Shown here in pieces: positions 1-64,000 of a stretch of 64,000 nucleotides of DNA. The translations under genes were made by a program, and so were the position numbers. The notes under the pieces are model-generated. The model saw only the letters and a program-made list of their open reading frames with translations. It was not told the origin of the DNA and did not search any database. Source of the DNA: Sphagnum magellanicum (Eukaryota; Streptophyta; Sphagnopsida; Sphagnales; Sphagnaceae); contig CM038912.1 of NCBI GenBank assembly GCA_021904315.1, forward strand, positions 8,953,061-9,017,060, in the 5' to 3' direction. Within the stretch, counting starts at the first letter, position 1, and each line of letters starts with the position of its first letter.

Positions 1-940
1 GATTCAATTTAATATATTTTTAGTTTGATAATTTTCATTGAATTTATAATGTCTTTTAATTTCAAATTTTAGAATTTATTACAATAAATTTAAATAAAGA
101 ATTATCTTAATTTTTAAATTTTGATTTGGGAAAAAAATCAAGTATGATAATTTTATTAACATTAATTTTTAAAAGATTCACAATGAAATGAAATTCAAAT
201 TTCAAATTATATAACTAAAATTCACATTTTTAATTTTAGAAAAGAATTTCAATTTTCAAATTTTGAATTTCAATTAAAAAATAAATTAGTTCAATTTTCA
301 CATGTACATTAGTTTTTTTGAATAAATAAAAATAAAAATAAAAATAAAAATTAGATCTTCCATTTTTTCAGATGTTTTTTTATATATTTGAAATATTTCC
401 CTTATTTTTAGTTTTATGGGAATAATAAAAAATAACAAATGACAACATGAGATTAGTTTTTTATTTTCATTTTTTTTTGTAGATTAATAAATTAAGAAAA
501 AAACCATTAAAATAGTCATATTTAATGATATTTAAATGATTGATTTTAGTCACATTAGACAAATCAAACAACTACACATGGGTGTCACATATGTTATGTG
601 TCTAACATAATGTTCATTTTGATTAATTAACTAGTTTCTTATAATGAAAATAGATCTATTTAATTTTCATTTTAATCAAATCGAACATAATTAGTCATTT
701 CAAACATATGAACTTTCTTAAAAATTAATTTTGACATATTGTTACTAGAAAAAAAATTATATTTTTGTTATAGTGTTAGCATGCCTATGGTTTTTGTAAT
801 AACATCATGTTGGCATGAGTGGCTATGTGAAAAAGATATTACAACCATAAGGTATGGGTAAACCCATCCTCGGGTGTACAACTTGGAATGTCACACTTTG
901 ATTTTCTTAGACTTGTCAAACTTTTAAAATCATAAGAAAC

Positions 941-977
<37 letters not shown>

Positions 978-1394
978 GACTACTTTTATTAGATTTCATA
1001 AATTTTAAAATTTGAATAATATTAATAATATTGTGTCTTTTGATCTTTTCAATTGTTACATTTAGAAAAAGTTTAAGTTTATAATGTTGGTTCCTTCCTT
1101 TGAACCTTTTTTGGTCATGAACACAAATTTGAAACATGGTTTGAAATTTTTTTGAAATTAAAAAAAGAAATCTTAAAAAAATTTGAAATCATTCTTTTTT
1201 TTATTAGGTAATTAATTGAGGAAGTATGATTTAATCATGAATTTTCAAAGTTCAAGCTAAAAGAGCCATCTCTATTAAAAATACAAAATTTTGATAATTT
1301 TTATTTTTTTATTCCAAAATAAACTTCAAGCCATATATTCAGGCATGCAATGGACAAACACGGAAAAAAAAAAAAAACAAGAAGCTAGTAATTT
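1..1394. other. AT-rich flank without a gene
   Basis: Very AT-rich sequence with long A and T runs. I see no open frame with protein-like composition. It is the left flank of the large transposon that starts at 1404. Confidence 0.7.
944..975. repeat. (TA)n microsatellite
   Basis: About 16 uninterrupted TA dinucleotides, read directly. Confidence 0.95.
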
Positions 1395-1403
1395 TCAAGA
1401 GTA
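1395..1403. repeat. Left target-site duplication, 9 bp
   Basis: TCAAGAGTA lies immediately outside the left terminal inverted repeat. The identical 9-mer sits at 13971-13979, immediately outside the right one. Mutator-superfamily insertions are known to make duplications of about 9 bp. Confidence 0.8.
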
Positions 1404-1473
1404 GGCTGGAGTGAATTAGCACCCACCAATGCACCAGTTGCGGATGAGCCCGTTGAGGCCGTTTTCTGGATGG
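1404..1473 (+). repeat. Left TIR, zinc-finger-gene side
   Basis: Reads GGCTGGAGTGAATTAG at the outer tip. It shares an 18-bp identical core (CCACCAATGCACCAGTTG, 1423-1440) with the reverse complement of the right TIR, then an inner part ending in CTGGATGG. It has about 14 extra bases relative to the right copy. Related copies are at 22348-22410, 61075-61130, 14706-14750 and 15051-15096. Confidence 0.82.
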
Positions 1474-1640
1474 ACGAAAATCCCATCCTCCCTGCCCGAT
1501 TTTTTTTTTTTTTTCCACCTCTTCTCTACCCCAAAATTTTACCCCGTCCTACCTACCACCTACCTCCCCCCTCCTACCTACCACCTACCAACCCCACCCC
1601 CGCTCACTCCATCACCAGAGCTCCAGAGACCTCGGGCGGC
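1474..1640 (+). promoter_or_regulatory. Pyrimidine-rich subterminal region, probable promoter/leader of the zinc-finger gene
   Basis: Repeats of CTACCTACC and poly-T/C lie between the TIR and the minisatellite. A homologous stretch follows the TIR of the related element ending at 22410 (reverse strand, about 22160-22340), in front of different cargo. That conservation is why I read it as a shared terminal promoter region; the promoter role is inferred. Confidence 0.45.
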
Positions 1641-1780
1641 TGTGGAGCTGGAGCGGCTGGAGCTGGAGCTGTGGAGCTGGAGCGGCTGGAGCGGGAGCTG
1701 GAGCTGGAGCTGTGGAGCTGAAGCGGCTGGAGCGGGAGCTGGAGCTGTGGCTGTGGAGCTGGAGCGGCTGGAGCGCACAC
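1640..1780. repeat. GGAGCT/GGAGCG hexamer minisatellite
   Basis: A GC-rich run of degenerate hexamers such as GGAGCTGGAGCG. Long open frames cross it in several phases, but their composition is purely that of the repeat, so I do not call a gene here. Confidence 0.9.
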
Positions 1781-1786
1781 GAAAAG

Positions 1787-2254
1787 GTAAGAACCCTTCT
1801 TCATTTTCTTGCTTGCTTGCTTGCTTGCTTGCTGCGCGTTGCGTTGTAGCAAGCTCCGAAGCCAGGCTCCGGAGCTTGCTACGCGTTGCTTTGCTGCGCG
1901 TTGCTTTGCCGCAACGCAGCAAGCTCCGGAGCCAGGCTTCGGAGCTTTGCTGCGCGTTGTTTTGCTGCGCGTTGCTTTGTTGCGCGTTGCTTTGCTGCGC
2001 GTTGCTTTGCTGCGCGTTGCTTTGCTGCGGCTCCGGAGCTTTGTTACGTGTTGCTTTGCTGCGGCTCCGGAGCTTTGCTGCGCGTTGCTTTGTTGCAACT
2101 AAACCCTGCAACGCAGCAAGCTCTGGAGCGTCTCTTGCAGCAAAAGTAAAAGAAGAACCCTGAACCTTTTGCCCCGTCCTCTATATTTTTTATTTTGCTT
2201 TGGTTTAGCTGATTAGAATTAACATTTAACAATAACTAGTGGTCTTTTGTTTAG
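1787..2254 (+). other. Probable 5'-UTR intron of the zinc-finger gene, containing a CpG-rich 15-bp minisatellite
   Basis: A donor-like AAAAG/GTAAGA occurs at 1786/1787 and a T-rich acceptor TTTAG at 2251-2254, just before the ATG at 2269. Inside are a CTTG tetranucleotide run (about 1810-1833) and many copies of TTGCTGCGCGTTGCT with palindromic GCTCCGGAGC blocks (1833-2130). CpG is far denser here than anywhere nearby. The intron call rests only on splice motifs. Confidence 0.45.
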
Positions 2255-2268
2255 GGTTGGAGGTTGGA

Positions 2269-3815
2269 ATGGGTAAGAGAAGAAGACTCAGGAAAAGCGG
2301 TGGTGGTGAGCTGGAGGTCAATATGCAAGATGTTGCATCAGATGAGGCGATTCTTCCAAATGTTGCTGAGCTGGAGGTCAATATGCAAGATGTTGCATCA
2401 GATGAGGCGATTCTTCCAAATGTTGCTGAGCTGGAGGTCAATATGCAAGATGTTGCATCAGATGAGGCGATTCTTCCAAGTGTTGCTGTGGCAGATGTGA
2501 TGATTCTTTTGCCATATGTTGCTGGAGGAGATGAGGGAATTATTGAGTCACATGTTGCTGCATCTGATGCAACAATTATTCAGCAAAATGTTGCATCAGA
2601 TGAAGCAAATAGTGAACAAGATGTTGCATCAGATGAAGAAATGGGTGAGCAAAATGCTGCTCTATCACAATTGAAATATAAAGATAGCATTAGTATAGAT
2701 TGTTTTAGAATGTGTGGACATTAGATTAAATACAGATTAAAGAAATTATACAAGTTTTTTTAGGTTTAATTATATCCGCACCTTCCATCATTTGTTGGAA
2801 GGTGCGGGATTTTTTTTGTCAAATTTTTTTTATGCAATACCTGAAAACAATGATTTATAATATCTACATTTTGTTTTTTGATCTTTCTTTTTTTGGCTTA
2901 GGTCCGGAAGTTGAATCTGATAAGGCAGCTCTGCCACTTGCACTTTTTTGCCCACCGAATTTGGCTCGGAAGGACAAGGAATGGACGCATGTTGGGTCCA
3001 AATGGAGGTGCAAAGTTGGTAATTGCACTACTGCATATTGTGCAAAATGGCTGTTGACGAAACACTTGAAGGAGGTGCATGGGTTGGTGGCTGAAAAGTC
3101 CAAACCTGGGAGGCCTTCAACTACTGCAGGTTGTCCTCGACATCAGGACCATGCCAAGATGAATGTTCGCATCTTGGGAAATGCGATGGCTGTGCAGAGG
3201 CGGAACGATCAAAAGGTGGCTAGTCGCGCTCGTGCCAAAGCACAACGCGAATGGGAAAACCTGGTAGCTATTGCAAAACAATGTCCACCATTCCCAAAAC
3301 CAAGTTTGGTGAAATTAGCTTCAGAGAAACTTTTGAAAGTGTTGGGGCTTACTGCTTGGGGTGTGGGTAGTGTGCCTCGAAATGCAGCATCGCGAATGGA
3401 GAAAGATGAAAACTTACAAGGGATTATTCGATCCACCCGTTGCGCATATGCACGGCAACTCAAGACGGCATGGGATGCCAAATATTGGGATCGAGAGTCC
3501 AATAAAACAAGTCGGAGAAAACAGTTGGCAGCTGTTTTGGATTTTCATGAATCTAGAATGATTCATGGAAGGTAAGAAATAATCATAAGCAATGTTTTTT
3601 TTTTTTTTTATTGCATTTCATCCAAGGTGTGTTAGGGTTTAACTTGGTGGTTTTTGGGTGTTTATAGGGTTCAGGGCCAAACACAGGAAGAGTTTGTGGC
3701 AACTGCAGTTCAAGTGGAAATGCAACGTCGGCATTTATACACTGCTCGTCATGCAACAAAGGCTGCAAATGCAGCTGCTGCGTACCGAGCTAAACACGGG
3801 ATTGTAGATTGCTAG
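2269..3815 (+). CDS. C2H2 zinc-finger protein encoded by the transposon (3 exons, 397 aa)
   Basis: Predicted exons are 2269-2644, 2902-3571 and 3668-3815. Both introns (257 and 96 bp) have GT..AG ends and keep frame (phase 1, then phase 2). The N-terminus is basic (GKRRRLRK). It is followed by three tandem 20-residue repeats and further degenerate copies carrying the phrase DVASDEA. One zinc finger of form C-x4-C-x12-H-x4-H lies at residues 162-185, followed by a GRPSTT motif and an Arg/Lys/Ala-rich helical C-terminal half. I do not recognise a named family. DNA binding is inferred from the finger and the basic segments. The gene lies inside a MULE, next to its left TIR and convergent with the transposase, so it is probably an accessory or regulatory protein of the element. 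A captured host gene is the alternative. An earlier in-frame ATG at 2239 lies upstream of the acceptor and was not used. Confidence 0.7.
2308..2487 (+). repeat. Three in-frame 60-bp tandem repeats inside the zinc-finger gene
   Basis: Three nearly identical 60-bp units each encode ELEVNMQDVASDEAILPNVA (one residue differs in the third). Shorter diverged copies follow to about 2640. The near-identity points to recent expansion. Confidence 0.95.
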
Positions 3816-4156
3816 ACACTGATATGGGTTAGGGTTTAGGGTTATACAATTAATTAGGTTTTATAGCCCTTTTACTTTTTGGACTACCCAATTTTGAACT
3901 ACCCAATATAATAGCATCTTCTATTCACACTTGTTTTATGGTATATGGTTAAGCATATGTCTTCTTTGTCATAATTTTTTTAGTACTTGAGATGTAAGAA
4001 TCAAACCAAAGATCAAAATGAACATTGTGTAATACTTACATCTAATATAATAACACTCACATCACTTGAAGAGTTTCAAAACAATATACACATTTTAAAC
4101 ATATAAAATACCTACATCATTTTCTATTATAAATCTCATAAGGAGATTTTCAAATA
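3816..4156. other. Region 3' of the zinc-finger gene
   Basis: AT-rich. A short TTTAGGG-like tract lies at about 3825-3840. I see no gene. Confidence 0.6.
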
Positions 4157-4520
4157 TGCAATACCCACATATACGTCCTAAAATAGTCACAGGCATATTA
4201 CATTCAGTGCAATACCCGCATCTAAGTCCCATAATAGTCGTTGCAATTTTTGGCATCCCTTGCAATACCCGCATCTAAGTCCCATAATAGCCGCTGGTAT
4301 TTTTGGCATCTTTTGCAATACCCGCATATGGGCCACCCATAGTTGTTGACATTCGTCATTCGTTGCAATACCCGCATATGGGTCCATGGTTTTCGTTGGG
4401 TTTTATAACATTTCTTGCAATACCCGCATATAGTTTCCATAATAGCCACTGGTTTTTTTGGTGTCTCTTGCAATACCCGCATATAGGTCCCATAATAGTT
4501 GCTGGTTTTTTTCATTCTTT
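4157..4520 (-). repeat. Array of ~52-bp units with the TGCAATACCCGCAT motif
   Basis: About seven units, each opening with GCAATACCCGCAT or GCAATACCCACAT and followed by a variable ATGGGTCCCATAATAG-type spacer. In the opposite orientation the motif is ATGCGGGTATTGC, the core of the other arrays in this element. Confidence 0.9.
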
Positions 4521-4639
4521 GCAAAACTTACATTTTGTCATAAAATTAATTTAGAATAATAATCAATTTAGGTATATAAAAAGACATATTTTGGGTATCC
4601 ATAGCACTTATTTGTTATTTTGAAATGACATTACATGCG

Positions 4640-5340
4640 AGTTTTGCATTTAGGGTTTAGGGTTTAGGGTTAGGTTTTCACATAAGGTTTGCTTCTTACC
4701 TTTGTGTGATAACTCCAACCTAATTTTCCTAATCTCTTTGAAGAAAATATATAATAAGATTGTATTAGGTCCCATATGTTTAAACCCAAAAAATTTCCCC
4801 CCAATTGAATATAAAATATTTTTGATAGTACATGAATTATCAACAAATTTTGACATATAATTAAATAATTAATAGACCATTATTTCAGATAATTTAAATG
4901 ATTAATTATCAAGAATTAGATAATCATTTATTTATTTGGAATAATTAACTATTCATTTGGCTTAACTTCATTTATTTGGATAATAAAAAGTTGGATCTAA
5001 AAATCAGATTAACTTTATTTGATTGATTAACTTTAATATATATATTTTTTTAATAAGTGATTAAAATCACTATTTAAGATAACTATTCCATGTTATAGAT
5101 TGCATGTTCAGCTTTTTCATGAAAAATTCATACACCAAAATAAGTTTGATCACAATTGCCATTATACTATTTGTTCCACAAACAATACAATTTTTTTTCA
5201 AATTCATGAAACAAAATAAGAATCATGGGTTTAGGGTTTAGGGTTTTAGGGTTTTTTAGGTTTAGGGTTTAGGGTAAACCCTAAACCCTAAACTCCTAAT
5301 CAATAACCCCAACCTCACACCTTTGTTAACATATTATTTT
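4640..5340. repeat. Duplicated block A, copy 1
   Basis: This roughly 0.65-0.7 kb block (starting near a TTTAGGG tract, then ACCTTTGTGTGATAACTCC, then long AATTAATTA stretches) is closely repeated in the same orientation at about 6012-6655. Its first 130-180 bp recur at about 11880-12060 and 13020-13200. All copies lie within the transposon, each followed by a GGTATTGCA array or by sequence leading to one. Confidence 0.85.
5228..5293. repeat. Inverted telomere-like tract (TTTAGGG)n/(CCCTAAA)n
   Basis: Several TTTAGGG units read rightward to 5275, then turn into CCCTAAA units. The centre is a 16-bp stem (5260-5275 with 5278-5293) with a 2-base loop. Plant telomere repeats are TTTAGGG. The arrangement is the one expected of two telomere ends facing each other, but only two or three units per side are present. 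Confidence 0.85.
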
Positions 5341-5360
5341 GAAATTAATTAATTATTTTA

Positions 5361-5555
5361 GAATGACCCGAAATGTAGATATTACATTTAGGGTAGGATC
5401 TTCATTTAAAGAAGCTTAAACCCCACAACCGTATTTTTATAGTGGCCCAAAATGCAGGTATTGCATGTAGGGTAGGATCTTCACTTAAAGAGGGCTTAAA
5501 CCCCCCATGCGTACTTTCGAGGTGACCCAAAATGCAGGTATTGCATTTAGGGTTC
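5361..5555 (+). repeat. GGTATTGCA array, ~80-bp units
   Basis: Three units of the form AATGCAGGTATTGCATTTAGGG followed by a GGATCTTC...TTAAACCCC spacer. Same family as the arrays at 6660-6935, 12261-12530 and 13400-13600. Confidence 0.88.
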
Positions 5556-6011
5556 AGTTTATATCATTATTTATATATTAAGTGTTATGAATAACAATAT
5601 ATTTGGACCAATATTTAAACCAATATTATACATCATGAAAAATAAAGTTTACATAAGGACTTGTGTTATAAATCTATAAAATATAAAATATTTTTGACCC
5701 ACTATATGAATATTTTAACCAAGAAAATATTTACTATATATCAGAAAAGTATAAATTAAAATTTCAATTAAACATAGGATTAATATATGGGAGAGATCAT
5801 TTTTATTATTATGTGAAACAGAAAAGAAGAAAGTAGAAAATTATGTGCTTTGAATTTTTTTTAAACATAATTTAAAATCTTGTTAAATTAAAGACTTTAT
5901 ATTTTATGTTTTTAGTATGAATATACAACTTTAAAAGGGGAAAAAAAATATGAACATCTTTGAAAAATATTTAAGCTTGAACTTTTTATTTTTTGATCTT
6001 GACAAACTTTG

Positions 6012-6655
6012 TATTGCATTTAGGGTTGGGTTTTCACAGAAGGTTTGTTTTTTACCTTTGTGTGATAACTCCAACCTAATTTTCGCAATCTCTTTGAGGA
6101 AGATATAGAATGAAATTGGATTGTTTCACATATGTCTAAACCCTAAAATTTTCCCCCTAATTTAATATAAAATATTTATGATAATTAATGAATTATCAAC
6201 AAAATTTGTCATATAATTAAATAATTAATAGACCATTATTTCAGATAATTTAGATGATTAATTATCAAGAATCAGATAATCATTTATTTATTTAAAATAA
6301 TTAACTAATCATTTGGCTTAAATTTATTTACTTGAAAATAAAAAGTTGGATTTAATCAGATTAATTAATTTGATATTTGATTGATTAACTTTAGTATATT
6401 TTTGTTTTAATAAGTTTTTGAAATCACTATTTAAGATAATTATTCCATGTTATAGATTGCAAGTTCAACTTTTTCATGAAAAGTTTTTACACCAAAATAA
6501 GCTTAATCACAATTGTCATTGTATTATTTGTTCCACAAACAATAGAACCTCTTTTAAAATTCATGAAAAAAAATAAGAGTCATGGATTCCTAATCAACAA
6601 CCCCAACCTCCATACACACTTTTGTTAACATATGATTTTGAAATTAACTAATTAT
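6012..6655. repeat. Duplicated block A, copy 2
   Basis: Direct copy of 4640-5340. It diverges by small indels and lacks most of the central telomere-like palindrome. Confidence 0.85.
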
Positions 6656-6659
6656 TTTA

Positions 6660-7240
6660 GAGTGACCCAAAATGCAGGTATTGCATTTAGGGTAGGATCT
6701 TCATATAAAGAACCCTAAACCCACATGCGTACTTTTGGAGTGACCCTAAATGCAGGTATTGCATTTAGGGTGGGATCTTCATATAAAGAACCCTAAACCC
6801 CACATGCGTACTTTCGGAGTGACCCTAAATGCAGGTATTGCATTTAGGGTGGGATCTTCATATAAAGAACCCTAAACCCCACATGCGTACTTTCTGAGTG
6901 ACCCCAAATGCAGGTATTGCATTTAGGGTAGGGTTTTTTCAAAGTGACTTTGCGTCTGCATATTGTGTTTAGGGCTAGGTCTTCACTTAAATGTATCCAA
7001 ACCATTTAAATGGGTTTTTTTTTTAACGTGTGGGTATTGCATTTAGGCTTGTTTTTCATTTAAACTTGCAATACTCGAACTTATACTTACCTTTACTAAC
7101 TGGAATGTTGGGGTTTCATTGCAATACCTACATCCGTACTTATCTTTATAAACTGGAATTTTGGGGCATGATTACAATACTTGCATTTGTACTTTCTTTT
7201 ACCAACTAGGATTTTGGGGCCTAGTTACAATACCTGCATC
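6660..7240 (+). repeat. 79-bp GGTATTGCA array plus tail, left copy
   Basis: Four units of exactly or nearly 79 bp (for example 6738, 6817, 6896). A distinctive tail (6930-7240) follows, in which the motif switches to the opposite orientation (GCAATACC at about 7067, 7120, 7172 and 7227). The whole block is repeated in the same order and orientation at 12261-12810, on the other side of the transposase gene. Confidence 0.9.
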
Positions 7241-7459
7241 TAACACTAATATCATCATTATGCTTGTGTTTTTGCATTTCACACTTTTTGTGCTTATTAC
7301 TTGGAAACAATAATAACCTTTATGCCATATTAAACTTCATGTGCGTGTTGAATACATGATGTTCAAAGAATTTGGGGTATGATTTCCTCCATACAAAATT
7401 GATTCTAAAAGAAAATTCTTAGTGCTAATGGCAACAATCTTGATTAGTAATTGAAACAT
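7241..7459. other. Short AT-rich spacer at the 3' side of the transposase gene
   Basis: No gene seen. It probably contains the transposase 3' UTR. Confidence 0.5.
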
Positions 7460-10176
7460 TTATTCATGACATCGTTTAGTACGTACATTTGTGTGATTGA
7501 GCATTGTTTCATGCCAATCTTTGAGGCGTTTGACACTATTTCCCAATCCATCTTCTACACGACGTAACACCAATCCTGGGTGTGAAATTGCATTTGCTTT
7601 TGTGAGGCGTATGTTACGAATATTACATGCCAATACTCTCATGTGTGAGGTGGCATGTTCACAAAGTGTCACATCGCCTTCTTTACATTCATTTGTGATC
7701 TCTTGCATTGTAGTGACCAATTGTGCAAGAGCCCTTTCCATTGGGGTTGATGAATTTATTGTCTCATTAGACCCTACAATGGCACCCATAGGGAGATCAT
7801 TTTGCTCCATGTTCATGAGCCCATCAAATTTCATGATCCCATCGTCACCTTCAAGATGATCATCTTCGTCATCATCATTGGACTCCATATCATCTGGAAT
7901 ATGTTGCGGGTCTGCAAACATGTGACGCAACCCTCCACGATGTGATCCATACCATGTTCCACAGTAATGAATGATATCCTCTTGAGAAATGTCTGTGCAT
8001 GTGAGAATGACCTTAATTTGGTGTTTACACATGTTCCCTCGCAATGCCCATTCGCATGTGCAACAAAACATTTCGGTGAATGGGAATTTCACCATGTAAA
8101 TAACATTGGGAAGGCGTTGGCTCCGTACGGCCCAAGCTCCATCACTCTCAAGGGTTGGTTGGTACACATGGCTGAGTGGAATAAGGGTTGCCTTTTCCAC
8201 ACTTCGTGTAATAATGGCCTCCACAACCTTGTTTTTTATGAAACCCCTCTTTTTCATTTCCAATGTGTGCATGTAGTGGCGTGCAACGGTTGTTGTTAAT
8301 CGCCACACCAACCAATCAATCCTACGCCCTCTAAGGCCTTTTGTGTCAAGAGCAAGCCAACGTTTCAATGCACCATGATATGATTCAATGCTCGCTTGGG
8401 TGTCTTGGTTCGAATGGGGCACTCTTCGAACACCCACCATCCATAATTCTACAAACATAAACACAATACATAAGGATGAATAACATTATACAAAATAAAT
8501 TTTGAATGCTGAACCATAATAAATATTATCACTTACCAAATTGATGGTAATAAGTCCAGAAATAGTTTGTCCACGCATCACCAGGCCTATGTTTATGAAG
8601 GCTTTCTCTCACAGCAACCCTCTCACGCTCTTTGAAGTCATCAATTGTTTCTCCATGATTGATGGACATGTACATCACATCATGAAGGTCTTGGAGGATT
8701 CCACCCCGCACTTCCACATCTTTGATTTTTTCAATACCACGTAGGCGCCATGCTTTGAGAACATGCCAACAACAAAGGTAGATGGGAACCTTGTCCATAC
8801 CCCATACGACCCTAATAAGGACACATATGCAATAAAATCTCCATGAGTGGATGGGGTTAGTACAACATAAAATGCATTTGAAGTAATCAAGAATTTTATG
8901 AAAGATATTAAAAAACATTTAAGGAATAAACACAAAGTCGATACTAGGTATAGAACTAACCGTAATGCCTTCAATTCTTGAGGTGCATCATCAACGAGAA
9001 AACATGATGGTTTCCAATGCGGCATGTGTGATAACATCTTCTCTTTTAATGGTATCAACCATTCGATCAAATCTTGCATTGTTTGCCTACTTGTAATGAT
9101 CCAGGCTAAAGGGACACCCGTGCGATGATCATCAAATCCCATCAAGGTGAATAGATGGAATTTCATGTCATTTGTGCCAAATGTTGCATCCATAGAAATG
9201 GCACCATTGTGACCATATGATAGCATGGACTCACATTGAGTTGGTGTTTGAATACCTATGGTGAATGGGACTTGAGTTCTGTTCATTTCACCAACATCTT
9301 GGAAAAAGAACACATCTTCTGGATGTTGGAGAGCCCAAGACCGAATTGAAATTGCAGGGTTAGTGTGTAAACGCCAACTCCCTTTCTTATGTTTCCGATC
9401 CAAATATGCAATGTCTTGAAGCCGAATGAAATCATCTCGTGTCATGCTTTGACCCGCATTCACACGTTCCCACCAAATTGCTTTATGCTTGTCATATATT
9501 TGTTTGGGCGTATAACCTAAGCTTAGTTGGGCCCATATGTGGTCTTTCAATGCTTGTGACATGCGTGGAGCATAACGAGACATACGAGAAATGGACTTTG
9601 GGTCATGCTCACCATGTGCGAATGACCCATCAATTCGTGTATGGGCCTTATGATAAATTGTGATCTCAGCCACATCAGGTCGTGTGTATAGACGTTTGAT
9701 TGAAAATGACGCTAGGCATCCTCGTTTAATAGATCGAATGTGGGTTGAATTTTCTCGATAGTCCTCTGGTCCATATCCGCATTGATACCTAAACCAAAAA
9801 ACTTTCAAAACGTAAATGATTACATCTTTGGTATATGAATTAAAGAAATTAAAAAGGTTAATGCCATAAATGTTTACCATGTATGCCCGAGGTGGTTTTT
9901 GATAGTTGGTTGCTTGACATCCGTTTGGCTTGGAAAGTTTTTGTAAACACTCCATTCCACAGGGGTGCTTGTATCCCCTCGTTCACCTTCCGCGACACGA
10001 GCATATGGAACATAAGCAAATTGAATGGTCACTTTATTTTGCCCTCCATGGCGTATCCCAGATGTCCACACCAAGTCTTTGTTTGAGAAAGGGGACTTGG
10101 TGGGGTTTTGGACATGAATGGAATGGGACTTTGGAACCCTTCCCATGATTGAAGGAAGTAGGACAAATTCCTGCAT
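7460..10176 (-). CDS. Mutator-like transposase with SWIM zinc finger (4 exons, 796 aa)
   Basis: Predicted exons on the minus strand are 10176-9878, 9788-8961, 8811-8537 and 8448-7460. The three introns (89, 149 and 88 bp) have GT..AG ends and all phases match, giving an uninterrupted 796-aa protein. An N-terminal Cys/His segment (about residues 103-150, CGYGPED to YHKAH) resembles WRKY/GCM1-type DNA-binding modules of MULEs. The catalytic core shows Asp300 in ISMDATFG, Asp366/367 in FLVDDAPQE, the family Cys/His element CCWHVLKAW (389-397), and Glu489 in SIESYHG as the likely third acid. A SWIM finger C-x-C-x8-C-x-H lies at 597-610, then an acidic stretch. This fits a cut-and-paste Mutator transposase acting in the nucleus on the TIRs. 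The ATG at 10176 is the first in frame. Met at 10146 is an alternative, and an upstream exon cannot be excluded. Confidence 0.85.
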
Positions 10177-10194
10177 CAAGAGAATTTATAATTC

Positions 10195-10545
10195 TCTAAA
10201 CATTCATCATTGAACAAAAACCCAAAATGCAATACATACATGGCTCCTTTAAAATCAATGTTGTGACTTGGAATTCCCATTACAACACCCATATCATGAT
10301 ATAAAAAACCTATTATTCCAATGTACATAACGTACAATACTTGCATTATGAACCCATATACTAAAACAAATTTTGGCAATACCCACATTGAGCTACTAAA
10401 CCTCCCATCATTGAAAATTTTCTCATATGCAATACCCATATTGTATCTTAAACCCATGATGTCTGAAAACCCCATGTAGCAACACCCACATAGTGATAAA
10501 TTAATGCACATTGTTTGAGAGGTACAAAATGCAATACCTACATTA
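10195..10545 (-). repeat. Scattered TGCAATACC motifs upstream of the transposase gene
   Basis: About five motifs in GCAATACCCACAT-type orientation, loosely spaced, directly 5' of the transposase start. Their position makes them candidate promoter-proximal protein-binding sites. Confidence 0.7.
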
Positions 10546-11711
10546 AGCCAAAAAACCCACACTGGTTGTGGGTAGTCAATGCATTATTCGCATATGGGTA
10601 TGAAAACATAAACTACAAAAAAATATTGAATATGAAATATTCATGTAAAAGTATAAAACCTTTATCTATGCTTGTATACTTAATGAAACTTGATGCCCTT
10701 TCTATATCCAACAACTAGGAAATGAAAAGAATTTGAATTGTGAAAATATAAACAAAAAAACAAAAGAAGTAACAAGAGACAAATGCATACCTTTAAGAAT
10801 AAAAGATGACAACATTCCACCAAAGTTTATAGTCCCAATTGAAAACGCAACCCTAAAAAATCATAACTCGTATAAAAATGGGTTAGAAAATATTAAACTT
10901 TAGGAACTATGGAACATATGGAAACAAAGGAAATTCAAATTATGGTATAGATTTAAACAAGTGAAAAGATCCAAAACCAATACAGTGAGCAAAATTTAGA
11001 GTATAAACCTTAGGTTCTGAAATATATGAACCAAATTCTTATACACTAAACAATAAAGCATAACCTTAAAAATCCAAATGATATTTTGCAAAACGCCATG
11101 TAGCAATACCCACATAATGATAATTAATGCACATTGTTTGAAAGGTGCAAAATGCAATACCTACATTAAGCCAAAAAACCCACACTGGTTGTGGGTAGTC
11201 AATGCATTATTCGCATATGGGTATGAAAACATAAACTACAAAAAAATATTGAATATGAAATATCCATGTAAAAGTATAAAACCTTTATCTATGCTTGTAT
11301 ACTTAATGAAACTTGATGCCCTTTCTATATCCAACAACTAGGAAATGAAAAGAGGTTGAATTGTGAAAATATAAACAAAAAAACAAAAGAAGTAACAAGA
11401 GACAAATGCATACCTTTAAGAATAAAAGATGACAACGTTCCACCAAAGCTTATAATCCCAATTGAAAACGCAACCCTAAAAAATCATAACTCGTACAAAA
11501 ATGGGTTAGAAAATATTAAACTTTAGGAACTATGGAACATGTGGAAACAAAGGAAATTCAAATTATGGTATAGATTTAAACAAGTGAATAGATCAAAAAC
11601 CAATACAATGAGCAAAATTTAGAGTATAAACCTTAAGTTCTAAAATATATGAACCAAATTCTTATACACTAAATAATAAACATAACCTTAAAAATCCAAA
11701 TGATATTTTGC
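10472..11711. repeat. Tandem duplication, ~620-bp unit
   Basis: 10472-11092 and 11096-11711 are nearly identical direct copies offset by 623 bp. The first difference is a single-base indel near the start. A short open frame found in each copy is only a by-product of the duplication. Confidence 0.92.
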
Positions 11712-11875
11712 CATAAGCCTTATTACAACCCTAATTATACAAACCCTAACAAAAAAAAGTCTTAGTGATATATGTCCTAAACCCAAAAAATATACAAACT
11801 ATACAAATTATATAATGCAAAATACGTTAATCTTTGAAAACAATCAAATAAATTTCATACAAAACCAAAAGAGAA

Positions 11876-12260
11876 GATATGTCTTTTACCTTTGTGTGAT
11901 CTCTCCAACTTAAATTTTTCCACTCTTTTTGAAGAAGATATAGAATGCAATTGTATTACTTCACATATGTGTAAAACCCTAAAATTTTCCCCCCAAATTT
12001 AGCCTACTTTAGATTAATTATTATACATTTGTGAAAAACTTATTAATTAATTTATGTGTCTCAACCTTAAACCTAATGGTTAAGTTAGTAGGGTATGTAA
12101 TTAATAGAGTAGCTAGGTTAGTAGGGTAGGTGGTTAATATAATAGCTAGGTCAGTAGGATAACTAGGTATTAGGGTAGTTGTGTCAGTAGGGGATAATAA
12201 ATAAGGTACCAAGGTTAGTGTAATACTTATGAGGGTAGGAAAGTGAGCAAGGTAGCTATT
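11876..12260. repeat. Block A fragment plus GTAGCTAGGTTAGTAGG-type repeats
   Basis: 11876-12060 matches the first part of block A (ACCTTTGTGTGAT...TTTTCCCCCC). 12085-12240 holds degenerate copies of the GGTTAGTAGGGTAGGTGG unit seen again near the right TIR. Confidence 0.75.
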
Positions 12261-12810
12261 CGGAGTGACCCCAAATGCAGGTATTGCATTTAAGGTGGGA
12301 TCTTCATATAAAGAACCCTAAACCCCACATGCGTACTTTCGGAGTGACCCCAAATGCAGGTATTGCAATTAGGGTGGGATCTTCATATAAAGAACCCTAA
12401 ACCCCACATGCATACTTTCGGAGTGACCCTAAATGCAAGTATTGCATTTAGGGTAAGATCTTCATATAAAGAAAGCTTAAACCCTACATGCATCCTTTCG
12501 GAGTGACCCAAAGTGCAGGTATTGCATTTAGGGTTGGGTTATTTCAAAGTGACTTTGCATATGCATATTGTGTTTAGGGCTAAGTCTTCACTTAAGGGTA
12601 TCCAAACCATTTAGATGGGTTTTTCTAAAACATGGGTATTACATTTAGGTTTGTTTTTTCATTTCAACTTGAAATACCCAAACTTATACTTACCTTTACC
12701 AACTAGAATTTTGGGGTTTCGTTGCAATACCTACACCCGTACTTACTTTTACCAACTGGAATTTTGGGGCATAATTTCAATACTTGCATTTGTACTTACT
12801 TTTACCAAAC
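12261..12810 (+). repeat. 79-bp GGTATTGCA array plus tail, right copy
   Basis: Same unit and same tail as 6660-7240, in direct orientation. Together the two form about 0.55-kb direct repeats flanking the transposase gene. Confidence 0.9.
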
Positions 12811-13400
12811 CCTAACAAAAAAAAATCTTAGTGATATATGCCCTAAACCTAAAAAATTATACAAGCTATACAAATCATATAATGCAAAATAAACTAATTT
12901 AAAAGAACATAGGAAAAAATTTAAAAACCAAAATTCAAAGGTTTTAAACTATAAATATTTATTAAGTGAAAGAAAATACGTTAATCTTTAAAAATAATCA
13001 AATAAATTTCATATAAAACCAAAAGAAAAGATATGTGTTTTATCTTTGTGTGATCCTTCCAACCTAATTTTTCCACTCTTTTTGAAGAAGATATAAAATG
13101 CAATTGTATTACTTCACATATGTGTAAACCCTAAAATTTTCCCCCCAAATTTAGCCTACTCTAGATTAATTACTATACATTTGTGAAAAACTTATTAATT
13201 AATTTGTGTCTCAACCCTAAACCTAAAAATTTCCCCCCAAATTTAGCTTACTTTAAATTAATTACTATACATTTATGAAAAACTTATCAATTAATTTATG
13301 TGTCTCAACCCTAAACCTAATGGTTAAGTTAGTAAGGTATGTAATTAATAGAGTAGCTAGGTTAGTAGGGTAGGTGGTTAGTACAGTAGCTTGGTTAGCG
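12811..13400. repeat. Further block A fragments
   Basis: 13015-13200 again carries the TTTGTGTGAT...TTTTCCCCCC stretch, a second partial copy follows at about 13220-13330, then the GTAGCTAGGTTAGTAGG unit. I see no gene. Confidence 0.7.
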
Positions 13401-13600
13401 GTGTGACCCAAAATGCAAGTATTGCATTTAGGGTATGATCTTCGTATAAAGATGTTTAAACCTCACATGCGTATTTTCGAAATGGCCCAAAATGCAGGTA
13501 TTGCATTTAGGGTAGGATCTTTGTATAAAGAAAGCTTAAACCCCACATGCATACTTTCGAAATGGCCTAAAATGCAGGTATTGCATTTAGGGTAAGGTTT
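13400..13600 (+). repeat. GGTATTGCA array, third 80-bp-type array
   Basis: Three units with AATGCAGGTATTGCATTTAGGG followed by a GATCTT...GTATAAAGA spacer. Confidence 0.88.
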
Positions 13601-13624
13601 TTAGGGTAGGGTATGTAATTAATA

Positions 13625-13770
13625 GGGTAGCTAGGTTAGTAGGGTAGGTGGTGAGTACAGTAGCTAGGTTAGTAGGGTAGGTGATGAGTACAGTAGCTAG
13701 GTTAATAGGGTAGGTGGTAAGTACAGTAGCTAGGTTAGTAGGGTAGGTGGTGAGTGCAGTAGCTAGGTAG
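13625..13770. repeat. 33-bp tandem repeat next to the right end
   Basis: Four units of GTAGCTAGGTTAGTAGGG plus TAGGTGGTGAGTACA. A related CCTAGCTACT-type stretch follows the TIR of the second element at about 61265-61290, supporting a shared subterminal region. Confidence 0.88.
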
Positions 13771-13911
13771 AAAAGTGAACAGGGTAGCTATGTGTGAGGT
13801 CAGGTCCAGGGAAAAACGAGCAGGAACCAAAAAAAAAAAAGTACAATGGTCAGCAGCAAAAAGAAATGGACTGTCATGAACCCCATCCGGCGCCAAATGA
13901 AAAAACGCAAC

Positions 13912-13970
13912 CCATCCAGTGGACAGAACGGCCAACTGGTGCATTGGTGGCTGTTAATTCACTCTGGCCC
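13912..13970 (-). repeat. Right TIR, transposase side
   Basis: The reverse complement begins GGGCCAGAGTGAATTAAC and contains the 18-bp core identical to the left TIR (13933-13950). The inner CTGGATGG also matches. The 9-bp duplication follows at once. Confidence 0.82.
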
Positions 13971-13979
13971 TCAAGAGTA
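13971..13979. repeat. Right target-site duplication, 9 bp
   Basis: TCAAGAGTA, identical to 1395-1403. Confidence 0.8.
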
Positions 13980-14705
13980 AGCCAACATGTAACTCCAGAA
14001 GATGCACCCCAGACACCTACCTATAACATTGGACGAGTCGACAGGGACATTGCTGCTTGCAGAAAGTCGGAATTAGGACATCAAGGTCCAGTCCAGTAGT
14101 GATAAAGTATGGATTGCACTGAACCTTCACAATCTGCTCCTGCCTCGAAGACTAGAGCTCAACTCTGCACCCAACTGGAACTTTGAACTTCTGGGAGTTT
14201 CTGAATCTACTCCTGAAGCCTCACTTGTGGGTTTGAATTCAGCCAAAGGAAACAACTGGCTTTAAAGGCGAAACCTGTTCCGTTACCGATAAAGCAACCC
14301 TGCACATTTTGGAAGCTTTCAATTACGCACATGGGATAAAACAAGGGGTGTGTCACACTGTTGTCTTGCCATTTACATTAAAAAGTATCTGAAGGCAAAA
14401 GAACAATTATGAAAACTCAAATACTCCACCATGCAAAAAAAATATAATCTTCAAAAAATCCTCTAAAAGAAACCAAAATCCTTCAAGATAATATAACTCT
14501 GTAACTCATCTCAAGTTTCAACACAAGCCAAAATATCATCTTTCAAAAATCCTCATATAAAAATAGACCTATTATTATTACCTAGGGGCCAAAATCCCTT
14601 AAGCTACTACACTCTATAATGAATCTAAACACAATACCCTTGCCTACCACGCCAACAAAATGGGCCAGTTAATGCGAGGCAACGAGATATTAGAGAAATC
14701 AACCA
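13980..14705. other. Unassigned mixed-composition sequence
   Basis: Higher in GC than its surroundings to about 14350, then AT-rich. I recognise no protein or RNA in it. Confidence 0.5.
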
Positions 14706-15096
14706 GGGCCACAGTGAACCACACCCACCAGGGCACCATGAAGGATGAATGGTAATTGGTTGGGAAACAGTTGTCTGTTGGGTTGAAGTTCCCAAGCTAA
14801 CCATGGTGATTACCTCAGTTGCTTTTTTTTTCTTTACCCACCTACTAACAACCTGCTTGCTTGTGGGTTGTTAGTGAGTAGGTAGTATAAAAAGCCCTTA
14901 CCTATGTACAAACCATCTAATTACCTAATAGTTACCTATTTTCCTAACCTATCTACCTATATATGAGACCTACTTCCTACAAAATTGGTTACCAAGCTGA
15001 AACCAAATATTAACTCAGTAAGAATGGTCAACTAGAACTGAGTAATAATGGGCATCCAGTGGATGGTGTGTTGGTGGGTGCTGGTTCACTGTGGCC
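14706..15096. mobile_element. Small non-autonomous relative of the MULE (~391 bp)
   Basis: Inverted ends GGGCCACAGTGAACCAC (left) and the reverse complement of the right end GGCCACAGTGAACCAGC match each other and are recognisably related to the TIRs of the large element. The interior is CTACCTACTAAC-rich with a hairpin and no gene. I could not find a matching target duplication, so the exact ends or its history are uncertain. Confidence 0.55.
14839..14882. repeat. Hairpin inside the small element
   Basis: ACCTACTAACAACC pairs with GGTTGTTAGTGAGTAGGT around a CTTGCTTGTG-type loop, with one small bulge. Confidence 0.7.
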
Positions 15097-15859
15097 AGCA
15101 CGGACACTGGCACCTTCACCTTCTTGGGTGAGGCCTAAGAAATAATATTTGAGTTGCGAACAGTACTGTTTTTCAAATTTTTGTGAGGTGGAACATTTGG
15201 TGAATTTTGTCCAAAAAATAAGTTGAAACTACACTGGGGAAAAAGAAACAGATTTTTCCAAAATTTTCCAAACTAGAAAAAAATTGGACTCAGAGAGCAC
15301 TGATTTTCTTTGCAGATTTTTTTTTACTTGTTGAAAATATGGCGGATTTTCCCCCATTCTTCACCCCAAAAAAATCACAATTGAGCTACATTTCCAAATT
15401 TTTCTCAAAAACATTTTGCAAAATTGAAAAAAATTCGCCAAAAAAGAAAATGGTAGAAGCTATCCTCCCTAATGCTGCGTTTCTGTTTTGGAGAAATTTT
15501 GCCAAATTTCGACCTTAAAAATAATAATTTCAACCTATACAAAGGATTTTCCATTAAAAAAAATGGCCCAAATTTGCCAGATTCGGAAAGAAAAAAGTTT
15601 CCAAATTGCCAGATGAGCGTAACGTGCACGTAAAGCCACACTCCATAGCAATGGGCGGTAAAATCAACCAAGCAGGGCCCTGCCTTAGATTCCACTTTAT
15701 GTTGACCCCATGCGTACCAGAAAGTCAAAGCCATTTGTTCAAGACTTTACATGATATGGTCTATAAATTCAATGAAAAAAAAGTTAAGGTTTTGGTGCCG
15801 TGAAATCACCACCAACCTCAGATGGCACGTGCTTATCAAGACCTTACATTTGCATGTTT

Positions 15860-15969
15860 TTGAAGTCAATGAGCAGATTCTTGCCCCAATTCAAAAATAC
15901 GTGCACATGAATAAATTTGAAGTCAATCAGCAGATTCTTGCCCCAATTTGAAAATATGTGCACATGAGT
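15860..15969. repeat. 57-bp tandem pair
   Basis: Two copies of a TTGAAGTCAATGAGCAGATT-led unit at 15860 and 15917. Confidence 0.9.
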
Positions 15970-16959
15970 AAAATCAATGAAATCGGTAGTAAACATATTT
16001 TTCATCTTGTAATAAATATTATAATCAACAATGATAATTTTCACTTTATTTTGCAATGTGTCAAAATCACAATGTATTGATGCATCATGCATTATGTTGT
16101 TTTATTATCGTGAATGTCATGATACATATGTATTTTGTAAATAAGGGTGAATTTTTTTTCAAATTACATGAACAAAAAGTTATCATTTTTTGAGTTTTAT
16201 GGTTACTATAAAATAATTATTGATATATCAAAAAATACCAATACACTATCCATATGTGATGCACCAACAATACATTTTGTGTATTAACATTTTGACACAT
16301 GACAAATAGATGGTTTCATATCAAAAATTGACACATAGCATATGTTTTCCATCACTTTTCAATTGTAAAGATCTAATTGTCATTTGTCATGTATTTCTTG
16401 ATACACTAAAAAAACATTCAATTAAAAGTTGTCATGCATGTCTAAACATAACAAGGGTAAAGAAGTGTTTTCTAAAGACATGTCTATGGTAATTCCAGTG
16501 ATGATGATTTTTATCGGAGCTAGTTTAAGTAAGACAACTTTAGGCTCCATAAGTTGTCATAAACTAAACAATTGTAATGTGGAATTTCAATTTGGAATTG
16601 TTAAAAAGATTTTATTGAAGGTCAAATTTTCTGTTGTTTCACATCTTTTGTAGTAATAATGTAATGAACGATGATGGAAGAAGTGATGGGCATTCAAGCA
16701 ATAGTGCAAAATGGAAGAGGAACAACTTCCACTAGCCAATTGTTTCAAATGGGTGTGATTTGGTAGATGGAATTGTGGCATCAAGGAAGTTTGATGCTTT
16801 ACATGTTGAACACAAAGCATTATTAGAAAAAAATAATTACAAAGATTGGAATCCCCTTCTTGCTCTTTTTCTTTGGAATGGTTCAAGTCCTTGGTTGGGA
16901 ACCTAGGTACATCACAAACTTAATGGGTCATGATTTGACAATAATAGTTGTGCGAAATT

Positions 16960-17215
16960 TACTTTTCATAGGTTCATATGGAATAAACACAAATGTCATT
17001 CCACTACTTATGTTGTTTAAACATTGATATCGTACACATTGTTTAGACATGAATGTCATATGCCTAATTGTATCATTTAATCACGGATGTTGTATATATA
17101 TTTGTGTCGTTTACACACGAAAATTGTGAACATGACTTTTGTGTTTAAATAATGCACAACATTCATGTTTAACAAATATGAACTTATGAAATAACATATT
17201 TCACATGGATTTGGA
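16960..17215. repeat. Possible foldback/MITE
   Basis: TTCATAGGTTCATATGGAAT at the left pairs with the reverse complement of ATATGAACTTATGAA at the right. Arms are imperfect, with a loop of about 180 bp rich in ACACAAATG/CATTTGTGT-like words. No clear target duplication. Confidence 0.35.
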
Positions 17216-18995
17216 ATGAACCCATGAAGTCTATAAATTTGTGATGTTATGACATTTTCCTCTCTTCTATCTTAATTTCTATTTGTGATTTCTTATTGAG
17301 GGTCACTTAATATAAAATTTGGAATCTATTGTGTTAAACGGCCATTTTATTTAAATATTAAATATTTTTTCAACCTATTTTTTATCACCCTATTATTATT
17401 TAAAACTTAGAAATATATATATTAAAACCACCCTATATTAATTATAATCCATTATTTCATATTATTATATATCTTATATTATAATTAAATTAATAATTTG
17501 AATAAAATGTACCCTATTTTTTAACTAATTAATTTATAATTTATAATTAAAAACTAATATATTGCACCCTATATTTTATTTCACGTTTTTTTTTTTTTTT
17601 AAATTCGTATTCCCACCCCCTACCCCTCAGATTTTTTTCTTTTTCTTCCTCCTTTCTTACTTGATTTAATTTACTTTTTCAAAATTCAAGGTCTTGGATT
17701 TTTGCAATTTGGGGGTTTTAGTTTCTTTTTAATTTCGTTTTGTGTTCAGAATTTTTTTAACAAGTATCACAACTTTTACTATTTCGAAAACATCCTTCAT
17801 AATTTTTGTAAAAGTCACTACATAATGTGTGGGTCAAAACCTCTGAGTTATGAACATCTATAGCCAAACATCACATTAAACTTCAACAAGTCAAGCAAGT
17901 TCATAAGTTGCACTCCATATTACCCATGCATGTAAGTCTTTAGCTTTTTTATGTTCATTACCATATTTTTACCATGACCAAAAATGGGTCAATGTGTAGG
18001 CGAATTGATTCAATTTTTGTTTTATGTTTTGTTTATTGGTTATATCATATAGAGACATTGTGGGAACACCTTTTGCATTTGAATGGATAAGTTTAAGCAT
18101 CATTTTTATAAAAAAATTGGGTGAGGAAAACACAAGGGTTAAAATACTTTTTGAAAGGGGTTTTTTTTTAATGTGGGGTTTTAATGAACTTGAAAAATAA
18201 AGGAGTTTTATTAAGCAATATATGAAAGGGTAAAGAAATTTTTTTTCAAAAAGTTATTTTTTGGGTGGGGAAAAAATGGGGTAATTCCTTTTTTCGCCCT
18301 TGTTTTCCTTTTCCATAATATGGTGATTTAACAAGGATGTTTTTCAAAATGAATGTCATTTTTTGGCAACACCAAACATGGCAAAATTTCAACACAAAAA
18401 AATTAATTTCAAAATTTTAAGAGAAAAGAACAAAATATTGTTTGAAATCAAACATTGAATACATTTAACCAAAAATTGCAAAACAATCCAATTCCAATTT
18501 TTTTTGTGACTAGAATTTTTATGCAAGTGACCAAAAAATTGATGTTTACCTATATATATATATATGTATGTAACCAAATAGATATATATTGAAATGAAAA
18601 TTAAAATAATGGTCTAAATAATGGAAAAAAGTTTAAGGTTAAAATGTTGTATCTCAAATATAAGTTGGAAGAATTAGGGTTTTGATATACCCATGGATAG
18701 TACAATTAAAATTCATAGGATACCTTGTTTATTATTAGACATAATTTAGCCATCAAGCCATGAAGATGATTATTTATTGTTAAGTTGTAATCAACCATGT
18801 AATCAAAATTAATTACAACCAAAAAACATTAATAAAAGGTTTAAGTTAGGTTTGGGGTTTTAGTCAAGTTTTTGTGTCCCATACTAAATATTACATTGTA
18901 TGTTTGTTATTTCTTTTTCTAACGAGCAAGAACATTATGCTTAATTTAAGCTTTCATTTTGTATTGATGTTTTTTGCAAGCTTGAGTTTTTTCAA

Positions 18996-19991
18996 GTGTA
19001 TTTGTTAAGTCCCATTTTTTTGCTACTTTGTTTGTTGGTTGTCAAATTCATTTTAGTAAGTTTTTTTTCTTACACAATGGTTGTTGTTCCAATGAAAGAA
19101 ACTCAATTAGTTGTTGCAATGGATGATTTGGATTTTGGAATTAGAGATGTGTCTAAAGCAAAGGTGTTTGATAGGTATGGCACCTTTAATCAAATTGCAA
19201 ATAGAAGCATGGAAGATCTAGGCTATGCATATTTGCATTGTGATTTGTTGAACAAGGCAACCTTCACCATAATCATTCTCATAATGAAATCATCTCATAT
19301 AAATATGCATGAATAGTATTTGCAAAAAAACATGTTTGTGAAGGTCAAATTTTTTGGCATTGAAAGGAGACATGCATGTTGTCATTATAGTTGAGTTAAC
19401 GACCATTGTGTCACCCATCATTGTTTTTGAAACAAAATTTGTTTACATGTTTTTTCACATGGATTCCATTAGAAAAGTCAAAAGTTATTTTCAAAATTGA
19501 AGCTATACTATTATAAATGTCATCATTGTTGGTGTAAGGGGAGGAGGGTATAGTAAAGGTGAAAAATAATTATTGATTGCAGATGGAAAAGATGAATTTG
19601 ACCAAGATGTTTTTGCATTTGACAATCATTTCAAGATAGAATATGAACAATTTCTTTAGCATATAATGGAGGTCAATGTGCTATGGTATTAATTAAAAAT
19701 GTGGAAATAACATCCGAAAGAGATCGATATTTGAAAACACAACAATACACAATTCTCATAAATGTTGTTGATGAGGTTACTCAAGCTCATCTTTTCAAGT
19801 TACACAACAAATTTTCAATTGTTCGACCTATATTCAAAGAGATAAATTTCTTTCTTCTAATTTTGTCCAAAAATATTTTGAATTTTTTTTTTCAAAGTCA
19901 AGGAAAAAAATTCAATGGTGACAAATGTTCATTTATACGTCATTTATACTTTAAAAATAATGAAAATTTTAAGATAATTAAATTTAGATAA
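18996..19991 (+). other. Small unrecognised open frames
   Basis: Two open frames, 18996-19316 (with a protein-like stretch MKETQLVVAMDDLDFG) and 19683-19991, in AT-rich sequence. I recognise neither. They could be decayed exons or chance frames. Confidence 0.2.
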
Positions 19992-20017
19992 TTAAATAAT
20001 ACTTAAAATAATTGAAA

Positions 20018-20018
<1 letters not shown>

Positions 20019-20057
<39 letters not shown>
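20019..20057. repeat. (ATT)n microsatellite
   Basis: A run of about 12 ATT units. Confidence 0.93.
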
Positions 20058-20061
<4 letters not shown>

Positions 20062-20064
20062 ATT

Positions 20065-20525
20065 ATTAACTGGGCAGGCACCCAATTAGGCCCTAAAAAC
20101 ACAACCAGATGCCCACAAGGTTGTGTTCCTAAGGCCCAATCAAGTGGCCATCTGACTATGTCCCTAGGGGAAAAAATCATTTAAATGTTTTTAATAACCG
20201 AGTGGGCATCTGGTTACACCTTAAGGACACAACCAAGTGACACCCGATTTACAACTTACGAATGCAACAGCCTATCCCTTAGGAAAATAAATCTTTTTTT
20301 TTTTTTAAAAATAACCGAATGCGCATTCAGTTATGTCCCTACAGCATAATCGGATGCCCACTTGATTATGTCCTTATAATATTTTTTTGTTTGTTATTAC
20401 AATTGGGTGGGTCGGCATCCAATTGCACCTGAAGGACATAACCAATTGGCCACTTGGTTGAATCTTTAGGACCCAATCAAGTGCTTACCTAGTTGTGTTT
20501 CTAGGGAAAAGAAAAACCTTTTTTT
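20065..20525. repeat. Four ~115-130-bp tandem units
   Basis: Degenerate units begin near 20065, 20194, 20308 and 20392 with AACYGRGTGGGCAT-like words. Within each, GGGCAYCTGGTT and AACCARATGCCC occur in both orientations, so single strands could fold. Confidence 0.75.
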
Positions 20526-21199
20526 TTAATACATAAATATTTATGTATGGAGTGATAAAAATGAAAAAATTTGAACAGTTTGTAAACATGTATATTTCTT
20601 GTGATGTATCATTGTTACCAAATCCACTATAAAATGCACAACAACATCAACACACACATACATGTAAAAAAAAAACAATGTTGTTTATAGATTTCACTAT
20701 CCATTACCTCCCATGTGTGAAACAAAAAGTTTAAAACCATTTCAAATATATGGAAATTATCCATTTTCACAACAATACTTCCATACACAAGCAAAAAAAA
20801 AATTCAATTTCTGAAATATGTAAAAGAAAATGAAGATATATCATTTTCTAAATTTGTGAATTTTTTGAACCTTGATCAAAATACATATATATTAATTTTG
20901 AAAAGCAAATTAAACAAATCCACATTTTTTTAAAACGAATTCCCAAAAGCATAAAAAGTAATGCATTTAGTACACTTGTTGTTCATTTGTGGTTTACAAA
21001 TACAAATATTTAATTTATTCTAGACCCATATGCAATTGCAACATATTACATATCATATTTGACAAAAATAAATAAATCAATAACATGATAACTACATTCT
21101 ATCATACAAAAATGTATCGCAAATAATAGAAATGCAAATACGAGAATTCACACAAAGAAGATAAAACACACAAGAAAACAACTAAGAAAAACCAAAAGA
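20526..21199. other. AT-rich spacer
   Basis: No gene seen. Confidence 0.6.
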
Positions 21200-22010
21200 A
21201 GGGAGGGAGGTTACTTTCAAGCTCCCGCTCTGCCTTCTCACTTTTGGTTCTCACTTCTGCCTTCCCGTTTTTGCACTTCTGTTTCATGTGCTTTCTCTTG
21301 GCATCTTCTTCCTTTCAAATAATAAGAAGAAAAAAACCATAGAGAAGAAAAAACATGTAAAAAAAGGAAGGAGCTTACCTTCAAGCTCCTACTTTGCCCT
21401 CTCACTTTTGACTTTCGCTTTTGCTTTCTTGTTTTACACTTTCATTTCAAGTGTTTTATCTTGACATCTTCTTTTTATCAAGTAGAAGGGGAAAAAAAAA
21501 CCACAGAGAAAAAAATATATACAAAAGAAGGGCGTGAGCTTACCTTCAAGCTCTCGTTTTGCCCTTTCACTTTTGGCTCTCGTTTCTGCCTTCTCACTTT
21601 TGCACTTTTATTTCAAGCGCTTTCTCTTAGTATCTTCTATTTCTCAAGCAAAAAAAAAAAACACAACGCAGAAAAAAAAACCCATAGAGGAAAAAAAAAA
21701 TGTAAATAAGGGAAGGAGCTTACTTTCAAGCTTTCGCTTTGCCCTCTCATTTTTGGCTCCTACTTTTGCCCTTTCATTTCAAATGATTTCTCCTAACATC
21801 TTCTTCTTTTCAAACAAAAGAAAAAAAAAACAAAATGAGAAAAAAAACCATAGAGAAGAAAAAAATGCAAAAAAAGGAGGGAACTTACCTCTTTTCAAAC
21901 AGAAAAAAAGAAAAAAAAACATAAAGAAAGGAGGGAGTTTACCTCTTGTCAAACAGAAAAAAAAAAAAAAAATCACAAAGAATAAAATATCATAGAGAAT
22001 AAAAAGAAAT
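21200..22010 (-). repeat. Tandem array of exon-like units (~165-180 bp) in a MULE-related element
   Basis: Four clear units and one or two fragments, read on the minus strand. Each has a T-rich, acceptor-like stretch, then about 100 bp of purine-rich sequence, then GAAG/GTAAGCT or a close variant that looks like a splice donor. The least damaged unit (about 21313-21214) reads EEDAKRKHMKQKCKNGKAEV and continues as a highly charged helix; the next ones contain stops. A frame starting at 22159 (MSLSSIEFRGDVDTRLEEGG, stop at 22037) lies upstream. Together they look like a decayed gene with amplified exons, driven from the element end at 22160-22410. Function unknown. Confidence 0.5.
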
Positions 22011-22159
22011 GTAGATAAGGTAATCTTTTCTCCCTTCTACATTTGGGATGAAGCACTCCTCTTGCTTTTTCCTCTCCAGATTCCTTCAACGTTAAGCTCT
22101 CCACCTTCCTCAAGCCTTGTGTCTACATCTCCTCGAAACTCTATGCTACTCAAGCTCAT

Positions 22160-22410
22160 GAGCTCTTCTAAGCTTTGGAGATGGAGTGAGTAGGAAATGA
22201 GGTGAGGGAGGCAGGAGGGTGGAGGTAGGTAGGAGGGAGGGAAGTAGGTAGGAGGGGGGGAGTAGGTAGGAGGGGAAAATTTTGGGGCAGAGAAGGGGGC
22301 TGAAAAATCCTTGGGCAAGGCAAGAGGATGTGTTTTTGGTTCATCCCCAAAACAGCTTGAACGGCCTCATCCTGAACTGGGGCATTGGTGGCTGTTGTTT
22401 CACTCCAGCC
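22160..22410 (-). mobile_element. Terminal region of a third MULE-family element (zinc-finger-side type end)
   Basis: On the reverse strand, 22410-22348 matches the left TIR of the large element closely (GGCTGGAGTGAA, CCACCAATGC, CCAGTT, GATGAG, GGCCGTT). The match continues through CTCTGCCCCAAAATTTT and the CTACCTACC pyrimidine tract to CACTCCATC at about 22180. The element extends left from 22410. I found no left end with a matching flank (ATAGGGCAT follows 22410), so it is probably truncated or its other end is unrecognisable. Confidence 0.7.
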
Positions 22411-25400
22411 ATAGGGCATCAAATGCGTAACTGGGATGAAATTTTACGAAACGAAATAATTGGGACCCAAACTAGGTTTCCCACCAAACTGAGTTTCATC
22501 CTATCTTTCCTTTTTCCTGAGCGCCTCCACTACTGCTGCATATATTTTCATTGCTCCTACCTGTACAACTACTGTAGTTAGGTACTCTCGAACATTGTGC
22601 ATGAAATGCTGAGTTTCAGCATTTCATCCTGAGATTTAATAAACTTTCCTTACTTTGTGGATATCACTGAAAGAGAGGGTGACTTCATGGATAACTTTAT
22701 TATGTGAGAGTACACTGCCTCTTTCTGCAAGATGGCAGTCTCCAGTAAACTGATGCGCAACAACATTTGCCCTCTATGGAAGGAAACCACTGGGAGCCCA
22801 GAGGACCAAAATCAAAATACTTTGGACTACGGTTTTTCTGAGGACAATACAACGAATGCTGCACCCAACTGCAGAATGTCATAACCACTAAGACCCTGTG
22901 AGAATGTAAGTGACATTACAGTACATGTTTAGGGTTTAGGGTTTAGAACTGGCCCAAAGGGCTTCACAGGTCTGAGCCTGAGTGACATGGGCAAGAACCT
23001 GTGAACCCCAAAGGGGGCCATTAACCTGCATAAAGGGTTTTTGAATAAAATAAAGAGCTTGCCAACCTGGGGAGTGGGTTAAAGTTAGTGAACCCCTCCC
23101 GCCAACCTGGAGAATGGGTTACACTCTACAAACCAACTGCCAGACAGATCCACAGGTAGCTTATAAGCACACTAAAACTACAAAGGACTTCTTTTCAAAA
23201 TGCTTTACTGTAGGGAGCAAAGTTTTTCATTCTTCCAACAAGCAATAAACTTTTTTCAATTGGTCCAATGAATTTGGCAACACACTTGCTATCTGATTAG
23301 AGTATCACCGCATACATATGGAATACAAAAGAGGCCAAGCTATGTCAAAGGCCTATGCTAAGGTGAAAACCTCTAGGTAGCCTAGGATAAAAGCTAGGTG
23401 GCCTAAGGTGTAAAGTGTAGGGTAACCTATGAAATAGATGCACTACTTACCTTTCCTTATTTCTAAAGTAAAAATCCCTGATTTGTTAATAAAATGTCAT
23501 GATTTTTTATTGGCTGTTGGTAATTTGTTTGGTAATTGAGCTTTGATTTTGGGTCCTTGATGTTGCCTTCGCATTTTAAGTACAAGATTACTGAGTGGAG
23601 TTTTGCTTTCTTGGAACAAAGGATGAACTTTCCTTCAATTGCTCCAATGAGTGTTTGGGCAGGTTTGCAGTTTAGGGTTTTTGCTCCTTGTTGGAAAATT
23701 GACATTTGATTGTTTGGGTCATTTCTTTTTGCCTTTGCATTTCATTCACTATTGTTGTCTTCTCTTGGAGTAAAGTTTGTCAGGTTTATTTCACTTTTGT
23801 TTTGAGCTAATTTTCCGGTTCCTGAGCGCACTCATCTGTCCCCAAGTGGCCAGTCATGTCCTGTTAGCATCTTGCTTCTTATGAAGGGCTGAAAGACAGT
23901 GAGCTTTTCCTACAACCCTTGCACATGCTCCCTCTTCCTCTTTCTGCATCATGTCTTAAAGACTGGAAGAAGCATTGTAAGTAAGTAGGTAGGTATATGA
24001 GTACACACACAAGCAAGTGAGGAGAATCAGAGAATGAGTAATGCTATCATAGAATCTAGAATACAGAACTCTGGGTTGTCAGCACAATGAACATGAGGAC
24101 TTTAGGTAACTGAAACATGGACTTGAATGCTCCATTTTTTTGGGGGGAGTAGGTGGTACATATAGGGGGTTTTTTTGGGTGGGTGATGGGTTTTTTCATC
24201 AAACTAAGGATAATAAGCTCCAATGACAATCTTGGAGCATTTAGCATTGAGCTTGCATCTAGACGTTTGGGGATCCATCCTAGAGCATCCAGACACTTCC
24301 AAACCCAGTTGACCATTGTCAACTATGGAGACCTAAAATTCATAAATGGGTTCCAGAGTTATGGAAGCAATCACAGGATTTCAAGAATGATTCGAAGTCA
24401 ATCACCATGAATTGAGCTTTAACATGTTCGGGATCTTGAAATCAATCACCATGTAATGAGCTTTAATATGTTTGGGATCTTGAAATCAAGGGAGGGTAAT
24501 ACTAAGCAGTTACTTGAAGATAAACACCATGAGAGTGTCTGCTTTCATGTGCACAATCTGGAATTAGAGGGAGCCCATTAACAAGCAGCCCATTGCAAAC
24601 TGGATTTCCCATTTTATGATGGGTTCTAATAAAATCATGAGAAATGATGGAATCCTGTAAAATGGGTTAGCTGATTTGTGCGCAGGAAGGAAGGGGAAAA
24701 TTCCCAAAATAAGAGGAGGTAGTAGAGTCCACCTCTGCATTTTGATAATGTACAATGTACCTCACCCATTAGGATTTACCCATTGTAAAGCACAAGGCAA
24801 TGTTATCACAATTGCAAAGACCTTTGAGAAAATCCCACAGTGTATGTATGTATTATTTAGAGGTACCTGTGACCCCAGAACACATTGGTTCCAAGTTCAA
24901 ACTAAAGTAGCATCCAACAAGCCTACTACACCACTGATGCAATGTTCTTCCCTCTGGGCAGAGCCAAAATTTGCAATATCCCACACTCACAAGCAGCAAA
25001 GGTTATTCCATTTTCCAATAAACCACAATTCATCAAATCATTAATCTGATTGTATACACATAACAAGAGGTGAAGAAATAGAAAAACCAGCAATTTAGTT
25101 TGTACCTAGCAGTAGTGAAATCATCCAAACGAACAAAAATCATTTGGAACCTATGATGATCATGGCCTTCAACAAATAATTTGTAGAACCTCACTACTAT
25201 TCTGCTGCTGATTAATTGCCAAGAATCTAGAGGTGGCCCAAAATTAACTTACTGAAAACTTAACCCTGTACTACATAAGATTGAGAACTCATAAGGGTAC
25301 ATTCACGAAGCCAAGGTTTTGGATGTCCAGATACTGGCAGGCATAGCATTAAAAGATAACAAGAGCATTGTTTCCATAGTGATGCAAAATTTTGCCTGAT

Positions 25401-25620
25401 CATCTTCTGAAATCAAGTGTCACATAGAGGTATTATGTATACACTGCTTCTAACTCCGCACAATTTATGCTGCCCTTGATTGATTGAAGCCCTCAGTCTA
25501 AACTACACCTAAATACAACACACTGCAACAAGAACGCCCAAGTTGAAAGACATGGAAGGAATAATACCCTCAAGTCCCAACTATAACATTACAAGAAGCA
25601 GAGGACAGTATACAACAGTA
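22411..25620. other. Intergenic region of moderate GC
   Basis: No recognisable gene. A short (TTTAGGG)3-like tract lies at 22926-22946. Several short open frames lack any recognisable motif. Confidence 0.55.
24392..24496. repeat. ~52-bp tandem pair
   Basis: Two copies of a GAAATCAATCACCATG/GAGCTTTAATATG unit, one after the other. Confidence 0.85.
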
Positions 25621-26185
25621 TGACCTTCATGACCAAAAGGCATTTATTTGGAATCTACATCTGGAGAAAGAATTCTTTTGTGCAATGACGTATACACACA
25701 AACTATTCACTCTGTAGAACATGTTGAGGATGTCTTCATCTGCAAACAGCTGAAACACATCACCACCACCACCACCACCACCACAACACCTGATATTGCT
25801 GTCCACCAGATTCCTATCTCAAACACCCCCTTCTGGTTCACTCCAACTATTCACACCCAGTTATCCTGTCTCTCAAACCATCCCTTGAGGATTTTAATCT
25901 GCATCCTTCTAATTGCGTCATTCCTATTCAGTTCTTCTGGCACTGCTGTAGATCTCTTCTCTCTTCATTTCTCTCCCTTCAGAACCTTTTGAATATTTTT
26001 AAGTCCAAACACTCTCACAGGGCCTAGCACGTTTAGAGTCACTAATCAGAAGAGACCAGGCTCTAATGTGCTCTATGACTCTTATATGTCCCTCCTCTTG
26101 GTCCCACAGACTATGGGCTGTAATGATAGGACAACCAAATCTTAGTCTTTGCTCACTCTCAGAATTCAGATTCCCTGGTGCTGGT
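25621..26185 (-). other. Probable 3' UTR and downstream region of the EF-hand/TPR gene
   Basis: Follows the stop codon on the minus strand. An AATAAA-like word on the minus strand occurs near 25645. A (CAC)n microsatellite lies at 25761-25784. Confidence 0.45.
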
Positions 26186-29100
26186 TTAAGTCACAGGCTG
26201 AGCAGGTACAGCTGTTAACCCCTTCTTGGACCTAAACAACTTGAACCGGTCCAATATGTCAGCTTCATTACTGTACTCCTTGAAGACATACTCTTCCAGT
26301 TTTACATCAGCTGGCACCTTCCCCTCACTGTAACAGGTTGGACACAGGCTGAAGTTCTTTGTGATTTCTTTGAATCGAGGCCCCATAATGACATAATTAC
26401 AAGTTGCACACGTGACCCCAGTGTGCCGTACACGGTCTCCAGTCTCAAGCTTCACCAGTGTGTTCAATATGCCGAATCCCCAGTTAGTGTCATCAAACAT
26501 GATGAGAAACTCTGGGTATGAAACTTGTACCTTGTCCTCATCTCCATGTACCTCTGCAAGCTCACTTGTCCCCTGCAGAGGCTAGCAATGTTAGCAAAAG
26601 AAAAGAAGTCATCCATGAACGTCCCTGTTGATGTAATTGACAAATGAAGGGACCTTGCCACTTTGAAGAATGCTAAGAAGGGAAGGACATGTTAAGATTT
26701 CAAAGGGCCTGTGGGAATGTACCTGGTCTGGAAGATAAATGGCACGTAGGTACTTGATGTAATTTTTGGCATCTGTGTTAGGAATAATGCCCTCTCTTCC
26801 AGATGGGGCATGCCATTTCAGAATATCAAAGACTAGACGCTTCCTCTTTTCAGTTGACCCTGCACACAGTGGGGCCAGCACTGCAAAGAACATTCCAGCA
26901 TCCACTCGAACAGCTGACCCTGTAGGGTCCAGCACAGCTATGATTTTTTCATTAATCGCCCTCATTGCACCCTGCAAACCATTGCACTAGTGTTCTCAGA
27001 CACAGTGAACCTCACCACAGACCATTCAAATTTCAGCATCTGAAAATGTAGTCCATTTCCCTCAGTAATCATGTGACACTAAATGGGCCTGAATCTGTCT
27101 TGACATTTACCTGGAATGTGTCTGGAGTTAGAAATCCAAGAAGTTGATGCAAACTCTTTTCAAGCTCCTTTTTTTCAACCTTGTTGTCATTTGTAATGGC
27201 AGGAGACCTGGAAGATGCTTCTTTGAAATACTTTGTTTCAATTTCCCTCCTCAAATCACCCACATCACAGCGATATAGGCGAGTGTGTTTTTGAAACTTG
27301 CGTATGTTAAGAGCACATGCAAGGAACTCACGTGCAGTTGTATTGCTCTGTGGTGCTGGTCGAAACCTCGCATTCTCCACTATCACAAATAAGGAGTCAA
27401 CATCTGATTCATTCAACAGGGAACCATGAGAGATTATTCCCAAGACCTTGAAATGTAGAAACACAGTCACTTCAAGATCCTGGCCTTCAGTTACAGGTGC
27501 AACCCTACACTAGCTTCAGTTAAAGTTCAGCTGGGTCTTCTTAAGGGACACAACTTTTCAACATGTGATATCCATGTGCAGGTTAGATCACATACATTTA
27601 GAGACAGAATCAGGCAAAACAGGAATATAGAGAGGGCAGTGCCAAAAGACTCAAAACTGACTATTCAACATCTCTAACGAAAACTCACCAGCTATACTGC
27701 TACGTCGGCCAGTGGCACTTTGTTCAGCACTTGCAATGGCTGAGGTAAGATCCTTAGGCCGCTTCTGCATCTGCTTCAAATGCATTATGGCATCGTAGAG
27801 CTCCACCCGGTTAGTCATCTTGAAGGCTTCCTTGAAAGCTTTCCTGGCTTCTTCATAGTCACCAGCTCCCAACAGAGAAACTGCTCTATTCAATTGTGCC
27901 CTCCATTCCCCTGGCTTCAATGCAAGCACCTTCGCATACATCTCTGCAGCATCTCCATACCTGCAACATGTGCATACATAATAAAGCAATGTTTGCTCTA
28001 ACAATAAGCACCATACATGACCACCCCTGAATGTGAGAAAAATCAAACTTTCCTCTTTGTCCCACCCTGCATGATCTTGCACTTCTGGAAGTGAAAACTT
28101 TAAGAAAGAAGCTATACACTGTCTGCCCACACATTCAAACTATTGTCACTGTTCTGCTCTAGCTGCACAACAACCAATAAGGTTTTACAAGAGCTAACTG
28201 AATTCTGCTGATATAAATTCATGTATTCCAGCAGAATGATTCAGGTTCCATTTTACCTCCCGGAGTCTTTCAATAAGCCACCAAGATTATAAAGTGCATC
28301 GTGATGGTTAGGGTTCAAATCAATTGCTTTTTGGAACTCCTGAATGGCCTTGTCATCATCAGCCTGTGCATGTAGTGCTGACCCAAGATCACAATGAGCA
28401 TCTGCATAGTCAGGCTTCAGGACTAGAGCTTCTACAAGACATTGCTCAGCTGCACGGTATTCCCCCAAACCATAAAGGGCACTCCCAAGAAGCTTGAGTG
28501 CACGATAATGTTTAGCATTCAGAATTGCAGCCTCCCGATAGTGGTAACAAGCACCTATGAGCATTCCCTCTCCTTCTAAAGCAATGCCAAGATTGACATG
28601 GACCTGGGAGACAACAGAGAGGCATCAATCTAATGACCTAAAAGCCTAGCAAACAGAGCATATTTTGCAGTCATTAGTCTCAAATACCATTCCACAATCA
28701 CAACCAACACTCATCATCATATCTCTCTCACCTAGAATTGGCATATGCTTTACAGAGCTGTGTTTACAATGATAAGCAAACTACAACATTTTTAAAAAAA
28801 AGCTTGCTGGACCCCAAGAATGTAAATCTCTCCCAGCAACCTATGAGCACATAACACTTATACAGGTTTTAACAGATGCTAAAAGATCACCTATTCATCA
28901 GTGTCCTTAAACTAAAAGACAAAAAGACAAAGAACTCAACAGGACTTACCTGTGGAAGGAGGTCTTTCCACTGCACACTATTTGCCTCCCCTGCCTCCAG
29001 AGCAACCCTGTATTTCTTTTCCGCATCCACATATTTCCCAAGTGAGTAGTAAGCATTTCCCATCAAAAAGGGGGCCCGGACATCCTGTGGTTTCAGCCGC

Positions 29101-29960
29101 TCTGCAAGGTCGAAGCTTTTGATAGCCTCTTCATACCAGTGGTGCTCAAGAAGGCAACGGCCCATAGCCATGTGACGATCAAAAGCTTGATCTGGTGTCT
29201 GAACTTTACCTGCTTTCTCCCGAAACTCCGCAAGACTCTTCTTGAAAGCTGCAGATTCAGAACCTAGTTCATCCTCCCGTCTTCGCCTGTCAAAACCTTC
29301 TCCCTTATCAACTCCATCCTCCCAGTCTGCTGCTGCTGCTGCTGTGTCTACCCCATTCAGACCTCCTCCTCCTTTCTTCTCATCCCTTTGTTTCCGCTGC
29401 TTGGCCTCATATCGTTTCAAGTTAAGCTCTAGATCCTCGATCAAGCCCCATGTCTCATCATATGTGATGCCATGGTTTGGAGACCTGGCCCATGCTCCTA
29501 CATTCGACGACCTTTTGACCATATTGCCTGAGGTTTCATCAGCAATGGATGGGGTTGGAAGCCTAGATCCTGAACCACTGAGGTCTACACGAGAGTTGGT
29601 CTTTGTATCAGCTGACTGTAACTCATCGTTTCCATCCCCTGCAATGGAAGCCGACGCCAAATGCAGTCCTAGGGCATCAAAATCCCTATCCACATCTCCA
29701 GCTCCATCATCATAGGTCCTCAACAGACCTTCAAAGCTTAGTCCCTTCTGACCTTCAATGAACTCCCCGTATGTCCTGAAAACCTCGTCCAGTATGGCCT
29801 CTATCTGATCTTTGCTGAACTTCACTCGGGGGTTGACAGCAATCACAAGCGCTGCCATTTCATCTCGATTCAGGCAGCCATCTCTGTTGCTATCGAACTC
29901 ATTGAAGATCCCGCGAACTTTTTGTGCTCGTATACTCAATCCTTGACCGGTTTCTGACAT
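26186..29960 (-). CDS. EF-hand and tetratricopeptide-repeat protein (6 exons, 879 aa)
   Basis: Predicted exons are 29960-28950, 28603-28257, 27960-27689, 27484-27111, 26971-26723 and 26572-26186. All five introns (346, 296, 204, 139 and 150 bp) have GT..AG ends and matching phases. A canonical EF-hand loop, DSNRDGCLNRDE, lies at residues 23-34. A Ser/Gly-rich linker follows, then TPR units from about 260 to 515 (pattern ALKLLGSALYGLGEYRAAEQ), and a C-terminal region with two CxxC pairs (806/809 and 828/831) like a ZZ-type zinc site. This order matches the Arabidopsis calcium-binding tetratricopeptide proteins At1g05150/At2g32450, which are of similar size. A Ca2+-responsive scaffold is the family expectation; partners are unknown. 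The start is the first in-frame ATG, as a longer frame upstream has no ATG. It looks intact and is probably a single-copy host gene. Confidence 0.9.
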
Positions 29961-30830
29961 TTCTGAGGCGCTGTTCAGAGAACCCTCAGACAGTTGGAAA
30001 AGCAAGTAAAAATCGCTTCAGCAAACCAAAACCATGCGCAAGCGAGCGTCTCCACCGACAATATTATACTGCGTAGATAGACGTCGCTGGAGAAGGAGGA
30101 GGAGGAGGCGATAGAAGTATAAACCTGTGAGAAAAAATCCAAGCGAGGTACAAACTGTCGAACACTGAAGATGGAGAAACGAGGAGCACTCCACCACTAC
30201 TTGTACTTGCTTCTCTGCCGTGCATGTATGTACTGGAGTAAATACTCAGAGAACTGAGAACAACACAAGTAGTATTAATGAAACCGAAGGAAACGAAGAG
30301 CTAGCGGACAAAGGACTCGGAAAAAAACGGCATATCCTCAAACACCCAAAGAGGAAAACAAAACACGGAACTCCACAATTCCGGATCAAGCAACTCACGC
30401 AGAAGAACAAGAAGAATGCAGGAGGGAAACCAGCATGATTTAAAGAGCAGAATACAGACAAGCCAGGAATCACGGCGGAAAAGCAGAAAGCAAGATAAAA
30501 AGCACACATTCAAAACCCCCAGGAAAGAAACAGAAAAATAAACTCACACAGTCGGACAAATCACCTGCTACGAAGACAAAAAGAGTTCAGATACTTACGA
30601 TGCGAGAGACTGATAAAAAAAAGCGCAGAAATGAGAAGAAGAACAAGAAGCCACCGGCGAGGCGATGGAAACAGCAGCAGCAGCAGCAGCGACAAACGCA
30701 GCAGATCCGGCGCAAGAGAACAGAAGCGAAGAGAAGCGCACGCACAACAAGAGGAAGCTCATCGGAGAGGAAGGAGATCCGGGGGAGGTCAGGGTCGCAA
30801 CAGAGCGGATTAGCGCTAATTAATCTCGTT
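29961..30830 (-). promoter_or_regulatory. 5' leader and likely promoter of the EF-hand/TPR gene
   Basis: GC-richer sequence upstream of the start, with purine-rich blocks and a CAG run at 30672-30690 (+). Open frames on either strand here are low-complexity. The transcription start cannot be fixed from sequence. Confidence 0.45.
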
Positions 30831-31860
30831 TAGAGGGAGATTAACTTAATTAATGACCGAAGCTGTCACTTGAAAACAGGAATCGGTCCTTTCCGCTTCA
30901 CGCTGATCCCAATCACTTTTAATTAAGTAATTAGGTGTTTTTCTAATTAATTAGTTTCTGAAATTAGCTTAATGATTGATAGGTAGATTCTGGTACGTAA
31001 TCGGCCGCCAATAATGACTGGTGAAAACAAAAAAATATTCCATCATGTGAAATTTGCGAAAGTTACCGCGTTCCCAGCACCACCGCCAATCAATCACGCA
31101 CGCCCATTCAGTAAAGGCCACCCTATCTGGACCTCATTTACTAGTTACCGCGCTCACATCCATGGCCGGCTTTGACCTGGGTACCCTACTCTGGTTAGTT
31201 AGTTAGTTAGTCGAACACAAGACCTGAATTCCCAAAACTGCCCCATTCAAGGTCTTTTATACATCAAAATCTACTAAAAAATAAGAAGTTGCAATTTTGT
31301 TTGAGAAAGAGAGGAGAAAACTTATGAGGAAGCAATGTTTTTTTTAAAGAATTAAATTTAATTAATAAATAAATTTAGTTTAAATTTCACCATTTGGTGA
31401 TTTTTTTTTCAAATAAATATTTTGTCCAATATTTTCCTTTTTCAAGAAAAAACAATTGCCAAAAAAATTTCTAAAAATCACCATCTTTCTACACACTGTT
31501 CAAGCAAGTAGCCAAGATTTTAAAAGGACTTTCATAAATTTTTACTTACATAGCTGGTCTATAGCCAAACATGGCTAAATCTCCTTTGTGAATGATCGCC
31601 AATGTGAAAACATCACAAAATTGAAAAATCAATTAAATAAATAAATAATTGTGCGGAAGGGCGTTTTCCTTCATTTACAGTAGAAATATTAACAAGGGTA
31701 AAGTGCCCTTCACATACCCTAAATCAATTATACCACTTCTTTTACCTAAGACTTAGGGTCCTTTCTTTTGTCCCTTGCATTTCCCTTCTCTTTTTTTTTT
31801 GTTTCCTTTTCTTGGTTGTGTTTGGCAATATTATCCCTAGTTTTGAAGAAAACCTTTAAA
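30831..31860. other. Intergenic region
   Basis: No gene. A short TTAGTTAGTTAG run lies at about 31193-31211. A copy of the palindrome-bearing repeat lies near 31545-31610 (minus). Confidence 0.6.
31545..31610 (-). repeat. Dispersed palindrome-bearing repeat, copy 1
   Basis: The reverse complement reads GATCATTCACAAAGGAGATT followed by TAGCCATGTTTGGCTA, a near-palindrome matching the copies at about 38395-38485 and 54820-54885. Confidence 0.6.
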
Positions 31861-31865
31861 AATAC

Positions 31866-32045
31866 ATAGTTTATTATGTACATTGAGGTTATTATGAAAA
31901 GTTTAAATGTACATAGTTTATTATGTACATTGAAGTTATTAGTTTATTATGTACATTAAGGTTAATAAGTTTATTATGCACATTGAGGTTATTATGAAAA
32001 GTTTAAATGTGCATAGTTTATTATGTACATTGAGGTTATTATGTT
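31866..32045. repeat. ~30-60-bp tandem repeat
   Basis: Six copies of AGTTTATTATGTACATTGAG, several followed by GTTATTATGAAAAGTTTAAA. Confidence 0.9.
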
Positions 32046-35000
32046 TATGAAATGCATATGTGAGGGTGGAGCATTGAACCATGGCAATTTGCAAGGAATG
32101 AATAATTGGTTGAGGCTAAGATCTCAAAGCAAGAAAGAGTTGTAGAAGAGATCCATTCCCAACTATCATTCATGCCAAAGGGCAAAGGCACACTTTAAAA
32201 CCATAAGCAAGGATATTATTCAAGATTAAGGTGAGATTGTCACCATTACTCAAGACTAATTTGTTTGATTAGAAGAATGTACATAACAACATAGTATGTT
32301 CCTAGTTGACATTGCATGTTACTATGTCAAGAGGTGTCATAACACCAAAACCAACCCTATCTACCTATGGTAGTATATTTTGACTCATATTAATTAGTTA
32401 TGGACCCCCTTCAAAAACAAATTCATTTTGTGATGGGCATCTTTGATTGGCCCATCAACAAAAATAATAATAAAGTTTTCTAAAATAGATATCTTCTAAT
32501 CTCCTCCTTTGGGTTGCGTTTATATATAGAGGTTACAAGAGTAGAACTTAGGAAAAAGGATACGGGATAAAGTGAGGAGCTATTGGGAACATGTTGGGGA
32601 ACACATTGAGAACTTGGGGAATGTTGGAAACCCATTGGAAAATTGATGAGAACACATTGGGAACAACAAAAATCCAATGCTTCCACCCTCCCCCCAAAAC
32701 AAACCGAAAAAAAAAACATGGATGCCTTGGATGGATGCTACTTCACTTCATTGGCAACAAGAACTTTTTTGCATAATTGTGTTCTTTGCCATTTTTCATC
32801 GAGGCTAACTAGAAAGGCCATGAACTATGGGTGTACATTAAGGAAAGTTTGTTTGTTTTCTTTGTCATGTTGAAATCTCCCAAACCATGGGGGTCATGTT
32901 GAGTGAGGGGTACACCAAAATGATTTGGTAAGGTTCAGACCTACAATGCAAGAGTTATTGAATTATTTTTTTAATTATCAACAAAATATTCAACAAAATC
33001 AAAAATAAATATTTTAGGGAAATTGGGGTAAATTATTGGTACTTCTTGAAAGTCTTGGATTAGTGGGATTTTGTGAAGGTGATTGTTGTTAACATACATT
33101 GAAGGAGAATCATGCCTAAAGTCGATTCTTGAACTACGGCCAAAGTATTTAGTTTACATGCCCCACAATTACAAGGAATGGTAGTCAATTAACGATTGCC
33201 AAATGGCCATGTTGAAGGTTCAAAGCTCATTTTTGATCTCCTTTGATTATAACTAAGCTTTTGTGATGTTGATAGATAGCAAGTATATATATATATACAT
33301 ATATGTATGTATATATATGTACACACATGATGTTGGTGATGTGTCATAGGTTTGATTAGCCATCAATAATCATGTTTGGGGGAAAACAAATTAATTACAT
33401 CCTAGGTGACAAATCGTCTTCACAATTTACAAAATAAAAATAATATTAAAATTCCAAACATCGGACTGACCTATTGAAAATTTCAACATAAATTTTTTAC
33501 ATCATTTTTTTTCTTTTTTTTAAATATATATAAATTGCCATATAAACTAGCACATTGGTCAAAACGAACACAACAACTTTCAATCAAAATGAACATGACA
33601 CATTTTAGTCACATTGAGTATGATTGACTTATTGGAACTACATGTTGTAAATGATTGGTCTTTTTTTTTTCCAAGTTCAAATGTGTTGATGTTTGTTTAG
33701 ATTGAAATTTTAGTCAAAACTATAGGGACAAGGACATAATTTATTGTAATTATCAAAATGTTTCAATATTATATTTAAAAACTAGAACCCTATGGTCAAG
33801 GAAAAAAGCTTTGGATAAATCCAAGATTATATATAATGTCAATTTAGAGATTTTATAATTCATATAATTCATATCTTTTTCAAACATAATTCTTACTTTA
33901 ATTATTTATACCTATGATTTATATCATAAAATGAAATAAATGAATAAAATAAATAATTTCTGTTATTTTTAAACATCTACAATGGCAAAGAATGTATTGT
34001 AATATTTTAAATAATTTTACCTGAAAAATTTATAATGATTTTTTTCAATATAAATTTTATAATCATTTTTTAAAAAATTGGAATATATTATAATAATTAA
34101 ATTAATCCCTAAATTTTAATTTTATGATCCTAAATGTAATCTTTGAATAAGGTTTCAAACTAAGCAATATCCTCCCCCACCCCCCTCCTGCCCCCCCCTT
34201 TATTTCTCTCATATGTTCTAATATGATTTTCAATAGTTCATCATTATTTTATGTCAATCTCAAAATTTGATTTTATTAAATAACATGGACATGAAAAAAA
34301 ACACATTTCAATATGTATTTTCGTGTCCATGTAAATGGCTAAGGGAAAGGAGTGAGGGAGGTAGGGTTGAAAAATGTAGTCATTTTAATTGATAATTAAT
34401 AATAATATTGTTTTGAATATCATAATTACACCATTACATAAACTCATTGAAACCATAGACTCTAAATAAATCCAACAAAGATTATTGCATGAACAAGTTA
34501 AACATTTTCAATATTAGCAAGTGTGAGGTTCAATTAGAAGTTGAAAATAGGTTGGAGGTACATTTTTTGGTTATCCTATGTCTCTTCAATTGGGGCTAGG
34601 CAACCATGGTTTGTTGGCTTCTATTAATTTGAACCTATAACACTCCAAAAAAAAAGGACCAACTATGTTACTTTACTAGAATGCACATTTATTTTCAAAT
34701 TGGTTCATTACACTAAAGAGTAGGAAACATCCTAATACTCCTAAATCTCGAAATGGGAATCCATTTAAGAATGTTGGGACTAGTGTTAAACAAACATCAA
34801 TCTTTTACTTTAATCTACTAGCCTTCGTTCAAATCAATTATCACAATTCTACTTTTCCCCCAACTCATTTCCCTTTATCATGTCCTAACTTTACTAATGA
34901 GCCCAAGACTAAGTTTACAATATAATAATAAGATTTGTCCTTAAGAATTCAAAGTAACATCATGAAATGATTGTTCACATTATAGTTCAAGAACAAAAAA

Positions 35001-38000
35001 CTAATTTTTTTTAAAAAAATTAAAAAATAAATAATGGTTGTGATTGAATTCAAATATCAATAGTGATGTTGGCTCTATTGAAATGCAAGTGTTAGATGTA
35101 ATAGAGGATGAGGTTGGTCACAATTTTCGCAATGTTCTATTATCTTTTTTGTGATTTACATAAGCAACTTATGTTATTTTGTTTCCCCTTGCAAACCATC
35201 ATAGACATTTTTGAACTACAAATTTGCCTTGTGTGTTTTGCTTTTATGTATTGTGCAAAAATTCAGATCTAATGTGATTTGTTTTCTTCAAAAATGTGAC
35301 AAGGGTCTAAGCACAATAAAATATGCAATGAATTTATTTTGTTAAGGTTGGGTGCAAGAAAATTGAAAGTAATAACATTGAAATGTGCCTTTTCATGTCA
35401 ATGTTCTATAATTGTGAAATTATTATACATTGGATGTTTTTACATAAATGATCCATAAAATGAATTCATTATTATCCATTAACTTTCAAATTTTGCATTA
35501 TAAGGTGTAATCATGCAAATATGTACCAAAAACAACAATAACCACTACTTAATTTTGTGTTTTTAATATATTATAAACAAAAAAAAATTACAAATGGAAT
35601 TGTTTTTATGCAATTTTATTTTCAATATATTTTTGTCCATATCTTGAAATTTTGAAATCAATTTAATGAATAAACAATAACCAATAACACTTTGAAAACC
35701 ATGTAACCAACGTTTTTAAATAGTTTTTAAGCAAAAAAACATTATTACAACTTCTTGAAAAGATTTCAAAATTAAATATTTTTGGGAAAAAATTTTAAAA
35801 TATTTTCCATTAATAATATAACGAAAATTCTTAAGATGTTTAAAAAATTATAAAAACATTGCAAAATATTTTGAGAACAAACACAAATTAAGCAATCACT
35901 TAAGGGGGCAAATGTGGCTCCTATTATCCAATTTGCACCTTATATTAATAGGTTGAAAATAAGTTTTCAAAATACAAGTAGCTTTGGCAATATTTTTTTT
36001 GTAGTGATGATTTTTGCAAAATACAAATGAAGTAAGTTTTAACAAATAGAAAGTAAAATGAAATTTTGGCTTCTATTTCAAAAATGTAATCATCACAATA
36101 TCCTATCCAAACATATATAATTCAATTGAGAAATTTGTGTTAAATTATTGCCAAACTTATATTTTTCATCTTCTTTGGATTTTACATTTGATTTTTTTTT
36201 AATTTTTTAAAAAAAATTGTGAGGGAAATCTCATGAATTAATATAAGTCCATGTCTTTTTTTTGGGTAATTCCACACATTTTGGTGCTTTCATGTTTTTA
36301 TAATATGCATCTACTTGATAAGATTGGAGACACTCACTTTTGTATATATTTTACCATGCTTTCATCCACAAATAGATGTTTTTATGGGCTTTTCATTGTT
36401 AAATTAAGATTTTTTAAGGGGAAAAATCACTCAAATTTTATAATAAGTTTTAATAGGTAACCAAAGATACAAAGATCATTGAATGTTGTTGTGTTTTCAA
36501 GAAATTAAAGCCAAATTTGGCTAAATTGTGTTATGAATAGTTACAACCCCTATTATGCAACAAAATTGATTTTTTTTAAAAACAACAACAATCATGTGTT
36601 TATCTAATAATATTATTAATTGTTGCATTGAAAATCAAATAAACATAATCTCCTTGTTTTGAAAAAGAGGTAACAAAAGGTGGACCAAATTTCAAAATGT
36701 CACTCCATCTTTAAAGTTTGCTTTTAATCTCTTGTGGAAATATAACAAGTTTCCTCTTGATGTTATTGTCAATGGACTCCCTTTGCTATAAAATCACAAA
36801 ATGTATGTCCATTTATTTATTTTAATATAACAAATATGAAGGAAAATAATGAACATGATATATAACACAAATCTAACAAGTTTTTTTTCACTCACAAAAG
36901 GTTGTTCAATTGAGCTTAAATATAAATGAGGTTGACTAGCCATGATGAATTTATAATTTTCTGATTATATGAAAAAACTAAGTTTATTGGATGTCTTTTA
37001 CTTGGGTAGTTTTAATTTATGGTGCACAAGCTTACTTTTTTTGAGATAGTAATTATTGTAAACATTATACCCTACACATAAAATTAAATGCCACAAAATC
37101 CAATTATAGTTGTTTTAGGTATTTGCTTCTTTGGGGCTACACTTTTTCTTGAATGCTTAAACAAATGTATTTTCATTCGTTTTAAACATTTTAAATTTTT
37201 TTAAAATGTATTATTTGTGAACTTTTCATCTAATTTCAAGTTGTCCAATTGAAAAATGATATCAAACATTGGTTGATCCAAAAAAAATTTCATTATGGTC
37301 CATAAATTATGTGATTATGGACTATAATGTTTTTTTAAATTTGATTGATACAGTTAACTATAATATATAAATGTTTGTGCACTTTATATAATTTTTTAAA
37401 ATAATAATTTTAGGATATTCTAGCTCCTATTTTGTGTTTATTGTGAACGTGCAACCTTTAAGTTACATTTCATGCAAATTTATAGTTCTACAAATAGGGA
37501 TGGTGCCCTCTAGTGATGCCCACTCCTTGTTGATTTACTTTAAATTTGTTGTTGTGGACATTTTCCCTAAATTTTCATAGATATGTTTATTTATTTTGTA
37601 TTTTCAAGGTTTATGTAAATATTGAACACTCCTCTTTGCCATGTCTTTTGGTACTCATGATATATTCGATTTGGTTATAATTGAAATGTAATGTGTTTGA
37701 ATGTATGACCATATTTGCATATGAAGAAAAACATTGTTGTAAATTACATAAATTTGGTAGTAACCAAGAAAAGATTATGTGTACTAAAAGTGAAAGGAAA
37801 AGAAGTCCTACCTAATAATTTTAAATTTCACCTCCCCTTCTTATAATGAATTACACTTATGAAAATTAGTTTTATTAATAGGAAAACCCATTGAATGTGC
37901 CAACAAACATTTTGCCAAGTGTAAATCAACATAATAAAATTTTGAAAGTGTTCCAAAAAACATAAGTAAATTTGATATGTTGCTAGACAAACATTTATTT

Positions 38001-38394
38001 ATGTTTTATTTCTATGGGGTGAAAATGGGATAAAAGAAACCAACAAGGGCATTCAGACAATTCTTAAATAATCTTGATTAATTGAGGTGGCAACACATGA
38101 TTGGTTAAAGAGTGTTGATACAATATTAAATGACTGTGGATTGTAAACACTAATTATAAATCTAAAACATGTTAAAAGGTATTTATATTCATTGCATATC
38201 CTTCAAACTTATCCAAATGTTAGGTTGATATATTAAAAGGTCGTTATATTTACAAATATAAGAAACATTTTCAAAATGAACTTAACTTGGAAACAAGTCA
38301 AACAAGCATTGGTTATGGTAATGTTGGTTCTTTTTATCATAATTTGACCCAATGATTATAACATAACTAAAAACAAAAACCAATCAACCTCTAG
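32046..38394. other. Long AT-rich gene-poor stretch
   Basis: No recognisable gene or RNA. It contains a TA/TG-rich microsatellite at about 33280-33325 and a C-rich run at about 34172-34198. Fragments shared with 52.7-55.6 kb (for example CATGTTGAAATCTCCCAAAC at about 32867) show that a dispersed repeat is present. Confidence 0.6.
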
Positions 38395-38485
38395 TAGATT
38401 CAAAGTTTTTTTATAAATTCAATTTTGTGAAGTAGGTGGACTTTTTATCATCCACAAAAGGATTTAGCCAAATTTGGCTACATGG
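38395..38485 (+). repeat. Dispersed palindrome-bearing repeat, copy 2
   Basis: TTTTGTGAAGT...ATCATCCACAAAAGGATT is followed by the perfect 16-bp palindrome TAGCCAAATTTGGCTA. The same order occurs at 54820-54885. Confidence 0.7.
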
Positions 38486-39599
38486 CATAAAAGAAAGTAT
38501 ATTTTTATGGACCCCATTGCTAAAGCACAAAAGTAGTTTCGACAACCACATGTTGAATAATTATTTTAAATTAAAACTTGTGTTTTGACTAACTATTTTT
38601 TAGTTACAAATATTCGAATGGTGCTACATTGTAATGTATTTATTTTTGACTTGGATGAAAAAATGTTTATTTTCATCTCCAAATTATGATAATTCACATC
38701 CTCAATTGCTATCATCAAAAACTTGGTGCCTCCTTTTCATTGATCTTTTTGTTGAACTTTGCAATGTTTGCTTCATCTACAACAATTAAGTATGCTTGAT
38801 TTATTTCAAGCATATTCAATTCAATTATAACAAGCATGGTTAATCTTTGAGGCTTACAACAATTTCATGACTCATATAACATTTTTCGTTCTCTTAACTT
38901 GCATGGCAATGAATTGTGAATGAAGAAACTTATATTTGGTTTGTTGTGAATTATGACAAGGAAAGGCAAAGATTGTTGACATGCCTATTTCAACCTATTT
39001 CAAGAGAGGAACACTAGGTTGCACTAGAACATGAAATTAATTTGTTGAATGCAAATGTAGAGAAAAAAAACACAAGTTGTAATCTAGAAGTGACTTGTTG
39101 GATAACCAAGAAAATTTGTAGCAATGTTCATAGTAGACCAAGCCATCAAGTAGGGGAATATGAATATCCACATGAAGGGTTGAAGCCAACCAAATGAGGT
39201 GTTCATTACCAAAATTGGTTTCAACCACATTTATGTTTGCCTATCATAATTCCTACGAAGAAATATTATGGTAAGAAATTTGATACACATGTTTTACATT
39301 ATTTAAAGATTGTTTATAGGAATCCAAGTTGCTTTAATGTTTATGAAAAGCTTGGCAAATGAAATCCTTATGATTGATTCACACCAAGAAGAGAGTTCAA
39401 ACCCATTTATTGTCATGTTGTAAAGTTAGGTTCAACATTCCAAAAAATAATCTAACACATGGATGCACTAGAGAATTACTTTATAATTATGGATTCTATT
39501 GTTGAGATGTTTAAAAAGATGAAAGTAGTTGGGTGGCCTTTAGCAATATAGATAGTATAACCCATATTCCGCATAATAATCAAATCATTTGTTCTCGAT
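38486..39599. other. AT-rich region before the first pogo relic
   Basis: No clear coding signal until about 39600. The last few hundred bases may hold the eroded N-terminal part of the relic. Confidence 0.45.
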
Positions 39600-41291
39600 G
39601 TGTCCTATGATGCACCTAGTGGGTTCAAAGTCATAAGAGATTAGGCCTATTAATTTCAGAAAGAATATATGAATTTTGGATTTTGTAGGTTTCCACAACA
39701 TCAACTAGCAAATTACTAGTGAATTGGATGGAGCAAGGATGTTTCATGGTTGACCATGTTTCATATCTTGCAAGAGCATATAACATTCCCCCTAGACTTG
39801 TTGTAAATAGTGATCAAACTAGGATACATTTGGTACCTATAACTAAAGAATGCATGTGGAAAAACAAAGACAACAAACATGTTCATGTACTTGGAGTTGA
39901 AAATAAGAAGCAAATCATTATAGTGATTTCCTCATCTACAAATGGAATTTATTTACATTTGTGATTATTTATATAGGAACTACATTGAAGACATTACCAC
40001 CAAATACTTAATGCAAAGTAACATGCATTACAAATGGGTGGGACTTTGCCTCCAATGGAAACCATTTGTCCAATTTGCAAACTATTAAAAAATATGTGGG
40101 GAAAATGATTTACATTATTTCAAATATTAGATCTAGGAATTGAAGTTGCAAAAACATCATAAAATGATGTGGTTGCTCAATTGTTGGGCTATCAACAAAA
40201 GTAAAGAATTTTTCAAATGGATGAAAAATAATAATTCTAACATTTTGCTAGTTTTTATACTTGCCAATTACACAAGTGCTTTGCAACCAATTAATGTGAT
40301 TTTGCAATGCCCAATCAAACATGCATTCAAAATGGTTTTCAATATGGGAATATCGAGTTATACTAACCCCTTTTATATAGTCACATTATTCAAATATACT
40401 TGTAATTGTGTATGGAAAAATGCAAATACATTCCAAAAATAATTAAAATGATTTAAACCTTTATGGAATTTGTAATATATATTTCACACGTGATTCACAT
40501 ACTTTGAACCACGTGAAGAGTTTGCAAATTTCATTTCACAAATGGGTTTTTTATAAGGGCATTGGATGTCACAAGTATGTGATAAATTGAAATTTTAACA
40601 AACAATCATTTTGAAGTGAAAGGTGACAACCATTATGAATTGACCAATGCACAAAATCCATTTCAAACACTTATTTGGACGATTCATGAAACCAAATACC
40701 TAGTGTGATTTAAAATGATAAACATGTATTACTATATATACCATAAATATACCCTTGGTTCTTTGAATTCAATTTTTTTTTCAAATAATATTATATAACA
40801 TTACCTTTGTGAAACTAATAATCCTAAAACATAAACATTAAAAATTAGACCCCAAATGAAATGCGCCACATATTGGGAGGTATATTTTATAACATTAAGC
40901 CCCAAAAAACCTAAAAAAAGGTCATTGTAGCTTACTTTTACCCCACACTTGGATAGTGATAAAAAACAAGTTGACAACAAAATAAATCCAAAAGTTGGTT
41001 TTAAATGAATAATTTGAAACCTTGAATCTATGAATGGTTGTTCATATTTGGTCAAAGGTGAAAGATAAGAAACTCATGATATTGAAATTGTGGGAAAACA
41101 ACATATTGATGAAGGCTTGGGAAGCAAACTTCCAAATGGTTGCCATGGAAAAAAATACAACAGAACCAATGTTTATTTTAATAGTTGACATTAAAGATAA
41201 TGTAGATATTGAAGTTCAATTTGACCGCATAATAAACACTTCAACTATCATGGAACAATGTTTGCAAGACACATTAGTACCAACACACTAG
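39600..41291 (+). pseudogene. Decayed pogo-like (Tc1/mariner superfamily) transposase, relic 1
   Basis: The frame at 39719-39964 reads LVVNSDQTRIHLVP, then KHVHVLGVENKKQIIIVISS. This is the DDE_1-type signature of pogo/jerky transposases around the first catalytic Asp (in SDQT). After frame changes, 40140-40442 carries FILANYTSALQPINVILQ, equivalent to the family's ANCTSxLQPxDV block with the Asp replaced by Asn. 41034-41291 may be the C-terminal part (LMKAWEANFQMVAME). Stops and frameshifts interrupt it, so it is inactive. I did not find its terminal repeats. Confidence 0.7.
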
Positions 41292-44200
41292 TAACAAAAG
41301 ATCTAGCTAGATTTGGGAAGAAAACATATAAAAACTTTGTGTGTGATTTCACAAATTGTGAGCATGCAACACAAACATCAATTTATTATATGAATTTTCA
41401 ACAATCCAATCTCCCATGCCCTTGTTAGTAAACTGACATTATCCAAATGACTTTGATTAATTGTATTCACTATTTTAGGATCAAAGAAGTTTGCATTTGA
41501 TATTGTTTTACTATATAAACATGAATCATTTACCTTCATTTTCTTGCATTAAATATTCAAAGATTGCTTGTATGCTAATTAATGTTTAAAGTTCTCTTGA
41601 TGTGCAAGGCCACTCAAACTCTTCAAGTATTGGGAGCCACTTGGATGTTTTTAGTGCCTTGAGTAAGTCACTTTGTGGTTTCATGTGCAAAGTCATTTGG
41701 ATTCCTCAAGTTATTTGCTTCAAGTTTTGTTTCAAGTGCCACATTTCTTGGGATTTTGATAATCCACCTTACACTTACACATGATCAATCATAAGCATCA
41801 AATACTATTCCTATTTTCAATGAATTGTTTTAGACCTCTATGAACTTAAACCTCCAAAACAAAATTTCCATGAATTAGATTTTTTTCCAAAATGTATCAT
41901 TGCCTTTTTCTTTACAATGCACACCATCATGAAATAATGGAGGCAAATATACTTTTTATTGACAAATGAAAAACAAATAAATCTTGCAATTTTTAGCACT
42001 TTAATGGTGTTTAAGCATAATGATGGGGACACATTGCAATGGACATTAAATTCATTAAAAATAACCTAGATTTCATACCTCCCATGTTTTCCACCTCTTC
42101 CACAAGCCACAAAACCATTGTTGTTTTTTTTTAAAAAAATTCACCATTATTTTGATTTTAAGGTTTCCACAAAATTCAACTATGAGTGACTAGTGTACTA
42201 GCTTGCCATCTAATCCTTGCACAAAAGATCACGCAACATCACAAGACACTCATGAAATTATGAATTCAACAAAAACAAAAACAACTTATAGTGGATTCAA
42301 CAACAACAACAATAATACATAATGTAAACCATGAGTTTTAGCAACTTAACCAACAAGGAAAAGGTTGATGGACAAAAAATAAATAACACAACAAATGGAA
42401 AGACTTGAGGGTAGGGACTTCCTTCTATCAACTTACCATCATGTTGTAATTACCACCCTATAACAATTACCATCCTCTATAGATTTGAAAAAAATCGACA
42501 ACCACTTGTAGACCTTTTGGAGTTATTGCCTACCATCTACAATGCCTACAAACCCTTTATGGCTATTACCTACCATTTGTAAGAACTTCAAACCCTTTGT
42601 GGTTGTTGCCTATAGTCTATAACACCTTTAAACCATTTGTGGTTGCTGCCTACCATCTATAGTGCATGTAAACACTTTGTGGTTGTTGCTTACCATCTAT
42701 GGCAACGTTACCGTCCCTTCATACCTTAAATCCCATGTCTACCTCTTTGTTGATGCCTTCCAGTGATAGTTACTGTTTTGTGGTAAAAGGTATTCCTATT
42801 CCAAATATTACCATAGAAAGTGGAAACGTATGGAAGAAGTGAAAAATAAACGAACACAACAAAAAACTCTATGTAATATTAATGTGAACTATTTTCTCCT
42901 CTCTTTGCATATTCTAAGTAAAACCAAACACCAACAAAAAGCCATGAAGGTCCATTAATCATTTTCCATTACAATAATGAAAGTACAACTTGTTTCCATA
43001 TCTTCGTCCTTTTTTTTCAATGTCACATACACACTTATTCCCCAAGAAAACTTTCCTAACCACATCCAATCTAGAATCGTAATCTTAAAAATACCCTGAT
43101 GGAATGATCCACAATCCTTTTTTATGCTCATCATAATCCCCTTTCTCCCATACCACATAAGGTCCATATGTTTTCCATGAAAATAAGCCCTCTTCATCCT
43201 TATCCTAATCCCTCCACACATTTCATTAGTTGGTTGGATAACCAATCATTATCCTTCTTATAAATCCCCACGTGATTGATGGATTACCACCAACCATTAA
43301 TCTAACTAATCCCATTAACTTCATCCTTTGGTAAAAAGCAGTAGGTTACTACCATTAGTAACCCTTCAAATACTAGGATGCCTATGGCACTAATTAGCTT
43401 AGGAATTTCTACCCTTAAAACATAACATGAATGAAGAACCTAATAATGAAATTTGTGTTCCATTTGTTCAAACACAATGTTACAAGCGTGGATTTGATTT
43501 TTTTCCTTAAATAATGAAGGCATATAGCTTTTCCACAATTCCTTATGGTGTAGTAGAGAACCTTGAGCAATAACATGTGATAACACCAATTCTTTATCTT
43601 CATGGTGTATGAACCCATGGATCATGTTGGCCATGACAAAAACATACTACAATAATCATGGTGTTTAGGTGCCCACGGTTAACAAATGATCTATCAACTA
43701 CTACAACTTCATCCCCAAAAATAATTTTTGAGCCTTTGCATTTGTTGAATGAAGAACCAAGTTCAACATAATAGTTTATGGGTTTCCACAAATTTCAACT
43801 ATGAATGACCAATTATTTTTGGATTTCTGGCATTATTTCAAGATATTTATTAAATTTTTAAAAAATATAATTCATGTTGTCAAAGTTGCCCATGTATTAT
43901 GGTATATTCTAGCAACATGCTAAAAACTATTATCTAAATTTGGCAATTTATTTATTTTTTGTTTCTTCAAAATATGGCAACTTTGGGCCATGTTTTTCCA
44001 TAAAAACTTTTAGTAGATTTGTAGCCCTTTTATTTTTGGAAAAAAGTGGTGAAATTTTGCCCAAAAAAATTGTTGAACACCTTGGATTATAAAAACATAA
44101 TCTACAATACTATAACATCATTTAAATGAAACTTGAAATTAATTACATTAACTTTGACTATTGATGTGTATTGGCAATGATTAAATTAATTTTATAATTA

Positions 44201-47200
44201 CAATTAGCCATTCTAAGCTTTTTTTGTTCTTTCCTTTTTTTTATTAGTTTCTATAAAATAATTAATCTTGTGCAAGATTCTTACAAATAGATTTTATAAT
44301 GGAACTACAAGCTAGACCCCTAAACATAATGAATGAATACACATCAAGTTTCGTTAATTGATTATACATTCAACACATGCATATAAAAGAAAAAAATCCT
44401 TTGCACTAAATTTAACTCCAAGGCACATCATGATGATTCAAGTTACTTTGTCATCCCAAAAGCCCTCCACCTCTCCTTCCCAATTTTCAATATTAAATAA
44501 AATTTTACACCTTTGAACAAACATCTACATCCAGGTTTACCTACCAACTTTCGAACTTCCTTATTATCTTCAAGTTTAAAGGGTGGTGGTAGCACACCTT
44601 TTCCTATAGAAATGGTGATTATTCCATTAATTTTTACACCCCAAGTATCTCGTCCTATAAACATGTTAATTATTTTTTTGCAAATGCTTCATCTAATTGC
44701 ACTAAATCTTATCTACTCTAGCAATAATGATTCCAAATGGTGGGAAAACTCAATGTGCTTTCTCACATGAACCGCATAAAAATACCTAACCTAGATGGAA
44801 CAATTGTATGGTGGATTAGATTGCATGAAAATCTCACACAAGAATGAAGGTAGAGGCTTAGTGATAAACCAAATTCTTACATCACAAACTTACTAAGCTT
44901 CATAGTTTCGTACAAATGCCATGTGAAATCTAGTTTTTATAGGTTTGTACAAAAATCACATGAATTATATGTTATGATTAATATGAATGATATTTGTACA
45001 TATTTAATATCTTAAGTATTCATACAAATGAAACTTTTTTTTTAATGACATATGTTCATGTTCATGTTTAATACATAAAAATCACATAGTTTTATGCAAA
45101 ATTACATCACGATAATTGCAGGAATTTAGTTAAAATGTAAATCGTATGTACTTCACATTAAAACATCATAAATGAAAAATTTGTGTCATTTTTACACTTT
45201 GAACCCCATGGATTTGTGTGGACATATTTATTACAAATTTCACATAGATTCTATTGATTTTTTTGTGATATTAAAAGTTTGTAATGTAATTATTTCAAAA
45301 GATATGTTCATTTTCATATAATTTCCATTTATCTTAATGATGGTGCACATTTGGTAGAAAGAAAGGATGTTGGAAAAAAACAAGGATTGTCCACTCTCAA
45401 AGTTTGAGTGCTTTGAACATGTAAAAACATTTGTTATTTGTGTCAAGTTTTTAGCATATAAACTTTGCAATTAATGGAAAATATTCCAAAAAAAAATAAC
45501 AATCCAAATTATTATGTTTCCCTTGTGATTTTTCAAACATACCAAGATGTAGTTTTAAGGAGTGTCCATTCATGTGCATGGTTCCTTTGACTATGATTTT
45601 ACCCACTTAGAACTTTTTTAGCTCCAAGTACCTATTAAAAGCGGCACAAGCTTGTGAAGACCACTTGGCCATATACTTATATTTTGTTATCTAGTTTTGG
45701 AAATTGGGTTCTTACATTGACATATTAGAGAAATCCATAAAGTCACCCTATCTTTGGGCCTCCTCTCACCCCCAAACCCCTCTTCCAATGGTATCCACAA
45801 AGTAAGGAATTTTTATTAAATCTAGGTATGAAATGTTGAAACTTGACATTCAATGCATAAGGTTTAAAAATAATTATAATAGTTGTACAAGTAGGAGTAG
45901 TGAAAATACATGTAGCAATAGTTGAGGTGCTCAAAACAAATGAAAGATAAGATGAAATTCAATTCACCACAAAAATTGATCGTTTTTTGAGTTTCACCCT
46001 TCATTGAATGCTAATGTATTTTTTTGCAATTTTTTTTTAATCTTGCCCTATTTATGACCAAACTTAGGGTTTTAATGTTGTGTTTTCCTTACTTTACAAA
46101 TAACTATATTGTTGCAATGATTTGCACTTCATTTTATTTTCATTTGTTGTATTTATAAATTTATATTTCTAAGTACCTACTTGCATACCTTTGTCATACT
46201 TTGTATAGTGTTTGAACATGGTAATTAACAAACAAATAAAGATGATTGATTTTATGTTGAATTGAGCGAATAAGAAAAAGAGATTTGTTGTAACTTAAGA
46301 GGTACAAGAACTTTTGAAGGAGCTCCAATTGCAAGTTCAAGAAAAAGGAAACAACTACCAAGCCTTTCAAGTGACCAATTGGAAGGTTGTGAAAACAACT
46401 ACAAGCAATTTGGTTTTAAAACAAGAATTCAAAAAAGAAAGCAACAAAAATGTATATAATTCTAAATCAACAAAGAGAAGGAAATGAAGTATTTGCACAA
46501 ACTAGTTTGCACCACATCTTTGGCCTCCAATCTTTTAGTTATGAAAATCACCATAATCTCACTAATGTGCTTCATTATGAAAGCAAAGAGAAATTAGTGG
46601 TCCATATGGGGTGTGATCAAAATAAAATAAACCAAAATGTTACCTTCATAATCTACTTGTCAAGCTAACAAAAAGTAGGATCAAACTCATTGTAAAATTA
46701 TTATACATTCAATGTTTTTATGTGACTAATAAAAAAAAACTTCTTCACTATTTTCATTTAAAAAAAAATTCACATTGGAAAAATGGGTTGAAAATATATT
46801 TTTATAAATGCAAGTAGCTTTCAAAGTCTACTTTTGCAATGTAACATTTGTTTCAAGAATGTGACAAATATGTTTCAACATGGAGCAAGTAAGTTTTTTC
46901 TTAAGTTCCTTACTTGAATATACAATGATCTTTAAGATCTTAATTTATATTATATCTATTTCATTAAATTTTATAACAAAAAGAAAAAAATTAAACACCA
47001 CATTGATTAATCATTTTCAGAAGTAATTGTTCCCTATTTTTATTGTTATAAAGTTCTTCAAAATTTGCATTCAATTTATTAAGACTCAATGGAACACACA
47101 ATGCATTTGTAATCAAAGTTAAATAAAATTTGAATTTAATTTTTCATATTCATGTCAAAAACTATTTCTGCTTTTTATTTTCTTTTGTTTGCCAACTTTG

Positions 47201-47539
47201 TTGGTATACTTTACCATGTTTTCACCTTATAATAAGTTCATGAATAGAAGGATCCTCTATGAATGTTTCATTCCAAGAGGGGAAATAATACCATAATTAA
47301 GATGATATAAAAACATGGACAACTTTAAATGTTATATAATACATTTTTCAATATTAAAGACAAAACCAAAATTGAAGGATGAACTCATTAACATGTTCAA
47401 ATCGTTTTCCAAACAATGTATGTTTGCACATATTATACAACTAATCATTTGAGGGATTTTTGAGAATATAAAACTTGAACTCCAAAAAAGATTGTGTAAG
47501 GTGTGGACAATTCAAAATGATTTTAGAATGCACATGAGA
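41292..47539. other. AT-rich gene-poor stretch
   Basis: Short open frames (for example 42955-43245, 43440-43791 minus, 46450-46668) show no motif I recognise. Frames near 46250-46670 could be the eroded N-terminal part of the second pogo relic. Confidence 0.5.
42490..42720. repeat. ~56-bp tandem repeat
   Basis: About four to five degenerate units containing CCTTTGTGGTTGTTGCCTACC and ATCTATARTGC-like words. Confidence 0.8.
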
Positions 47540-48250
47540 TTTTGTGAATAATTTCATCAGTTGGTCTTATTGGGTAACTATTGTAGTACTAAGGAAATTA
47601 CCACCAACATGGGAACAAGAGGGCACAACCATGGCACATACAGTTGCTTACCTTGTCAAAATGTACAACATTCTTACATGCCTAGTTGTTAACACAATTC
47701 AAATTGAAGTTCACCTTGTACCCATTAAAAGATGTTGAACATGGGAGACAAAATGAAACAAGCATGTTCAAGTTTTAGGGATAGAAAACAAGAGACAAAT
47801 CACAATAGTCATTTCATCTTCAATGAATGGGTCACTATTACCTTTGTAAGTTGTGTTCCAAGGGGTGACAAATTGTACATTCCCACCTATGAACGAGGGA
47901 AAAAAACATTGCATTTAGGAATTTGTTGAACACATCCTTGTACCTTATTAAAGAGCTAAAGTGAAAAAACTTGCCTTGCTATAACACCAAAAGATGGTTT
48001 GACTTATTGATTACTTGTAAGTTCACAAGAACAAATATATTTTTCAATTGGATGAAATTGAAATTTATAAATGCATGTGTGTCATTATCATCTTAGGAAT
48101 TTTACCAACACATTTCAACCAATTAATGTTATCATCCAATGTCTATTCAAGCATGCATTTAAAAAGGAATCTTATTTTTGGACTTGTTCAACAATCAAAA
48201 CCCAACTTTAAAAAGGTCAAAACCTTAAAGTTGACTTTTGGATGTTAATT
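47540..48250 (+). pseudogene. Decayed pogo-like transposase, relic 2
   Basis: KLPPTWEQEGTTMAHTVAYL followed by LVVNTIQIEVHLVPI is the same region as relic 1, with the first catalytic Asp lost. After frame changes, a degraded version of the QVLGIENKRQITIVIS block and then LPTHFNQLMLSSNVYSSMHL (the last catalytic block) can be followed. It is clearly the same family as relic 1 but independently decayed. Confidence 0.6.
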
Positions 48251-51200
48251 CTAAAACCAAACATATGTGCTTGGATTTTCATGCATGGATTCATGTAAAG
48301 AATATGGAAGAAATGATTTGCAAGGATGCAAAAAAAAAAGGATGTTAAAGAGTTTCAACATGCAATTTCAAATTCAATTGAATTAAAGGAAGTGAGCATT
48401 GTTACATTTTGATTTTTAAACATTTTCAATTCAAAACTTAAATATCACAAAGAAGTGAAAGATAACATTGATAAAAATATATATTTTATTCATGAAATCA
48501 TGGAGAATATTTAAATGGTAAATTCTTAGAACTACTTGTGAGTGTATCAATGAGAGTAAAGGCTATGTTTGTATTTACTTTCTGTGTTATTTTTGTCCCA
48601 ACCTTTGCACTTACTTGAATCTTTGACTTTTCTTCATGCTCAAGTTCTAGTTTTTGCTCATTTGTTGCTTTTAAGTTTACACTACAACTACTTATGTTTC
48701 AACTTATGTTTCTTGTTCAAGTTTACCTTTCATTCTAGCATTTTTAAACAAACACACTTTTGATTTTTTGTACAAGTCATGCTTACAAAACAATGGTAAA
48801 ATAAACTAATAAAATATTTATATCAAATCAAGTCTAAAAATGGTTCAATTTTTGACAAAAGTAAAAGAAAGGAAATTCCATAACACTTTAAGTAGCAATA
48901 TGAAATCATGGTGCTCTTCATCAAGAGTTTATGATAAGATGCATACAAAATTTGAAAATTTTTAATATGATAAAAGTAGGTAACAAGTATGTTTGAGATT
49001 GACCTTATCAAAATTTGTTTTTGAACCCACTTTTATATTAGAATTTTGTTGTATTAAAATTTATAAGTTTGCATTATAGTTCACATAAATGTTCAAGATA
49101 GAAAACATGTTCACTATACAATTATTGTAGTCCCTTGCAACTATGCAATGCATGCATACAATGTCATTGCTTTGTAACAATCTACATTTCAAATGAACAT
49201 CTATATGGAAGCAAAGAAGATAGACACCACAAGGAACATCTATTCTAAATCATCATTCACCAACATGTGCATGAATGTTTGAAAGCTTGATGAAAAAAAA
49301 TTAATTTCCCAAAGCTTCCCTTCTTAACAAGTCACAAAGTTCACTAGTTGAAAATTTAGTTGACAATGAAACCTTTTGACTATTTTAATTGATAAAAACA
49401 AGTCGAAAAAAACATGTTTTTAGATTAATCTATATTTTTAACACATTTTTTACTAGTGCCTCTCTTAACTTATGTGCAATGGCTTAGGCCTATGCACAAC
49501 AAGTACATGTTTTATATATATACTTCACCAAAATGGAACAATTAATACCAAGATCCTTGAAACAAAAAAAAATTCACAATCAAAAGAGTATATTTTCAAA
49601 ATGTTGCACAAGTTCATAAAAATTTACATTTGAGCCTCCTTGTTTACCTTTCTCCCTAAAGAAGATTTTCATTTATCACAATTCATCAAATGTCCTCAAA
49701 TTTGATTGATTAAGGTTTATCTTACAATAATCCTTATAGTTGTTACTATCAAAATTAATTTGAAAATTACAATCATGACTTTCAAAATTGCTAATTGAAG
49801 GACTTAAATGGATACAAAGTTTGTAGTATTTGTATGCCAACAATTTGGTTGTCCTTAGTTTTGGTAACTAATATGCTAAGAATCCGAATCATTCCAAATG
49901 TTGAAATTGCATCCCACACACATGAAACAAACTAAAATTCCTCACAAAACAAAACACTTATGATAACTTTTGAAAATTCTTCTAAAAGCTTGTGATTTGA
50001 CTTTGTGAATTAGAAAAAAATCACAAACACAAAGACAAATTCTTCTTATTCTTTCCGTAAAACAAAATTCACATTTTGAATGGAAATGGCATTAAAATAG
50101 TAAGAATTAGCAAATCAAAACACTCTTCCTTTTTAGTGGCAACTTCTTACCACAACTTCATGGTTCAAATTTTTGATTCAAATAATACATCTAAAAGTTG
50201 AAATTTTGTATACCATTTATGCACACATATGTTAAACTTCTTCCTATGTAACAACCAACTATTTTTGATTGCCACATGAATTGACGCATGCCAAGTCACA
50301 TTGGTTTCCATAATGTGGGAAAAGCTTGAAAAAATCACATTAATTTCAAAGAAAGTGAGAAATAAAGATCACACTAGGTCTCCCATTGCAAAAGAGAAAA
50401 CACATCAAAATTTTCACATTAAAATCAAAATAGTGATAAAGAAGGACCTCCAAAATTATGGCTGATAGCCCTAAAGTCGTACATTTTTGCTAGTTTTTCA
50501 ACATTGAAAAAAATAAATTTAATTTTGATAGTTTCATGTGCCTTTAAATTTTTAAATTTTGATCATTTTAATGATTAATCAATTAATTCTAAACATCAGT
50601 TTTAATTACAATATGAAATTTAATACACCTTTTGGAATCCTAACAAGGGGTTGTTACTTGTCATTTTGTATCCCTATCGAGAAGGTATTATGATTTTTAG
50701 TTTGTTATACCCAAGAAGTTGTACCCAATGTTGGGTGAATTTCATTATTTCTTGTGAGAATGGGTTTCAAGGTGGTTTTCAAAATGAAAACCTAACCATT
50801 GATTCTCACGAGGTGAGAATTGATTCAATGAGAACCTAAAAAGGTATGAAAAAAATCTAATTTTCAATTAGGCTTATAAGTTTAGGCTAGGTAGATAGGT
50901 TGGTGAACAAACAATTAACAACTCAAAGAAGATTGAATCTTCACACATTGTTCTTTTACTTATGAAACATCGATAATGTTTGTAGACTTTCACTTAGCAT
51001 TCCAATGTTGCAAAATTTGGTAAAGGAATGGGAAAGATATAGAATGTTTGGTGTAAGGGTGTTCAATGTTTGATGATGGGTGAACTAAAATAGATTAAAA
51101 TCTTGAACATAAAATCTTGAATTAGTGCATCTTTGCTTTTGGAATTCAATTTTTTTTTTGTAAAGCCTCAGTTGGCGCACCCACCATGTTTTAAATCATT

Positions 51201-52690
51201 CAAAACAAACTAAAAATGAGGAAGATATTAAGTTGGAACTAGTGAGAAATCTAGAGCTATTTTTTCAATTTTTTTGAAACAAACTATCACTCATCATCTT
51301 CCTATGTTTTTTGTGTTGCTCCTTTACTTCTAACTCTCAGACAATATTTGTAGCCCTCCAATTTGCATGTCCCATGACACAAAAAAAGATCAATTTGGTT
51401 GAGGAATGAAGAAAATATTGCAAAGTGTTCAACGATAGGTAAATGTTTGGTGATGGTCGGTTTTACCTTAGGTAGGTGTTAGTTTTAAGCTTTAGGTCCT
51501 CTTTTATAATTTAAAAATTTGACATTATAAATTTTTTTTTATGATAGGGTTGTGAGAACTATTTAAAAAAAATGTTGATTCAAAAATTTATGAGAATTGG
51601 CTCAACTAAAAACCAATTGAATTTATTTTTTTTCAAGTTTTGAAACCCTAAGCAATTTTTTAAGCTTGAAAATTTTAATTTTTTTGACAACTTGACAAGT
51701 TCTTTGAAATAGTCCTAGAAACCAAAATTGGTGGTTCTCACAAAAAGTGAAAACCACCCAACACTTGTTATAACCCATAGGTGTTGTTATAACCCATAGG
51801 TGTAGGGAATTTACAACCATAATGCCGTCAATGGAAAACCTTACGATTCATAAAAACATGTTGAAACTAAACTAGTCAAAATAGTAAAATCTACCTATCA
51901 AGTGGCAATATAGGTTTAGTAACCCCAAAAGAGGGGCCTTACAGACGGTGCTCAAAATGAAGTAAAAATTCTACCTCACAATTATCAACAAAAACAAAGG
52001 CAAAAACAAGAACATGTTTTTACCAATAGTGGGTGGTTATTCAACATAGGAACATACCCCACGGTTAATTCATAACCAAAATTCTCAAAAATCAAAGAAC
52101 CAATTCTGATATATTAACAACAATTTAAATAAATTCAAATAAGTGCACAACATAGTTAATACAGATGAACAACATCCTTGAAAGGATGTTTTCAATGATG
52201 TTTTCAAGGATGTTTTCACACAAAAAAGTCCCCCAAAAAAAAAAACAAAACAAAACAAAAAACAAAAAACCCTAGCCAGTCTAGCCTATCAAGGGAAGTT
52301 AGGGTTTTTTTTTTTTCCATACTGCTTTCACTACTACTGACCCCCAAGGGGATTTTGCTGCCTAGGGTTTACAGCTGTGGGAGATGGGGTATAAGAAAAT
52401 CCAAACCCATGATTCTTGCATGTAGTATATAATGAATGCTCACAGAATAATAATTTTCTTCCCCCCTCACAGGACTGCAACTTCCAGAGACAAAGACAAA
52501 GAAAAATGTCGGGGTATCTCTTCATCATTGAAACCTTGCAAAACTTTATTTACAAACACATCGGGTAATTTTAAAAATGTACAAAGTATTAAAACAAACC
52601 AAAAAACAAAGGGAGAGAGTTTAAAGGATGTGAAGTTAGCACAAACTAGGGTGTCAAAATCTCTCCATCTCAACTACTGACCGCCTGTAA
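48251..52690. other. AT-rich gene-poor stretch
   Basis: No gene recognised. Weak inverted similarity between about 50700-50760 and 51710-51790 (ATGTTGGGTG...TTGTGAGAA) could mark an old foldback or MITE of about 1.1 kb. A small tandem of TAACCCATAGGTGT lies at 51771-51803. Confidence 0.5.
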
Positions 52691-53231
52691 ATAGGTTATG
52701 TCTTGTCTCTCAGATAAAACTTGGGGATATGATGATCTATCTATGAAAGAAGGTAGTTTGTTTTGTTTTGTAATTATGAGATCCACCGGGATGCTTCAGA
52801 TCAAGTTCTTAGTGTCTTTGGAAAGCTCTCGAGGAGGAGGAGGAGGAGGGGTGCGTGTGCTTGGTTCCATAACATTTGGTTTGGACTTGCGGTGCAAAAA
52901 GTTCTTGAATACTGAATGATTTCTTCACTAAAAATTAGTAAATTAAATTGTAGCTGAAAATTTCGGAGGAATTGGAATGTGCCTTTGGTGTTGTTGGAAA
53001 GATCTTGATGAGCAGGATTTAATGGAGTTTATTTGGTAAGATTTGGATTCAGAAGGTGGGAGATATTGATTTTTAAGTGATTTCTGCTGCCGAAAATTCA
53101 AATGAATTCCAAAAAACCAGGTTTTGGAAGGAAAAATTCAGTTGAGGGCGTGGTAACACTTGGGCCAACTCCACAGGCCAGCCACACTAGTTTATACTAC
53201 GAGTAGGAAAAGTTTAGGTATCCAATATTTT
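52691..53231. repeat. Copy of a dispersed repeat related to 32.8 kb and 55.1-55.6 kb
   Basis: Shares GTGCAAAAAGTTCTTGAATA and TTTGGAAAGCTCT-type phrases with about 55375-55560. An in-line GGA microsatellite lies at 52833-52848. Confidence 0.45.
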
Positions 53232-53258
53232 GGGGGGGGGGGGGGGGGGGGGGGGGGG
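53232..53258 (+). repeat. Run of 27 G
   Basis: Uninterrupted homopolymer, read directly. Its length is likely to be unreliable in sequencing. Confidence 0.9.
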
Positions 53259-53858
53259 TGGTAGCCTAGTCAGTTCTGCTCTAGAAACATGGACAAAATG
53301 ATGCTCTGACACCGAGAGACAGTCAACCCTGCCAAAGAGCAAAGTTGAGGAATTGTAACTGTCCTGGGCAGTTTTTTTTAATGGTTTTTTGGCGTTCAAT
53401 TTTGTGATGTAGCCAAAGAGGTGATCATCTATGGAACTTGATTTACCCAAAATTAATTACAAAGGAAAATAGGAAAATAAATAATAAAAAATAAAAAATC
53501 TAAGCATCCTTTTGTAATTTTAGCAACCTAAATTAATGGTATTGTAGAAATCTGGTGATTTTATTTAAAAATTGCAAATTTCTGACAACTGAAAACCCGA
53601 AAATGAATTTATTATTGCATTTTCAATTTCACTTTTTGACTAAAATTTGGCCCCTGAAAGACAACCGGTTCTGTGCAATCACATTGACACCCACAAAGTG
53701 TGATGGGGGCGGAAGAGGGGGGTAGTGTACAAAATCCGGTTTCATATATCATCTGTTCAGTTATGTGTTGGAATTTTGGGTTTTGCAAGTGTTGATCTAG
53801 GGATGCATTACTATTATTATTAAAATAATAATTAATTTGGTGTGTTTTCATCAATGAT

Positions 53859-54059
53859 GTGGTGAATAACGGTTCTCTCTCTGCGGAGGAGCATCTGAGA
53901 GACAAGCCAGCAGGTCTATCTGCTGCTGCAAATGGCAGAGCAGCTCCATGCCCATATGATTTAAAGAGAACCCTAATAAACACTCTCCTCACAGCAGCAA
54001 GGCCAATCATATCAAGAGAAATGAGGATAAAAGGTCCTCTTGCAAAAGGAGTTGTATAG
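53859..54059 (+). other. Possible coding exon, unrecognised
   Basis: A 66-codon frame (opening MVNNGSLSAEEHLRDKPAGL) in sequence richer in GC than its surroundings, ending TAG. Composition looks protein-like. I recognise no family. A longer frame of 154 codons on the opposite strand overlaps it, so at most one of the two is real. Confidence 0.25.
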
Positions 54060-55110
54060 TTCCTTTGTTCTCTCACACATTCTTCCCTTTTTTTTTCATA
54101 ACCAGTTTTAGTGTCTTAATGTCATCAACTCTCCTATTCTTTAGATGAGGTGCCTCCCAAATTTTTATTTTATTTATTTATTTTGGCAATGAGCCAATTT
54201 GATTGGCCCATCACTCAAAAAAAAAGAAACTATGGAAGCTCCCCAAAATACAAGGTTCTATTTTGAAGTATAGAGTTCCTCCCCTTTGGCCCAACTATTA
54301 TAGGTGAAAGGAGAGGTGCTATTAGGAACTCTTTGAGGAAAGGGTTCACTTTCCACCTGAAAAAAAGTGGCAGGAAATTCCTAAAATTGGCTGCCACTAT
54401 TTTAGGCCTGGACTAATAGCCTCAAACCTCATCCAAAATGGTACCAAAACATGAGATTGTGAAATCGCAAACTCTTGAATCCCATTTTGTAAAATCTTCA
54501 CATTTGTTGATGCATATTTTGTTAGGACATCTGTTTACAAGTTATCAAAAAATTACATTATTTAAAAGAGGTGTGAATGAGAACCTCTTTTTTTCAGTAA
54601 GCAAAGCCTTATATCAAGGTTTATAGGTTCAAAAGACAAAAAAGAAGAAGAAAAGGCAATATGTAAATTCCAAACTAAGTGCTACTATATGGCTTTTAAC
54701 CTTTTCTTCAACAATTGGTTTCATTTTGAGGTGGTCACATTCTAATTATTTTCACATGAGCACAAACCCTCACTTAAACATTTTGACTTGTTGGAATCTC
54801 CTTCTTCTTTGTTGATTTTTTAATTTTGTGATATAAGCACACTGGCAATCATCCACAAGAGGATTTAGCCAAATTTGGCTACACTTCAAAGAGGAAAGTA
54901 GAAAATTTTAAGAATCCTCCTATATTTTCGCTATTTTCAGAAAAAAAAATCCTCAAAATCCGGCAACTTTGATGTATTTTTTTCAAAGATGCATCCCAAA
55001 ACTTGGATTCAACCTTTGTAGTCCACTACCTAAACCCTAAACCTTTCAAAGAGTAAAAAGGAATTATAACTGTCTATTATGGAAGGTTGTTGGTTTGTTT
55101 TGTTTGTTTG
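54060..55110. other. Intergenic sequence with dispersed repeats
   Basis: Contains copy 3 of the palindrome-bearing repeat (about 54820-54885) and otherwise no recognisable feature. Confidence 0.5.
54820..54885 (+). repeat. Dispersed palindrome-bearing repeat, copy 3
   Basis: AATTTTGTGATATAAGC...ATCATCCACAAGAGGATT is followed by TAGCCAAATTTGGCTA. A partial copy without the palindrome lies at about 53393-53430. Confidence 0.7.
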
Positions 55111-55111
55111 T

Positions 55112-55475
55112 CATGTTGAAATCTCCCAAACCACAATAGCCCTTGCCATGCTTTGGGTACCATTGGAAAGCCCTTGATGTTTGTCATGTTGGGCTTTCCC
55201 AACCCACAATAGCCCTTGCAATGCTTTCGGTACCGTTAGAAAGCCCTTGATGTTTGTCATGTTGGGCTTTCCCAACCCACAATAGCCCTTGCAATGCTTT
55301 TGGTACCATTGGGAGGCCCTTGATATTTGTCATGTTGAGCTTTCCCAACCCAAAATAGCCCTTGCAATGCTTTTGGTACCATTGGAAAGCGCTTGATGTT
55401 TGTCATGTTGAGCTTTCCCAACCCACAATAGCCCTTGCAATGCTTTTGGTACCATTTGAAAGCCCTCGGATGAGT
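55112..55475. repeat. Five 73-bp tandem units
   Basis: Units start at 55112, 55185, 55258, 55331 and 55404 with CATGTTG(A/G)(A/G)CTTTCCCAAC, 90% or more similar by eye. Confidence 0.93.
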
Positions 55476-56884
55476 AGGGGTGCACCCAGGTGCTTCAGCA
55501 GTGTTTAGGCTTTGGGTGCAAAGAGTTATTGAATATTGTACGATTTTGTCAAAAAAATTTTAACATCATCAAAACTAAATATGTTAAAAGAAATTTGACC
55601 TCCTGGTGGATGGTTATAATCAAAGAGAACAGTACCAGTCATTGGATAGTTTTTGCAAGGCAGCTCTTGGCTCCACACAACTACATGCCTGTGTACCTCC
55701 CACCTGTTGCTCAGCACTTTGAAATAGACTACTCTTCAACAATGCATTTCCAGAATCAAACATTGTTGAATTAGAAGGTGTAAACACAACAAAGCAACGG
55801 AATCTCAATAAAATTGCAGAGAAAACTCCATGAAAATGCTTTCAAGGCAATTTGCTGCTCCAACTAAACCAAACTAAACCAACAATGTGATGAAACTGTA
55901 TTAAGCTGAGCTCACAAGCTTGGGCACAGAACAATACTTGACAATTATTGTGATCACTACAACAGCCAGCAATATAACAGACACAGGCCTCATCAACTGG
56001 AACCTCTTTCTTGCAATGGTTTCATTTACAGAACATCTTCACTCATCTCATACTCAAAAAAATAATCAGTTTAAGGCTGGCAAAACACCGGTTTGAGAAT
56101 TTGGCAACTTGTTAAGTACAATGATAAGTACAAATCTGAGCACCTAAAACACCAATATTAGCAGATGAGAGGATACATTGCTGGATAGACTTAAAACCTG
56201 AAGAAAAGATGTACTCTACCATCTGGTTGGCTGCAAACTTTTCAAGTTTCAGATGATTCCATTCTATAAATGCATAAATAAAGGAATCTTCACCTGTTTA
56301 AGGTAGCAAGAAAGCCCAACTCCAACCAGCACAATACACTAATGTTACACACCTATGGTACACTACACATTTCAAACTTCCTCTTCTCTCATGCTAGATT
56401 AACAGAGATGTTAACAGCCAAAAGTAGTCAGAAGTGATAGGTCACAGAGTTTATAGCCTGGATGTTCCATGACCAGGGTAAATTGAAGAAGCACCCACCA
56501 GCAACTTTGGAGAGGAACTAGTTACTGGGTCCTCTGTTTTGTCTAGACTCTATTATCAGACCTTCACTGTGCTCTAATAATGAAAAGCCCTTCAGCTTTC
56601 ATCCACCCATCCAAAAAGCCATTTTCTTTGTTTCTATTCTTAGTGAGGACAGCTTACAAATCACTGAAGCGCTGTGACCCTTCATAGAACTTTCAAGATC
56701 TCAATAAACCCCTCCTGATAAAATGTAATGACTGGGCCTTCCTGTCAATATTAGCTCTAAAAATTTACAACAAACCTCACAAGATTAGAGGAATCCAGAA
56801 GCCCCCAATATTGTGATATTTAACCAACTGGCATTGAATTCTACTGATCATTATGTGGTGACTAGACTTTACTACACGGTGCAT
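55476..56884 (-). other. Region 3' of the PA-TM-RING gene
   Basis: Less AT-rich than the preceding intergenic DNA. Part is probably the 3' UTR of the minus-strand gene ending at 56885. Nothing else recognised. Confidence 0.45.
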
Positions 56885-59800
56885 TTAGCAGAGATCTACT
56901 CCTTGTGGTGAAAAGTACGAGCTCGTATCAGGGGTAGAAGATTGAGACTGGGTTGCTACGTCAGGAGATGAGCCTACCATTGATGTTTGGGTGGCTGAAG
57001 AGGTAACAGGAATGGGCAGGGTGTGACCATCTGCAGCCGCAAGCAAAGGTGTTGTCTCTGACACTGCAGGTTCACTGAGTTTTGTGCGAGCATCCCTTTT
57101 GCAAACAGGACAAAAGGACCGTCGTGCCATTAACCATTGATCTATACAAAGCACATGAAACTCTGCAGCATCCAAAAACAAGAGAGACATTTATTTAGTG
57201 TCAGTAAAACCAAACCCTGATGTCGAATTGAGACAGTCAACAAAAAACCCATGGTAAAACATGAAGCATACAAAGCAAGTCCATGACTGTTGAGCAGATG
57301 TAGGAGGTGCACTGCAAAAGGATGAAAATGAGCTGATTTTCAGAGACAATTAAGGGGTGTGCTGTCCACAGAAGGGTTGTCCAAATTATCTTCAGAAGTA
57401 TTAAGAAATCCTCCATGCATATGATTTAAGCCAATCTGCATAGGATTGAGAGATGACTTGACAATAAGGTTATAAAGATTTCTGATCTGACAACATATCA
57501 GTGAAGAGGAAAAGGAAGAGACCAAAGCCTCAGAAACACAGGAAAAAGACTGAGGAGTGGTTTGAACAATAGTGACAGTCACACACACATTCAGCAACCT
57601 TTAAAGGCATACTGTATGGCAGTGAACAGCTACAATAGCATTCCCAATGACTTCATCAGCTTATGGCATTGGGTAGATATCAATACCATTCATTGCGCAG
57701 CATGTAAAACCATAGGTAGGTAGATTGGTAAAAACAGGAGGGGAGGGAAGGCATGGGTGACACATTACCATGGTTGCAAGGCAGAAGTCTGAGTTTCTCT
57801 CCAATCTCATAGTCCTCAAGGCAGATTGCACAGGTTTCTGCAGTCCCACTCCCATTGCCTGGACCCTGGAACACAATGCTAGGGAGGGATTTCACCTGTG
57901 TTGCACTCATCCCTGAAGTCACTCTTGACAACAAATGAGTGCCCAAATGCTGTAATTGCTGGCGCCGCACAAAGAACAATGTTGCTAATACAGCTGAAAC
58001 TGCAACAAGGGAGATGAAAGACACAGCCATAATTGACCATGCGGCATCCTCAAAATCTGGCTGTATGATGCAGGTTGTATCATGATCTCCCACAATCTGC
58101 AAGAGTGACTCTCCAGATAGCCAGGAGACAAAGACAGCATAGATGTAGATTCCATCTGAACTTCCTGACACTGCAATGACCCAGCCACAGCATTTGACAA
58201 CAATTAAAATGCAGCGAAGACTGAGAACAGCTTTTTGCTTGAGGACCAGATTTTGAATACAAAGAAACAAAAATCTGGCTGCAATCTACCATGTACAACT
58301 GTACAAAGAACACATCACACCATTTTGAACCCAAGGCTTTTACTCTTGCCTTTCTCCATTTTATTTCTCTGAATCTCGACATAGTTCATCACTACTGGAG
58401 TCTTTGTTTAGGATCTAAATTCCTCAGGACTCTCAACCATGGATGAAATCTTCAAAGGCTTCCACAATTGCAGCCCACTACTGAACTAGTGTAACAGGAT
58501 ATAGGGGGCACCAACATCATCTGCAAGTGTGCAGTAGCATGAGTTTTGATGACTATAACATCTTGCTGGAATCCACAAGAGGTTACTATACAAATGATGT
58601 TAGAGACTGCATTCATGCTTATGCTCCAAGATATTTCTTGCAACACACAGAGTGTAACGTGTATAGGTCAGAAGCTGAATTCCTCAAAGACAATGAAGGA
58701 AAGTTTAGTATTTCAGGGTCCACATCTTTTGAATTATGCAGGCAATGCTCTCAAAAATCACATTTCTTTCAACAACACTCAAGAAGAAACAATGGCAGAG
58801 AAAAACCCAGCAATAAAAAAGAATACAATCCTTGGGACTGTAGTTTTGTTCGCTGTAGACCCTGTGCTCAATTACCTAGTGCAATAGGAGATAGATGGAG
58901 AACAGAAGTGGAGAGAGACATACTAGTGACCAATTCATCAAATCCATCCTCAGTGTCGAACACAATAGCAGCAGCAAACCCAGCATCTTGAACATTCTTA
59001 ACCTTGACATCAAAATTACAGCTCCCACGAGCTACCAAAGCAAAGGCAGCAGAAGGTAGTCCTTTCTCAGTGTGATTGGTAAGAGGTGAGCACGAATTGA
59101 GTGGACTTGCTGCATACAGCACTCCCTGTACACCTCCAGCTGGTATGTGTGGAGCTGAAAACCAAACACACCCCAGGTCAGGCATGACCACTTCACTTAG
59201 GGTTGAAGTAGCCCAGCCCCAGATTTGAGTGCTGCAATCAGGAAACACATTTTGCTCTCATAAAACCTACCTGGTGTTATTGCCGTGAATTTGGTGGCTC
59301 CTCCAAAATCCCCCCTCTGATAAGGATAAGAGAAGAATCACCTCTAAGACTTGCAATTCACAAGTTTGTACATGATAGACTCAGCTGTAATTTCTAGCGT
59401 TTGTCTCCCAGCAGGATGTCACACTTTCTACGATAAGACCTAACACAAATGTTTTGTTTTTTCAGACCATATCCAGCTTCTGAAAACTCTGAACCCTAAA
59501 GTTGATGACTTCCAATGCATAGCTTTGGACCAAGCCAAAAGACAATCGCTCTACTCTCTCCAATTTTGTATGAGCTAGGGTCACTAGCCGGCGAAAGAAG
59601 AACGAAATCTGGAATTCTGTCCTACTTCTACTGCAGTTACAAAAATCCAGGAAAGGTTTAAACGCATATTTGAAAGGCGCAGGAGCAGGAGAGAAGACGA
59701 GCACTTGCACGTACCAAAGACGGCCTCCATATCCGGGAAAGCTCTGGACTCGTTTTTGTTTGTGAGGAGCAGAACGGTGGCATTCCCTTTGCCGAGAAGA

Positions 59801-59913
59801 AGAGTAGTCAGCACAACAATGGAAACTGTTGCTAAATAAATCATCACCTCTCTCTTCTGTCTCAAGATCCTGGTCATTACGCCTGCCTCCACTGCCAGCG
59901 GCGGCGGCGGCAT
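56885..59913 (-). CDS. PA-TM-RING (RMR-type vacuolar sorting receptor) protein, 4 exons, 369 aa
   Basis: Predicted exons are 59913-59715, 59154-58924, 58170-57769 and 57162-56885. Introns are 560, 753 and 606 bp, all GT..AG and all phase 1. A hydrophobic signal segment lies at about residues 18-35, followed by a luminal protease-associated (PA) domain (about 38-175, with GGVQGVLYAASPL and ARGSCNFDVKVKNVQDAGF). One transmembrane helix spans 188-211. A RING-H2 at 257-298 has spacing C-x2-C-x14-C-x-H-x2-H-x2-C-x11-C-x2-C. A Ser/Thr-rich cytosolic tail ends the protein. This is the layout of plant RMR receptors, which sort storage proteins to the protein-storage vacuole; the RING implies possible E3 ligase activity. 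The first ATG is used; Met at 59877 is an alternative nearer the signal segment. It looks intact. A MULE-family element begins about 1.2 kb upstream. Confidence 0.9.
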
Positions 59914-61074
59914 GCCTCAATCAGTCAATCAATCGCGCAGCCGATACAATACGTGCTGCTCTTCCGCCCAAACTCTCCTTTACGGATCGTAATGCACCTG
60001 GCGTCGTATCAGACAAGAACAACGACAGCACCTGTGCCGCGTGGACAATCGATCTTTCAAACACAGGCGCATACTCGATCTAACAATAGTCTGTCAAAGA
60101 CTTGGATACCTTGCAAAAGCTTAACCCTGAAGGAACACGGAAAGGCCGGCGGCGTTGCGAACATGCTTCCGCCTTTACAATAACTGTTTCCTCTCGATTA
60201 CTGTTGTGATCTTCAGGAGAACTTTACTCCTGCTCCAAATCTCTTCAAGAGACGGAAAACAGCAGATCTTGATAGAAACCATAGCCACGACGCAGAAATG
60301 AAATCCCCGAGAGAGAACGAGACTGCATCTTGCTGATGGAAAAGTTTTCGAAACGCTAGGGGTTTGGTTTTAGACCGAACGCAGAGACGATTACGCAAAT
60401 CGCGCTCACGATCAAGCATCCAAGCAAATCCCTGGACCAACAGATTGCAGCGCCCCAGACCCGCCGGAGACAGAAGAAAAGGGGAAAAAAAAAATGAAAA
60501 AAAAGCTAGATGAAAATGACGGGCCAAAAAAAAAAAAAAAGAGGGAAAAAAAATTCCAACTATTGTGGTGCTACGGAAGAACAAGTAGAGAATATCGAGG
60601 ATTGCAGCACAGACAGAGAGACAGAGAGACAGAGTACAAACGAAGCTCTCGATGGAAGGAGAAAACAGAAACGTTCTCGCGCCAAGCAGCAACGCAAGAG
60701 GAGCTTGTGCTGTCGTCGGGAAGTTGGGATCAGCCTTTTCTTAGTGTAGTTGGAGGGCTGCAGCTCATAATATTTACTCTGTAGAGGGCGGGCATTTTCA
60801 AAAGAAGAAAAGGTAATAGATGGGTCGCGCACGAGGGAAGAAGTGCTGTCGACAGTCGCTCGAGAAGCAAATCGGCCCGCGATCCGCCACAAAACCTGGC
60901 AGGGCAGAAAATCCCGACGTCCTGCTCGGCCGCACCCGGCCGACGTCTGCTGCCACTCTAGTTCCCCTTCCGGCCTGCCCACGAACTGCGGCGCTCCGTT
61001 TAGCACTCTGCCCGAGTCTCTCACGAGTTTCATCGTTCACGTTCGTGCTCCAGCGTGCTCACCTGGCCAGAGTG
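59914..61074 (-). promoter_or_regulatory. 5' leader and promoter region of the PA-TM-RING gene
   Basis: Relatively GC-rich, with purine-rich blocks (60475-60560). Open frames on both strands here are low-complexity and not called. It is bounded upstream by the TIR at 61075. Confidence 0.45.
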
Positions 61075-61339
61075 AACCAGCCCTCATGACTGCACCAGTT
61101 GGCCGTTCTGTCCATAGGATGAGCTGGATGATTCGCCTCTTTTTCATTCGCCTCTTTACCTTACGTTAACCAGCATCCTACCACAGTCAACCTTTTTTGG
61201 CTGCTGACCTTTGACCATTTTTTTTTTCATTGACAATTTTTCCCAACCCTGACCTCCATACTACCCACCCACCTAGCTACTATAATGACCTAAATCTTAG
61301 CCCTGCCTACTAACTAACAATTAATCCTTAACTTACCTT

Positions 61340-62045
61340 GGCAAAACTCTTATCTCCTCTTGAGTAAACCTATATTTCTTTTTAGCTAAACTTCTATCTC
61401 TTAACAAAACCTATATATTTTATTGGTTAAATTTCTATCTCTTGATAAAACCTATATATTTTATTGATTAAATTTTTATCTCTTGTCTAAACTTATATAT
61501 TTTATTGGCTAACTTTTATTTTTTCACTAAACTTATATTTTTTCTTCACTAAATTTCTATCTCTTAGCTAAACCTATATTTCTTCTTTGTTAAACTTATA
61601 TTTTTTTACTAAATTTTTATCTTTTGACTAAACCTATATATCTTACAAGTTAACTTTTTTTTTTTGCCTAAATCTATATTTCTTATTGATTAAACTTCTA
61701 TCTTTTGGCTAAACCTATATTTCTTATTAGTTTAACTTCTATCTCCTGGCTAAACCTATATTTCTTATTGGTTAAACTTATTTTTTTGGGCTAAACTTAT
61801 ATATTTTATTAGCTGAACTTCTTTCTTTTGGCAAAACTTATATTCTTTTTGGTTAAACTTATATTTTTTTACTAAATTTATATCCCTTGGCAAAACCTAT
61901 ATATCTTTTTAGTTAAAATTATTTCTCTTAATTAACCTATATTTCTTCTTGATTAAATTTGTATATTTTGGCTAAACCTATATTTCTTTTTAACTAAACT
62001 TTTATTTCTTGGCAAACTCTATATATCTTATTGGTTAAACTTCTA
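61340..62045. repeat. ~42-bp tandem array
   Basis: About 16 degenerate units of GCTAAACCTATATTTCTTAT followed by TGGTTAAACTTCTATCTCTT. Confidence 0.9.
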
Positions 62046-63060
62046 CCTAATTCCTACTCCAAAAATTAACCAAAAAAGTAAATACATTTTTCAATAATGC
62101 CATTTTAATTATTTGCAACACATCTACTTATTGGCAAAACCTACCTACCCACACATCGTTATACCTACCTATGCACAAATTATAGACTTTAATTGCAAAA
62201 ATTATAATGTAAAATGTGGGTATTGCAATTGCAAAAAAAAATTTGGCAACCGTCCTCTAATTCCACTTTGGACCATTCAATGCAAGATGTACTTAAATTA
62301 ATTAAGGAATAGGCTTGATGAATTTAAAGTTAAAAAGGCATCAAACATTTATGAATATTTTTAATACTGATCAAAATCAATCCTAGATTGGATTTTGGGT
62401 GGGAAATTTGGTTAAATTTTCACATATAAATACTTGCAACAAGATGCATTTTATTTCTTTTGAAGGTGAATGAAGAAAGTCTCAATTTGAAATGACCACA
62501 CTAAAGGTAAGAGAATAAATTTTTATTTCATTCATTTAATTTTTTTTTTTCATTGTGTTTCAATTTTTATTTATCACTCACTCCTAAAAGATTATTTTCT
62601 ATGGCTTTTGTATATGTTTATACAATTATTAGTTTTTATGACATTTACCTTTAAAATGTTTTAGGTTTATATATAAATTTTTGGGATAATTAGTTTTAAA
62701 CTCTAAGGCTAATGATTTCATTCACTATAATTTTTAATTGATTAACTTCAAAATTCAAAACATAGTTGTTATGAATGTTTTTTGTATTCCATTTGTAGTT
62801 TTGTTTGTATAATAATTAGGTTGAAAGCATTTATCATTAGGATTATTTAGGGTTTTAAATTTAAGGTTTAATGAAATGTGTGTTGATTTATTTAGCTTGT
62901 GTTTTCAAATCAAAATACAACTCCTTTGAATGTGATATCATCCTTTAAAATCAATGGTGTGATTTTTATTTTTATTTTTTTTTCTTTCTAATTTAAGGAA
63001 ATCAATTTCCCTAGATGGTTTTAATACAGTCATCAAATTCCACTAAAAATGTTCCATGTT
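62046..63060. other. AT-rich interior of the second element
   Basis: One GGTATTGCA motif at about 62218. I see no gene. Confidence 0.55.
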
Positions 63061-63099
63061 TGATATATGGATTTAGCATTTTGGCCTCCCATAGGTAGT

Positions 63100-63860
63100 G
63101 TGGATTTAAGGTCATAATGCCAATATTACATTTTGCCACCCATATATAGTGTGCATCTTTAAATTGTTATGCATGTATTACATTTCCCTCTCCCATGTAT
63201 AATGTGGATTATGGTCATAATCTGAGTATTACACTTTACCCCCAGATACAATGTGCATCTTTAAATTATCGTGTAGGCATTGCATTTAAGGCTCCCACAT
63301 ATAGTGTGGATTAAAGTCATAATGTGAGTATTGCATTTTTCCTTCATATACAATGTGCATCTTTAAAAAGTCATGTAGGTATTGCATTTAGAACTCCCAC
63401 ATGTAGTGTGAATTATGGTTATAATGTGGGTATTGCATTTTCCCTTCATATATTATGTGCATCTTTAAAAAGTCATGTAGGTATTGCATTTAGGGCTTCC
63501 ACATATAATGTGGATTAGGGTCATAATGTGGGTATTGCATTTTTCCCCCATATATAGTGTGTATTTTTAAATTGTCATGTAGGTATTGCATTTAAGGCTC
63601 CCACATATAATGTGTATTACGGTCATAATGTGGGTATTACAGTTTCCCTTCATATATAGTGTACATTTTAAAATTATCATGTAGGTATTGCATTTAGGGC
63701 TTCCACATATAGTGTGGATTAGGGTCATAATGTGGATATTACAGTTTCCCCCCATATATAATGTGCATCTTTAAATTATCATGTAGGTATTACATTTATT
63801 TTTTCATAAATAATGTAGTTTGTTAACTATCATGTGAGTATTACATTTAAATTATCCATA
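63100..63860 (+). repeat. GGTATTGCA array with ~105-115-bp composite units
   Basis: Each composite unit carries the motif twice (ATGTAGGTATTGCATTTAGG and ATAATGTGGGTATTGCATTT), separated by CCCACATATA-TGTGGATT and CCCATATATAGTGTGCATC spacers. About seven composite units, the last ones eroded. Confidence 0.9.
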
Positions 63861-64000
63861 GATAATATGGATTTAAATTTTACAATTATGGCCATAAACC
63901 ATATCATATATTCTCCATACTTAGCATTTAGGGTAATATGTGCATGATTGTATAAGGTTTAGATGAGGGATACAAATTAAGTACTTAAAACATGTACATT

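Follow-up and report, generated by a model that had tools for sequence, protein, structure and literature searches.

A two-gene Mutator-like element with arrays of a short motif in its non-coding DNA

The window, a stretch of 64,000 nt analysed here as a whole, contains a Mutator-like element (MULE) spanning 12,567 bp (1404–13970) that is apparently intact, complete and autonomous-looking, with a transposase gene and a second, convergent gene (hereafter, gene 2). Its non-coding DNA is filled with arrays of one short motif, and inside this window the motif is limited to the element and one relative. These arrays hint that some protein encoded by the element may recognise the element's own sequence.

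Ends and genes of the element

The element is bounded by terminal inverted repeats at 1404–1440 (plus strand) and 13933–13969 (minus strand), which are complementary at 33 of 37 positions (89%) and have in common an exact 18-bp core, CCACCAATGCACCAGTTG. Outside them lie the two copies of a 9-bp target-site duplication, TCAAGAGTA, at 1395–1403 and 13971–13979, identical in 9 of 9 bases; an extra C at 13970 precedes the right copy. Our analysis bears out an earlier note on this DNA, which had described inverted ends with an 18-bp identical core and a perfect duplication directly outside both. Random pairs of 9-mers drawn from the window were identical in just 7 of 200,000 draws, so a chance duplication placed exactly at the ends is improbable. 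Among 25 listed of the 415 inverted pairs in 1–16000, one (44 nt, 70%) is longer than the pair of ends. For MULEs in general, target duplications of 8–11 bp and terminal inverted repeats of 14–500 bp are given in the passages cited here of PMC6446971.

The transposase gene lies on the minus strand at 7460–10176 and encodes 796 aa in an open frame across four exons (10176–9878, 9788–8961, 8811–8537 and 8448–7460), as had been claimed. Its protein contains the MULE domain PF10551 (46.6 bits, cut-off 27.6, E 4.7e-12, Pfam). A CxCx8CxH arrangement is also present, and the SWIM profile scores weakly, at 16.5 bits (cut-off 19.6) for a 74-aa piece and 6.5 for the whole protein; a SWIM or other zinc finger is a feature of many MULE transposase groups, not all. 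No Pfam family matched the 164-aa N-terminal piece, and a sequence search of the transposase against PDB gave no match up to E 1. The MULE transposase domain, the 9-bp duplication and the 37-nt terminal inverted repeats occur together here, and we regard the identity of the element as a MULE as nearly certain. From what is known of the family, the DDE-type transposase would cut at the terminal repeats and move the element by cut-and-paste, with insertion at a 9-bp stagger; the duplication itself is observed.

Gene 2 lies on the plus strand at 2269–3815, with predicted exons at 2269–2644, 2902–3571 and 3668–3815 that join in an open frame of 397 aa. It is preceded by a GC-rich leader (1404–2268, plus strand, 55% GC) that has tandem repeats and no copy of the array motif. 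The proposal that the element is complete and possibly recently mobile holds for its first part, with both ends, the duplication and open genes in place; the perfect duplication, the open genes and a higher exon CpG content are consistent with recent movement.

Related but diverged ends are found at 22410 and 61065. The latter belongs to a second, diverged element (61065–64000, plus strand), of which a right-type end and an inner part are seen before it runs off the window. Partner duplications for these two ends were not found in the window, nor was a duplication for the small pair at 14706–15096. Rfam and tRNA scans of the whole window gave no matches.

A short motif arrayed in non-coding DNA

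The 9-mer GGTATTGCA occurs at 25 sites in the 8,982 bp of the element's non-coding DNA and at 7 sites in the 2,936 bp of the second element, but at none in 3,585 bp of exons or in the 48,497 bp of the window outside both elements. Shuffled non-coding pieces contained a mean of 0.08 and a maximum of 2 sites (300 shuffles). When one mismatch is allowed, the element has 35 non-coding sites against 2 in exons. Repeated 9-mers also link the two elements: 13 of 79 repeated complex 9-mers of the first element recur at least three times in the second, whereas 16 equally long stretches from outside gave none each.

The usual extension of the 9-mer, ATGYRGGTATTGCA, is housed in repeat units that differ in length and flanks. 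Array A (53-bp unit) lies with one adjoining site at 4157–4512. Array B occurs four times, at 5356–5553 and 13407–13594 with an 80-bp unit and at 6660–6929 and 12259–12534 with a 79-bp unit, the motif at 6660–6929 falling within a 29-bp near-palindrome. Array D, with a second 53-bp unit, is found at 7084–7240 and 12687–12808, and single sites are scattered upstream of the transposase at 10228–11161, a partly duplicated region in which 10499–10798 and 11122–11421 are 98% alike. In the second element, the motif sits in 51/102-bp units at 63076–63798. Both array orientations are found in the first element. The terminal repeats hold no copy of the motif, and the 1.4 kb adjoining the gene 2 end is devoid of sites, a point against the reading proposed below. 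These arrays had no part in the earlier note.

Across unit classes, agreement in the 14-bp core is 0.81–0.90 against 0.20–0.36 in the flanks (the two halves of the 102-bp unit left aside), a contrast that is partly built in, as 9 of the 14 core positions served to choose the sites. Of the 46 element sites that match with one mismatch or none, this comparison covers 40, grouped by hand; those at 6010, 7067, 11153, 12635, 12670 and 12723 were omitted. The ATGYR extension, unused in site choice, accompanies 36 of all 46 element sites when at most one core mismatch is allowed, and none of the 7 comparable sites in exons or outside the elements has it. By eye, the two 53-bp units look akin, and array B and one half of C have TTTAGGG in common beyond the core (0.81). 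Because the unit classes may thus be partly homologous, the motif would have had few independent gains. The motif together with TTTAGGG (21 bases) had no match in IMG/VR.

Gene 2 as a candidate reader of the arrays

The gene 2 protein has a basic start, 20-aa repeats (three 60-bp repeats, in frame), a C2H2-like C-x4-C-x12-H-x4-H arrangement and a KPGRPS sequence. It had been described as the product of a convergent zinc-finger gene; the gene is indeed open and convergent, and the zinc finger is sub-threshold, with zf-C2H2 at 13.2 bits on a 73-aa piece (cut-off 25.2) and no match on the whole protein. Under a codon model built from the transposase, its reading frame ranks first of six in both exons, and its 281-codon open run was reached in 0 of 1,000 shuffles. 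The N-terminus is a prediction only, because the first donor, at 2645 (TGG/GTGAGC), is weak (−0.1 against 7.5 for donor 3572, on a rough matrix) and nine GT donors join acceptor 2902 in frame to give proteins of 282–420 aa. With GC donors and other acceptors admitted, 251 joins are in frame.

Neither the pieces nor the whole of the protein gave a credible Pfam match. Vps4_C, the sole match of the pieces above its cut-off, scores 23.0 on the isolated exon-1 piece (cut-off 21.3) and 16.5 on the whole protein, spans 23 residues within the repeats and was discounted, as was a YscW match on the repeat part. The 271-aa part searched against PDB gave six matches, all to phosphofructokinase-2 at E 0.65–0.84, which we also set aside. 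An AlphaFold model of exon 2 from the single sequence has a mean pLDDT of 44.7. DUF1985 and DUF287 had no match in gene 2 at E up to 10 in Pfam, with HMMER filters that drop most weak matches; a kinship of gene 2 to VANC is therefore unsupported.

In prokaryote genomes, nine pattern matches to the 271-aa part of gene 2 and ten to one transposase exon were obtained, and in IMG/VR two each to the 271-aa part and to the whole transposase; none was confirmed by tblastn. Few plant contigs are expected in these collections, so for plants these nulls carry little weight. Three IMG/VR contigs contain the 18-bp terminal core, with an identical flank in all three. In contig L001, the one whose ORFs were listed, the ORF that holds it is presumably a tailed-phage terminase. 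A match of the transposase to L001 (29% over 58 residues, E 0.004) has a stop inside and runs antisense to the listed phage-like ORFs. We take these matches as coincidence.

We propose that the gene 2 product may be a DNA-binding accessory protein. It would most likely bind the ATGYRGGTATTGCA arrays, and this binding may keep the element's genes from silencing, so that the protein would work like Arabidopsis VANC with VANC domains absent. That some element-encoded protein binds the motif seems to us an even proposition; that the binder is the gene 2 product rather than the transposase is a tentative assignment, and anti-silencing as the effect of binding is a doubtful one. The reading as a whole, which leans on the identity of the element and on an element-encoded motif binder, falls slightly short of even. 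In its most specific form, gene 2 would be a zinc-finger anti-silencing factor unrelated to VANC and co-evolving with the arrays, with self-recognising anti-silencing having arisen more than once in MULEs, which is possible and rather improbable.

The arrays may instead be internal or subterminal binding sites of the transposase, with gene 2 engaged elsewhere, for example in helping integration as proposed for MURB. In its favour, only the transposase can be assigned firmly to a family; MURA by itself is reported to reduce methylation in the terminal repeats of non-autonomous copies (PMC10398659); and integration apparently requires mudrB, according to PMC6446971. We nevertheless consider this alternative unlikely: no site lies in the terminal repeats, and the motif is distributed across the interior, chiefly in the DNA between the genes and upstream of them. 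Cut sites are not known to be recognised at such positions.

No easier to favour is the view of the arrays as neutral satellites, in which slippage and duplication multiplied a single ancestral unit within the family and the core is a remnant of common descent. Tandem units clearly multiply here, as in the many arrays and the 98% duplicated stretch, and TTTAGGG extends the likeness of B and one half of C beyond the core; yet flanks between classes drop away while the core and the unselected ATGYR are kept, and exons hold none of the 25 exact sites. Host sequence capture is common in MULEs (PMC6446971) and gene 2 lacks a credible family match, as would suit a fragment of a captured host gene, carried along as in a Pack-MULE and without function for the element. 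We find this quite improbable, as gene 2 has a start of its own, stays open across three exons and has a codon preference like that of the transposase. Its convergent position, as in MuDR, also speaks against a passenger.

If gene 2 does read the arrays, sequence-specific anti-silencing would have evolved more than once and would be no peculiarity of VANDAL elements; with a candidate protein and a candidate target both in hand, the question is directly testable. Even without binding, the window supplies what a search of plant genomes for the group would need: the two ends, the two genes and the motif.

Comparison with known systems

In the passages cited here of PMC5735166, Arabidopsis VANDAL21/Hiun likewise combines a MULE with an accessory gene and a short motif that is dense and mainly non-coding, in the same orientation within arrays whose tandem units vary. 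The anti-silencing protein VANC21 binds YAGTATTAY arrays in VANDAL21 non-coding DNA, and VANC variable regions often contain tandem peptide motifs (PMC5735166); gene 2 contains in-frame repeats. A short motif dense in non-coding DNA and rare or absent in exons, a trait of the VANDAL/VANC system, is what we find here. The two systems also differ: VANDAL21 has VANA, VANB and VANC, whereas this element has two genes, a different motif sequence and both array orientations, and gene 2, unlike VANC, has no DUF1985/DUF287 match.

Maize MuDR, compared by layout, has convergent genes and a 9-bp duplication, as here; its terminal repeats are far longer than the ~37 bp of our element. Its transposase is likewise accompanied by a second gene, one whose role is unknown (PMC3276141, PMC6446971). 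The earlier note had held gene 2 to be unlike MURB and the element to be perhaps an undescribed two-component lineage; what we observe is the lack of a credible family match for gene 2, and such a lineage would be conjecture. According to the cited parts of these sources, mudrB is reported only from Zea (PMC3276141), and MULEs carrying a second ORF are familiar (PMC6446971). Among these, Yarrowia Mutyl (mutA/mutB) resembles our element by description in its two ORFs, short terminal repeats (22 bp there), 9–10-bp duplication, noted C2H2 and antisense second ORF (PMC6446971, Table 1; the Introduction gives mutB the same orientation). Unlike our element, Mutyl has a yeast host, and the cited part of its published description makes no mention of arrays.

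Maize Spm/En belongs to a different transposon superfamily, CACTA. It has subterminal motif arrays. As with the activity proposed for gene 2, its TnpA is an element protein that activates its own element, in correlation with demethylation (PMC10398659, in part).

Ends, genes and age of the element

Re-examination of the ends and the duplication places the Mutator-like transposon (MULE) at 1404-13970, exactly where an earlier note had put it. The inverted ends described there pair over 37 nt at 89%, including 18 bp that are identical, and the 9-bp duplication TCAAGAGTA stands, as claimed, directly outside the element on both sides, with 12,567 bp between its two copies. Chance is a very unlikely source of this duplication, because random 9-mers from the window agree in only 7 of 200,000 draws.

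Both genes were likewise found open as the note had proposed, the transposase across four minus-strand exons (10176-9878, 9788-8961, 8811-8537 and 8448-7460; 796 aa, with no stop) and the convergent gene 2 across three plus-strand exons (2269-2644, 2902-3571 and 3668-3815; 397 aa). Pfam assigns residues 297-395 of the transposase to the MULE transposase domain (4.7e-12); a ZSWIM1-3 RNaseH-like model also matches, more weakly and under its cut-off. The protein contains the candidate catalytic stretches SMDATFGT (298), FLVDDAPQ (363), CCWHVLKAW (389) and QASIESYHG (485) and, at residues 596-610, a CxCx8CxH stretch; these are candidate DDE and SWIM motifs, the SWIM model scoring 16.5 bits on an isolated piece, under its cut-off of 19.6.

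A codon model built from the transposase ranks the gene-2 frame best of six in both exons, and so does one from a single host ORF, although that gives exon 2 a slightly negative score (-0.075). None of 1,000 shuffles produced an open run as long as the 281 codons that enclose exon 2 (maximum 216). The product begins with the basic stretch MGKRRRLRK, followed by three in-frame 60-bp repeats that are 99% identical and, downstream of these, by a C-x4-C-x12-H-x4-H arrangement, plausibly a DNA-binding motif, and KPGRPS; on a 73-aa piece, zf-C2H2 scores 13.2 bits against a cut-off of 25.2. No credible match was seen in Pfam for pieces or the whole protein, or in NCBIfam or the PDB for a 271-aa part. 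Vps4_C was rejected as its family: the match spans 23 residues of the repeats and passes the cut-off of 21.3 on the exon-1 piece alone (23.0), the whole protein scoring 16.5, below it.

The duplication is intact, as are both genes. The CpG observed/expected ratio stands at 0.68 in gene-2 exon 2 (2902-3571), 0.65 in two transposase exons (within 7460-9788) and 0.76 in the GC-rich left end, against 0.28-0.35 in long non-coding stretches of the element and 0.14-0.27 in sampled surroundings. A host gene span gives 0.32, a figure that includes introns and so is not like-for-like with exons; the contrast is taken as a weak hint of recent movement.

Related ends and neighbouring genes

Sequence at 22410-22201 (minus strand) resembles the element's left end (73% over 221 bp), and 61065-61121 resembles its right end (81% over 57 bp). 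In alignments, left matches left-type and right matches right-type, so each end type has been kept across diverged elements. The right-type end belongs to a second, diverged element, whose end and inner part lie at 61065-64000; it extends beyond the window and carries a further array of TAAACCTATATTTCTTATTGG-like units at 61350-62045. The left-type end at 22201-22410 belongs to a third related element; neither a partner end nor a 9-bp duplication for it was found in the window. Searching the window with each protein, to an E-value of 1, gave no second coding copy.

A small related terminal-repeat pair (GGCCACAGTGAACC...) lies at 14706-15096, about 391 bp apart and with no target duplication around it; it may be a non-autonomous relative, or the two ends may be unrelated. 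Host sequences, both on the minus strand, include a gene with EF-hand and TPR domains (26186-30017) and ORFs with a PA domain and a RING finger (57680-59257), a set in keeping with a plant.

A motif shared by non-coding arrays

Exact copies of the 9-mer GGTATTGCA number 25 in non-coding DNA of the element and 7 in the second element; exons of the element and the remaining 48,497 bp of the window have none. Allowing one mismatch raises these four counts to 35, 11, 2 and 5, respectively. Shuffled non-coding pieces hold a mean of 0.08 copies and at most 2 (300 shuffles). The argument lies in context rather than frequency alone, because the copies sit in tandem units: a 53-bp unit (4208-4512), a 79/80-bp unit (5356-5553, 6660-6929, 12259-12534 and 13407-13594) and another 53-bp unit (7084-7240 and 12687-12808) in the element, and a 51/102-bp unit in the second element. 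Scattered single sites also occur, one within gene-2 intron 1. At 6743-6850, the motif of the 79-bp units lies inside a 29-bp near-palindrome, ACCCTAAATGCAGGTATTGCATTTAGGGT, perhaps a dimer site.

Across 40 of the 46 sites, the 14-bp core around the motif agrees between unit classes at 0.81-0.90 and the flanks at 0.20-0.36, a contrast that is in part built in, as site selection used 9 of the 14 core positions. The exception is the 102-bp unit, whose two halves agree in their flanks at 0.45 and 0.49; TTTAGGG is also common to the 79-bp unit and one 102-bp half (0.81). The core extension ATGYR is a fairer test because it played no part in selecting sites: it is present at 26 of 35 element sites and 10 of 11 second-element sites, those within one array not being independent, whereas none of the 2 exon sites or the 5 sites outside has it. 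A control used the 79 complex 9-mers that are repeated in the element: 13 of them appear three or more times in the second element, and none did so in any of 16 outside stretches of equal length. The core's variable YR positions read CG, CA, TG or TA at 45 of 46 sites, a pattern that CpG decay after methylation would give; it is consistent with a silenced past for the element but is no proof of one.

Comparison with VANDAL elements

According to PMC6446971 (Table 1), several MULE groups carry second ORFs, so a two-gene arrangement is by itself no novelty. Among the entries listed by searches of the open-access literature, we saw no MULE with gene 2 or the motif, nor any title about a system like VANC in organisms other than Arabidopsis; within that scope, novelty is not established.

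According to PMC5735166, VANC21, the anti-silencing protein of the Arabidopsis MULE VANDAL21, binds YAGTATTAY, a motif that is dense, mainly non-coding and often arranged in tandem repeats varying from copy to copy; VANC6 targets have other motifs, and tandem peptide motifs are frequent in variable regions of VANC proteins. These non-coding regions are also the targets of RNA-directed methylation (PMC10398659). Our element resembles this system on its DNA side, with motif arrays in non-coding DNA, and in having an accessory gene with peptide repeats and a plausible DNA-binding motif, but gene 2 shows no VANC domain, and its domain search does not place it within VANDAL/VANC. Our best single guess is that gene 2 may nevertheless work like VANC in VANDAL elements.
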